From NCBI GenBank assembly GCA_031763025.1, contig JASSKH010000001.1, positions 18,329,142 to 18,393,141 of the forward strand: 64,000 bases of DNA, in the 5' to 3' direction. The notes beneath the pieces are model-generated. The model had not been told where the DNA came from, made no database searches, and saw only the letters and a list, made by a program, of their open reading frames with translations. Positions within the stretch are counted from its first letter, which is position 1. The number at the start of each line of letters is the position of its first letter. A program made the translations under genes and the position numbers. Shown here piece by piece: positions 1-64,000 of the stretch. The stretch comes from Macrocystis pyrifera. Its lineage: Eukaryota; Sar; Phaeophyceae; Laminariales; Laminariaceae.

Positions 1-1396
1 AACTGCTACACGCGAGGTGCAGAGGTGTACTCCCGCCAAGCCTCGCCTCGATGTTAGCACCGCCTCGCAGAAGCTCCTCGGCCACCCTGTCTGTACCTCT
101 TACAGCTGTGGCGTGGAGATACGGAGGCGTATCAGCTGAGCGATATTCTACGTCGGCACCAAGGGCGACGAGGTCGCGAATGGTTTCAGGCTTGTTAGCG
201 AGGATGGCATCGTACAGCGCTCTGCTGCACCTTTGCTTCCGAACGTCCGCTGCGTCAGCCGCGGTAAGGACCTGCAGCAGCTTCCCCCGTATGTCCGCTC
301 CAAGCAGCGACATCTAGGCAGCCGTAACCGGCCGAGTTAACAATTCCTACAGCAGCACCGCCTCGAAGCAGGGCTACACAAGCTTCAACCGCATGATATT
401 GAGCGGCGACATGAAGCGCTGCGTATGACACGTTTTTCGGGAAAAGAAAGGAAAGCACAAGGGTATCAGCCGCATTAAAGCAAAAGGAACTAATCAACCA
501 GCCAAATATTAGCAGCACATCCGTTAAGTCTTCAATCAGCTCAGTCGACGAATAAATATCAGCAGCGCATTCAATAGGGCGCGGCCTACAGCAGTTGCTC
601 CATGGTATTGTACGTAGTAGTGTTTGCAGTTTTTTTTTCCGGCTACACGACAGGTACCTGATCGGCCATGATCGTCGAAGTGCCCAATGGATACATTGCC
701 GAAAGAAAGCAGGTCCTCGATCACTCCGGGATGATTGTTGATGGCAGCCAGGTGTAGAGCCGGAAGTTTTTCCCTGGACCCCTTTTGTGCACAGGCCCCC
801 TTCAACAGCAAGAACACCACAACGCCGCGATGCCCGAAAATACAAGCGTAATGAAGAGGGGTCCGCCCATTTGCATCCAACACGTCGACATCGGCTCCGG
901 CGCTAGCAAGAACTCTAACAGCAGCACCATTTCCTGCACTAGCCGCACAATGAAGCGCTGTTCGGTTATCATAAGAGCTGTCTTTCTCGTTCACGTTCAC
1001 CCCTGCCTTCAACAGTTCCTCCACAACGCTTTCATTTCCGCCTTGCGCGGCCAAGTGCAAGAGCGGCGCCGGTTGCATTCGTTGTGGCGGTGTTGCCGTC
1101 TTCACCCCTGCGGTAAGCAGTCGCTTTACAGCAGATAAGTTGCCGGTGGCCACGGCGCACTCAAGCGGCACCCTTACCCAGTCCATCGACAGCCCTGGGG
1201 ACGCATTCTGAAACACCAGATCCGTCAGCTCAGCCCCCATGTCACGGATCGATAGCCTCAGTGCGGCGGTACTCTCGAACTCATGGGCCACCCATGCGGG
1301 TGGGATCCATGACGAGGTCGAGGAAGTCGAGGAGGTCCCTGGACCGGAATAACTTGTCCTCAACGCGGACATCGCCTTGGGGTGGGGCTTCAACAT
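1..1396 (-). CDS. Ankyrin-repeat protein, gene 1 (partial, frame-broken)
   Basis: Two exons are visible: complement(658..1396) and complement(<1..418), the second running off the left edge. Exon 1 starts at Met 1396; a second Met at 1372 aligns with the start of the paralogue at 11895..14410. It carries a Ser-rich leader and then about five ankyrin repeats, with TPLH-type helices and A..GH..VV..LL patterns. The donor GTACCTG at 657 and acceptor CAG ending at 419 join in phase 1, giving an unbroken ankyrin repeat across the junction. The paralogue has the same junction. In exon 2 the ankyrin reading holds from 418 to about 289. After the C5 run at 284-288 it continues only in another frame, which stays open to base 1. 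One base too many in that run explains the break. It is either a pseudogene lesion or a homopolymer base-calling error. Ankyrin repeats mediate protein binding; the partner is unknown. Confidence 0.8.
284..288 (-). other. Single-base frame break in ankyrin gene 1
   Basis: A run of five C (plus strand) sits where the paralogue keeps frame without an extra base. Upstream codons read the ankyrin pattern in one frame. Downstream codons (KLLQVL, then ALYDAIL, then LVALGADVE) read it in the next frame. Removing one base would restore a continuous ankyrin frame, so this is a +1 lesion or a sequencing error. Confidence 0.7.
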
Positions 1397-2718
1397 AAGA
1401 GATGTATCAGAGGCGCTGCAAGATCAGGAACGGTCCGAAGGTGGTTGCGCGAAAAGGTTAGCGGTCCGAAGGTGGGTCTGAGGGAAAAATCCTGTATCAT
1501 AGGTGCCGTGACTAAGCGGATTGGACGCGTACAACGTCAAAACAACAACAGTGGACTACAGTACGGTGTCAGTCTTGGCCAGGCCTTATCCCCGGAACGG
1601 TGGATTGGAGTTTGGGAAGGCGTCGACGCACGAGCAAGACCGGTGAGCGCGGTTAGCTTTTGTCCCGCAGTTGGTGACGCCAATCCCTAGAATGACGCGG
1701 CGGTCAAAGCTTGTAGACATGACAAAAAATCGCATACTTGAGCATTCGACACCAGAAGGTGTAGCCTCCATCCAACAATGTTGCGTCTACGCTGGCAAAA
1801 CATATTCGGTGCAATAGGTGCTGCAGGCAAGGTGCGTGCCGGTATAGTTTAAGCGGCACTTTGGAAAATCACCCACGGCTTTCACTACTAGTAGCCGGAT
1901 TCCACAAAAATACCTGTTACGGCCTACTCGTTGGGTCTAGCACAATGTGGTACTGCAGTGCAGGGAGTGTTGGCATGCAAACAGTTCTCAGTGAGTGGCC
2001 CTGACGCCATACTCTGCGCAAGTAGAGCTGGATTCTGCATCAGGCTGACAAGACCACCGATGGCTCCGGCCTCCTCCTGGGGGCCCAACGCCATGCATAG
2101 AGTCCCAGCACAATGTATCAGCTGTCATGTTGACAGCGGCGCACTTGCTTCTAAAACTGAAAAATACTACTGTAGTGCAGCGGCAATTAACTGCATCGGC
2201 CTGATTTCCCTAGCTGCTCTATGCTTTCAAGGTTGGATACTGCAGTGGTACGAGCGAATTCCATACATAGAAGACACGTATACTACTGTACTGATGTAAG
2301 TTGTGGGTTGGGCACGCCGGGGGCCACAGCCAAAGGGCTCTGACATGCTGCAGATGGCCACGATACTGTGCGACCCGACCCCGACATTGTGAGACCCGAC
2401 CTCCGACATCGCTTCGTTGGCTTTATGCTGTTACTCCCTGGGGTTGACGTTGGTGGGTACATCGATCTGCGTTTCGCACACCATAAAACGATGAAAACCA
2501 ACCCCAGAGCGTTGAAACCGGTGAACTTTAAGTTTGTGCTTATGTGCCGGTACGTGGAATGAGTGCTGCCGATGTAAAGTGCTTCTTGTGACGGGTTCCC
2601 CTTGCACCCACATACAGCGTTAAACATCCCCCGTGTCTCGTTTTCTGGCTAACTCCCTAGGTCGAACAAACTACAGTAGGAACCCTTGCGCACGTCAGCA
2701 ATGTCACGGTAGGAGTAT

Positions 2719-2850
2719 AGTGCCTTATAGGGGTGGTGCCTTATTTTGTGAGGTCGATGTCTCACACGAGAAGCTCAGTTTCTCGCCCGAAACATGACTT
2801 CGAAGAGCTTCGTTCGCGCAACCCGACCAACGTTTCGAAGCGTTTGTGGT
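2719..2850 (+). repeat. Dispersed repeat D, copy 1
   Basis: Starts with AGTGCCTTATAGGGGTGG and contains the shared block CATGACTTCGAAG followed by a CAACCCGA-type end. Related copies lie at 13132-13265 (same strand, inside the ankyrin gene 2 intron) and at 30664-30784 (reverse strand). No coding capacity or clear terminal repeats were seen. It may be a fragment of a larger transposon. Confidence 0.6.
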
Positions 2851-4780
2851 ACCTGGTATACGCTAGTAGAAATATCATACCAACAGGTAGTTGAGGAGCC
2901 TAACCGGCCAGGAAATATCAAGCTAACAAGTGGTATAATACCCTTTCTGTGGGATGAATCACCTAGCATGTCTCCTACGGGAAACAAAATCAGTCGAATG
3001 AAAAAAAAAGGAATATATCACCAATTTTAGGCCTACAAGTTATTCGATCGTAACGGCCGTGAAGCGGGGAGATACAATAAAATGAGCTTCCTAGGTATGT
3101 ATCGGACTCGTGTGCAATAATACGTCTGCTACAGTGCTGCAGCAAGGCTGCTGATGCTGTGTTGACTGCTGCTGTGGTCTGTGGGGTGTTGTCGCTACTA
3201 CTCCGCAGAGGCAGCACTTCTGTGGCCTGCGTGCTAATGCTGCAGCTACTCAATGAAGGCTCAGTAGGGCAGCTAGAGAATGGCGGGATACACATAATTT
3301 TGTGTGAACATGTCACACCTCCAACATCAGAAGGAGAAAGAGGGAAAGCGCGACAAGACACGGGAAGGCAAAGTCGAAGGGTGGGAGGAACTGCAAACCC
3401 TGTGGATATGTTGTACGCTTGCGACGCAGGAGGTGTTGTTTCACGGTGCTGAGGATGATGACGGTGATCGAGAGGGTGTACGCGGCGTCCGGGCGAACAA
3501 TGTCATAGGCGCGAAGACGGAAATTTTATGCCAGCGGAAGAAAGGCGTCAGGGAGGTGCTGCTCACTCTTTCTTGCTGCAGTCTGCCAGGTGGGAAGACA
3601 GGCATGCATGCGGGTGTGTGGACTCGTCTAGAAACAACAATCTCGGTGGCGAAGGGCCCGATCATTCTTTCGGTTGTATAAACTGTCTGAAAACCGGATG
3701 ACCGCCCCATTGTGCGGTTAGTGAAAGCCGAGGTACTCGAAGCTCTGCTGTTCAGGGGCGTGAAGTAGAACCCGGGCAAAGCTCACGGACATTGGACATG
3801 TTGGACTGATGCGTGCCTGTACTTGGCTCTGTCCCTGTGACCGCTTATCACAAAGCAATTATGAACTGTACGCCTGGTGTTTCGCTTCGCGCGCAAGTCA
3901 CTGCTGCCGATGAAGTTGATTTTGTGACCATCGCAGGATTCACGCCCCTCCGCTTCGCGCGAAGATCAGTCACGCATGACACGATTCACGATCCACGTAC
4001 GTATTGGGAACGGCCGCACTACCAAGCGATTGCCATGAGCTGGCTTTGATTTTTACATACAGTAATGTAGTCATCTGCGAGACCTTCGAACACAATATCC
4101 AGGAGGTCATCATCGCTGATCATTTCTCAGAGAGTCCCCAGTTCGGGCTCAACCGGTGCACAACCAACGGCAGCACGAGCACATTCTGTTAAAGCTTGGT
4201 TATCAAAGATTGTTGTTGCCCTCGATGGAATGCATTCGAGCGCTGTTCTCAGTTTGCTTTTTTTTTTTCGTGAAGTCGCAGGTGGAGTTGATGCGAGTGA
4301 CGAGAGAGACCAGTGGGCATCGGCACAGACGGCACCCATGCAGACGGAGTTTGGCTCAGACTGAGCGTCTGCGTGCTGGCTATCGGTATTACTCGTGGTC
4401 GTATTTCATTGAGATAATCGATTTTAGCAGTACTAAGTGCATTACTTGAGCGATGCGCGTCACAGCGCAGAAACCTTTGGTACAACTACTACTACCTGTC
4501 GCACGAGCTTGTCTCTGTCTAGGATAAGGCATGGACCCTGACGTCCTGGATGTTCACGGATGGAAATAGCATTTAGTGTCAAGGACACAGATCTACACCG
4601 TATACCAGGCGGTGTCTGGTCCCAGGTAGCCCTATTATTGTTTACCGCGTGAAATGAAACACAAGTAATTGCACATACACAACAATTCGATACTCGTACG
4701 AGTAGGCGAGAAGAGGAAAGCGCATGGCTGGAGCTGCTGCACACCACCCTATGACTACAATGCGAGGGTTGGAAGTTGCA

Positions 4781-4946
4781 CTGGGTCGAGGGCCAGCCCT
4801 GCTGTGCTACTGTTCTGACTGCCAGGCTAAGGCACATCGAAGGCGGTATACGCCCGCGTTGAACTGGGTCGAGGGGCAGCCCTGCTGTGCTACTGTTCTG
4901 ACTGCCAGGCTAAGGCACACGGAAGGTGGTAAACGCCAGCGAGGTA
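4781..4946. repeat. 83-bp direct tandem duplication
   Basis: The block beginning CTGGGTCGAG at 4781 is repeated from 4864 with few differences. Both copies include GCCCTGCTGTGCTACTGTTC and CTAAGGCACA. It is a simple two-unit tandem duplication. Confidence 0.8.
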
Positions 4947-5603
4947 TCATAGGTTAAGCATGTCGGGTGGTGTTGGTACATTATGGGTATTGTGTGGTAC
5001 GGTATGGCATGCTGGTGTGGCACGGTACGTTGATGTTATATGTCGGTATGTCATCATAATGATACGGTTTGGTGGATATACTATATGGGAAATTTACGGT
5101 ATGTGATATGGTAGGTTGGTTGCTTGTTGCTCCTGTTGCTGTTGTTGCATGTTTGATAATTACTCCGAATTACTGTAGAGCAGGAAGCGACCCTGCCGGA
5201 AAAAACCCACAGAATATATCGCAAACCCCATGGGGTCAAGACCTTGCAGCCACAAGCGGCCTTGCACGGCCGTTTAAAAGATCGGCGGGCAACGACCTCA
5301 TTAACGCCGTTAGCCAACCGCACTGAGCGAGCCATGCTTCATAAGGTCATCCCACTTTTGCTGCGATCGATGCGCTACCCAATTTGCGAAATATTTCGCT
5401 GCTCATACCGACTCTGGCACAAGCGATTGTCCCCCCGGTGAGGCTGGGTCGCGTAGCTCAAGGGACAGGACTCCGTTCAATCCGAAAGTTGGCCCACATT
5501 GCTTGTATGTGTGTCCGCTTTCGTTTCGCGCGATATACATGTTAACGTCGGGAGCGGTTTGGGACCAGATTTTGCGAGGATTGGAGTTTCCTTAAGACTA
5601 CGG

Positions 5604-5625
5604 ACAGACAGACAGACAGACAGAA
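5604..5625. repeat. (CAGA)n microsatellite
   Basis: About five uninterrupted CAGA units. Confidence 0.85.
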
Positions 5626-7289
5626 ATTCAATTCCCAAAATAGAGACTCAGTTTTATAATCTAAGAAGTAGAGCAAGAAGAATCAAAACGGCTGGCTAGG
5701 CATTGAATGTGCGCAGTGCGCACTAATAATGCCTTGAAGCCATCAAATATCCAGTCAAGTGGCAACACAACACGATTTCCAGGCTTGAGTTCCCTCTTCG
5801 CAAACATCGTGCCGCAACAGGGTGCGTACATACTGCTGTAGAGAGACGTGCAGTTGCTGAAGCTACTACGGATGGCAGGAAGGCCATACGACCGTCCTCA
5901 CAGCACACCGTGCAAGATGAAGAGGAGGCATAAATCGATCCCTGGTACGCCTGGATGTTAATATCCCACAGCGTATATCGTATTGTAGGGCGGGGCAAGG
6001 GTTGCCCTGCTGTTCCCCTAGGTGTTACCATATAACAAAAAAAGGTTGGACGGAGGTATGAAAATTCTCTCGCGACGTCGATATTTGCCACGTAGAATAT
6101 TACTTGTTTGAAGATGCTGCAGTTGCCGCTATTTCGAAGAAAAAAAACAAAACATAACTTCACAGTCGCATCGCGCAGATTGCGATGACCTCGACGTGTC
6201 GCGAACACAGCCATACCAAATAAAACGCCGCAGTGAAATCCATGACAAAAGGCATACAACTTGACTTTTCGCCAATGATCGTTACGTGCATGCACTCCGT
6301 AAACAACACTCTGTCGACCGAACGGTTACCATAAATGTAGCTGCGCAGAACTCGAAAGGCTGGACGCGCCGTGCAACATTTCTGCAAAATGCGTTCTAGC
6401 AAAAAGACGGAAACAAGAAGGCAGGCAGTCCGAATCGAGAAGCAATATCACACAAAAAATCAAAACGTTTCAACACACATTGGGATGCGGTTATCTCGAT
6501 ATGGCCATGGTCCTCGACATGGCAATCGGTAGTGTAGTTGCCAGTTGAATCCGAGAGCCGTCCGAGTGTACATGATACGAGCATGCCGTTCCACGACGTC
6601 ACCTGGCCATCCGCTGTTGGGGTGGAGTTGATCATCCGGTCGAAGGGTGATACAGAGAGGTCCGATCGAGACCCCGGCCGCTAAGCGGCAGCACCGTTGT
6701 TGACGTGGCGGGCCGTTATCGTTCTAATGATAATGTAAGTATCAAGAAAAGTACGTAGGAAGCACGTATTCGTACCATAGAATTTCCGCTTTTTTCTTGT
6801 GGTGTTGGTACTTTAAAATTTGGTTTTTGCACTATAAGAAGTGGGTACCGTAGGTTGCAGGTATCGAGAAGTTGGTATCACTGCAGTCTTGTTTCGACCA
6901 GCTGTGTAGGGTGTTAGAAGGGTAGGTTGTCTGTCGTCCAACGATTTTGAGGCGTTTCAGTCGATTTTCGTCCACCTCAATGCCGGTCGAGCAACGTTTG
7001 CACAGCAAGATATAGGCGGTGTGCATGGTGTGGAGGCAAAGGACGACCGCAGGAACTATACTACTGTGACGCAGCTTTAGGGTCCATTATATACGTGAAT
7101 GAAATTATGACGAGCTTGTCGATCCAAAATACAAACCGCGCAGCTCGAACAACAACAGCAGAGACGGCGATGCGTGGTGGTGGCGCAGGCAAACGGTGGT
7201 GACAGCAGGCACATGCGTACTGCTGTCCTCTCGATTGACTGTGAGAATTGCACTGCTGCTCAGAACAACAGCAGAGGAGTGCAGCAGTT

Positions 7290-8150
7290 TTTTTCTGGTG
7301 GCGGTTGTTGATCGTTGTGGTCGGTGTGGTTTGGAGTCTGGATGTCATTCATGCTGTACATGCGCCCGTGCTCCCAGCTCCGCCTACTATCCGCCCTCGG
7401 TGCTGCATCGTAGGCTCCGACACATGCAACTAGTAATAAATTACACCCCGCATATGCCAACGTGCGCGCATGATTTTGCCTGCTGCTGGTGTGCTGCTGG
7501 GCGCCTGCTGCTGCTGGAGGATGAGTAGTTTTGTCTGGTGGCAGTTGGTCGTTGATCGTTGTGGTGGGCGTGGTCGGGAGTCAGGATACATACATGGGTA
7601 CATAGATACATACATACGCCCGCACCCCAAGCTCTTCCTATTTATCCTCGATGATGCATCGTAGGCTCCGACACTTGCAACTATTACAGGTACAACAGTA
7701 GCCAAGAGTACACCCTGGATGTGTCACCTCACGCAGTTTTGCCTGGTGGCAGTTAGTTGGTTGTTGATCGGTGGGCGTGTTCGGGAGTCGGGTTACACAC
7801 ACATGCCCCCGCACACCAAGCTCTGCCTATCTATCCTCGATGACGCGTCGTAGGCTCCAACACTTGCAACTACAGGTACAGTAGCCAAGAACACACCGCG
7901 GGTGTGCACCTCACGCGCTGGTTTGGCCTGTTACTATGCTGCTGGGCAACAGCAGGTGGCGGTTGTTGTTGGTCGTCGTCGTGGTGGGTGTGGACGGGAG
8001 TCGGCATACATACATGCGCCCGCACCCCAAACTCTACCTATCCATCCTCCGTGATGCATATCGCAGGCCTCGATACAAGCCATCCATAGAGTATACTGCG
8101 GATGTGCCACCTCACGCGCATGGTTTGCCTGCTGCTGCTGCTGGGCGGCA
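7290..8150. repeat. Diverged tandem array, about 210-240-bp units
   Basis: Four units start at about 7297, 7537, 7745 and 7955 with GGTGGCGGTTG/GGTGGCAGTTG. Each continues through a GTGGTGGGCGTG-like stretch, a CATACAT/ATGCGCCCGCAC block, CTATCCTCGATGATGC and TCGTAGGCTC..ACACTTGCAACTA. Spacing is 240, 208 and 210 bp. Unit 2 and unit 3 differ by small indels around an ACAGGTAC..AGTAGCC site. Short frames inside it look like repeat artefacts. Confidence 0.8.
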
Positions 8151-8359
8151 TGGCCGCAGCGATGTACAACATCCTGCTTGTTGTACTCGTAGCACGCTCA
8201 ATACGATATCTGTGCTCAGCAGCAGTTGTAACGGCACTGTTGGCCAATCACGGCCATTTTGCAAGTCATACTGTAAGTCATAGTAGCTCTGCTTTGATTG
8301 GTGCAAGCTCGAAAAGTCTAGTCTGTTTTTACGTTGTTTTTTGCTTGTAAATATCTCTT

Positions 8360-9890
8360 GGCCCAGTGCCTGTCTCCTCTCATGTACCAGGTAATAATTT
8401 TATGCCTGATTGGAACCCGGTTCTCACCGGTCAGAAAGAAAAAAAAAACGAACAGCAGAGCTTCCCTCTTAGCCATGTACGCCGCCCGCCCGTCTCGCGA
8501 CCACCTCACCACCGATTGGGTCCGGATAAAGTTTTCCTCCCTCTCTGCCACAGTGAGCGTCGTCGCCGGCCTCGCGTGAAGCCCGGTGCTCACTGTGGCC
8601 CTTCTTCGCCACTTCGACAAAGTTGGTGCTCAAACTGCATTATGGTGTTTGCGAAGTTCCGATTATAATTGGGTTTGGCGTATTTCTATTCTTCCGATCC
8701 CAAAAAATAATCAACTTCCCAAAATAAGGACCCAAAATCGGCTCATATGGGCCATATCTTCATAAAATTTTCGGGTTGGGTTTGGCTTCTTGGGGTTTCG
8801 ATTATGATATAGCTTCATTGGCCAGGACAACCCGGAGATGCCCCGGGCGAATGAAACATCGTATTTGGCAAGAAATCATAATCATCTACGTCACGTGCTC
8901 ATACGCACAGCGTAGCCCAGCCATGAGGAGGGAGGCATGATACATGGGTTGCCTCACACCACCAAGCTATATCTAACCGAGCGCACGGCCCATGTGGCGA
9001 GGCCGTATCAACGCGAGGCCCTCGCGAAGACCGGCAAAGTCATGCGGCCATATGCGGCGGAGGGCTGGCAGGATGCAGCGTCAACATCGTTGACGGCGCC
9101 CTGTGCGCTGTGGACTGCTTCGGAAGTTGTTGCTCTGCTGTGCTGCTTGTTCTTGATGCGGCAACACAGTAGCGGTACTCAGGGCTCTGGCGCGTGTTAC
9201 CGCACCACACGCACACCCACACACAGCACACCTACGCACGCACTGCACAACGGGCTTCGGTTGCATCGATTGGCACTCTTCGCATGGCTGCCATAGAGCA
9301 CAGAGCACACACACACGCAGCGAGCCATGCAGCAGCAGCAGCAGCAGCGAGCCGCATCTCCCACGAAGCCGTTGGTGTTCCAATTTTCGTACTTTTATTT
9401 CGTTATTTGTCATTTGTTGCTGTATTCCATTTTCCTAGAATATTATTTCCAGTTCAAAACCGAAATGATCGCTTTGGATTCTCGCAATCACTTTCAAACC
9501 CGATTCTGTTTTGGTTTGGTGAATAGCCTGTGGTTCTCGACCCAACCATAATCGGTTATTTCGCAAATACTCTATTGAAGTCTCTTTGAAGTTTAGTTTG
9601 GTCGCAAAAATAAGAACTGCTTAAATATTATTTCGCATATCAAAACGACCCTTATATCTCGTATATGGTGCAAGCGGAGCCTCACAAGGAGAGGCCAGAC
9701 AGAGTCCATTCATTCGTGCTTCCTGCGTGTCTCGAGACACACGCGACGCCTAGCCATGCAAACGGCGACGGCGCTCCTTGCAACACCCCCTCTACCTGCT
9801 AGCACCCGCTGACACCCGCGGCGGCGCCGGGCTCGCCCGCGGTACCGTGTTCTGACTATACGCACGCGCACGAAACGAAATAAAAAGGCT
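8360..9890 (+). repeat. Dispersed repeat A, copy 1, interrupted by a 926-bp insertion
   Basis: 8360-8640 and 9580-9890 match 23710-23975 and 23990-24290 in order and orientation. Shared blocks include TGCCTGATTGGAAC, AACAGCAGAGCTTC, TTTGGTCGCAAAAATAAG and ACGCGACGCCTAGCCA. The second copy is continuous, so bases 8645-9570 are an insertion into this copy. No function was recognised; short frames in it are probably non-coding. Confidence 0.75.
8645..9570. mobile_element. 926-bp non-autonomous inverted-repeat element
   Basis: The left end GTGTTTGCGAAG...CCGATTATAATTGGGT matches the reverse complement of the right end GTATTTGCGAAA...CCGATTATGGTTGGGT over about 30 bp with mismatches. It interrupts dispersed repeat A exactly where the copy at 23710-24290 is continuous. 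The interior has no transposase-like frame. A target-site duplication could not be assigned with confidence, so the superfamily is open. Confidence 0.7.
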
Positions 9891-10027
9891 TCAGATTATA
9901 TATAAGCAACGATTGACTCGTACCTGGTACGTTCGTTTGAACACGAGTACACAGTACAAGAAGGCGCTTCTATTGACGAACGTAGTGTTTGTTCGAAAAT
10001 ATAAGCTGTACCGGGACATTGTTTGTT

Positions 10028-10329
10028 TGCCAGAAAACTTCATACCTTGACAGAAAATATCATATGACTTAGGTTTGGTGTGCCCTGATCACCTCGTTTG
10101 TCTTTTACGTACCGTAAACTGGCAAAAATACGATGGTGCATCGTTTTATTGGCATTTTTGCAAGTGAGACGGACGGACATGGATGTTTCGCCAAAAAAAC
10201 GGTATACCTTGACAGAAAATACCATCTTACTTGGGTTGGGTGTACCCTGATGGCCTGGTTTGAGTTTTTCGTACCGTAAACCGGCAAAAAAGCCGTTTTT
10301 TGGTCATTTTGTCCGTGAGGACAGGAAAT
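10028..10329. repeat. Two-unit tandem repeat, about 162 bp
   Basis: The block ATACCTTGACAGAAAATA at 10042 recurs at 10204. It is followed in each unit by a GTG(T)ACCCTGAT..CC block, CGTACCGTAAAC and GGCAAAAA. The units are diverged by roughly a tenth or more by eye. Confidence 0.75.
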
Positions 10330-11894
10330 TAATTTCGCTGCTAGATAAACCCTAGGGGAAATAAACAAAGCATTTGCTCGTTGCGCAGATATTTTTTTTT
10401 TATCGTTTACTATCTGAGCATCGTGGTCACACACCGCAGGATGCAACTACAATGGGAGCGGCACCACGTTCTACACAGCGTCAACTGTGCCCAGTGACTC
10501 AGCCCTTACCGCTTGGAAGCTCAAGCCAGAGTTTCGAGATTTGGAGCGGAGCATGGCCTAATTTCAGCTGACACCGACAACGACCTCCGGCAATTCCTCG
10601 TGGTCAGCGCCAGCTCGAACGCACCACTAACGCATGCCGACAACCAAATGACAAATCGCCAACCCCTTCTCATCGTCACGCAGCACAAAAACGACGACCT
10701 CGCTTGACCCAAAACGAGCGCTCGTTTATTTCGTCAAAACATGGTGGAACAGGAGAAACTAAGGCTGGCCGGCCACGGTACAGCCCAAGAGGCACGATGA
10801 GTCACTCCACACACCTCTGGTCAACAAACAAGGCAGTGTACAATCGATTAATGGTGTTGGGAGTGGACAGATTACCGCGGCAGCGACAGGGGCCTCCCTC
10901 GACCACCTAAGAATACATTACGGGACACCTACTACTGTAAGTACAATGTTAATACAACTAATACAAACAAATCCAGACTGAGATTTACAAGGAACATTAG
11001 AAAATCAGGGGTCTTTGTACTGACGTAGGGCACACCACTTCCCAGAGAGAAAAGAGAAAAAGCCAGAGCCAGCATTCCTGTTTGTTGCTACTGTAGGTGT
11101 GCTGTACGCCTTTTTTCCCGCCTATTCTACAATAAATACCACAACGCGAAAAAGCGAAACTCTTATCTCTTATACCGATATACCTGGTACTTGAAGTAAA
11201 CTTGACCTATGACGTAAAAAAACTCCCCAGGTATCTCAACAGTAGTCGATGCTCGAGAATTCCTGATACCAAAAGAATGGATGGCGCGTCGAAAGTGCAA
11301 GGGCCCCCCGCCGGCAGCCGCGCTAACAACGCCAACGGAAAACCCAAACTAAAGAGCACTCCAAAACCGCAGATGCACAATGAGCGCGAAAGTCGGAGCG
11401 CCGCTCTCTCCCGGAAAAATCGTGCTTCGGCTGAAAAGGACTAGTGTCAAAACACACCAGGCACTCACGGAAAAGTATCAGATGCCTTACCTGAGCAACG
11501 CAAAACATTCAACATGAGTAACACAAACATACAATGTTGCGTGCGATGCAACTAAAAGCACGAACGCTTGCGTGGAGCAGGCAGAGAAGGTGGATGCACT
11601 GCGCGTGTCTAGGAAATTCCTAAAACAATTCTCCCAAGAGGATAAGACGGACCCTGATTGTCAGCTTTGCCTGAAATACCAACCCACGGTGCCATTGAAC
11701 GCCGCCAAATATCCCCGGAATCGCCGTGGATAGCATCCAAGATGCAACAACAGCTGGCGACACACCATCCCCCGAAAAGGGCTGTCCTTTTCAAGCGCGA
11801 CTCGTGAAACATGAACATGCAGCGAATGATACTACTGTATTAAGTGCCTGCCTGGAAGAACATAGTATGATGGTTGGATGTTCAAGTTGCCGTC

Positions 11895-14410
11895 TCACAA
11901 AAAAGTCACAACCTCCCTAAAAATCGGGTCCGCGCGCAACAGCAGCAGTTTCATCACAACTGCCACAAAGCGCGTTCTCCCGTCTAGGCTCGCAACCCCG
12001 GCCGCCTGGCCAGGACAACCGTCGCTCAACACGCTACACGTTCTAAGCTTCAACACTGCTGCTGCCACTGTTGCCCCCGGCAGGTGCCTGCCCCCACCTT
12101 CGTTTCGCGCATGAGATTTTCCCTTGCTGGTAGATAAATCCCTGGGATTGGCGACCAAGGCAGAGCCGGGCGTTTTTTTTTTTTTTCGTCGTTTCTTGGC
12201 GCCCGTGGGGCCATCGGGGATAACCCCAAGCGGAGCGGAAGAACGCTTCTCCCGGTTGGCAACCCGGGACAGCCACCGCGCGCGGCAGAGGACGAGCCAG
12301 CCGCGGCGGCGCCAGATCCGATCCGCCGGTGCTGTCTCTAGCATATTTCGGATGCGATCTTCTCTGAGCTGATTCCTGAAAAACTCCTCAGGCAGCTGTT
12401 GAATGTCTGGCCTTTCCGTCGCGTTGCCGACAACCTCTGAGGGAGTGTTATCGTCCAAGTCCGTCGCCTTTTCGTCCGCGCCCCAATGGAGCAGCAGCTG
12501 TACCGTGCTAGTGTGGGAACCGCCACACGCCACGTGGAGGGGTGTTTTTCCACCGCACTTTTGCCCGACGTTAGCACCGGCTTGCAGAAGTGTCTCGACC
12601 ACTCTATATGCGCCCTGCACCGCTGCGTAGTGGAGGTTTGGAAGCTTGCCCGGTTTGTGGAAGTTTACGTCGGCGCCAAGGGCGATGAGGTCGCGCATAG
12701 TGTGAGTCTTTTTAGCGCGGACGGCGTAGTACAACGCCATGCTGCTGTCCGCCGGTTTGGCCGTAGCAAGTACCTGCAGCAGTCGCCCCGTCTGCCCGCT
12801 ACAAGCCGCGATTTCTAGGCAGCTCAAGCCCCTTACGCTGTAATCGGCGACGTTAGCCCCGCCTCGCAGTAGTGCTATACAAGCTTCAACCTGGCCATAC
12901 TTTGCAGCCACGTGAAGCGCTGCGGACAACACAATTTCCGGCCGAGAAAAGACGCAAGGCGGGGTTGGCAGCTGTATTGACGCCAAGGAGCCAAGGAGGT
13001 GCACAACGAATCATGCTACGAGTGAAAATACGGTAGCAGGGGGGGGAAAGTTTGGGCCCAGAAAATGGTTGTGACTGACGCATGCTCTAAACTGAGGAAC
13101 TACTTAACATCTTTACAACTATTTGTGTACCTGGAGAAGTGCCTTGTGGGGGCGGTGCCCTAGTTTCTGAGCTGCTCGTATGAGGAGCTCAATACCTCAC
13201 CCCAAACATGACTTTGAAGAAGCGTGTTTGTACAACCCGATCAAGATTGTTATAAGCGCTACTCCTGAAACAAAGATACTACTTTAGTCAAGTTTACTAT
13301 TCATATTAGTATTAATACTAACCGTAGACAGTTGATCACTTGAGCTCAAACAGACAGAAAATATTGCCTCAGAAGGCAAAAAGTGCAATCTCTACCGTGG
13401 AAATAGGATTTACAGTGCTATTCGTTACATATATACCTAGCCCGTCAACAACCGCGTTTTTCATCGGCCTCAGCGTAGAAGGTTTCTCCAGTTCGGCGTC
13501 TACGGTGAGAGGTGTGGAGCTTCCCTTTCCTCTTGCGGAGCCTCACCAACAACAGGTGCACCCCTGCGGTAACATACATCTAAATACCAGTAGTACATTA
13601 GAACGACTCTAATCGTTGGAGGGTATCCTATTATGGTTGCTCCCTGCTCTGCCGATAGTGCCATAGCTCGAAAAAATCTCGCCGACTACCCTACGGGGTA
13701 CCTGTTAGGCCTTTGGCGTTGCTGGACCCAGTGAGGGCCTTTCCAAAAGAAATCAAGTCCTCGATCACTCCAGCGTGGTTGTGGTAGGCAGCCAGATGTA
13801 ACGGCGTGTCTTCTTCTGAAACCGTCTTTCGTGTACACGCTCTGTTCAACAACAAAAACACCACAACGGCGCGATGCCCGCACATACAAGCGTAATGAAG
13901 AGGGGTCCGCCCCGTTGCGTCCAACACGTCCATACTGGCTCCGGCGCCGATAAGAGCTCGAACCACAGAATCAAGCCCCGCAGCGGCGGCCCAGTGAAGC
14001 GCTGTTCGGTCGTGACGAAGGCTGTCCGTCTCATTCACGTCCACCCCTGCCTTCAACAATTCCTCCACGACGCGTTGCCTTCCCCCTAATACGGCAATGT
14101 GCAAAAGCGGGAACGGCCGCGACATGTCAGGCGGCGTTTCAGCGACCACTCCTGCCCCAAGCAACCGCCGTACGACAGCTAAGTCGCCAGCGCCCGCGGC
14201 GCATCCGAGCGGCACCCTCAGCCAGTCCATCAACCACCCTGAGCTCGATGTCAGAAACACCAGATCCACCAGCTGAACCTCCATGCCACGGATCGATTGC
14301 CTCAGTGCCATGGCACGGTCGGGATCCAAGCCACCCGCTGCCGCTGCCGGTGGGATGGATGACGCCCCTGCGCCGGAAGAGGCTGAAGCCACAGCGGACA
14401 TCGCCGTCAT
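11895..14410 (-). CDS. Ankyrin-repeat protein, gene 2 (complete, two exons)
   Basis: Exon 1 is complement(13702..14410) and exon 2 complement(11895..12919), joined in phase 1 (donor GTACCCC, acceptor CAG), giving 577 aa. The start is Met 14410, with a second Met at 14401. After an Ala/Gly/Ser-rich leader come roughly ten ankyrin repeats: exon 1 holds five (e.g. RTALHWAAAAG, RTPLHYACMCGH), the intron cuts at NAKGLT/ALHVAAKYG, and exon 2 holds the rest (e.g. ALIGAGA- and LIALGADVN-type turns, TPLHVACGG). A basic tail follows, with WRRRGWLVLCRAR and a KKRRKKKK patch. The family role is protein-protein binding; partner and location are unknown. It is a paralogue of the gene at <1..1396, with the same exon structure. 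The 782-bp intron holds dispersed repeat D; the paralogue's intron is 239 bp. The last 50 or so residues are weakly supported. Confidence 0.88.
13132..13265 (+). repeat. Dispersed repeat D, copy 2 (in ankyrin intron)
   Basis: Shares AGTGCCTT..GGGG.GGTGCC, the GAGGAGCTCAATACCTCACCC-type block and AACATGACTTTGAAGAA with the copies at 2719 and 30664 (the latter reversed). A further shared block lies near 13365-13395 (TGCCTCAGAAGGCAAAAAGT), which occurs reversed near 30515-30540. The repeat unit may therefore be longer than the core. Confidence 0.6.
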
Positions 14411-15966
14411 GAGGGGCTGATTTTCCGTTGGAGATATTATCAGCAGCGCTGAGGGGGGCTAAGAACGGTCCGAACGTTTCTTGCGGGAATGCCTGTGTGA
14501 TATTGCCGAAGTGCGGTCATGTCCAAGCGGATTGGCGAAACACAAAGCATAAAACAACGTGATGCGTACAGTTTCGCTGGTCGAACTTGCACTGCTACGC
14601 CATCAGATGCGCAAGTAAACGCAGTAGACTCCGAACATAGTTCTTCGGTTGGACCCAACCGGAATTCTTCAACAATGTTTCGCGAGTACAACATTTATCC
14701 TGCACCGACCGAGTGATACATGTTGTCCGCTGCCAGGAAAATAACTTAGGCTAACCAAAGTCACATTGGGCGAAATACGAGGCAAAGGAACCTCAACCGA
14801 AAAAAAGCCCACTTCTTATAATACAGATGGAGGTTTCATCTTTAGAGCGATCCACGGTAGCCAATGCGGCTTATTATACAATTGCCGGAGACCATTTCCG
14901 TATCTGCACCGGCACTAAGAGAAAAAGCAGACGGCTTCATCCTGGACAACGGGTGAAGGCTCGGTCAGCGGAGCCAAAACAATCTCGTTAAAAACAATCG
15001 ATAGAGGTAAAAAAGGCGTCGCGTAGATTTTCACTTCAGTGGAAGACAACGACTTCGCTTAGTTTGGAGCCGGGGGTACAGGCCGCGGCCCTGGGAACCA
15101 CGCTATCGACGTCATCGTCAGTACAGTATTTTCCAAACTTATTAGGCTTCCACCAACACATGGGGATGAGGAGGAGGGGGGATAATGCACCAGTTTCGTA
15201 ACAAATTCAGAGCCCCTATGCTGCTGTCACAAAAGTACTGCCACATGACCACAACAGTAAGATGGCGCTGTGATACGCGTATCTCGGAACAGCCAGCAGT
15301 GGCGGGTCGCAGTCAGCGCATCTGTTTCAAGTTTCCACTTCACATCTACGTGCGTGTTACTCGGGATCAAAGCCCCAGCAGTAGTACTACTGAGACTAGA
15401 GCGGTGATCCTTCGGCGTGGACAGGTCGTCCAGAAGGCTATTTCCAGATATCAGTGGGGGCTACACTTCAAGAAAGTGGTATGCACCGTGGAGTGTGAGA
15501 GAGAGCTCTCGTAAATCGTAGTCCCCATTTGTACTTCACTAAACAGGGGACCCCGAAAACACCCTCGGTCTTGACCGAAACAAAAACAAGCAACCCAAGG
15601 TCCACGACGTGTTTGTTCAACGTAAACATTCCGGAGTTTACTCAGGGTTAGTATAGCTGTATGCCCGTGTGTACGAAAATCGTGAGTTCTTCGGGGGTTG
15701 AACGCATCTCCCTCAAAGCCGCACAGCGCGTTGAAACTGTGCGTTGCTCCATGAAAAGTAGCATGGTACTTACGAGGCTGAATGTACCAAGGTCTGCACA
15801 TAGCTTGGTGAAACTATTCCATAAAGACAGACCATACAACCACTCGAGCATTCTTGGGCATTCGTAGACCGGCGAAACTAAAATCAATACATGAATGGCC
15901 ACCCAATAAACACCAAGCGTGGGTTAGATGCACATGGTCCCCCGCAGCGTTCATAGCAGGGCTTGT

Positions 15967-16320
15967 CATGGGCCGTTGGTCCGGGCCGGGCCGTGAAAAA
16001 TTGAACATGTGATGGGCTGGGTCGAGCCGTGGCCTCCGAAACATTGATGGGCCGGGCCGGGCCGGGCCGCGGCCCACCAAATAAAAAATGATGGGCCAAG
16101 CCGGACCGCGGCCCACGGGATGGGAGCTCTACATGGCGCACTCCGCCCTGCAAATAAGGTAGCCCGCGTGTTATGGTGCGCCGGCCCGGGCTGCTGCCCA
16201 TGAGATGTGGTGTACTACTGCTACTACTACTACTACTACTAGGATGACGACACGACGTCCACCGTACCCATGAGGCGGCCCACGTCTGTTCACGGGCCGG
16301 GCCGGGCCGCGTCCCATGGG
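15967..16320. repeat. GGGCCGGGCC / GGGCCGCGGCCCA repeat block 1
   Basis: Repeated GGGCCGGGCCG units alternate with short AT-rich spacers such as AAATAAAAAATGAT, and palindromic GGGCCGCGGCCCA sites recur. The same pattern forms block 2 at 17056-17345. Confidence 0.75.
16207..16245. repeat. (ACT)n microsatellite
   Basis: Near-pure run of ACT/CTA triplets. Confidence 0.85.
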
Positions 16321-17055
16321 ATGTGGTGTACTACTTCTACGACTACGACTGTTTCGGATGTGCCTGGGTTGTTATCCACCAAAAGCAGCTACGCTCGTAC
16401 GATGCGTTCCTGGCAAGTCCCCTCGAGTGTATAATATAATATGATGTCTTGTGCAAATGTCGGATCAAAGCCTCGGTACCGTTGTGGGCGTAGAAACCAC
16501 ACATTCACATTCCTTCCCGTCTCGACGGCACAGGCAGCACTAAGTTCTTGCCTTCGTCCCGCGGACGGAACCGCCGGTAAAACTCGTGAAGTAGGCCCAG
16601 ACAGGAGACCTGACGTAAAGGTTCAGCGACGTTTACTTTCATGTGTGTCCATGTCGAACCGGGGATGAGGAATGATGCTGTTGTAGCATGGGAAGCTCCC
16701 GCCAAGGTATCACCGGTGTACTGGCGTAATATTTGCTCTCTTTGGATTGAAAATCGACAACAGATGTTGCAGCAGCGTGTATTGCATCAGCACCAGGTGT
16801 TGCAGCAGCAGGTAGGTGCTGCTGCTGCTGCTGCTGTTGCTGCCGCAACCGCATGACAAGGTAGTGGCCCAAAGTTGGGACCGAAGCCACTCGACCGAGT
16901 CGTTGGTGGAACATACTTGTGGGAGTACTGGGTACTGGTTATATGTGTCTCATGAGCCGAAAGCAGCTGTCTCACGAAATCCAGACGAAGAACCAACAAC
17001 AAGGTAAAATCAGCTCGTCAGTGAATACGCAAGCGCCTTGTAATACGGGACAACA

Positions 17056-17345
17056 CATGGGCCGGCCCGTCAATTTTCAGAGGATGGGCCGCGGCCCGCC
17101 CCGGCTCATCATATTTTCAAACATTCACGGCCCGGCACGGCCCATCAAATTTACAAATTCTCGGGCCGGGCCAGCACATGGCAGCGAGGCCATGACACAC
17201 GGGTTCTATATGGGCCGGCCCGTGGATTTTGATGGGCCGGGCTGGGCCGCGGCCCATGGTGACGGGCCGCGCCGGTACGCGGCCCATCCTATAAAAATTG
17301 ATGGGCCCGCCCAACCCCGGCCCGGTCCACCGTCGTCCCATGACA
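17056..17345. repeat. GGGCC-rich repeat block 2
   Basis: Same alternation as block 1: GGGCCGCGGCCC-type palindromes separated by AT-rich spacers (CAATTTTCAGAGGAT, AAAATTGAT). Frames across it on both strands are compositional artefacts. Confidence 0.75.
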
Positions 17346-18504
17346 AGCCCACGGGTTAAAAGGAACGTTCTGTACAGCAGTCAAATTTAGTTTTGTTAAA
17401 GGGAATTTCGCCTACCTGATTATGCGTACACACAATGTGAAGAAAACAACATGTAGATGTCAATTGGTCGAGTCCCGAGGGCCAAGGGTGTCTTGTGTCT
17501 ACTGCAGATTTTGCGCATTGTCTTGGTACATCAGTATGTATCACACCACAATAACAAGGACCCAGCACAACTGAGAAAAAAAGCAAAAAAAAAAAAAAGG
17601 CATGAAGCTCTCGGCAGACAGTTAGTAAGTCGACACTACTAGGCTGCAGCGTTGAACAACACCGAGAGTCCAGGGCGAGTCCCGAGCGCGAGAGGGCACG
17701 CAGGCAGGCAGACGCGCAAATGGGACCGACCCGAGCTGCTTTTCTGGGCCCTGCTTTGCCCCTGGGTGTATTCTGCTGCCCGCCCTGTACGGCATGGACA
17801 CTCATTGGAGACAACCTCTCCTATCTCCAGACCTCAACCCCCAGTCTTCGGGTAGACATCTGCATCTGTCGCGCACTATGCATCGTCAGCGCAGAGCAGG
17901 GGGGACTTGCCGTGAGTAGGGGGAGTAGCAGCACCCGAAGCGATGACGGGATGACAGGATGAGGACCGCGGCGAAGCACCGGGAGAAGCCGATGCGACTA
18001 CTGCAGCAATGTGTACTATGTCTACACTGCTGCACAGAGCAAGTCAGGATGGTCTGCCGCATGAGGTGCAACAGTGCGCCACACCTACCACATAGCTCGT
18101 TTTCACATGGCTCGTTTTTCTTGCAATTTATGCGGCGTTTCTCAAGCGGAAGATAGGGTGCGCTAGCTCCTCTTAAGGGAGCTGGAGTCATTTATTGAGG
18201 GTTGCGCTAACTCTAAGGGACCTAGTGCCTGGGGTCTGGTCCCATATAGCGGGCAAAAACGGTGGGTAGACACTTAGCACCCTTCTAATACGAGCGACTG
18301 CTCGTTTCTAGTGTACACCGTGCCAAGCAATAGGGATTGTCTCCTCTCGAGATTGCGCAGTCTACGACCCACCTCGGCAGAGCCTCCGAAAAAAAAAATG
18401 CTTGTAGGACCTGCGACCTTTTGGGCCAGTCACGACTAACCAACGCACAGGCCAACAGAGGCATAAATCAGAGAGCAGAAAAAGCATGAAGTGGTACAAC
18501 ACAC

Positions 18505-18560
18505 TTGCACAACACAGCAGTAGCAGCAGCACGCAGCAGCAGCAACAACAGCAGCAACAA
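18505..18560. repeat. CAG/CAA triplet repeat
   Basis: Interrupted CAG and CAA triplets (poly-Gln if read in one frame) with no supported gene around them. Confidence 0.8.
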
Positions 18561-19360
18561 GGCAGACGCCAGCAGATCGCGACCGAAAAGGAGACGCCCA
18601 ACGGACTGGCGTTCGTGTGTCTCACTCGGGCGAAACATGTCGTCGGCTCGATCCCACCCGTTCTCAGAGAAAGGCGACAGCGGAGGAGGCTAGCCTTGGA
18701 GGTGTAGCGGGTCCAAACGGCACAGCTGTACGCCGTAGCGCAGGACGGCTCGGGGTGACCGCTCGACGAGCCGACAGGCAGGGGTGCGTGCCGACAATTG
18801 AACGGGTGCCAGTGGGGTGGGGTGCGATCGGCGGTGTCGGGCAATTCGACGGTGGCTGGTGGGGTAGGGTACTATCGGCGGCTTTGGGCACGAGGTACAG
18901 CAGCAGTCAACCCCACCGCAGCATTTCTTCCAGTTGTTGTATAACCAAGTGCGTTTGTGGTTTTAATTTTCATCATCATACGTGTGCGCTATCTCTTGTC
19001 TCGTACTTGGTGACGACATGATGTATCTCTCTTGTCGTGACAAGACACAAGACTGGTTCATGGGGCCTGGACAGGAAGCAAAAAGAATGAAGAATCAGCA
19101 CAGACAACTGGTCGCGTCGATGGTGCACTGGAAACAGGAAGTCGATGAGTAACATATAAAAGGAACACAATATACATGAACGCACGAAAGTTGACGGCAG
19201 TTGTGAATGTCCTGCTGCGCGAAATCCCAGCGACAGCTATACCATCTTACGACGTTACTCCTTACCGGTGTCCCTTTTCGCGGGGCCCCATAAATTGGGC
19301 CAACTACTGCACTTGTGCAATAGTCCAGGTTAGAGAACTACTGGGGTTTTTTTACTACTA

Positions 19361-19459
19361 CGGGGGACCATAGTAAGTAGGACCACATATTGTTAGTAAA
19401 AATAAGGAAATATAAAGGTTTTTGTGTCTACCGTATGTCCTATTCACTATGGTCCCCCG
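19361..19459. mobile_element. MITE-A, full copy 1
   Basis: A 99-bp element with inverted ends CGGGGGACCATAGTAAGTAG and the reverse complement of CTATGGTCCCCCG. It is flanked by TA on both sides, as expected for a Tc1/mariner-type TA target. The AT-rich core is shared with the copies at 28555, 35304, 52092 and 62011. Confidence 0.85.
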
Positions 19460-20135
19460 TAATACTCGTTTTTGAAGTTTTCTTGTGTAAACTGAACCCG
19501 CTTTTTAGGTTGAAACTCGTGTGAATCTAGGCCATATTTATTGCGCTTTTCTTGTGTACAATGACGCCAAGCTGCGAAATTTACGCCTCCGGCCCCACCG
19601 TCAGCGGAATCCTCCGGAGGCACCTCTGGTGGGCCCTTCGGGGGCGCCTCCAGCGGGGCCCCCTCGGAAGTGGGGTGTTTTGTTGGCTCGCTTCGCTTGC
19701 TTGACAAGCCAGCCGACCTGCCGATTGGCGTCAGCTACTAACAGTCGGTTTTCGTTTCGACTGCCTGTGGCTATTAGTCGTGGAATGCTAACTACCGGCT
19801 CACAGTCCTAAAAACAACACGAAAAAAAAACGAAAAAAAACTACAAATACAGCAGTAGTGCATCAACCAGTTGCCGCCAAGTTGTCAACAAGCGAGGGGG
19901 GGGGGATAAGCACTTCTTGTTTGTTGCTGTTGTTGCTGCCAAACACTTCCGTTGACGGTTGTCTACGTTTGGCCCGGCAAGGCCTCTTGAGGACTAAAAT
20001 GATGACACAACTTCCAAAGGAAAGCACAAGGCAGAATATTATAGAGTTTCGAGAGAATATGGGTTTTGTACGTACGGAAGAAGTACGCCATTCAGATCAG
20101 CGCAGGATACAAAGGTGCGATAGTGTGGGAAATTC

Positions 20136-22829
20136 CAGGGATGGCAATTACTGCGTTAGGGGTAATTACGCGAACGATATTCCAGCGTAAGAAGTTGGAA
20201 AAATTGACGTAATCACGTTTGCCCCCTTTTCCCGGGTGACAAAAGCCTTGACATCTATGTGGACAAAAAAAAAAAAAATGTTTTTTAGCTTGACCGCCAG
20301 GCAGCACACGCTCACGAGCACACGCCCAACAGCGCCTGGGACCCGGACTCCATGGAGTCCGATGGCTACATGCAGAGCGGAACCGAGTTAGATGACGCTT
20401 CGGAACATGTGTATTGTACGGCGAAGTGAACCATACGCGCAACATCTAGATATCAAAGAACAGTACCGGCCCTCTCCCAAGAAAGTAGCCTAAAATAAAG
20501 TCAGCCTGAGAATTTGAAGAAAAAAAAAGAAAGCTCCCAGCCTGGGCACTGCCTAAGTTTTAACAAAGTTTACCCCTACCGCTGGCTGGCTTGGGGACAA
20601 AACGACATATGGTACAACTGCCACCAAAGACGGTATCACAGCAGACGTTAAACAGAAACAGTACAGCAGTACAAGTTTTACATACTAGGACGACAAACAA
20701 ATAAGTTTTCGCCAGTTTGTTTTCAAAATGCTCGCCTCCTTTTTTAATCCTAATTTTAGTACATACAGTACCACGACAAGCAAATATTTTGTGCCATTCG
20801 TTTTTCAAAGAATAAAGTATTGTGAACACAAAAATGTCATATTGTCATCATCCCCGGGCCCCTAGAAACACAAAACGGGTACTCAGAGGAAACCCACTAA
20901 ACGCGACGGCAGGCGACTCCCTCTTCTGTAATAACTCTGCGTTCCCATAGACGCTGCGACCGTTCTCCATGATAAGACCCGGTTGGATAGCCTGAAGCAC
21001 CAGGGTGCATCGACCACTGATCAGTTTGTGCTTTTGAAGGTCAAAGTAAAAGAGGGCGTGAACACAGATCAAGTCTTTGAGATTCTCAGCCACGCCTGCA
21101 AACCGCCGTGTGGGTGCTCGGTTGACGAGGCCGAGTACGAGGAGGACCTGCGGATAATCCTCAAAGAGATGCAGCCAGGAAAGAGTGTCTCTGACACCCG
21201 TGGGCGAGTCGCAAGGGAGCCTTGTGCCCGTTGCAGCTCCTCCTCGACCGGCATCGGAAGACGAAAAGGAGAAAGTCAGTGCCTGCTGTTCCTGGTATCA
21301 AAACGTCACGAACGATGCACCGACGAGATCCAGCCTATACGTAGGTGCCGGCTACTGGCGCTTTTCGAGGTGTACGTGGGCAAGGCCCTCAAGTGGCTGC
21401 TGGACGCTGACCCAGTTGGAGTTGTGGGAGTCGCAATGGGTCGGCGAAGCAGCGAAAAAGGTCGACTTGGAGATGGGCGTCGAGTATCACAGGCGCCTGT
21501 TCGAGAAGACTGGCTTTGCGATAACAGCACACGGAAGCGACGACAAGCTCATCAACCTTGAAGGTATGGAGGGGGAGTTATCCTTCATGGACGAGGGAAG
21601 CACGCCGGAGCCATGGAGGTTGTACTGCCGGCCTCGCCTGCAACCGTCAACGAGAAACGCCCGCCGGGCTCAAGCGGCGGGGAGGATGACTCGGAGGAGG
21701 AAGAGGGCGAGAGCAACAGTGGCGCGAACGACGAACTAGCAACCCTGGACGTCGACGATTACCTCGACGAGGGCGAGGAGCCCCTGCCCCTCGACACTTC
21801 CACGGGATACATCCTACCAAACTCAGCGCCTGCGGCACTCACCGCGACCCTCGCGAAGAGGTCGATAATGCTGCGATTGGATATCGGGTGGCTCAAGGGC
21901 ACATCACGCGGCAGGCTCAAGCGTGCACCCGCCATCTCTTAAGTACGAGTACAGAGTTTTTGCCGATCGCAACGACAGCACACAAAGCGGGAAGCTGCCG
22001 TTGACCAAGTACTCCGTGGACGGCTCGTCAGGGGAGGGATGTTGGGCATTGCTGGCGTGTCTTGCTCAAGCCGATGGGTCCGACAAAGAGAGCCAGGAAG
22101 GGGCAGGGCAAGGTTATGACGACGAGGAAGAAGACGAAGAAGAAGGTCGAGCCAACGGTGCTGAAGCCGTCGAGAGGCTGAAAGGAAAATCCCGGGCCAA
22201 GCGCAAGCGTGTCGTCCTGGGCGAGGGGTCGACGTTGACCTCCCGATCTAGTGGCAGGGCATGCATACCAAACGTGCACCTAACGGACTAGTAGACTTGT
22301 GCAGTACAATAGCTCGGGGAGATGATTTCCTTTGTGCGGCCCCGAACCAGAGTACTACTCCGCAGCGAGGACAGACCTGGCGTAGAAGCTATTTACCGCC
22401 ATGAAGGAGGGCGATGATACTCTAATACATGGAATAAGATACAAGGCCAGCATGCGTGCATCGTGCGGAAAAAGTGCTTGTGCACTACCACTCTAGGAAA
22501 AACGCCTTCTCGGGGACCGAAATAAGAAAGTGTAACAAAAGAAAGTGTGCTTTTATGCGCGCCCAAAATTGGGAAGTCAGCCTAAGCCCGACTTCAGGTT
22601 TCTTGTGAGAGGGCCGGTACTGCTGTACAGCAATAGGGAGCGTCAAAGTAGGCTTTTTTTCTCTGTGATTCTGTGACGACATCATTCATACATAGGCGCA
22701 ATTCAGATACTTGTCGCGAGGATGGCTCGATTTCATCCCCCGTACAAAACGTAATTGCGCGTAATTATCGAAACAGCTGAATGCAAGTAATTACGCGTGA
22801 GTAATTGATCCACCTAATTCCCATCCCTG
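20136..22829. mobile_element. hAT-like DNA transposon (degenerate)
   Basis: The left end CAGGGATGGCAATTA (20136) is inverted at the right end, where the reverse complement reads CAGGGATGGGAATTA (ending 22829). Eight-bp flanks read GGAAATTC (20128-20135) and GGAAGTTC (22830-22837), a 7/8 match fitting the 8-bp target duplication of hAT elements. Subterminal GTAATTACGCG-type motifs occur near both ends. CAGGG-type ends are typical of hAT. The interior holds a frame-broken coding remnant (20941-22291) in which I see no hAT dimerisation motif. The element could therefore be non-autonomous with captured cargo. Confidence 0.72.
20941..22291 (+). pseudogene. Frame-broken coding remnant inside the hAT-like element
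   Basis: Coding-like sequence, rich in G/C third positions, switches reading frame several times. Frame 1 runs from about 20941 to 21410 (e.g. DQVFEILSHACKPPCG, LALFEVYVGKALKWLLDADP). Frame 2 runs to about 21605 (EAAKKVDLEMGVEYHRRLF, ITAHGSDDKLINLEGMEGE). Frame 1 runs to 21942, with an acidic SSGGEDDSEEEEGES stretch and GWLKGTSRG. Frame 2 runs to 22291 (KYEYRVFADRND, acidic DDEEEDEEEG, basic AKRKR). I do not recognise the family. The acidic and basic low-complexity regions suggest a nuclear protein. It may be decayed transposase or a captured host gene fragment. Confidence 0.5.
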
Positions 22830-22975
22830 GGAAGTTCCTCGAAGCTGTCCGTCAAGTATCCGGTAAGGCGGCCATGGGGCAAGATATAGCCGGCAACCGG
22901 CATACCGCATTTGCGTTGCTTCCGCGAAATAGACACCTCGACTGCAAAAGGAGCGGATAGATACCACTATACTGC

Positions 22976-23293
22976 TTTTTATTTTGTAATCACTTTCACT
23001 TTCCAGCGTAACTCGTAGGAGGTTTCACCCTCAGCGGTCTTCTTCCGGACAAGCCGTGGTCACAGGTGTCGTCCCTTCTCCCCTCCGGTACATGCCTTCA
23101 TTTTTATCGCGCATGGGGTTCAGCATTCCCACTGCTCGTCGATTTTCATCGAGTGAAGCTAACTCACGCTTTCGCGCTTTCCGCTAATGAATTTGCATGC
23201 AAGAAAAAGGCCTTACGAGTATGCACTCGGTGAGACTTGAACCCACAAAATTGATCTTAGTAGGCACGCGGACCAGATACCAAGCCACCGGGG
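22976..23293 (-). mobile_element. tRNA-derived SINE, copy 1
   Basis: Read on the minus strand it starts at 23293 with a tRNA-like head: TGGCTTGGTATCTGG resembles an A box and GGTTCAAGTCTCACC a B box/T arm. The arm has a GTGGG/CTCAC stem and a seven-base TTCAAGT loop. A body shared with 51119-51449 follows (TTCAGCATTCCCACTGCTCG, GACAAGCCGTGGTCACAGG on the plus strand), ending in a degraded A-rich tail near 22976. Confidence 0.8.
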
Positions 23294-23709
23294 ACGCTGT
23301 ACGTATTACAAGGCGCTTCGCCCCGCGGGCGGCCTACGCCGCCCACTACGCTCGCTCAGGAAGGAAAAGTACATCAAATTATGCCAAGCGGACGGAGGTA
23401 CATGATGGAATAAATTGTTTCTTATGATTGTAGTTGCAAACTGGCGACTTGATAATGCCAAGAGTTCCGCCGCCAGCTTCAGGAGAAAACAGCTCGGACG
23501 CCACATACGTTCCGCGTCGCGGGCGGTTCCGCCGGCTACGCTCACATGTCGTACGTACGTACATACCCCAGGTAGGGTACTTATTTTCTTCTTTCGGTAT
23601 GCTGTATGTCTGTGCAGTACTCGTATGTACGAAAGAGAAAACACAGCACGGCACAGCAGCAACGCAAAAACAATGAATATGAAACCGAAAATTTCGGACA
23701 GAAAAAAAA

Positions 23710-24290
23710 ATCCCCGTCCCCTCTCATGCAATAATTTTCTGCCTGATTGGAACACCTTGCACCGGTCAAAAAAGAAAAAAACCGAACAGCAGAGCTTCTC
23801 TCTCAGCCTCGTACGCCGCCCACCCCTCTCGCGACCACCTCGCCACCGATTCGGTCCGGGTAAAGCTTTCCTCACTCTCTAAAACAGTGAGCCCCATCAC
23901 CCGCGTCGCGTTAAGCCCGGTGCTCACCGTGGCCCTCGTTCGCCAGCTCGACATTGTTGTTGCTCAGGCTGCGTAGCTCTCTCTGTGAAGATCAGCTTGG
24001 TCGCAAAAATAAGCACCGCTTGAATGTTATGTTGCAATTTCGAACGACCCTTGCAGATTCATAGATACTCTATCCTAAATCGCAGATGGAGGCCAGACAG
24101 AGCTCATTCATGCTTCCCTCGTGTCTCGAGGCACACGCGACGCCTAGCCACGAAAACGGCGGCCGCGCTCCTTGCAACCCCCGCTCTACCCGCCAACACT
24201 CGCTGAAACCCGCGACGGCGCCGGGCTCGTCCGCGGTGCCGTGCTCCGAGTACACGCACGCGCACGAAGCGAAAGAAGAAAAAGGAAAAA
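23710..24290 (+). repeat. Dispersed repeat A, copy 2 (uninterrupted)
   Basis: Matches 8360-8640 plus 9580-9890 and lacks the 926-bp element between them. It also lacks the TACCAGGT present at 8395-8402: here the text reads CTCATGC then AATAATTTT. It serves as the empty-site reference for both differences. Confidence 0.75.
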
Positions 24291-24772
24291 AGAAACCGAA
24301 AGTGCCAAAAAAAATGGAGAAAACAAAGAACCGCTGGAAAGGTCCGGCAAGTAATCGAAGGAGGCGTTGTCCAAGTGGGAGCTCTGAGAGGCCAGAAATG
24401 TACCAACCGAGCATGCTCAGAGAGTGAGATATCTGTAAGAAGTTCTATATATACTGCTGTATCAGCATCGTCAAGTCTGGTAGGAGAAGTGCACCCGACC
24501 ATGGGGGGTGTTCACGTGCTCACGTTTCGAAGCTGGGAATTGGTCATATACCCTGACCGAACGAACGCAGCTGGTGTGTACGTACTAAGATATCGTATAC
24601 CTGGTACGAGTATAGAGCAGCAAGTAAGCAGCACTTACACCAAAACAGCAGCAGCAAGTTGATTTAGTTTCACTACGTATGTTTTCGAAGTTGGGCCGCC
24701 TTGTGTGTTGGTTAAGGTATTACCTACTGAGCTTGTATGAGGGAGTAAATGGTCGATCGATTCCCCAGCCCT

Positions 24773-24989
24773 TGTTCGTTGTGCCTCTTTAGCTTGACAG
24801 TTACGTGCCGGTTCGGGATATTGGCATATTGTGCATTATGTGATTCTTGACATCTGGGTGATATGGGATGACGCACAATGTCACTTCTGCTGTCCCTACC
24901 ACTGCTGGGAGATAATAATAAACGACCTGAATCATCAACTCATCGATTGTCTGGGTGTCTTGACTACCTGTGCTTGGGGCTGACGAACA
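24773..24989 (+). repeat. Left LTR
   Basis: 217 bp with TG...CA ends and a short terminal inverted pair TGTTCGT/ACGAACA. Preceded by target duplication GCCCT. Confidence 0.9.
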
Positions 24990-25024
24990 CTCTAGAGAGT
25001 CGTTGGTACCGACGCAGCCTCATC

Positions 25025-25506
25025 ATGGGGGATGAACTTGATGATCTTAGAGCCGTAGTCTCGGAGCAGGGCCTTGCTCTCCAAGTTCTACAACAAGCAG
25101 CCGCAGACGCGGAGGAGCGTCAAAAATCATCTCATACTGAGCTGCTTGAGATGATGGCGACTCTATTGAGAACGAGTCGAGAGAGTAAGGCACAGCGGAA
25201 GTCCGGCAGGGAGCAGGGGCTACCTGCCGTAGATACAGCAGGGAGGGATGCTGTGTCGCCATCGTTGGATCGCTCCGACGATGGCACGGTGGAGCCGGGA
25301 AAGCGAAGGGGAGGTGTTTCCGGTGCAAGGCTGCGGGCCACTACAGCAACAGTTGCACTGCAAAGCTCTGCGAAAGGTGTGGTGGGAAAGGACACGAGAG
25401 CAGCAAGTGCGCATCGCCGGCGGACATGGATGGATCGCCGGCGGAGGCCGTGTTTGCGATTGTGGGGGATCCCGGAGATGATGAGGTGGAGACGACGGCG
25501 TTTTAG
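25025..25506 (+). pseudogene. Gag-like protein with two CCHC zinc knuckles (frameshifted)
   Basis: Met 25025 opens a frame with an acidic, Gln-rich, probably coiled N-terminal part (LDDLRAVVSEQGLALQVLQQ and following). After the GGGG run at 25308-25311 the coding signal moves to the -1 frame. There two perfect C-x2-C-x4-H-x4-C knuckles follow: CFRCKAAGHYSNSC (25315-25356) and CERCGGKGHESSKC (25369-25410), then a stop at 25504. One G missing from the run would account for the shift. Zinc knuckles in Gag bind element RNA for packaging. With no pol, mobility would need enzymes from a partner element. Confidence 0.8.
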
Positions 25507-27093
25507 GGGCACTGCAGCTAAAAGCCCTACGGCGGACAACCGTAGGCACCTCCGCCGTGTGTTGCGAGCGGGGGACTTCAAGTCGTACGACATTTATTCG
25601 CCGTACGCACTCCACTTCAGAGGTTGTGGAGGCAGCAGATATGGGGTTATCGCTCAGCGAGGGTACATGTCTGCATGCGAATCCCGCGAGAAGCCGCACG
25701 GCCGCCAGCCGTGTGCAACCCTACCGGGGGGTGTTAGGTGGGGCAAAGTCGCGCGGCATAATAGCTGCGTGCATTCTGCTTCTGTTAAAAAGCGGTGGCA
25801 GGAAACGGGCGTGGGGTAATCGTGGACTGTCTGCAGCAGTACCAAATAACGATGGGGTTTCGTCCGGGTGGCAACAAGCGAGCAGATCTGGGTATTTCGT
25901 CAGCCGGAGCTTCATGCAAGGTCCGGCAACATCGCGGGGCGGAGGGGGCAGGTCTGGTCATCATGGTGTGATTTCGTAGGAATGAATGGTGAATTTAATT
26001 TTACGATGGATACACCTGTCGATCGAAATTATTATTTTGGTCATCATGGTGTGATTTCGTAGGAATGAATGGTGAATTTAATTTTACGATGGATACACCT
26101 GTCGATCGAAATTATTATTTTTTGGTCGAACGTGAGGTCTATTTATTTGCGGCCAGGGTGGAGAAACCGTAGATAGTAGACGATGTATCATCTGGGATTC
26201 GTTCTGGGCGGTATACGTAGCCTTTTTCGCCTGGTAGCTTCGAAACGCATTCTCATGTTCAAATCAAACAGTCTTTGTAAATCCGAAAAACTTGTAGTGT
26301 TTTTCTGGTGTAGACAGGACCAGATGGGGCCTGGTAGAAATGAAATGCATACTGGTAGCGGTATGGAGAAATAAGGGTACGCTGATACACCAAAGAGAGG
26401 TGAGGTGTATTGCTGGTATTGGCGGTGGCTACTGATCATATTGAATTTTGCGGGTATCTTTTATTTTTGGCAGTAGACTACTGCCTGCAAAATAAAGGAG
26501 GGTGAGCATATTCATGGTTGATTGGTTGTTCTGCCAACAGTATCATTTTGCGAATACTTGTTCGCATCGGAGAAAAGTGGAACATAAAACATTTTCTGCG
26601 AACGATCGAATAGTTTTCGTAGCTGGGAGGGCTTAAGCTGTTCGTGTCGACAGCAGTAGCGGCATTTTATTGTTTCTTTATTCGATTATTAGGAGCTACT
26701 GGGTAGCGACTATTATTTTTCGGGTAACTTTAGCGCCAGATAAATTCTAATTTTACAAGTGAAAAAGGACGTATGCTATCTCGCATTACCGTTACGATCT
26801 GAGAATTTATGACGGGAGTAGGGGGCAAAAGGAGACTTTTGTCCGGGGGAACGGGGTTCTCCGCGATCTCTGGCATTGTACTTTTCACCTTAGTTTTTAT
26901 TATTTTTTTGGCGTGGATATATTGTAATATCGTCTACAATTGCAATATTTCTCTGTGGGGAGAGTGAGAGGTTTTTGCTCACAGGGGTGGGTTTCCTCTT
27001 TCTTTTCGATTTTTTTGTTTGTGGGTGGTTTAGGTCATGGAGTTGTGTGTTGTTGTCTCGGTCCGTAAATGTTACGTAAAGAGTCAGGGAGGG
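25507..27093. other. Non-coding interior of the LTR element
   Basis: From the Gag stop to the right LTR there is no long frame and no pol motif. The DNA is AT-rich, holds the 83-bp duplication and ends in the purine tract. This region replaces where pol would sit in an autonomous element. Confidence 0.6.
25955..26120. repeat. 83-bp tandem duplication in the LTR element interior
   Basis: TGGTCATCATGGTGTGATTT starts at 25955 and again at 26038. The two copies are nearly identical through GATCGAAATTATTATTTT. Confidence 0.9.
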
Positions 27094-27314
27094 TGTTCGT
27101 TGTGCCTCTTTAGCTTGACAGTTACGTGCCGGTTCGGGATATTGGCATATTGTGCATCATGTGATTCTTGACATCTGGGTGATATGGGAGTGATGACGGA
27201 CAATGTCACTTCTGCTGTCCCTACCACTGCTGGGAGATAATAATAAACGACCTGAATCATCAACTCATCGATTGTCTGGGTGTCTTGACTACCTGTGCTT
27301 GGGGCTGACGAACA
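27094..27314 (+). repeat. Right LTR
   Basis: 221 bp, nearly identical to 24773-24989, and followed by target duplication GCCCT at 27315-27319. Confidence 0.9.
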
Positions 27315-27670
27315 GCCCTAAGTAATCTTTATAACACCCTTCTCCCTCTCTGAAGGGCGGGGTCTTTGGGACGTCGGTACCGCCGTATAGAGCGATACGT
27401 TGGCGTACCCGCTTCGTTTCATTGTACTTGAGGGGTAATCCTACATGCTGGTGTGTATATAAATCACCGATCGCCAACTTCGTTACTGCTATTCGTTTGG
27501 CACCACGGTGTGATCCACAGCATTGAACTGACCTTTCCAAGGGCCAAGTTGGGTACGATCTTTCCTGTGGCACTTCCGTAGCTGGAGCCCCGCAATTCTG
27601 CCGTGTGCCGTGTGATGGATGGGTGCAATGGGACAGACTAGGATGGGTTGCATCTGGTTTCATTTTTCTG

Positions 27671-30600
27671 ATGGAGTTTTTTCCACCACCATGGAAGGCA
27701 TGGCTGGAACGGGATAGTCAGACACACCAACAGAGGCAGGGTGCGCCGCCAGATCTGGATCAGCTGCCAGAAGCGACATCGTAAGCCTTCACGGCGTTAC
27801 TACCTCCGTTATTCATGGCGGGACGTCGTGCAGCGATCGGTGCATTCGCCTACGGTGAGCTAAGTACTTCACTGTGCTGTTTCCATGTACGTGTATCGAG
27901 CAGTCGTGATGCTGTTGTGTACCAGGTATAGGGTTAGGGATCCAGCAACGCACGCATGTCCTGGAGCAGAGGTCATGATCAGTACGGCGGCTGGCGGCCG
28001 CCCTTGCTTGACATTGATATTGGCCAGCCCGTTACCACCCCCCTATGTATCAATAAAGGGCCTACATACCGGACAGAAGTAGTTTCTTGATATTTAATCT
28101 ACTTGTGTTACTCTTGATGACCTTGTACGAAACTGTAGTTACTTTGTGCCAGGTATTAATAGTAGTCTGCCGTAAATATGCAACACACAGGTACTGGCAT
28201 TAGGTACATACAACACCTGGTAAGCAATTACCCGTGGGTACTATTAATATTAATATCTCAAGAACACGGGTCTATGGGGTGCATCTGGTCCGTATCACAT
28301 TCAGCTATTATTCGTAGTCATCTCGTGTCTATATAGCAGACGCGCGATGACCACGGCCTTCTCTCTCGCGTCTCGGCTGTGGGTATCAACGGTTAAATTA
28401 AACACATATTTGGCCATGTATAAACGGCTGAACAGCGCACGGTCCTATCCAAACACCATACTCGCACCTGGCGCGAGTAAGGTGTGACCTCTTGCCTACT
28501 CCTGGACATACGCACAACACCACAGCAGACAGACGCTTGTCTCTTTTGCTATTACGGGGGACCATAGTAAGTAGGACCTACGGTAAACACAAAAACCTCA
28601 ACATTTACCGTGATTTTTCTAACAATATTTGGTCCTATCTACTATGGTCCCCCGTAATAGTAAGCATCACGTGATCTCGTCGTTTTGTGTGCGTTAAGCA
28701 GGTAAGGCTCTGTGGCCCTCTGGGGCTGCGACACGAGCATGGCGAGCATGCTCACATGCTAGCGTGCATTCTAGAGGGCCGGCATTGACGGCCGTCCCCT
28801 CGACCTTCAGCCGCAGCCGCAGGCAGAAGAGAGTTGAGCTTTTCCTTCCCGGGCCCGCGCAAGCTTGAGGACATTACCAATCTTCCGCTCCTAGAAAAGG
28901 TCAGGACCGTTTGTGGGTCATGAGCCGACCTATCCGTGGGTCAGGTCAGGAAGTGTTCGAAACCCCTCTGGTCGGGTCGGATCGGGTCAAACGGTTTTCA
29001 AATCTCGCGGTTCGGGTCAGGTCGGGTCAAGAGTTTTTTCGAATATCATGGGTCGGGTCGGGTCAAGAGTTTTCTAATCTCATGGGTCAGGTCGGGTCAG
29101 ATCAAGAGGTGATGAACAGCACACGGTTCGGGTCAGATCATGACCCACGAGAAACGGGTCTCTCGCGGGTCGGGCCAGAATGACCCGCGAGTTGGTTTCT
29201 GCTGACCCGTGGGTCGGACCCGCGCATCCGGCCCGCGTATCCGACACTTCTAAATCTTCCCCCGTTCTGCCCTGGGGATTGTACCGTACCAGCACTGATG
29301 CATACTTCTTTGCTGTCATCTTCAAACAATGGAACACCCCCAGATCTATATACGCATACGCATACATGTCAGCATCCATCCATACCCACAGCAGAAGGCC
29401 ACGTATCATTTGTGGGGTGCAAAAATGAAGATTAATTCGTTTTCGACGTATCGAATCACGGGCCGGATCCGCGGGTCGAACCCGCCGGTCGAGAGAAATG
29501 GTCTCAGGTTGAAATTGACCCCACCCGCAACGTGACCTGTATCTCACGGGTCAATCTGAATCTGTCGGGTCGGGTCGGTTCGGGTCATGAGGTGTCCGAA
29601 ATATCACGGGCTAGGTCGGGTCGAGTCCAGAGGGTTTAAATCTCACCGGTCGGGTCGGGTCGGGTCGGGTCGGGATACTCCGAAAATCTCGCGAGTCGGT
29701 TCGGGTTAGCGACCAACCTGACCCGCGAGGTTTGACCTGAGCCGCCAACAGCCCTGTAAAAGGTGACCAATTTCGGTGTTAATGGTGTTGTTAGTCATTG
29801 TTGTTGTTGTTGGTTGTTGCTGTTGGTGTTGTTGGTTTGTTGTTGTTGGTTGTTGCTGTTGCTGTTGCTGTTGTTGGTTGTTGATGTTGTTATCGTTGCC
29901 GTCATCGTTGTTGACATTGCTGCTGTTGCTTACCAGGTATCTGTGTTTGTTTGTTGTTGATGATGTTTTACGGGGTTGCGCCAACCACAATGACGTATTG
30001 GTTGATGTGTGTAGCAAGTAACAGAGTAACAGGCTCCCCTTCCTGCAGCAAATGGGCGCGTCGGCTGTCGTATCAATAGACTCGTCGTGTGCGAGTAGCT
30101 GTAGACTTCGTCTGCTGCACCTGGTACCGGTACGTGTCAACCCCTTCGGAACTGCACCTACAGCAAAAACCAATGTGTCCCAAAGTTATAAGGACCGCCT
30201 GCATGTTAATATTCACTCCACACTTGCCCTATATTTCGGCAGGGAGTGTTGCCCGGTACTACTGTACCAGGTACGTATTTGTGAACAAACTACCTGAATA
30301 AATGGCAGTGCGTGATGTGTTTCCCACCACGAGTAGTCAAAGTGCGACAGCGATAGAGCCTCGCACGGAAGCGTCGATGTCGGAATGCCGCGCCGTCATC
30401 GCTGGGTGCTGCACCTGCTGTATTCGTCCGCTGAATTTGCAATTATGAGGGACACTTCCCTTCTAATAGAGCGGTGCCCTCCTCCCTTGGGCACTGCTAC
30501 GGCAGCAGCGGTACTTTTTGCCTTCTGAGGCAGTATTGTCTGCCCGGTTGAGCTCCCCCAGCGAGCATCCATTAGTATACCGGCTATTAATAGCACGATA

Positions 30601-33600
30601 TTTTTACTGGTATCCTTGTTTTGGAGCTACCAGGTATGCCATAGCGCATACAGTATACATGTTGGTTGGGTTGAGTGGACAAATTTCTTCGAAGCCATGT
30701 TCCGGGTGAGACATTGAGCTCCTCACCACCCTTAGTTGGCACCACCCCTACCCTTACTAGGCGCCACCCCTATAAGGCACTGCTCCCTTTGTGGTGGGCA
30801 TCCTTGGAGTCGGGCGAGACGTACGGGCACAGCAGCGTGCCTTTCGCTGGTCCTCCTCTCCAAGGCCGACCAATCCCAACGCGCACAGTTGAACCGCGTT
30901 CACTCATGCGTACTCGTTGGTGTTGGATATCGTGTCGACAGTCTGATAATATCGATAGGTCAGTCTGATAATATCGAAATATCGAACTTTTGATATACGT
31001 GTAGTATCGAACGTGTGTTGCCCTCCCCCCCCCCCCCCATCCCCGTGCATGCAGGAAATGAACGAATGCTTCAATCTATCGTATAGACAAGCACACTCGC
31101 TGAATCCTGCTGCTTCAGGTTTTGTCTTCCTCATATACGGACTGTATACACTGCATGAGGGAGGCCATATACAACCGGTGGTTCGCGTGATCGAAGTATC
31201 ACTAGGATAGTATCACACACACCTTGCGAAGACGAGTTTCGGCCAAATCCTCGGTCTCACAGCTGCTGTTGTTTTTTTTTATATAAATAGTTAAGATCGT
31301 ATCGATTTGTTTTTATTGTTTATCGGTATCGTTCGATCTCCAACACTAATATTCATACTATTACCTAACACTCTGGTGCGGAAACGTAATTGTCGTTCGG
31401 GTACTTCCTTCAGGCTATATTCACGGGGGGGGGGGGGGAGGGGGCACAAGCTTCAGAGCCGCCGGGAGAAAAACGTTACACAAATGGCGGCATGGTTAAT
31501 GGACATCATTAATTTTCTAGGTACCAATTGCCCCCAGTTCGCAAGTTCAATCCCCAAAGGATCAAACGGTCCCACATTTCCGGAGATGGTGGTTGAGCAA
31601 GTAACCAAGTTTGGTTTTACGCTCTGTCCGTAAGGGCCCATCTTATCGAGGACTTTCGGTTCTTTCAATTTGACTTGACTTTTTTTTTCTAATTTAATTT
31701 GCATCTGATTGAACGAAATTTAGTGTTCCCCGTTAAGATGGGCTCTAACTTCAAGGACTGTTCGGGTTTCATATTCCTTATGTTTCGGGAGAGAGGGTTG
31801 GTGTGAGTGGTGCGAGGTACCGCAAGGATCTTACCTCAGATATACTTGTCCACAACACTACCGGGTTGTCGCCTGCTTGATGCCGTTACTCACGCCGTTA
31901 CGCGAACCCTTCCGGGGTGGAACACCCTAACCTCCAGTACCGCTATGCTCCGTGTACCGTGATGCTGCCATGGTATTGTTTGCCGAATGTCGGTTCTCTG
32001 TTGCGTTCCGACGATGCGACGTGAGGGCGAAGGAGGCCTACGGAGAACATGAGCAGACGTTCGGACGGCCTACCACGATACTTTGCTCGATGCCATGTAC
32101 CACGCCAGCTGCCGACGGCTCGGGCATGGAACACCCTAAGCTCCGTTACGGCTGCTCTCCGCGTGTTAATGCCGCCATGATAACATTGTCTATCGTTCGA
32201 CTGTTGTTTTTGTTCGCGGGGATGCGACGTGCGCGCGAAGGAGCCTGCGGAGAACATATCAGACATCTGGACGGCCTACCACGACCAGCGAGCAGACTCC
32301 CTAGGAACGGTCATACCTGGAGATTCCCTGGTCGATCTAAGAAAGAAGGCGAAGAAATGGTGGGCTATAAATAAATTGGGAGTACGTAACACGCCTTAAA
32401 GAGGGTTGACTCCGCACCACGGGGGTTGTGCGATCGCTTTTCAGCGCTTGGTTTTCCGGAAGGGGAAGGTTAAGGTTGCCAATAATACCGAACAGCCAAT
32501 ACCGAATAACAAGGTGTTTTCGGGGGGAAAAACTGGTCGAGAGAGAGCCTTCGGAAAAGACAACATATTGACTTTTAAGGATTCTTACCGTTCTTGAAGA
32601 TAACGCTACCAATGTGATACCGCCGAAAAAACGATCGCACCCACCCCTGTGCGATCTCTATCGCTCTTTACGGTAGTATCGCCTCGTTCCTCTAGAAACC
32701 TGCCCGGTATTTTGCCGAAGATCAACAACTCGTTTGGGCTTGCTGGTCGCCATTCTGCCGTTTCGCCGTTGACCTTCCCATCTCTGGAAATGTACGGCAT
32801 TCGTGGCCTGCATTCAGCACGGCACATGCTGTGGTGCGCTCTCGTGGCGCGATCCCCCGAGTGACTGTCCACGTTAGCTCGGGCGCGTGGGCCGCGTCAT
32901 GCCTGGCAAGCTGCTGGTATGGACATAGCCACGCCACAACAACAAAATGGTCGAGACTCTTGAATTTCCGCGACGTCAATCATACACAACAGCGATAAAT
33001 GAAGTCACGTGCTGCAGCGGGGAGGGAGGAGGGACCGAGTGCCATCTACGTGACCCAATGCAATGGTCGATCTGAGACACGAGAGGGAGGGCGAATAAAA
33101 TAGCTGGGATGGGGGAAAAAATACAAGCAGCGTGTTTGCCTTTTTTTGGTGTGTTGTAAATGCAGCGGTAGTTTTCCACACGTATGTTGGACAGTGCCGT
33201 ACCCGGCAGGTTGTTAACGCGGTGGTGCGTAGTTTTATTTGCCCTCCCTGCTTGCTGGTACGCGTGCAACGTGTAGCACTGCGGGTGCCTAGCGGGCGAA
33301 TTGCGAGCGGAGTGTTTTTTGCAAGCAGAGACCGCAACAAGGAGAATATAGCAGTATCTCGAAATGAAGTGTGTTTTGCTGTTAGTTTAGGTTAGGTTTT
33401 GATTTTTCTTGTTTGTTCTTGTTGGTTCCGTTATATTTGTTTTTTGTAGCCCAATGATGAAACCGGCACGGCCTTACAGCGGCTACATGTCTGCACTGCC
33501 ACCTCCCTTCCCCCTCTCTCCCCCGCGCGCGCTCTGGCCTCTACATCGGCAGCCCTTTGTTTATCCTCCCTGTCTGGCGAGATGAGGGGCACTTCATGAT

Positions 33601-36600
33601 GATATCACAATTCCAAGACACGTGCTTCCTGCTCACGTACCTTGAGGTAAGAGTGCAACATATGAATATATCTGCACTGCTTCCACTACTGCGAAGACGG
33701 CATTGGGCATCGGGCATGCACGCGGTGCCTTGCTCTCCGGGTAGCGCGAGGGGATGCAAAGGCAGTACCAGGCTCGCTTGTAACCCATCGCTAATTTATG
33801 CTCATGCTACTTCGCCGGAGGTCGTTACGTGCGCGCTTCGCGCTTCTAGCATGCCGAGTGTCGAGGCCAGAAAAGCTCGGGAGGCTGAGATTATTATCAT
33901 GAGGGGCTATTAATTATCTCGTTACACCGTCTCCTCGAAGCAACCAATACCTGGTATATTTTAGTGTATATTTTCGACCATTCTTGTTGTCTTACTACAG
34001 TATTCGCCGTTGCGTAAATGTCTTCGTATCGGTCATACTGTTTTCCGACAACGGACTTATCAAGCGGAAGGGTGCCAGGGGTGTGTCAATAGGAATGCGT
34101 CAGTTGAGGAGAACTGGGAGCTTCAGCAAGGTGCTACCTCTCTGTCTGGAATGTAGGGATGGTTCATGTATACAGATGAAAATAAGCCGTTCTTTATATT
34201 TCCGGACAGAGTAGGATACACATATGTTTTGTTGTAACCATCACTTTTTGTTTCTACACTAGCTCTGTGGACAAACCAAGCCGTGGTCACAGGTTTCTGC
34301 CCTTGTCCCCCCCGGTACAGTAATGCCTCCATTCTTATCGCGCAGAGGGTTATTCACGGCATTCATTCCCGCTGCTCGTCGATTTGCATCGAGTTTTGCT
34401 AACTCACGCTCTCGCGCGTTCCGCGATGAGAAAACAAACTACTTTTACTTGGTACTACTGTAGAGCCGTTACCTTGCGACTACCTGTACACCAGGTCATA
34501 GATCCCAAGCGGGACGGTGCAAGAGGAGAGTGCCGATACGAGCTGAATCAATTGCTGTCCCCTCCCTCTTATGCTGCAGGACTACAAGGTCAACCCAGAG
34601 GGTGCTCAGCCGTACGCTACGGTCTCCGTGTACGGGGACCTGGTGGAGAGTAAAGGGCTGGGGTTGATACGAGCGGATATCACCCCGAACCTGACCAAGA
34701 AGGTGAGGAGGGGACGCGTTGCTACTGTACGATACACCACGGGGGTAGTATGGGCCAAAATATTTCTGACTTTTGTTTTTTACCGTCTCCTCAAGCTAGG
34801 ACCTATCTATGTGGCACTCTGGGTGGAGTGTAGGGACCGTTTAAACACTAATTCAATACCAAGTAGTCTTTATATTTGCGACCAGAGTGGCGAGACACAT
34901 GTATGTCGTTGGAATCCCGAATGTGTTTGGCAATAAGGCGTGCCTTGTATGTCTAAGCTCGATGTGGCCGGGGATACTGGAGGCATCCCCTTCAGGTGAA
35001 GTCACTTGTTCGTAACAACCACTGTGGACGGAAATATAAATACCGTTTATGCATTAGTAGCAACACCAAACGTTACACATCTCGGACAGGTCAGTGATTC
35101 CCGCTTCGTGATCTAGATCTTTCAAGACAGATCTATTCGCGATCTTGTATGATCTAGCTCATGTCACCGGATGGGAGCAGTATATTTTGCATGATCTAGC
35201 ACATGTCTCCTGGGTTGGATATTGGGGTACCCTCTCACTTATTTTCCATGTTAGACTTTTGCTGATTTACTACAGTAGTAGTAATAATACCTTACTAGTA
35301 CTACGGGGGACCATGGTTAATAGGACCTACGGTACACACAAACACCCATATATTTCTACATTTTTACTAACAAAATTTGGTCCTATTTACTATGGCCCCC
35401 TGTAATACGATAGAGCTCGTCACGCGAGGGGCCTCGGATTTAATTAGGTGCAAGCGTTAAGGGCCCATCTTATCGAGGACTTTCGGTTCTTTCAATTTGA
35501 CTTTATTTCTTTTTTCTAATTTAAGTCAAGGGCCCATCTTATCGAGGACTTTCGGTTCTTTCAATTTAACTTGATTTTTTTCTTCTAGTTTAATTTGGTC
35601 CTGATTGAACGAAATTTAGCGTTCCCCGTTAAGATGGGCTCTAAGGGGTCCCGCCCCTCTAGGAGTGTAGTATCTAGCAGGAACACCAACTGGCCCGACT
35701 GGCTCAGCAATTTTCATTTTTTGTACAAGATCGTCAGCTGTGGCAGTGGTCGTCTGTCGTTGCAGGCTGCATGTGATAAATGGCAAATCGGTTGCGCGTA
35801 CGGGACTACGTAGGGAGCATGCCCTCGTGAAATATATAGGTTGTGGATTGGACAGGCGGTGCTTTGGTATTCTGGCCTGATTCCGCCGCGGTGCCACCCT
35901 GTGTCAGTAACGCTTAATTTCATGTTTCGTGCGCATTGCTGGGGCATTTGGTGCCGGTAGCACGTGTTTTGGTGTTCGTTACTTGGTTGCCTAGCTGAAG
36001 TAGGAGAGCGCACCAGGCCCACAGGATAGTACGGTATGGCTCTAAGTGTTGGTGTCATGTCTGCTCATCAATAGTTAAGAGAGGGCGAGCAACAGCAATG
36101 CACCCGACACTACCCCCCAAATCCTATCCCCCCTCCCCCCCAACCCCCCCCCCCCCCCCTTGCCGGCGTACAGATACAGCTGTAGGTGACTGCGCTGGAT
36201 GTGTGTAGTACAACAACAATGACAGATGGATTTTTATTCAAACGTAATGGTTGATGTATTATTCATACCAAACAATGGTCGATGTTTCAAATGCCACAAA
36301 ATGTTTGATGAATTAAATGGTTCATGTATTACATCCAACAACAACGGTTGATGTTTTCAATGCAACAAGGGTTGATGTCTTATATGCAGCACTAATTGTG
36401 TCATGTATATAATGCAAAAAACAATGGTTCATGTATCAGATGCAAGAACAATGGCAACAATAATGGTTGATGCGTCAAATGCGTCGTCTGTAAACCGTTG
36501 CCCTTGTTCTTGCCTTCGTTCCGGATGTCCGAATGAAATCGATCGGTGCCTACCTTGCAGGAGGTGGACAGGCTAATTCGGTTGCTCATTCGGTTTTACT

Positions 36601-36692
36601 CTCCTCACGCCCATCACCACGTCGAGGCCTTCAACCTCAGACCGGCAGAGTTTGACCTCCAAAAAATGCTCAGTGAGACCCCGAGAGATTGA
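27671..36692 (+). CDS. ATP11: ATP11/ATPAF1-type F1-ATPase assembly factor (N-terminus uncertain)
   Basis: Exons, all phase-compatible: 27671..27780 (candidate first), 28827..28899, 32241..32359, 33553..33646, 34580..34702 and 36561..36692 (stop TGA). The product shows the ATP11 order: KLEDITNLPLLEK, then AENISDIWTAYHDQ (IW..YH core), LGTVIPG, KKCPLFILPV, the strand DYKVNPEGAQPYATVSVYGD, GLGLIRADITPN, RLIRLLIRFYSP and the C-terminal signature VEAFNLRPAEFD (human VETFNLRPNEF). ATP11 proteins are mitochondrial chaperones that bind the F1 beta subunit during ATP synthase assembly. With the first exon as given the protein is 216 aa, short for the family, and it lacks a clear mitochondrial presequence. 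An upstream exon is probably missing, perhaps beyond the LTR element. Introns hold GGGTC-rich DNA, MITEs and a SINE. The 3' end converges on COQ5. The last four exons are secure; the first is a phase-matched guess. Confidence 0.88.
28555..28654. mobile_element. MITE-A, full copy 2
   Basis: 100 bp; ends CGGGGGACCATAGTAAGTAG and CTATGGTCCCCCG with TA on both flanks. It lies just upstream of the 28827 ATP11 exon, in the preceding intron. Confidence 0.85.
28905..29720. repeat. GGGTC / GACCC-rich satellite in ATP11 intron
   Basis: Degenerate GGGTCGGGTC units alternate with short spacers such as CAAGAGTTTTC and AATCTCATG. The plus strand is mainly GGGTC, with GACCCGCG patches and a GGGTC run near 29648-29675. 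Frames across it are artefacts. Confidence 0.75.
29765..29930. repeat. (TTG)n/(GTTGCT)n triplet repeat
   Basis: Long interrupted TTG/GTT run. The minus frame would give poly-Gln/Asn and the plus frame poly-Val/Leu/Cys; neither is supported as a gene. Confidence 0.85.
30664..30784 (-). repeat. Dispersed repeat D, copy 3 (reverse)
   Basis: The reverse complement contains AGTGCCTTATAGGGGTGG, GAGGAGCTCAATGTCTCACC and AACATGGCTTCGAAGAA, matching the copies at 2719 and 13132. A further shared segment lies near 30515-30540. Confidence 0.6.
31634..31745. mobile_element. MITE-B, copy 1
   Basis: 112 bp with inverted ends GGGCCCATCTTATCGAGG and the complement of CCCGTTAAGATGGGCTC, flanked by TAA on both sides (31631-31633 and 31746-31748). 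The core includes TTTCGGTTCTTTCAATTTGA. TAA target duplications are typical of PIF/Harbinger-type MITEs. Confidence 0.8.
31919..32285 (+). repeat. 209-bp duplication across an ATP11 intron/exon boundary
   Basis: The block from GGAACACCCTAACCTCC (31919) recurs from 32128 (GGAACACCCTAAGCTCC). The upstream copy extends to about 32076 and includes a degenerate version of the start of the 32241 exon (GGCGAAGGAGGCCTACGGAG, CGGCCTACCACGA). Its version of the IW..YH region is altered and not usable in frame. Confidence 0.75.
32421..32647. mobile_element. Possible 227-bp inverted-repeat element
   Basis: The left end GGGGGTTGTGCGATCGCTTTT pairs with the reverse complement of the right end (GGGGTGGGTGCGATCGTTTT). 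No coding interior and no clear target duplication were seen. It sits in the ATP11 intron just after the 32241-32359 exon. Confidence 0.45.
34138..34213. mobile_element. MITE-C, diverged copy
   Basis: Ends CTCTGTCTGGAATGTAG and, reversed, CTCTGTCCGGAAATATAAAG. Related to the elements at 34815 and 61359. Confidence 0.6.
34237..34430 (-). mobile_element. SINE, copy truncated at the tRNA head
   Basis: Contains the SINE body (AAGCCGTGGTCACAGG, TTCCCGCTGCTCGTCGAT, GCTAACTCACGCTCTCGCGC on the plus strand) but not the tRNA-like head. It has a GGTACAGTAATGCC where the two other copies read GGTAC(A/G)TGCC, a small insertion. Confidence 0.7.
34815..34889. mobile_element. MITE-C copy in ATP11 intron
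   Basis: 75 bp with ends CACTCTGGGTGGAGTGTAG and, reversed, CACTCTGGTCGCAAATATAA. Same family as 61359-61436. Confidence 0.65.
35015..35230 (+). repeat. Repeat G, copy 1
   Basis: Begins with a MITE-C-like end (CACTGTGGACGGAAATATAA), then CGTTTATGCATTA, AACGTTACACATCTCGGACA, several GATCTAG/CATGATCTAG motifs and ACATGTCTCCTGGG. A reversed copy is at 47910-48118 in a COQ5 intron. Confidence 0.7.
35304..35402. mobile_element. MITE-A, full copy 3
   Basis: 99 bp, ends CGGGGGACCATGGTTAATAG and CTATGGCCCCCTG, with TA flanks. Lies in the last ATP11 intron. Confidence 0.85.
35461..35641. mobile_element. MITE-B, copy 2 with duplicated left end
   Basis: Same ends and TAA flanks (35458-35460, 35642-35644) as copy 1. 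The left terminal part (GGGCCCATCTTATCGAGG...) is present twice, at 35461 and 35530, making the element 181 bp. Confidence 0.8.
36105..36165. repeat. C-rich homopolymer tract
   Basis: Runs of C interrupted by A and T in the last ATP11 intron. Confidence 0.8.
36235..36480. repeat. Degenerate AATGGTTGATGTATTA minisatellite
   Basis: About eight diverged units of roughly 25-35 bp, with ACAATGGTTGATGT and AAATGC motifs, just upstream of the final ATP11 exon. Confidence 0.7.
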
Positions 36693-36774
36693 CCGGTCGA
36701 CTTCATGCCTCCGTCCCCGCGGGTTTCAGCAGTGTTTGTGTGCGCCGTATTATATTATAGCGGGTTGCTATTCG

Positions 36775-37025
36775 TGGGATTAGATCATCTTCGTCGGATG
36801 ACATTGCCTTGGTAGGATGGGATCGTCTTCGGGTTATAGGCTTGTCTGCGTGGGACGGGATCGCCTTCGTAGGATCGGGTCGTCTTCGTGGGATGGAATC
36901 GTCGTCGTGGGGTGGGACCGTTCTCATGGGATGGAATCGGTATGGGGTATGGTGGGTTGGGACCGTCTCCATGGGATGAGATCGTCTTCGTGGGATGGGA
37001 TCGGCGTTTTGGAAACGTTTTGGAC
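36775..37025. repeat. GGGATGGGATCGTCTTCGT minisatellite
   Basis: Many diverged units of GGGATNG(G)ATCGTCTTCGT downstream of the ATP11 stop. Minus-strand frames rich in RRRSHPTKT are translation of the repeat. Confidence 0.8.
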
Positions 37026-38405
37026 GGCGGGGTTGGTGATTGAGTCGGGTACGACGTGGGCGAATCGTGTCTATCGACCGAGGGTGCAAGCATGATTGCT
37101 GGGGGAGCTGGCATCATCCCCACAAAAAAAAAAAAAAAACTCAATTTGATTTGCGAGCAGCGCCGAGGATGGATTTGTCTGCGGTGTTTACACGTTGGCC
37201 AGCGCCCCGTTTTCCGGCGGACTTGTAAGAAGCCAACGGCTAGCTGAGCTAGACGACGGCTAGCTGAGCTAGTCAAGGTGTTAAACAGCAGTGTACCTGG
37301 TATGCCCAAACTGGGCGCTCGCCTCGTCTTGCTGAAACTCGTAGTGTAACCATCCCGCGCAAACTACCATCTCCTCCGCCCAGCAGCACGGACTGGACCT
37401 AGATGCTGCAATCGTCGTTTTTCGGTCTCTACTCGCGTCTGATTTATTTCCCCACAGGGTAAAGCTGAGGCCATCAGTCGTCCGCAGCGCTGGTCACATC
37501 TGCTCCCTACCCCCCATTCGATCGGCACACCCTGCGGGGGCGTGAGCGCGATCTCAAATACAACTGTCAATACTCCTATCCTACGACGTATTCACACCAA
37601 AAGCGTGGTTGTGGGACGCGTCTGATCCCCTCCCGTGTGGAGGTTTTGCCTGAAAGCCAAAGATGTCAGGCGTTTTTCACTCGGGGACACGCTCGTGTCC
37701 CTATACCACTACAGGGGATGATAGGATGATAGTAATCAGAACCCAAAAAGGCACTATTAATATTAGGAGGACACATGGCTTTTTGGTCCATCGTGGGCTC
37801 GGATTATCATGTCTGTTGTGTGTGCGGAGTCATAGCGCGCCTCGAAAAGCAGCCAAGTAATTTTCCTTTTGAGGTTCGACCTTGTGTCCTTCGGATCGCC
37901 TCAATTCTGATGCCGTCCACACCACACACAAGCCGACAACCAAATATGATACCAGGTATACTGCTGTATATTCACGGCGGGGATGGACGTTGACGGCTCC
38001 GGATCTCGCGCGGTTCTAGAATTCGCTTGAGGTTCTCGATTTTTTGGTAGGTCTTGAATTTAGGATTGTGCCTCCGTAACGAATAGCGCATCCGTAGGGC
38101 GCGAATATGGCCATTTTTTCGGAACCGGGGATGGTAGAGAATAATCCCCTGCCAAAGACTGCGAAACGCCTTGCGATTTTGAGGCTGCGGGTCTTGGAGA
38201 GAGATTCTCAGAATTGACCATTTTGTGGTAGCCCCGGTACTTTCTTACCCTCATCTGCGACAACATTCATCCCTGATTAGTAATCTACTGTTCATAGTAG
38301 GACCGCTACCCTGTTAATACCCTATTTACCCTGATGGGTCCATCGGACGCCAGAGAGGAAAACTGACGGTGAACATTGATGATTACAGTATTTGCCGCTG
38401 TATGG

Positions 38406-38424
38406 TGGGGGGGGGGGGGGGGGG
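38406..38424. repeat. Poly-G tract
   Basis: Uninterrupted run of about 18 G between the convergent genes. Confidence 0.85.
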
Positions 38425-39052
38425 GTGTACTCGATAGGAGAGATGTACTCGATCTCATGCATGGCCGTAGTCGTATGACCATAGACCCTCGCATCCCTAC
38501 AATGCCGGGACGGAGCATGTCGGGTTTTCACCGACCAGGCAAACATTGCTTGCACCAAGCGCGAAGCGCCGTGAGGTGTCCGGCGAGTCGCATGAATGGT
38601 GAGCTGCATCCTACTAAGAACCGCTTGTGAGGCGGACTTGCATATGGATGACAGCCTCAATGAGTTAGTTTAATTTCCGGTGTAGTCACCTCCAGAGACA
38701 GCAACGGGGGTGATACAAACCCGAATCAGAGTCCGAGTCAAAGTCACAACGCAAGACGTCGTTACAGCATGGGTGCGACATGGTCGTACGACTTTAGCTG
38801 GACGCTCACGCTTCTCTCAGACGGTTGATACAGTAACAACTCACGGGGGGTGAATTTTTACACCAGGTATTTGTTCTTAAGGTCAATCTCGGGGTCACAA
38901 GGGGGGGAATAGGACCGCTATCCTACTAATAATAGGACCGCTATTTACCTTATTTAATAGAACCGCTACAATGTTAACATCCTATTAATAGGGTAGCTCT
39001 CCTGTTAATATCTCATTCATAGGACCGCTACAAGTACCCTGCTGATAGGATC

Positions 39053-42000
39053 CTAAGGCTTCCTTCGAGTTAGCATCTTGAACCCCGAGTGAACCGCCAC
39101 TACTCCTGCCGTCAGGTTAGTGTGAGACACCATGCGAAACCCCGCCGATGCCATGCGTTCTTCGAGCTCGTGCTGCCTGAGCCGTCAGTGGCAATAGGGA
39201 TAGCGCGGAGGGAAAAAGGCAATAGTCGAAGGGCATCATTGAGCCTTCCACTACACAGCGTGTGCGTATTTTTGCCTAAAAATACTATCTACCTCGTAGT
39301 TCGAACATACTTGCCCCCAAAGCGCGTGATTGAGCCTTTTGCCGCAGCAATACGTACCACATACACGTGCTGCACAAAATGTCCAACTCTACTGCTGTAA
39401 TTCGAAGAATGCTCCCGAAGGTTCCGGTTGTGTACATGCTGCACTTGTCGATATGACGAAGCACGATACTGAGTCATTAACGAGACAGTATTTACTGCAC
39501 AATAACATCCAACCCTAATTAACACCCACAACCTTACGTATTTGGAGCGAAGAGAGGCACGGCAGCCTCGAAGTGACGTAAGGGCATAGGGCATAGGGGA
39601 AACCGAAAATCTCCGAAAAACAACTTCTCCGTTTTTCTGTGCCTTCCATCAGCGCACACATTTGACGAGAGCTATTACACGAATATCCAGCAGCGCGAGT
39701 TCTTACTGTAGCGAGAAAGCAATAAACCATGCCCTGCATTCATGAAGTATGCTACAACACTACGAAGCCAAGTCTAATACGCTGTACCAGGTATCAGTAC
39801 GCTATAACGGCCTATTACGTGCTACGCTATTAAGGTACACCAACATGATACGACCTTGTACTCACTCTGGGAACATTCGGATGCTCTCGACCAGGTACTG
39901 ATAAGCGTCTCTGTCATTCGCCACCACCTGTCAACGCACGTCGAGGAACAAAAAACAAGCTCGGTTATCACTCCAAGACGTTCACGAGACGTACGCGAGA
40001 AATCGATGCTTGGGTTAACCACCCCTTCGGACTTCACTTTCGATTCCATAAAAGGGAAAACCAATCTGGGGGAAACGCACACACACTTAAAGTACAGTAG
40101 AAGCCACCCGTCATATATGGCAGACGGGCTGCCCTGGGACAGGCAGGGGGTTTGTCCGAACGTAAGGAGCTGTACACGACATGTGCGCAGCAAGGCGACA
40201 CATACTATTCGTATTGCTGCTTGTAGTAACGCTTCGCCTTCTTCCTAGACCCTTGAAAACGCCACACTCGTTATTTTTTGGGTCGCTGCATGATGTAATC
40301 AAGTTAATCAAGGCAGATGGGACAAGCCCAGGCACGAGACGGCAGACCTATAGTGCGATGTGATACAGTTGGCACAAGGCGACAGAGCTACATGCGATCT
40401 CACGCCCGTTGTTTGTGCTGCTTGCATGGTGACACGTGTGCCTCCTACAAAGTAGTCTCCAACGAACCCAACGCTCGGCAACTCTTGAGGACGCTTGCTC
40501 GAGATTCGCCGACTCAAACACTGTAATATCGCCTACAAGCAAACAAAACACATACTGTTTGTTGATACTATGAATAGGAATCTCGTCTTTTTGGGAGCAT
40601 GAACATCTCTGTGGTCCTTATTATACCGGTTAAGTGTAGGGGCGGTCAGTCAAGGTGCCATCAAACCGGGGGTTTCCCCCTGCTAAATCATACCTGTATA
40701 TTGGACACAGCTTAGCACACAGAATGACACGTTACACACGTGCTACGTACAGTAGTGATACGGTCCAGGACAAATATCAATATTAACAGTGCGGTTGTCA
40801 ATGCGATATACCGGCACACCTCAGGGATCACCAGAACGATCGCCAGAACGGTCGTCGGAAAGATCCCCAGAACGATCGCAGAAGCAATCGAAGTGGCGGT
40901 GATGGTGAGCGGTAACCCAGAACACATCGCAGGGAAAGTTAAAGCCAGGGGGGCTAACCTGTCCGATGGTTGGGATGACGTTGAAGCTGTACCAGTCGTA
41001 CGCCTTCTGAAGCGGCTCGATAGGAACGTGACTGAACTCCAGACACATGAACCTGACACAGCAGTATGGAAAGAGAGCAGGCAAGGAGGACGAGTGTCTG
41101 TGTCATGAAGATGTGTCACGTGTGCAAACCCAAAGCTGGAATAAATAACCCGTATCAGGTCCAGCAGAAGGGTGCTATATAGTCAGTCAAGAAGGCGACG
41201 AAGTACGGTGGTCTGGTCTGATACATACATGCACACATCACGTTGCTGATTTTGTTGTTTTCGAAAGAATTCTCGCCATCCTATATCCGCGGTCACAAGA
41301 TAATGCTTCAAGAATTCTGGAGTAGAGAAAAACAAAAACAGAAAAACAAAAGAAACAGAAAAAACCTACAGCAGTAGTAGTATCAATAGTACCAAAGTAT
41401 GAGGTACCAAGTATGCCTGGTACCAGGTACGTTTTTTCGCCGATTTGAAACCATAACATCGAAGACGTTCTGGCGAGGAAAGCTGAACTTACGGTAGACC
41501 CCAAGTGCCGCACTAACGCCATACATATATAGGGCAGACAAAATAACCATCGTAAAACAAACACCACTCTGTCCCAAAGTACAAGGGCCGTGCACATGCT
41601 ACTGTACTAAATCTGGATTTCTTAAGTGGAAGAAAGCAAATTCCTGGATGGCTGATTTTCTTATGGGACGCTTTCTTAATCAATTCCAAGGGGAAAATGT
41701 GCGAAGATGCGGTAGAGAGTGAGCAGAGGGAGGGTCAGCCAGACACAGACAGACGAACGGACAGACAGGTTTAGAGATTTGCTCGAAGAGATTCTACATA
41801 GTGGGAATACTATAATACCATGTCCCTGCATATTTGTACCGTGCAGATGGTATTATTACTACTAATAGTATGTCATACAAACGCACTTTATATTGAGGTC
41901 CAAAGGGGTAAGCCGTGCTACGATGGGGGTTGCACAATTAAGTACTTTCCGATTAAGACTGCAGCCCCGTATGGGGATAAAGTTACTTAGAATTAGAGTG

Positions 42001-45000
42001 GTTTATCCCTAGAGTAAAACGGGACTGCAGTGCGAAAAGGGTTAACGCAACAAGTTATTACAGCAGTAGACACGTAGCCAACGGACTTGTGTACAAGGCG
42101 TGTACTATTTTCATCTATCGTACCGTAGGTCGGTTGTTGGGTGCTACATCCTACGGAAGATAGAGAGCTCCCCAAGTCATGAGCCTCACAAAATTCAGAC
42201 CATTTCTACCCCTATAACGGCATGGATCACCCTCTCGAGATGCTTCGCCTGGGGCCCCAACACTACACTTAGCTACAGTTAGCTTAGGATGGAATAAGCC
42301 GCATGCCTTATAGAAAAACCAGCAAGGGCGCTCGGCGCCAGTACATACGCCGGCCGGGTGAGTGACCGACAGCACGGTAGAGCACGGGGGAATATACTGT
42401 AGAACCTGGAGTTGGTAGCTCTAGATGTGGGGTGGCCATGGCATTCATGGTGTTCTTTTGTCTTACGCTAGGAAAGTACGTATCTTTCTGAGGCTACTCA
42501 CTTGATTATAGTATAGGAGCTCTATATCTCCGCCAAGTTTTTTTTTCAAGAAAAAACGAACGCTCAACGTCGGCTTATCGTTGAACAAAAAATGGGATCA
42601 CCGATATTGAGTACTTCCCCAGTGCCCTTGAGGAACCTCCTCAGCCACAAAAGTTTTTTTGGGGGGGAAAATGCTGCTGATTGGACTGCGCTTCGAATCG
42701 TACCGTTACAAATAAGGTTATGACGTGTGGGATGCAATTAGCCACAAATTAGAGCTTAGCGGGTTGCACATCTTCGTACATATAGAAAAAAACGATAATA
42801 AATGGCATCAGAAATTGTGTCACGACAACCGGACCATCTGGGGTGTAATTAGCGGATACGGAGCACTGTAAAACAAAACAAAACAAGACAAAAACGGTGT
42901 CTGACCTTCCACCTGGCTTGAGCACGCGATGCGCCTCTCGGAGAGCCTTGTCAATCTGGAACCAACACGTAATGAAGGAAGTCACAGAGAGGATAATCAC
43001 AGGAGGAGAGGTCAAGACAGGCATCAAGACAGCAAATGCTAACACGGTAGACCTATCGACGAGAAGCCTAGACGGCGTACGCTGTTTCGGCGATACCACC
43101 CGTCGGGAACAAGGGGCCAATCATGAGTAAGGGGACGGGTGCTTGATAGTTTTGTCAGGCCAATTTTACCATCAAGATGAGCATATACTTGATAGTACAA
43201 GCTCTCAACCCTTTGAGAAGTGTATCTGCGGTTTTGGGTACAGATTACAGTACTTCGATTATGGATGGGACTATTTGTTTGCGTAGTTAAAAGGGTTCCT
43301 AGCCATCAGCAACAACTGTCGGCACACGGAAGGAAACTATATCAGAACAAAAGGTTGCCATGACCATGAAAAAACCAAGCGCAGCAGAAAATCGTGCCCC
43401 CCCAAAACAACCGAGCGGACATGGGCCGAGCCTGCATCCGGAGCAACAAAAGAAAAGGTCCCCCTGTGTCCACGGAGTTGTGGGCAACTACGCCAACAGC
43501 TGACGGAGTGGCGCGCCATGGCAATGTAATTAAATACCTGGTACGAAGTTTTGAAGAACGCTCAGCTCGGGGTGCTAGGTTTTGGTATTAGCTGAGAACT
43601 TCAAGGCATGCGTTGATGGGAGGGGGGGGTCGAAAGCTACTTATTGGCTGTAGTGCCGGTTACGACAGTACCGGTTACACGGAAGCGGCCTAATCATGAG
43701 TACACTCAGGAGGTAGGGGGTGTGCCCGAGCTAGCAACGCAAGGAGACCCTCGGCACGCACGCGGCATGCTCATGCTAACAAAGAATAGGGCGTGAATCG
43801 GAGCCGATTCGCCCAACTAACCCGAGCGATTTAAACCAGCATCGAAATCGGCAAAATCGGGATGATTTGTTTCGCCGGAAAAACATCGGTAAACCATCGG
43901 TAAAACATCGTTCCGCTTGGCATGACTATGTATGGATTCACTCATATTTACAACAAAACGAGGAGGATTCATTCACACGTTAGATTCGCCGATACCTCGG
44001 GTATACCGTCTGCGCCGAAAACGGAGGTTTACAATATCGGTAAACACAACCGATTCACAGCCCTGATAATAGGCGGTTGATAACACCGCACCTCACATAG
44101 TGTGGGTGGCTATGCTATTTACCAAGCCCCCCCATCGCAGTGCCACGCAGCGCCAAAACAAAGACAACAGCATGCGCGACAGCTGCTCACATTTGTAACG
44201 TTCCGCAAACCGAAGGCAATGGTGTAGACATGGAAGGAGTCGTCTTCGAAGGGCAAAGCCTCTGCATCAGCCTGGCCAAGCCGCCGGAACGAAACCGTCA
44301 AGACGAAACCGTCAGGATGAAACCGTCAAGACGGAGCCGCCAGGACGAAACCGCCAAGACGAAACCGCAAGAACACGAAACCGTCAAGACGGAACCGCCA
44401 GGAGTAAGCCGCCAGGGTGAAACGACCAGGACGAAACCGCCAGGAATGAAACCGCCGAGACGAAACCGTCATAGACCGGTTGTGCCGACACCACGACACC
44501 GACGGGGGGTCAAGTCAACCGCACGAGAAAAACAGCAGCGGCAAACAAGAAGGGTGCAGGCAAGCGGTGGTCAGCAAACGTGGAGCATCCACAGCAGTCA
44601 ATAGTCCGCCTGAAAATCCCCAACGGGTTACGTTTGGCCAGTAAGACTGCGGGAGGAAAAAAAAAAGTTTGAAAACAATGTCCGACTGCTATTCCGCGCA
44701 CGCGGCATCGCGCCCTGTCGGCAGTCTTTGTGTAGAGTTCTCGCCAGTGCATGCGGAAAATTCTCGCACATTTACGTGCTCGTATATACTGGGTTGTGCG
44801 TCTTTTTGGATTGCCAGCTTCACGGTCAGAGCTGCACGGTTAGAGCTCTGCCACGGCCTACGGCAGGCATTGGGGTTGCACTTGATCAATCGTATATCCC
44901 AACAATTTCTCACTGACGGAGCTCCTCAACCATTGCATTAACCATAGCATCAGCCATCGCAACTCTCAAACTCCCCAATACTTACCACTCGAGAAAATAA

Positions 45001-48000
45001 AATCGTTTGGATTTCATGGTACAACAAGAGCATCCCTCACGTACGTCTCTTATCATTACGGATAGAGTGGCCATATCTTTCGATCCGATCTTCTATTTTT
45101 TTTTCAATACTCGTATCTAGCCTGCGGGGGTTTTGGTCTTGTACCGGGCTTAGCACTTTCATGTTCTTCTCAAAATCGGTTGTTGGGTGCTGCTGCTGTA
45201 CAAGTGCTCCGCAAGTGAGGATCTTCAGAAAATTTAGGTGCTACTGTATACATCCATCAGTCGCAAGGGTCGTTAGAGCCAAGGCAGGCAAGATAGGCAA
45301 GGTTAGGGCTTAGCTCTTGGTGCAGAGCTCTAGCTTCGCTCTTCTTCACACCCGTTGACATCCAACACTATACCTCGTATACTATTAAATATGTACGATA
45401 CTTTGTGTACTATACATACTCTGACCGGCACGACAAGCTTTGACGAGCTTTGCGCGTTCCATGATTGCATACCTGGTACTTGGTACAGTGTATACAAGGT
45501 AAATACTCATAATTGGTCCGTGGGCAAGGTCTACGCGCCCCCACCATTCATGACCACACGTACACCATTCGACGCCAGTCGACGAGGGAAGAAAGTGCTG
45601 AACCTTTCTCGCGACAAAAATGCCTTCCAAGGCACGTACTCGTACCATACTTGGGGGGGGGGGGGGGGAGAGTATCTACTCTATATCGTGACCGCGGATC
45701 TGAGTCACTCGTAGGGAGGTAGCAGGAGAAACAGAAGGGCGAAAACGATGAATGGGATACAAAATAGTATTAAAAAAAAAAAACGGGAACATATCAATAA
45801 TAGGTCCTTGGGCAACGTCTACGCTACGCATGACGACATATATCGACCAGTTCTGACGTTATTTATTAATAGCAGTTTGTCCGTTGATCGATGTATTACT
45901 CACCTGCACGAATCGCATCGAATCTAACGTTTCCGTTGGAAACCTGTCGGCTGCCCGCTGCTTCCCGACCTGCGTAAAAAAATCACGTAAACATGGAAGG
46001 CCCCGGTTCGGTTCACACGCGTGTAAGCAAGACGCTTGTTACCACCGCCGACATGATCCAACTTTAAATAATACCACTATCTCTCGCGATGTAAGGACTT
46101 TACGGATTATACTGAGGCCGTGTTTTCTGCGCAGCACGTCTACGCATTTTATACCGTACCTCCAGCATATCCGGGTTGATATCGCTGACTGTAAGCAGAG
46201 GCAAGCGGTCGCCCGCCCCCTCCTCGAGCTCATCCCCCTCGTCCACTGTCCCCCTGGACCCGTCGATGTAGGGTCGCAGCTGGTCGGCCATTCTGTTACG
46301 GATGCAGCAGTACATCGTTATTGGGTGTACTGGGGGGGAGGGGTTACGGAGAACACTGCGCACAACTGCGGATATATACGGCCGACAGTACAGCATCAGC
46401 ATCAGCACTAGCATCAGCACTAGCATCAGCACAACCCTACTCGCTATGTGGGGTGAACACACACCAGGTACTGTACCTGATATTTCTTACATAGATGTGG
46501 TATGTGGTATGTGGTATGTGGCACCTGCCTGTGGCTATTACCGAATATCGCGTGTGATTGAGTGGTAAGAAAACACACGTGTGATATGTGGTAAGACAAC
46601 ACACGTGTGATAAGTGAAAAGATAACACACGTGTGATAAGTGATAAGATAGCACACGTGTGATATGTGGTTCGATAACACACGTGTGATAAGTGGTAATA
46701 TAACACACGTGTGGTAAGTGAAGATATAACACACACCCTGGGACGAATTTGAGAGCCGAGTGTCTCCGACACTATGGGGGAACATACACAACACAATTAA
46801 TGGCCTTAGGACGATCTCGCTCGAGATACTATTTCCATGGACACATCGCTATTGATACCTGATACCTGGAAGGCGTTTACACCCGCCCCGTTGTCGAGAA
46901 GAAATATCACCGTCGAACTTCGATTATCAACTTGGTCCGTGCTACGAACATCGGTCGAATTCACAAAAAATATCGTACACTACTACGATTTCATTACATG
47001 ACATGTAGGTACGAGTAGCAACACGCCGCGCCCGACGAATGTCATGTTTCATAGCTTGCAAAAGTTAAAGTTGGGTATCAAGCAATCAATCCGTCCACGA
47101 CTCACAGCTGACACATTTGCAAAACGGGTATAAAAATGAGCAGCGGTACGAACTCAAAACTAATACCAGGTAGTATTCATGCATTGATGTATGTTAATGG
47201 ACGTTAATATCATGCACGCTACGATCGGAGTGCACCTGTACTATTTATTATACCATTTTATGAGGCGCCTCACTTCTGGAGCTTTGTGTGTACTATAGCA
47301 TGTATGCATTTACAACACTATTTATATTACTATTTATAGTACTCTATATAATATTATCACCAAAGCTTGAAGAAAAAATGCTATTTTGTAAGCTCATCCC
47401 GATGAGCAAATCCCATGGCCTGTTGTAGGTTCAGTTTTAATATCCACAAAAACGTCCCAAAAACAGACGATACTAGGTAGCTTTTTTTCAGTTGAGAAGC
47501 TGCTCCCGACAGCCGGAGAGATGTTTCGGCCAAAACATTTTCCCCCTACTGTAGTTGAACGCGTCTGAAAAAACTAGTGCCTGGTATCACTCTCGTCGAA
47601 AATCGAAGGAACGTTTCACTCCTCAGACAGATCATTAGATCAGATAGATCATCTACTTTCTCACCTAACCCTAACCCTAACCCTTGCCCTCTAGCCCAAC
47701 GCAGAAAACATGCGCTAGACCATGCAGGTTATACGACTCCCACCCGGCAACATGAGCTAGATCATACAGATCATACACACCAGGAACATATAGGAACGTT
47801 TCACACCTCGGACACAGATCAGATAGACCATTCAGATCATGATATATCTGTAGATGATCTAGTTCCTCGCCTGCCGCTGTGAGAGGTTGTGCAGGATCTG
47901 CCTTACAGGGCAGATCCAGCCCAGGAAACATGTCCTAGATCATGCAGATTACACGGGTCCCACCCTGAAACAACATGACCTAGATCGTACAAAATCGGGG

Positions 48001-51000
48001 AATAGATCCGCTTAAAAGATTTAGATAATCAACTGCGGGAATCGAATATCTGTCCGAGATGTGTAACGTTTGGGGTTGATATTAATGCATAAACGTTCCT
48101 TATTTTTCCGTCCACAGTCGTTGATATGAATAGGTGACTTTACCTGAAGGCGATGTCTCCAGTACCCCCGGCCACATCGAGCACCTTCGGCGGAGGAGAG
48201 CCGGCTTCACAGCCCGCCGATATGCCCAACATCGACACGAATTCGTCTTTCCACAGCCGGTGCATCCCTGCTTACCACAACCATATCGGAAATCGGGAAA
48301 AGGAAAGTTCATTATTGTCAAGTTTCAACTTTCGATGGACCACAATCATATCGGAAAGTGGAAAAATGCAATTTGACTTTGTTGCACTTCAACCTTGGAT
48401 TGACCACAATCATATCGGAAACCGGGAAAAAAAAAAAATGGTTTTGTTACGTTTCAACATGGCATGGATCGTACTGAGGGAGGCGCTTTTACCGGTTAAC
48501 AGCACACAACTAATACCAGATAAAGTACCAAATATAGTATGATGTTTTGTTGTTTTCATGCGCTTTTGGATGTTTTTCTACAAATCAGGAGAAGCCATCG
48601 ACCTAACCCAACCCCAACCCTAACCTCAACCCTAACCCTAACCCTAGCCTTGACCCCAACACCAACTCTAACCCCAACCCTAACCCAGTCTAAGGCTCGC
48701 CGCGCGTTTTGAACAATCTAAAAAATGCACGGACCAACACACACGTGGTAAAAAAATATTTTGGGTACTTCATCTGGTACGCTTTTGTGGGTCAAGATCA
48801 CAGAAAAGGCTACGTACGTACTGTGTTGAGGAATCGCATGTCTGCCGATTGGAGCTGACGGTGCTGTACACAAGGGAACGTCTATTAATATAACACTATT
48901 AATATAACAATCGGAACAAACTATTAATATGGTGTGTTGACATAGGGGGATACATGTTTTTGGGGTCCATCGTGGGCTCTGATTTCTAAGTATTACTATG
49001 TATTGCTATATATTATGTATTACTATGTATTACCATGTAATACTATTTATTACTAAGTATTACTATGTATTGCTATGTATTACTATGTATTACAATGCAT
49101 TCCTATGTATCACTATGTATTACTATGTACCAGGTATTATTATGTACTGCTACTGTATGTAATACCATGTATTACTGTGTATTACTATGTATTACTGCTA
49201 TGTATTACTATGTATTACTATGTCCCCCTTTAATGATAGTAGCACAAGGACACCTACATGAGTCAGTACCAGGTGTAGATCACTGTAAAAGTTGGCATGA
49301 CACCGCCCTCGCCGTGAATATAGTCAGTCGCCTTTCTGGGTCCGATTTGAACATAAAAAAATAGGGGGATTATATTCACGGCCAGGGTGGTATATTAACA
49401 GTAAGAAACAGAGGAAACTGTCACTCTGGCCGTGAATATAACCCTCTTTCTGAGTCTGACACGAACATAAATAGGAGATTATATTCACGAACACGGTGGG
49501 ATTTTACCGTAATAAACAGGAAAACTCCAAACATGCCTTAAGGGGGGGGTGCACAAAACGAAAGTGGCGGCTGTGGGATATCTCGTCGATATATATTCTC
49601 CATAGACGCATCGCTTTTATGTTTGCGCTCTCCCCGCTGTCGAGGACAGCAGCTTGAAAATGTGTCCGAGAGGGTGTGTTACCTTATCACTCAGTGTGTT
49701 ACTGTACGTCATCCTATCACACGGGTTATACGGTGCGCTATCTTTTAACACGGGTTATTCGGTAATAGTGTACCTCTAGGCTGGTCTAATATTGACAGTA
49801 CCAGTTGCACTGGCTACTTCGCTGTATCATGGGTCACCGTTCCGCAAAAACTGAACCGTACCAAAAGGATGACCGCCTTTCCTTCCCTGGTACGCGTATG
49901 TCATCATGAAAAACGAAGCTGCAGAAAATTCTAATTGCGTGATGCACGCATGGGCTTTCAACCAGAGTCAGTCATCGGGACCACATCATTCCACTACTGA
50001 GGACAAAGGTTTGGCCGAGCGTTCCCGGCGTAGCGTTCCCGAGGGTATACATACCTTAGTATTTTCAGGGCGATGGCTCAAGGGGAACCGTCCGTCGTTG
50101 CAAAGTCGAGCCGAGCGTTTCGAGAAAATCTTCCACCGCGCACGTTTGAATACACCTCCAGCAGAAGTAAAGACAGTACAGGGCGCCCATACATGGATGG
50201 CGAAAAAACGATCCCTGAGAAACCCTAGGGTGAGATTTACAGAGCAGCAAGGGATCTCGACGTTGTCATCCTTTCCAATAAATACAATATCTGCGCCAAC
50301 GTCCACGTTCGTGTGCTACTGATCGATTGGGCCCAACGGTATCCTTACGATTGGCGAATGAGACTGCCCGCTGGCGCTTGCCTGCACTCATGAGGTCGTT
50401 CATGACGTCGTAGTTGTGCGCCACGCTGCTGAAGACGCATTTCACCATCCCCTTCTTAGTCTGAGAAGGCACCTGTGTAGTGTTACGTAGGGGAGAAACG
50501 GCGCACCATCCAGCAAAATACGACTGCTGTCATTGCGCGGCAGATACGACGCGAGGTACAGCAACAACAGCAGTAGGATTGGACGTATCATGTCGACACC
50601 TCTAAAGTCGACTTGTCGTGTCTCCTCGACAAACCTAGCAGCGTCACTATTGCGGCGGGTGCATAGTAATAGTAATACTTTGTATTACATGCTGTAGTAT
50701 TAGTAATACCTTGTGATACATGCTGTATTAATAGTGTTACATATTACGGGGGACCACAGTAAATAGGACCAATGTGGAGGACAGGTTTTGGGAAAGGTTC
50801 GTAGATTCGTCGTCGCACATGTACCCATGGAAGATACATCGGAAGTGTTATCACATCTGGGAATCTTTCCGAGAACCGGGAGAACTCGGCTTAATAACCC
50901 GAGCCTCCTTGAAGTCGAGACAGGCCTTGTTTGCCCGTCCGAACTTTACTCTCTCGATCTCTCTCTTCTCCACGCTGCTAACCCAACGTGGAGGGCTCTC

Positions 51001-54000
51001 TCCTTGCCCTAAATATAAGAAAGTAAAAGTGCAGCCCTCGGTAGCGGGTCAAAGCTACCACATCACTTGGGACCTTTGTGGCTCTACGAAAGTAGGGGCT
51101 CCATATTGGCGACCTCGATTTTTTTTTTTTTTTTTTTTTTTTCATCATCACTTTTACTTTCCAGCCCACTCGTAGGAGGTTTTACCCTCGACGATCTTCT
51201 GGACAAGCCGTGGTCACAGGTGTCGTCCCTTCTCCCCCCCGGTACGTGCCTTTATTTTTTATCGCGCATAGGGTTCAGCATTCCCACTGCTCGTCGATTT
51301 TCATCGAATGTACAGCTAACTCACGCTCTTGCGCTTTCCGCTAATCAATTTTATGCAAGAAAAAGTCCCTATGAGCATGCACTCGGTGAGACTCGAACTC
51401 ACGAAATTGATCTTGATGGGCTCGCGGACCACCTACCAAGCCACCGGGGATTGGATTGATTCGACTCACGCTGAAAGCGAATACGTAATTTTTTTATTTT
51501 TTATTTTGAGAGAGAGAGAAAAAAAACAGCATAATGGACTCGACTGAGTTCAGCATGACTGGCGCAGCTTGAAGAAGAAGGAGAAGAAGAGGAAGAAACA
51601 AGGGGCCAAGGGTACGCCGGATGCTCAACCGCAGATGGTACACCATGCGCTAAGTTCCGACGGCGTAAGCGAACCAAAAGAAAACGACGAAGAAGAGAAC
51701 GAGGATCATGAGGAGACCCTCGGGCAAGCGGAGAACTATTCGATTGCGGAGGACATCATAGCAGCTGCTGCTGCTGGTGGTGTCAAATCCCCAAACGACC
51801 ACGAAAAAGACTCAAAATCTGACACTTCACAACACCAGATACTTGTGATGTGTCAGATTTTGAGTCGTTTTCGTCGTCGTTTGTGGATTTGACACCAGCA
51901 GCTAATATTTCGGAGGTGACCAGATACTTGTGATGTGTCAGATTTTGAGTCGTTTTCGTCGTCGTTTGTGGATTTGACACCAGCCGCTAATATTAGTAAA
52001 AAAAGGGAAATATATAGGTTTTTGTGTGTAGCGTAGGTCCTGTTTACTATAGTCCCCCCGTAATAGTGATGCATAGTACCGCACACTAATACGGGGGTCC
52101 ATAGTTAATAGGACCTATGGCATACGTAAAAACCTATATATTTAACTATTTTTACTAACATAATATGGTCCCGTTAACTATGGACCCCCGTACTAATACA
52201 TATTAATACATACCTGGTAGCAATCAGAGCCTACGATGGACCCAAAAAGCATGTGTCCTCGTATGTTTACACGCTATTTTTGTATACACAAAAACCAATA
52301 TATTTCCCGATTTTTACCAACAAGGTTTGGTCCTATTTACTATGGTCCCCCGTAATATTAATACTGTCCCCCTCCCGAATACACATACAGTAGATCAAAT
52401 ACACATACAGCTACAGTTAGTCGCAGTCACAGTCAAAGTCAAATACAGAGATCAGGTGCCTCGAGCCGTCCGAGACTCCCGTACCCTGACATCATCTTCG
52501 GTCACAACGTCACAACCCTCTCCGATGTGAATACAGATCGACCGTACACCGGCGGCTTAACGACGGCCCCCGGTATCATACGGCAGAGCTCGTGTTGAGA
52601 CGTACTGGTACAGTTGAACCGCCACACAGATCTAGATACGTACCAGGTACTGTAGTAGCAGTCGCGGCTGGCGGTGGTGTACGAATTATTAACTGTCGCT
52701 GGTGCCCCCACCGGAGAGCTGTTGGTGGTGTTTACTTACACTGCGGGCGATCGGCTGAGAAAACTTCAGTTTATTCACTTCACGTTATTCTTCTTAAAAT
52801 ACCCGCTGGTGAACGTCCGAGGAGAGGAGTCGAGATGGCATGCTACTCTCACAGCCAGTCTAAACTTATTACACATCGTAGGAAAATGGGCTTTTTCCTT
52901 CATCATGTTCTTTGGGAACTCAGGGCCGGTCCTAACGAGAAACAAAAAAACGAAATAAAAAAACGAAGAGCAAAACTAAAGAGCGCGTGAGTTTTATTGG
53001 TCATCCTAAAAAAAGTAGCCTCTCTCCCGATACCTCCGTTTTCACATTTCGTTTAGTCAAGTCCCAAACCACTTAATCTCTACGAAATGGGGGCCAAACA
53101 AACGATTTATGGGTTACCCAGGGTCGAAGAGGAACATAAGTAGGAGGAGCTCGAAGCGTTGGGATGACGTTCCGATAAATTTTCTTCGACCAGTTGGCAA
53201 GCTCACGATGGCCGAGGTAGTGCATGTGGCTGCCACGCTGCTTGTCTGCTGACGGCGTTAGCGTACGAAGTGTATAGGTAGGGCATCACCAAGGGGTGCC
53301 CTCGCAAGAAACCGGGGGATCAGGAATTGGCTGTAGCGGTAATTTTTCGACTTTTTTTGTTCCACACTCAACATTCGAACGTCTGCCATCGAATAGCGAT
53401 GGCCGATACACAACTTCCAGAGCACTCCGGAGGGAGCGGGTTGGATCACGAGAACCGCCTGCTGTGGAGGGTGCCTCGCATGTGCGATTTGTGTCTATTC
53501 GCCGTCGTTGTCGAGCGCTATCGCCGGGAATCACTTGCTGTGGAGGTTGAGTTAGCACCGGGTACAAATTCTACAGGACTTTTCTTTTGTTTCGTTTTTT
53601 TCTTCGTTTATTTTTTCTCGTTAGAACTCACAACGTGTTTTTTTAAGAAAAAAAAAACGATAGTCTGTTCGTTTATTTCGTTTTTTTTGTTTCGTTTTTC
53701 TCGTTTTTCTTCTCGTTAAGACTGCCCGCATAGGGAAACAATGTCGAAATCGAACAACGACTGTAAGGACAGCAGTGTATATCACAATATAGCAGCGTAC
53801 ATAAACCACACGAAGCAGCAGCCCGGGTTTCATCGTCACGTGAGGAACTGGACGACACGGGACGGCACGCGCGCGGCAGGGTGATACTACTGCTGCTGAA
53901 ACACCGATTCCATGCTTGTTCTGCTGCAACGCCTTTCGACGCGCCTGTTTCAAACCTCACCAGTCCCGTTTTTCGATTGCTTCGTATGCATTGATGGGTC

Positions 54001-54294
54001 CCAAAAAACAAAAAAAGGGGACGTATGCATACATACACCTGTACCAGAGTTATTCTACGCTAGTCGTCGTCTTGCCTGCTGGAAGCCGAAATGCGTGTCA
54101 TCGTTTGCATCGTCGGCTGTCGAACCCGCCGCTGCCGACGCGCGTCCTTCGCCTGAACCTGACTGAGCTGACGCCGAAAATCTGCGGGACATTGGGAACC
54201 CACATGGTCGAGCGTGTGCGTACTGATGGCATGCAGACAGAGGCTTGCGACGACGCAGGGTAGTTCGTCGCCAAGACTCTATAATCGTACCCAT
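39053..54294 (-). CDS. COQ5: COQ5, mitochondrial ubiquinone-biosynthesis C-methyltransferase (10 exons)
   Basis: Exons (minus, 5' to 3'): 54294-54076, 50472-50382, 48267-48144, 46292-46160, 45969-45904, 44271-44191, 42955-42906, 41052-40959, 39927-39866, 39176-39053. All phases agree; the product is 347 aa (human COQ5 327). The Arg-rich N-terminus (RRTTLRRRK) fits mitochondrial import. Then follow [24 protein letters not shown] motif [15 protein letters not shown] (132-145), SDINPDMLE (181-189), [12 protein letters not shown] (213-224), [56 protein letters not shown] and the C-terminal [14 protein letters not shown]5 methylates 2-polyprenyl-6-methoxy-benzoquinol at carbon 2 using SAM, in the matrix-side coenzyme Q complex. 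Introns 1 and 2 use GC donors. Introns run 190 to 3603 bp and are full of repeats. It diverges from the gene at 54827. Confidence 0.97.
44282..44482. repeat. AAACCGTCAAGACG minisatellite beside a COQ5 acceptor
   Basis: Around a dozen diverged units (about 14-16 bp) of AAACCGYCARGACG start roughly 10 bp upstream of the COQ5 exon 44271-44191 acceptor, on the intron side. The COQ5 transcript carries the complement, so it overlaps the normal polypyrimidine/branch zone. Confidence 0.75.
45565..45725 (+). repeat. Repeat F, copy 1
   Basis: Shares CGACGCCAGTCGACGAGGGAAG, TTCTCGC.A.AAAA, a long G run and GTCACTCCGGATCTGA-like text with 62668-62830. It lies in a COQ5 intron. The G run is 14-15 bases here. 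Confidence 0.6.
46393..46436. repeat. CATCAGCACTAG hexamer/12-mer repeat
   Basis: Repeats of CATCAG and CACTAG in a COQ5 intron. Confidence 0.75.
46565..46735. repeat. CACACGTGTG-containing tandem repeat
   Basis: Six units of about 28-30 bp, each with the palindrome CACACGTGTG followed by GATAAGTG/GATATGTGG and AAGATAA. Lies in the COQ5 intron 46293-48143. The palindrome contains the bHLH/bZIP core CACGTG. Confidence 0.85.
47663..47690. repeat. Interstitial telomere-like CCCTAA repeat 1
   Basis: CCTAACCCTAACCCTAACCC in a COQ5 intron. Confidence 0.8.
47910..48118 (-). repeat. Repeat G, copy 2 (reverse)
   Basis: The reverse complement begins CGACTGTGGACGGAAAAATA, then CGTTTATGCATTAATA, AACGTTACACATCTCGGACA, GATCTAGGTCATGT and ACATGTTTCCTGGGC, matching 35015-35230. 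It ends about 25 bp from the COQ5 48144 donor. Confidence 0.7.
48600..48690. repeat. Interstitial telomere-like CCCTAA repeat 2 (degenerate)
   Basis: CCCTAA, CCCCAA and CCTCAA variants in a row, e.g. AACCCTAACCCTAACCCTAG, in the COQ5 intron downstream of exon 48144-48267. Confidence 0.75.
49000..49215. repeat. TATTACTATG minisatellite
   Basis: About twenty 10-bp units of TATTACTATG with point variants, containing one TACCAGGTA at 49128. Confidence 0.85.
50747..50770. mobile_element. Solitary MITE-A end
   Basis: CGGGGGACCACAGTAAATAG preceded by TA, without a matching right end nearby. Confidence 0.6.
51119..51449 (-). mobile_element. tRNA-derived SINE, copy 2 (full length with poly-A)
   Basis: 331 bp. 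On the minus strand the head at 51449 has TGGCTTGGTAGGTGG (A-box-like) and AGTTCGAGTCTCACC (B box/T arm; stem GTGAG/CTCAC, loop TTCGAGT). A body shared with 22976-23293 and 34237-34430 follows. It ends in an uninterrupted run of 24 A (24 T at 51119-51142 on the plus strand). A and B boxes are the internal promoter of RNA polymerase III. Lies in COQ5 intron 1, in the same orientation as COQ5. Confidence 0.87.
51569..51892 (+). CDS. Hypothetical Lys/Glu-rich frame in COQ5 intron 1
   Basis: 107 codons from Met 51569: a KKKEKKRKK start, then an acidic middle ([12 protein letters not shown]), then [14 protein letters not shown]. The coding-like first 85 codons run into a foldback repeat at 51770. 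An ATG at 51535 in another frame ([12 protein letters not shown]) just upstream suggests the true N-terminus was lost to a frame shift. It looks like an intronless, decayed gene copy. The family is not recognised. Confidence 0.3.
   Translation: MKKKEKKRKKQGAKGTPDAQPQMVHHALSSDGVSEPKENDEEENEDHEETLGQAENYSIAEDIIAAAAAGGVKSPNDHEKDSKSDTSQHQILVMCQILSRFRRRLWI
51770..51902. repeat. Foldback (inverted) repeat, about 58-bp arms
   Basis: The left arm 51770-51830 and right arm 51845-51902 are reverse complements with few mismatches (core TCAAAATCTGACAC), separated by 14 bp. The right arm is copied again directly at 51930-51985. Translation of the arms gives the same peptide pattern ([15 protein letters not shown]) from both strands. 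Confidence 0.85.
51995..52060. mobile_element. MITE-A, right-half copy
   Basis: AT-rich core (AAAAAAGGGAAATATATAGG, TTTTTGTGTGTAG) and right end CTATAGTCCCCCCG followed by TA; the left end is absent. It is the first of three MITE-A pieces within 360 bp. Confidence 0.65.
52092..52190. mobile_element. MITE-A, full copy 4
   Basis: 99 bp, ends CGGGGGTCCATAGTTAATAG and CTATGGACCCCCG with TA flanks. The two ends share the same GGTCC variant, so the end pair has stayed matched. Confidence 0.85.
52275..52352. mobile_element. MITE-A, right-half copy 2
   Basis: The core TACACAAAAACCAATATATT and right end CTATGGTCCCCCG followed by TA are present; the left end is missing. Confidence 0.65.
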
Positions 54295-54826
54295 GATGTA
54301 TTGTACCAGGGGTATGTGTTGACAGTTGTGCCGACATGTATGCACTGATTGCCTGGTACGCCTGCTACCTGGCACCTGCTGTATGCTGAGGTGATGTTTT
54401 CGATGACTACATGTACTGAACACTGCAAGTAAGGGCTGTGACGTTCACTCACCCAGACTCACCCAGGGCGTTGCCCGCGATATCTCTTCGCAGACAATCG
54501 GACCAGTCTCAAGGACGTTGCTCCGAATCTACGCATGGGATAGCTGTTGCGACTCCTGCTGCTCGTACCCTACCAAGGCTACTTGAGTAGGCTCTTTGTC
54601 TGTGATAGAGTCATTCCCATTGGTCTCCATGTCCAACTCCAGGGTTTCAGTGCTCAGAGTTCGTAGTGATATTGGATAGAAACATTCCAAAATAGGGGTG
54701 GTGTATGATTCGAACCGTTGTTTTTTTCCACCGCATTTAGCGTTTTCCGCCGCATTTCGCTCTCTTGGGGCCCTTTTTCTGAGAAGTTTGGACTCGAAGG
54801 CTACAGCAGCACCAGGCGCGGCGAGC
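54295..54826. promoter_or_regulatory. Candidate bidirectional promoter, COQ5 / coiled-coil gene
   Basis: 532 bp separates the two divergent start codons. No repeats of the families above were found here, unlike almost every other interval. An ATTGG (inverted CCAAT) lies near 54619. No clear TATA box was identified for either gene. The head-to-head layout itself is the main evidence. Confidence 0.45.
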
Positions 54827-57800
54827 ATGGTGCGGAGCATGTACAGCTACGACGACGAACTCAGCACCAAGAAGCTGCGGCCGCCACGAATGGGGTTAAA
54901 ACCGCAGTTCAGGGATGGTTTCCGCGCAAAAAGCCATCACGTCCCGTCCCTCCCTGTTGAAAAAGCAGCAAATGTTCCGCAACGACAACGACTTCCAACG
55001 ACGACATCATTATCAACGACCACTATTGATAGTACGACGTTGCCAGCGACAACGACGGCGAGGAAAAACCCGGCGACTCTGAAGGGCGAGGCCCTGTATC
55101 TAGCGGCTATCCTCCATGCTAGGCTGTCAGATTCGGCGCACAATAGAGATGGACGGGGTTTGCTTTCGCGGGCTGTGGCAAGGGAAGAGCTCGATCAGTT
55201 CCTCCTGGCATTCTTCAGCGATCCTACCAACGTTCAGTTTGCCAGAGAGAAGGTTTGCGAAAGTTCGGAATCGTTGAGTTACGTACCCGGCCAGTGGACA
55301 GTAGACTGTGGGCACTCGCCAAGACGTGGTATTGCCAATGTGTGATTCGCGTTGCTCGCTGCTTGTGTCGCGTGCTGGTGACTGACACCGGCGTCGGCTT
55401 GAGAATGCCAGGCTCAAGGTTTTACGCAATGTACGCTCATCATCCGACACCACATGTTCGATGCTGGTGTTCGTGGGTCTACTTAGTGGAGTTAACTCAG
55501 CGTTCTTATCCGGTGATTATGGTCATTCTATCACACATACATGGTACGTCGAAATACAATATCGATTGGAAGATAGGTTGACCAGCAATAGCAGGAGAGC
55601 TGAATCCAATTCGGGGAAAAAAACAAACATGATCCAGGGTAGGTGTACGAAGGGGGACGGGGATGTCTACAGTTACCGTGTCGTCTCGAAGCAGAGTTCA
55701 CATTCTGACACCGCTGCACTCAAAAGCTATAAATACAAAACGTGGCGTAGTCGAGCAGTGGTGAACGTATTAGGTGTCTGATTGTTTGCAGTGTAAGCTC
55801 TCTTACCTTACCTGGAGCTCCGAGCAACGCTTCGTACGAGAATCCTTACAGAAAAATGATACCGGTACAGAAATTGGTAGGTTAGTACAATATTCCACAG
55901 CAGGTCATAGTTCTACCTAAAACACCGTCACGGAAGAGCATCTTGCTGCTTACCAATATGAACGTAAATATAAATATCGTTTACCCTTGAATAGGAGGAC
56001 CAAGCGGTCCTCATATTTTCGCTATGAGTGCTGTATGCACGCTCTACAACGGACCTCGGACGAACGCCGACTCGAAGGAGGGAATCCACGAGCTGCACTG
56101 CAATACCGCAAGGTTGTACAATATGGTGACACACCACTGCCACGATCGTGAAGGCATTCCGCAAACCTTTTACTGGAAAACCCATCTTATACGGTGATAC
56201 CGCGTGTGTCTGGTGCCTGGTGCCTGCACTTAAAGATTGAAGCAAGAAGACGAATAGTTGAAGAAAATTCTGCGAAAAGAATCGGCAACACCCTTGACAC
56301 TGGCGGGGGGGTTATCCCAAGAGGTCACCCCGACGCTGACAAGGCGAAAGGTTTCCGTTTGGACCCAGCTTCGATGGGCCCTTCTCGGCACCCAACGCTG
56401 GACGGTCGTGCCGTCGAGCATCATTCCACGGACTGCGGCAGGTACCCTACAGTAAAATAGGGGTAAACATGAGCTCAACAGAGATGCATTGCTATATCAC
56501 GGGTACTGGGTATTTGGTCTACATCAGCGCCGCCAACCACCAATCTCACAGCTCACTCTCGATCAGCGTTACCACCAACAGTGTTTGAAGCCTTTTACCA
56601 ATTGATAATGAATTGCACAGAAACGTATGCCACATCTGACTCCAATCTCGAGAATTCGTCCCCGAAACGAGAGTGCAGTCCTAACAGTCCTAAACGGGTT
56701 AACCCATGTGGGACCTTGATATAGAGACCAAAACTACGGTTGACTGGTTTCGGTGTTGTCAACCGTCTACGAGCACTTCAAGCAGCGTGCGCGCCAAGCA
56801 GAACGAGTGCGGTCACGCCGCGACGCTGCGCCCGTGCCGAACGATTGCTTCCATTGATGGCAGTTCGGACAATAATTTGAGTCACTCCCCAATCACGCAG
56901 TGGCCGTTGCTGTAATCGCCAAATGATCTCGACAGTTTCCCCGCTGAAGTCCCTAGAGGGATAAATCGGTGCCACGATGGAGGTAGCATTTTTCGGCCAA
57001 ATTACATATATATATATATATCTTGCCGTAAACATAAAGAACACTAGGTCTTCACATGAATGTCAAAACGGTCGTTATATTTCCGCCCGGAGTGGGATGG
57101 TTTTGTTTCTACAAGTAGTTTTCGATGTGCACCCCCGAGGCGATGGGGTTGATATTCGGGTTAAGCGTACACTTTTTATCAAAGCCGTCTTTGGGTCTTG
57201 CACGTAGACAATAAATAAGAGTAAAGCTCCTCAAATGAGGAAGGAGCCTCAGGAAAGTTAGAGGTGTTTCATCCTAGAACCGTAGGGTGTGTCTGAATCA
57301 AACATATCATCAACGGTACTTCCGGCAATCCGTCAAAATCAAAGATTTTATGCCAAGCCGTTACCGTGTTTAACCGTGTGTGGCATTTTTAAGCGGGAAG
57401 CAGGGTATACTTGTTATCATGCCGCATTGATTGGTTGCTCCTCGTGGTTGCCCGTTATCGTTGCGTGCAACTCCTGCTGCACGTCAAGCATCGACCTTTT
57501 CCGCTTGGCTCGGTGCGTCGCTGTAACAAATATTTTACCATTCGACAATATGCTCAAGATAGATCTCAACGTCGATCACGTACAAGCACCCCCAGCAAGA
57601 GGAAGAAAATCAAGGAAACCACCAGCCGATAAATCATTTGAGTTCAACTTCTCCTGTACAAGCGCCAAAAGGTTTTACGCTGTAACACACTGCTATATCT
57701 GTATGAGCACAGCAAGATCTTAGCTATATCATGTTTTCCCTTACTGTTATGCAGGTTTGGCCCGTGCTTAGTCGACAATGCTGGAGACGGGTGTCCTAAC

Positions 57801-60800
57801 CGAGAATTGACGCCCGCGACACGGCAGGCCGACGACGTCTCGGGGGTGAAGGGCATTATCGACACCGAAAAAGCCGGGCACTACGACGAGGGAAGGGGTC
57901 AAGGTCAGCAGGGTAGCGAACAAGTATGGGTGTTGGTTCGTCGCCCCGTTACACACCCTATTGTAGACAGCAAAGAAGTGCGCGAGGTTTCTTCCGGTAC
58001 AGTTCACGAAAGCCCTTACTTTGTTGATTTATTAGCACTACCCACTGGCCTGTTTAGTCGCTTGACTAAGTAGCGTGACCGAGAAGTCCAGTGGACAGTG
58101 CTATATTTTCAGTACCAGTTGCCAATCTGGCCGGTAGCATAGCCCCTATATCACCAACTCTGAGAAATATGAATATCGACAGGTAGCAAGAAGTTGGAAG
58201 CTTAGTAAAAAACAAAAATTGACCCGACGCTCGAACGAAACTCGCAAAAGTGTTTGTACGTGGTGATATTAGTGTAGGAGATACTCCGCCTTAAGGTAAG
58301 GGTATCAGTCTTTCGCGGAAAACAATGCGACTGACGGAAGTCCTCAGCTCGCAAGCTTCCCGGTATGACATGCACTATCCCGCTGGTGTTGAAATACGAT
58401 AGTTTCGCTGTACAACTTACGTCATGGAATGTTTCATCTGGTGAAGCCCTCCCTGCTACACATTACCACAGACAGTTTTGGGACTAAGACTAGGCGCGGG
58501 AGCTCAGAAAAAAAGCGGTGCTGCCTCCATCGTGGCACACGAGTCCCCCCTTGTACTGCTCACATGTCGCACATGTCTCACATATCTCACATATGCCTCA
58601 TAAAAAAATAGGCATGGCCCATAACAAATGTGTTTGCTAGGTCGTGTCTTGTATTGCACAGGGTCCAAAACGGGCGAATACGGCGGCAGCAGTGGAGACG
58701 ATACGGAAGAAGCGCCACGGAAATGCCTCCAAAGCAAACCCTGCGGGCCCGCCGAGAGTATGCACTTTGAGGGGCACCTCCTGCACCGTGTTTGCGGAGT
58801 TACAGGTGAGCTACTGGCTGTATGGTAGGGAGGGGAGGGGGATTTTTTGTTCTCGAATGCTTCTGTCGGGCGGGAAATTTTCAACTGAGATTTTTGACCC
58901 ACTGCCTTACTAGTAGCACTTGTGTTCACCTGCGTTCTACAATTTGTGCGACCAAGTTCCCAAGCCAAGCCTCTCAGTTCTTAGTGGTTTTCGCCACATG
59001 CTTGACCTAGCCAATGGCATGGCTCGTCGGGGAAGGTATCTGTACACGTTTCCTCAAAGACAAATTTGGCATGTTCTGTTTGTGGTGTCAGGGGGGAGGA
59101 ACACAGACATCCTTACGTAAGGAACCTCGCAAAACAAAGAAGGTGCTGTGTGCCCCCTCTATGCCTCCCTCGATACCGTGGCGCGATGCAGGCAAGTTCC
59201 CGGCCGGAACGGAGGGGTATTCGGAAGAAGACCGATACCGTTTAGGACACGCGCTTTTGGAGGATTCCGGAGAGGATCAGCTCGCCAAGCTCCGGAGAAA
59301 CCCTGCGATTATGGACATTTTGCTCAGGCTCAAAGGTTTTTCGGTCTCCCTTGTGGGTCCCCGTGGGTCTGGAGAGGGGGGTCCGGCCCCGCCGGATGTT
59401 GCGGGGGGGGCTGGGAGTGGGGCCACCGTGAGGAGGGTTGGCGTGGCTAGGGTCGCGCAGGAAGGGTACCTGCGTCTGTTTGAGGAGATGCTGAGCGAGC
59501 TGCTCAAAATACAGAGGGAGAAGAGCAAGGTGCGTGCAACACGAAAAAGTTGTAAAATGAAATGTGCGTTCGTAGTTAAGTTGAGGCAAAGTCTTCCGAC
59601 GTCTAAGACGACGACGACGACGACGAAATATGCTCCTGCTGTGTCTCGGTCATCGAATGACCTCGTCTTACCTCTGCGCGTCCTTGTGTGTGTCGTAGCT
59701 AAGAACCTCCGCGTATATTTACGTGCCAAGACCCCCGCGTACCATATTGTGTAATAACGAGGACACTCCGCGCATATATATATATATATATTTTTATAGG
59801 CAATACCTCTCCACGTATCCACATGTGCAACAATAGCCACAAAGACCTCGAGGAATCGTAATGTATAATAGCCAAGACTTCAACGTGTCCTACTGTGCAC
59901 GGCACTAACCTAAAGACCTCCTCGAGTGTTTTCTAACGTGTGATCTGGTCAAGGGCCATGTTTTCTAACGTGTGATCTGGTCAAGGGCCATTCGTCGCTC
60001 TCGGGCTATGTCCTAGGCATATCCCTCGAGAAAAATAGTGTAGCTATAATATAGGAAATCGCGTCGGAGGATATTTTTAACTGTCGTCAACTCGAGCGCG
60101 TTGGTTTGTTTTGATTACTCGGAGAGTTGGTAGCTATCAATCTCGATCGGCACTCTTGAATCGATTTCGGTCAACTCGAAAGGCGCCACTTGTTTTTTTG
60201 CTGTGGTGTATCTTGTCACCCAACATATTTGTCGCCGCTCTGTCCGGCAATGTAAGGACTGTTCGGGTACTCATGTAAGTTCGCATACATCCGATATATA
60301 TGAGCACAGAGCGGTATCCGTGTCGGTCTGAGGAACCCTCGTCGCTCGTACTGTCTCCGACGGCACGCAAGGGACGATGTTGCTTCACGGTCGCTATAGC
60401 GGGTTGGGCGTAGAGAACACGCTAAAACGCGAGCAAGCGTCCGGTTGGCACTCGCCATACCAAGGCGGAGAGCCCAGCCCCCCCCCACCTCAACGCTGAG
60501 ATATCCTCCTGTCTTCTTCATATACTGCTTTCCGCAAAGAGGCAAAAAAAACGAAACAAAAGTCTCCTGTGGGCTGTGGGGGAGTAAACACACGCTCACG
60601 GAGAAAAAAATCGCGTGTTTCTGTCCTGTTTTCTGTTTCACACCCCAGGACGACGCATGCTTGACTCCGAGTAGCCCCCTTACTTATCATCAAGTTCCTA
60701 GCCTTGAAGAGCTATATTACCATACCTTGATGTACTTTTTCAGCAGCTAATGCCGACAGGCAACCCCATGGGCAAAATGCTTACTCACATTTATCTAAAC

Positions 60801-63800
60801 TGAACCCCAACTATGCTGGTTAGCTACGTCTTCAGTTGATCCAAAAATACACTGGGTAGCTCCCCACAGGTTTGATCCAGTTGAGAACCCCGGCCGGTTG
60901 AGGACCCCAGACTCAAACGTTCAACCCGCTAGGTGGAAAGACTCGGGCGATTATTCGATTTTTGTGCGTTTCCGAAGGTGGTTTATTGCTCGAATTGTAC
61001 CCTCGCTGCTTGCACCTTGGACGGGTTTTGCCAGCCTGCGTAACGCCTGATTGATGCAACGGTAACCCCTCCCCCCTCTGCCCGGAAACCCTTTTTGAGA
61101 AAGAACGTCCGGTGAAGTTTTTGTTTCGTTGTTTCTCGGCAGGCGGCACGAGCGGAGAAGCAGGCACTTGTAAAAGAGTTGGAGCGCGCTTGCGCCGTAG
61201 AGACGGCCATGAAAGCCGAAGCCGAAGTGCACGCCGTGCAGCTGGAAGCGCTCCTTGCGGTGAAGCGGGCCTTAACCACCGAGGCAAGTTGGGATAACGC
61301 CAACACACTCGCTTGCTACAAATCTTTGTTGTGACTACGTGCTATTAATACCTGGTAGCACTCTGGGCGGAAATATAAGAACCTTTGGTCCCTTCTTTGT
61401 TATGTATAAAAGATCCTTATATTTACGTCCAGAGTGGTATGGTACAATGACCCAACAGGGATGGAAGTATGCGGCAAAGCTACTTGGCAGGTATGTTCGA
61501 TTGGGCTCCTAAAGGGCGCTGTGGAACTGTCCGACATCGTAGGAACAGCATTTATTTGTGGTACCCAGCATCGTTGGAATAACATTGACATGGTCTACAA
61601 CAGTATTCGTTACCAATGTATACTGGTATCTAGGTACGGCAGTGGTGCCGGTATTGTATGCACCAGCCAAACTATGCCGGCATAATAGCCATAGCGGCAA
61701 CCGGCACTAAGTTACTACTCCCTCCGCACACTGGTCAGTGCCGGTATATGATACATGCGCCAAGCGATTCGACAGGCACTATTATCATAGAGGGCGGTTT
61801 CCCCGGCACTACAGCACTGTAGAGGGCAGCCGGCGTTACCTAACCGGCACTATAGAGGGACCACCACTGCTGTAACGGGATTGTTTACCGGATTTGCGCT
61901 TTCATTTTTTTCTCTGTTTGACTTACTGTTAGTACAGTTCCTCAAACGAGGAGTCTCGGATAAATCAAATGCTTCATGCTATTCCTGCCCTAGCGCTCGA
62001 GACCTGCTTACGGGGGCCCATACGTAGTGAATAGGACCAAACATTGTTCGTAAAAATAGGGAAATGCATATAGGTTTTAGTGTGTACCGTAGGTCCCTCG
62101 TAATATTATGAGAATGCACATTGCTACGAGAGTGATGCGAATCGCCCTCGAGATCACAACACCCGGGACTTGTTACGCGCATCGTGAGTCTCGAAGGCGG
62201 GAGTCTACTAATAATGTCTTGAATTGGTAAGTATGTATTTGTTCACCACTCTGAACCGTACTATAAAGGACTGTTCCGACATTAATAGCAATACCAAGCG
62301 GTTCTTATACTTTGCTAGGTACAATGACTAAATCGCCGTCGACATAGCGCGGTATAGACTGCATAGTGGTGCTCTGCCGTGCGTATATGGTGGTGTTCTG
62401 CAGTGCGGAAACAAAGCCGTGAGATGGTGTAGGTGCGGTGCTGTGCTTTGTGACAGAGTCTGTACAGATGTCGCGAGATGTGCCGCTGGAAATATTCGTT
62501 CAGTTGTGTAGTACCATGTAGGCTGGTAGGCCGGAGACAACTTTCAGAAGTTCATCTATGGAGCACGAACACTCACGATAAACATTTTTCTCCGCCATGG
62601 TGATTTGTCACATTTCAATGGAACAACAACATTCTCAACGGAGCGTAAAGCGTGTCCTGTGCATGGTTAGACGCCAGTCGACGAGGGAAGAAAATGGTGA
62701 AGTCTTCTCGCAAAAAAACTCCTGTAAGGCGCGCATCGCAGTAGGGGCGGAGTGCGGGGAGGGGGGGGGCGTCCTTTCTGTGTCACTCCGGATCTGATCT
62801 AAGCTACTAAATGGAGAGAACTGAAGACGTAGGGGGAAGGCAATACTAGATGTGAGGGAAAGAATAAGGAAGGAAAAATTAAATGCATGTCGCCACGTAC
62901 TAAATTGCGGCTGCACATACCACTCTTCAGACCCCGAGAGGCATCTCTAAGCAATTTCGGGGGAGGGAAAACGCAAACGTTTATGTCTGAGAGCTGGTCA
63001 CAGGGGACTGGAGTGGATTATTTTTGGTTACGATTTGTTCAAGTAATCTCGATAGATGGAATAGCCAACATCAACGCTATATGTGGTGCCTGGTATATAG
63101 TACGCGCAAAAAAACCCAAACCTAACCCACCCCCGCATTTGTTTTTTTTCCAAGGTCAATGCCCAGAGACTACAGCTGGATGATCTGCTTACCGAAGCAG
63201 ACGCTCGACACAAAACGGAACGGGTGGAGCAGCGAGAACGCTTCGCCGAAGAAGCCAAGCGGAAAAGCTTGCTTCACGAACTTAAGGTATAACGCTTGCC
63301 TACTTCACTTTGGACGCAACACAACACCAGGCGCGCAAAGAAAGTCCTCTTGAAACCACCTCCTGAAACAAAAGGCAGTAGGTAGCTATGCTTCACCGCT
63401 GATCACTCAAAAACACTCCCCGAAAGGAGAAAACAAAGGGAAACCGACTATTGTCGATGATTATTGTCGACGAGACAAGGCCTTAAGCTGTCCTCTCCAT
63501 GGCCTGTTAGGTTTGCGAAGAACAATCACATCTTCAAAAACGATTCACAATATTTTCGAACCCAAAATGCCGAAACAGTTCTTGTTCAAAATCCTGGGTC
63601 CGTCCATCGGATTGAGTCACGATTTGACCGCGATTTTTTGTGCTTTCCGTCCCAATCCTGAGTCGATCCATCTGAATGGGCCACGACTTTTTTTACCGCG
63701 ATAGTTTGTGCTTGTCAGTCTTAATCTTGTGTCCGTCCATCTGATTGAATCTCGATAATTTTCCACGGTTAATGTGTGGCTACATGATATGATATGATAC

Positions 63801-63973
63801 TATACTATACGATATGGTAGGAGGAAGACCGTGCCATTCGAATTCGGTTCGCCGAGAGGGAAACGGAGGCCACGAAGTTCGAGAGGGGGCTGCGGTCCAT
63901 GGGACGCCTGGCGGCAAAGGTGGACAGGACTAGGGCCATCAACGAAAGGATGCGGGAGGCTAACGACAAGTGA
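54827..63973 (+). CDS. Hypothetical coiled-coil protein (8 exons)
   Basis: Exons 54827..55252, 56236..56441, 57755..57903, 58662..58805, 59192..59529, 61143..61283, 63155..63286 and 63821..63973. All phases agree (0/0, 0/2, 2/1, 1/1, 1/0, 0/0, 0/0, 0/stop), giving 562 aa. An in-frame Met at 54698 would add 43 residues. Residues 1-140 are basic, with a Thr-rich linker, then KGEALYLAAILHARLSD and LDQFLLAFFSDP. The middle is Gly/Asp-rich, then YSEEDRYRLGHALLEDSG. From about residue 395 to the end there is a long charged alpha-helical coiled coil (YLRLFEEMLSELLKIQREKSK, KQALVKELERAC, RVEQRERFAEEAKR). No catalytic motif is seen. A structural or cytoskeletal, perhaps flagellar, role is only a guess. 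The 61284 donor is GC. The AAGTGAGAG text at the stop could instead be a donor, so the gene may continue past the window. Confidence 0.78.
57755..58073 (+). other. Read-through frame of exon 3
   Basis: The exon 3 frame stays open past the proposed donor at 57904 to a TAG at 58074, so a retained-intron or alternative 3' end form is possible. The spliced reading is preferred because phase 1 at 57903 matches exon 58662. Confidence 0.35.
61359..61436. mobile_element. MITE-C, best copy
   Basis: 78 bp with near-perfect inverted ends CACTCTGGGCGGAAATATAA and, reversed, CACTCTGGACGTAAATATAA. Short AT-rich core. It follows TACCTGGTA (61349-61357) and lies in an intron of the coiled-coil gene. Confidence 0.8.
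62011..62100. mobile_element. MITE-A, copy 5 (internal deletion)
   Basis: 90 bp, left end CGGGGGCCCATACGTAGTGA and shortened right end AGGTCCCTCG, TA on both sides; core AAAAATAGGGAAATGCATAT. Confidence 0.75.
62668..62830 (+). repeat. Repeat F, copy 2
   Basis: Shares GACGCCAGTCGACGAGGGAAG, a G-run block and GTCACTCCGGATCTGA with 45565-45725. In an intron of the coiled-coil gene. Confidence 0.6.
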
Positions 63974-64000
63974 GAGAGTGACTGTACAGGCCTAAAACAG

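Follow-up and report, generated by a model that had tools for sequence, protein, structure and literature searches.

TACC[A/T]GGTA words in the giant kelp genome as probable footprints left by the excision of a TA-specific cut-and-paste transposon

Minos-type elements leave a four-base TA footprint, TACGAGTA, the ends of Mos1-like mariner elements begin with CCAGG, and pogo/Tc5-like DDE_1 transposases are kin of TA-targeting elements. The overhangs reported for Tc1/mariner elements are 2 or 3 nt long. For Sleeping Beauty and Frog Prince the footprint is described as C(A/T)GTA (PMC3878927); the footprint bases of Sleeping Beauty are given as those of its 3' overhangs (PMC7827188), and TACAGTA and TACTGTA are documented as its footprints (PMC4378557). 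The A/T centre of such footprints comes, in our reading, from the mismatch of the annealed overhangs. In rice, just the duplicated target was left in 8 of 94 excisions, most of the others being deletions or filler (PMC4423477), and non-canonical footprints are described for human Hsmar2 (PMC3770610). The brown alga Ectocarpus is described as having 17 families of Mariner-Tc1 elements with 11,912 copies, mostly non-autonomous (PMC12477816), in a main text from which the words “footprint” and “excision” are absent.

We describe here a word of similar build in the genome of the giant kelp, Macrocystis pyrifera, studied from a window of 64,000 nucleotides. The word is TACCAGGTA, with complement TACCTGGTA and general form TACC[A/T]GGTA (TACCWGGTA), hereafter called the scar. 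It resembles the TA-C(A/T)G-TA of Sleeping Beauty and Frog Prince in its TA target, its TA duplication, its near-palindromic form and its A/T centre, but differs in having five bases (CC[A/T]GG) rather than three, in a parent that was not found, and in being present about 121,000 times in a single natural genome. As in Tc1/mariner elements, TA stands on both sides after insertion (repeat families F1 and F2, the latter being repeat A, both described below) and the core is self-complementary with an A/T centre; the five-base core, in place of two or three bases, counts against that assignment. We therefore do not claim membership of Tc1/mariner, since the core exceeds the reported 2–3 bases and the parent was not found. 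The Minos-type TACGAGTA is a different word, yet it is enriched in our kelp sample and occurs at the same TA as a kelp scar (row L030). piggyBac targets TTAA and excises free of footprints, whereas the kelp target is TA and 7 bp remain; PIF/Harbinger elements make a 3-bp duplication (TNA or ANT), whereas only TA is common to both sides of the kelp scar. Given how rare clean footprints are in rice, the uniformity of the kelp scar is unusual. Among the open-licence papers listed in our searches, we found no report of this word, or of such scars in kelp. What is unusual here is the number of scars, the five-base form and the missing maker.

The window contains exactly 21 copies of TACCAGGTA or TACCTGGTA, the number given in an initial annotation made from the letters alone, against a mean of 0.40 and a maximum of 3 in 100 dinucleotide shuffles. 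Twenty of the 21 positions given there were exact; the very copy on which that annotation was centred had been misplaced to 8395 and lies at 8385..8393 (+), inside repeat A. Further scars are found on the plus strand at 27920..27928, 29931..29939, 30628..30636, 37950..37958, 39785..39793, 41421..41429, 47164..47172 and 49128..49136, the last adjoining TATTACTATG-type repeats, and on the minus strand at 2850..2858, 9921..9929, 11181..11189, 33948..33956, 37294..37302, 43535..43543, 45470..45478 and 52211..52219. A relative of the stretch around this last scar, near 49004, is without the 7 bp by local alignment; global alignment puts the gaps elsewhere. The remaining copies belong to compound scars, in which two words have one TA in common: TACCTGGTA with TACGAGTA at 24598..24612 (−; TACCTGGTACGAGTA on the plus strand), TACTGTA with TACCAGGTA at 30260..30273 (+), TACCAGGTA with TACTGTA at 52641..52654 (+), and TATTAATA with TACCTGGTA at 61343..61357 (−).

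The window yielded no tRNA genes with ARAGORN and no Rfam match at gathering scores, and its longest listed reading frame is 369 aa. Ankyrin-repeat proteins were recognized in three of the ten frames scanned (536–1396, 11895–13004 and 13691–14410, all on the minus strand). The window is also strongly enriched in runs of C or G (CCCCCCCCC, 43 observed against 0.77 expected). Long stop-free stretches hold 4 motifs in 55,494 summed bases, too rough a figure to build on, in that these stretches overlap and are mostly not shown to be genes; in coding sequence, a scar, as a 7-bp insertion, would shift the frame.

Counted against background, the over-representation proposed in the initial annotation extends to the whole genome. 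In 537,376,219 bases on 223 contigs the word occurs 60,665 + 60,614 = 121,279 times on the two strands, and the reversed, uncomplemented control word 1,239 + 1,182 = 2,421 times, making the word about 50-fold commoner. The window and 20 further stretches of its contig, 263,141 bases in total, served as a sample; this has 74 copies, with 2.08 expected under a third-order Markov model of the sample, a 35.6-fold excess. Such numbers might also arise if the word belonged permanently to a large repeat family, for example as an element end or a satellite unit, and were counted anew with every copy of that family. Certain copies are indeed repeated along with larger repeats (on contig C1, a spacing of about 400 bp between two words on the same strand is met five times), so that the number of independent events is somewhat below 121,279. 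In the sample, however, all 74 copies have different pairs of 10-base flanks and thus are not passengers of larger repeats, and the consensus around the word ends at a purine before it, a pyrimidine after it and some A/T richness. We therefore consider a repeat-family origin of the word very improbable.

The state of the sites before insertion can be read from families of repeat copies. Families F1 (from L014:4718-4930) and F2 (repeat A) were picked because one copy has the motif; family F3 (window 51134–51450) was not picked for the motif. Copies were taken from the top of the similarity ranking, for F3 partly by length, and the F1 and F2 tallies of 41 rows each were recounted from the row lists, with a partial row of 95 bases in F1 (L130) included. 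The repeat A copy that carries the scar spans 8340..8640 (+); 40 matches to it were scored genome-wide out of 2,171 first-look candidates, the other 39 being 91–94% identical. A second copy in the window, at 23730..23972 (+), is without the scar; immediately before it, near 23727, the site reads CATGCAATAA, which is the empty state with TA changed to CA. The motif-plus and motif-minus copies contrasted in the initial annotation are thus real, and their pairwise alignment shows a clean 7-bp gap. Across the family the word is absent from the same place in most copies and was not simply lost by deletion from one of them.

In fact, the alignments of F1 and F2 reveal, at three sites in the two families, an exact 7-bp insertion at a pre-existing TA, the added sequence being CC[A/T]GG plus one TA. 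At the F2 site (TGTAAT), the uninserted TA is intact in 30 of 41 rows (26 with CATGTAATAA and 4 with a nearby substitution), and two rows, the window and L101, carry TACCAGGTA and read CATGTACCAGGTAATAA; other products at this TA are TACTGGTA (L050), TACCGGTA (L092) and TATGTA (L052). At the first F1 site (GATAC), 26 of 41 rows have the uninserted TA, 20 of these as GAGATACAAG, and two (L014, L032) have TACCTGGTA; here the other products are TACTGGTA (L116 and L128), TACGAGTA (L030) and TACTCGTA (L111). At the second F1 site (CGTAT), the uninserted TA is present in 29 of 41 rows (26 as CACGTATGCA), TACCAGGTA in two (L121, L127) and TACCAAGTA in one (L048). We note that two more rows at this site, L041 (GAACTGGTA) and L119 (GAATCAGGTA), resemble altered scar forms. 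Rows L116 and L128, like the other row pairs, may share one insertion by descent.

Plain TA is therefore the majority state and, by parsimony, would be the older one. These proportions, with the exact motif in only two rows per site, agree with the preference of the initial annotation for an insertion over an ancient regulatory site; the TA target and a transposon class were left unnamed there. Family F3 counts against the footprint reading, in that the sole family not chosen for the motif has no exact scar among 20 fetched copies. In a wider census of 388 indels, TA was the commonest duplicated dinucleotide (41, followed by TT with 27), with few events per word. Four F1 and F3 copies (L034, L039, L074, L076) have 4-base insertions, CTCG or TTCG, directly 5' of TA, which may represent a further kind of scar whose left TA is incomplete.

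The five-base core is self-complementary apart from its centre, and this centre is A or T at 121,279 of 133,388 sites genome-wide, with G or C (TACC[C/G]GGTA) at the other 12,109. On the plus strand of the sample the centre is A in 36 cases, T in 38 and G/C in 3, so that A and T are about equal. Target preference is also evident in the sample: R-TA-Y stands on both sides of 66% of the 74 scars, against 36% of all 15,188 TAs. The base 5' of the scar TA is G in 35 of 73 cases and A in 21, and TA alone is common to both sides. R-TA-Y is similarly frequent in CCGG words (67% of 15), and is found in 20% of 121 C(A/T)G words and 16% of 58 TTAA words. Given these opposite leanings, the various TA words seem to come from different makers.

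Several other TA-X-TA words are enriched in the same sample: TACAGTA (121 observed, 48.9 expected), TACGAGTA (46, 11.7), TATTAATA (58, 6.7), TACAGCAGTA (29, 1.7) and TACCGGTA (15, 3.5). We infer that the kelp copies of TACAGTA and TACTGTA are footprints. A further word, TAGGACCTA (33 observed, 1.0 expected), was set aside, as its letters sit inside an abundant MITE-like repeat. Common in the sample is a MITE-like repeat, about 105 bp long, whose ends read TTACGGGGGACCATAGTA and are bordered by TA (window 19359–19461, 28550–28659 and 52090–52192), and TATTAATA may derive from the repeat of this length with ends TA-TTACGGGGGACCATAGTA. The initial annotation had proposed a tiny insertion that spreads or is left as a footprint. 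The second form gains support, and a self-spreading unit is less favoured, since the TA is duplicated, the centre is A/T, shorter related products are found at TAs that also carry the scar, and other TA-X-TA words have other target preferences.

Scars also share TAs with one another. Two scars on one TA, TACC[A/T]GGTACC[A/T]GGTA, occur at 5,620 sites genome-wide, where about 27 would be expected if the two were independent and where the backward control gives 0. Scar-end TAs are richer in other TA-X-TA words as well (e.g., CGAG at 2 of 148, against 90 of 30,238); nesting thus exceeds independent hits, and part of it is a general preference for certain TAs. Single-base neighbours of the word in the sample, the centre excluded, comprise 57 transitions against 17.2 expected and 45 transversions against 32.2. 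This excess is mainly one of transitions, as in decaying sequence, and the scars are therefore probably of varied ages. At the inner C (position 4) and G (position 7), however, single-base variants are not in excess, which is not the outcome expected of plain neutral decay and counts against the footprint reading.

These two inner bases, less variable than the outer ones, together with the near-palindromic form and strong enrichment of the word, are what might be expected if selection maintained the word at many sites as a chromatin or protein-binding motif. Such a motif would be conserved at homologous positions, but the scar is the minority state at all three repeat sites: most copies of the same repeats are without the word and a few have it as an exact 7-bp insertion. 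Its flanks are distinct, and it shares TAs with itself and with other words. Maintenance by selection is, in our view, scarcely credible.

Taken as a whole, we consider that TACC[A/T]GGTA is very probably the excision footprint of a TA-specific cut-and-paste transposon with overhangs of 4–5 nt. In the mechanism we propose, a cut-and-paste DNA transposon would enter at a TA, preferably within R-TA-Y, and duplicate it. On leaving later, it would abandon the first bases of each of its ends (CCAG or CCAGG), which would stay behind as 3' overhangs at the chromosome break. These overhangs could anneal through C:G pairing that leaves an A:A (or T:T) mismatch at the centre and then be joined, and resolution of the mismatch to A or T would convert an empty TA into TA-CC[A/T]GG-TA. 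Annealing of identical 3' overhangs (CCAG or CCAGG) with an A:A mismatch would account for an A/T centre in about equal forms, and the strong CC:GG pairing may explain the uniformity of the scars. Each scar would supply two good R-TA-Y targets, giving rise to nested scars, and long repetition of the cycle could have produced the about 121,000 scars of the giant kelp genome.

The search for the parent element gave no convincing candidate in the sample. Paired CC[A/T]GG ends gave 9 loose matches in the 263-kb sample, none of them convincing. The one examined closely, L015:8307-8390, with TACC[A/T]GG ends 82 bp apart, is not element-like, and a relative in the window is without the right-hand motif. 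No convincing TA-flanked inverted repeats with CC[A/T]GG ends were seen in the sample, and 108 places in the loci examined where TACC[A/T]GG is not followed by TA share no recurrent extension. A dispersed repeat at window 48514–48779 has facing TACCAGATRAAGTACC blocks with telomere-like CCCTAA runs inside; exact TACCAGATRAAGTACC blocks number 35 genome-wide (control, 1). This family, with its TACCAG ends, was rejected as the parent, since most of the 15 copies compared (that of the window and 14 fetched ones) also resemble one another beyond the putative ends.

Two other TA-flanked elements were encountered. One, of 2,156 bp, lies at window 20464–22619 and has inverted-repeat ends CCGGCCCTCTC[C/A]CAAGAAA. 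This end has 44 exact copies genome-wide, with runs on contig C189 (near 2.14–2.25, 15.89–16.02 and 24.39–24.60 Mb) in which copies are mostly 21–25 kb apart, as though they belonged to some large repeated unit. Of three frames scanned in the element, two have no Pfam match at E 1 and the third a weak match to Cnd2 (0.086), giving no sign of a transposase. None of the 44 end copies has the CCNGG form, so this element was rejected as the parent; at most it could explain TACCGGTA. The other, L027:6111-7009, is 899 bp long, flanked by TA and bounded by the perfect inverted repeat CTTCCTCTGTCTCATAAGTCTG, and is probably a non-autonomous DNA transposon.

Profile searches for transposases were also carried out. 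An element that starts with CCAG or CCAGG, as Mos1-like mariners do, would give the kelp footprint if its overhang were 4–5 nt, but the overhangs reported for Tc1/mariner are 2 or 3 nt, and Transposase_1 had no match in the kelp genome, nor in any of 14 control genomes. DDE_3 likewise gave no match in the kelp genome, with positive controls in 3 of 14 genomes. In contrast, pogo-type DDE_1 gave 39 matches, 28 of them without a stop inside the match, and two scanned DDE_1 proteins also have a Tc5-type DNA-binding match below cut-off. These pogo/Tc5-like genes share the genome with the scar, but terminal repeats could not be made out within 3.5 kb and, consequently, none of the genes could be tied to CC[A/T]GG. 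DDE_1 segments on contigs C162 (L145, L070, L146) and C194 (L147, L071, L148) are 96.4–97.3% identical in two long blocks over about 10 kb; the match reaches the edges of the fetched sequence, so that the element edge is not seen. The C194 copy lies about 12 kb from the contig end.

The sample thus has 74 scars and no recognized maker. This, like the striking uniformity of the scars, would fit a micro-insertion without excision, in which cut TAs receive CC[A/T]GG plus TA directly from a transposase or a repair enzyme, for instance by aborted single-end insertion, a full element never having been present. But the TA duplication, the target preference and the shorter related products fit transposon excision followed by end joining, and other TA-X-TA words are enriched alongside, among them C(A/T)G, which is on record as the footprint of Sleeping Beauty. 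We therefore regard micro-insertion as improbable and retain the excision footprint as our reading. The missing maker could be a long-lived low-copy family, an extinct family, or one whose ends were missed by our tests. It is quite possible, although we put this forward tentatively, that an undescribed lineage of TA-specific transposases with 4–5-nt staggered cuts wrote the more than 100,000 scars, and that its own copies are now rare or have vanished, leaving the scars as its main record.

If this is true, a cut-and-paste transposon almost invisible to repeat annotation would nevertheless have altered the giant kelp genome at more than 100,000 places. Scars with unique flanks and a known direction, insertion at TA, would then allow excision events to be counted across evolutionary time, normally a difficult task. 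With the word as a query, the parent element can also be sought, as can traces of the same history in other kelps and brown algae.
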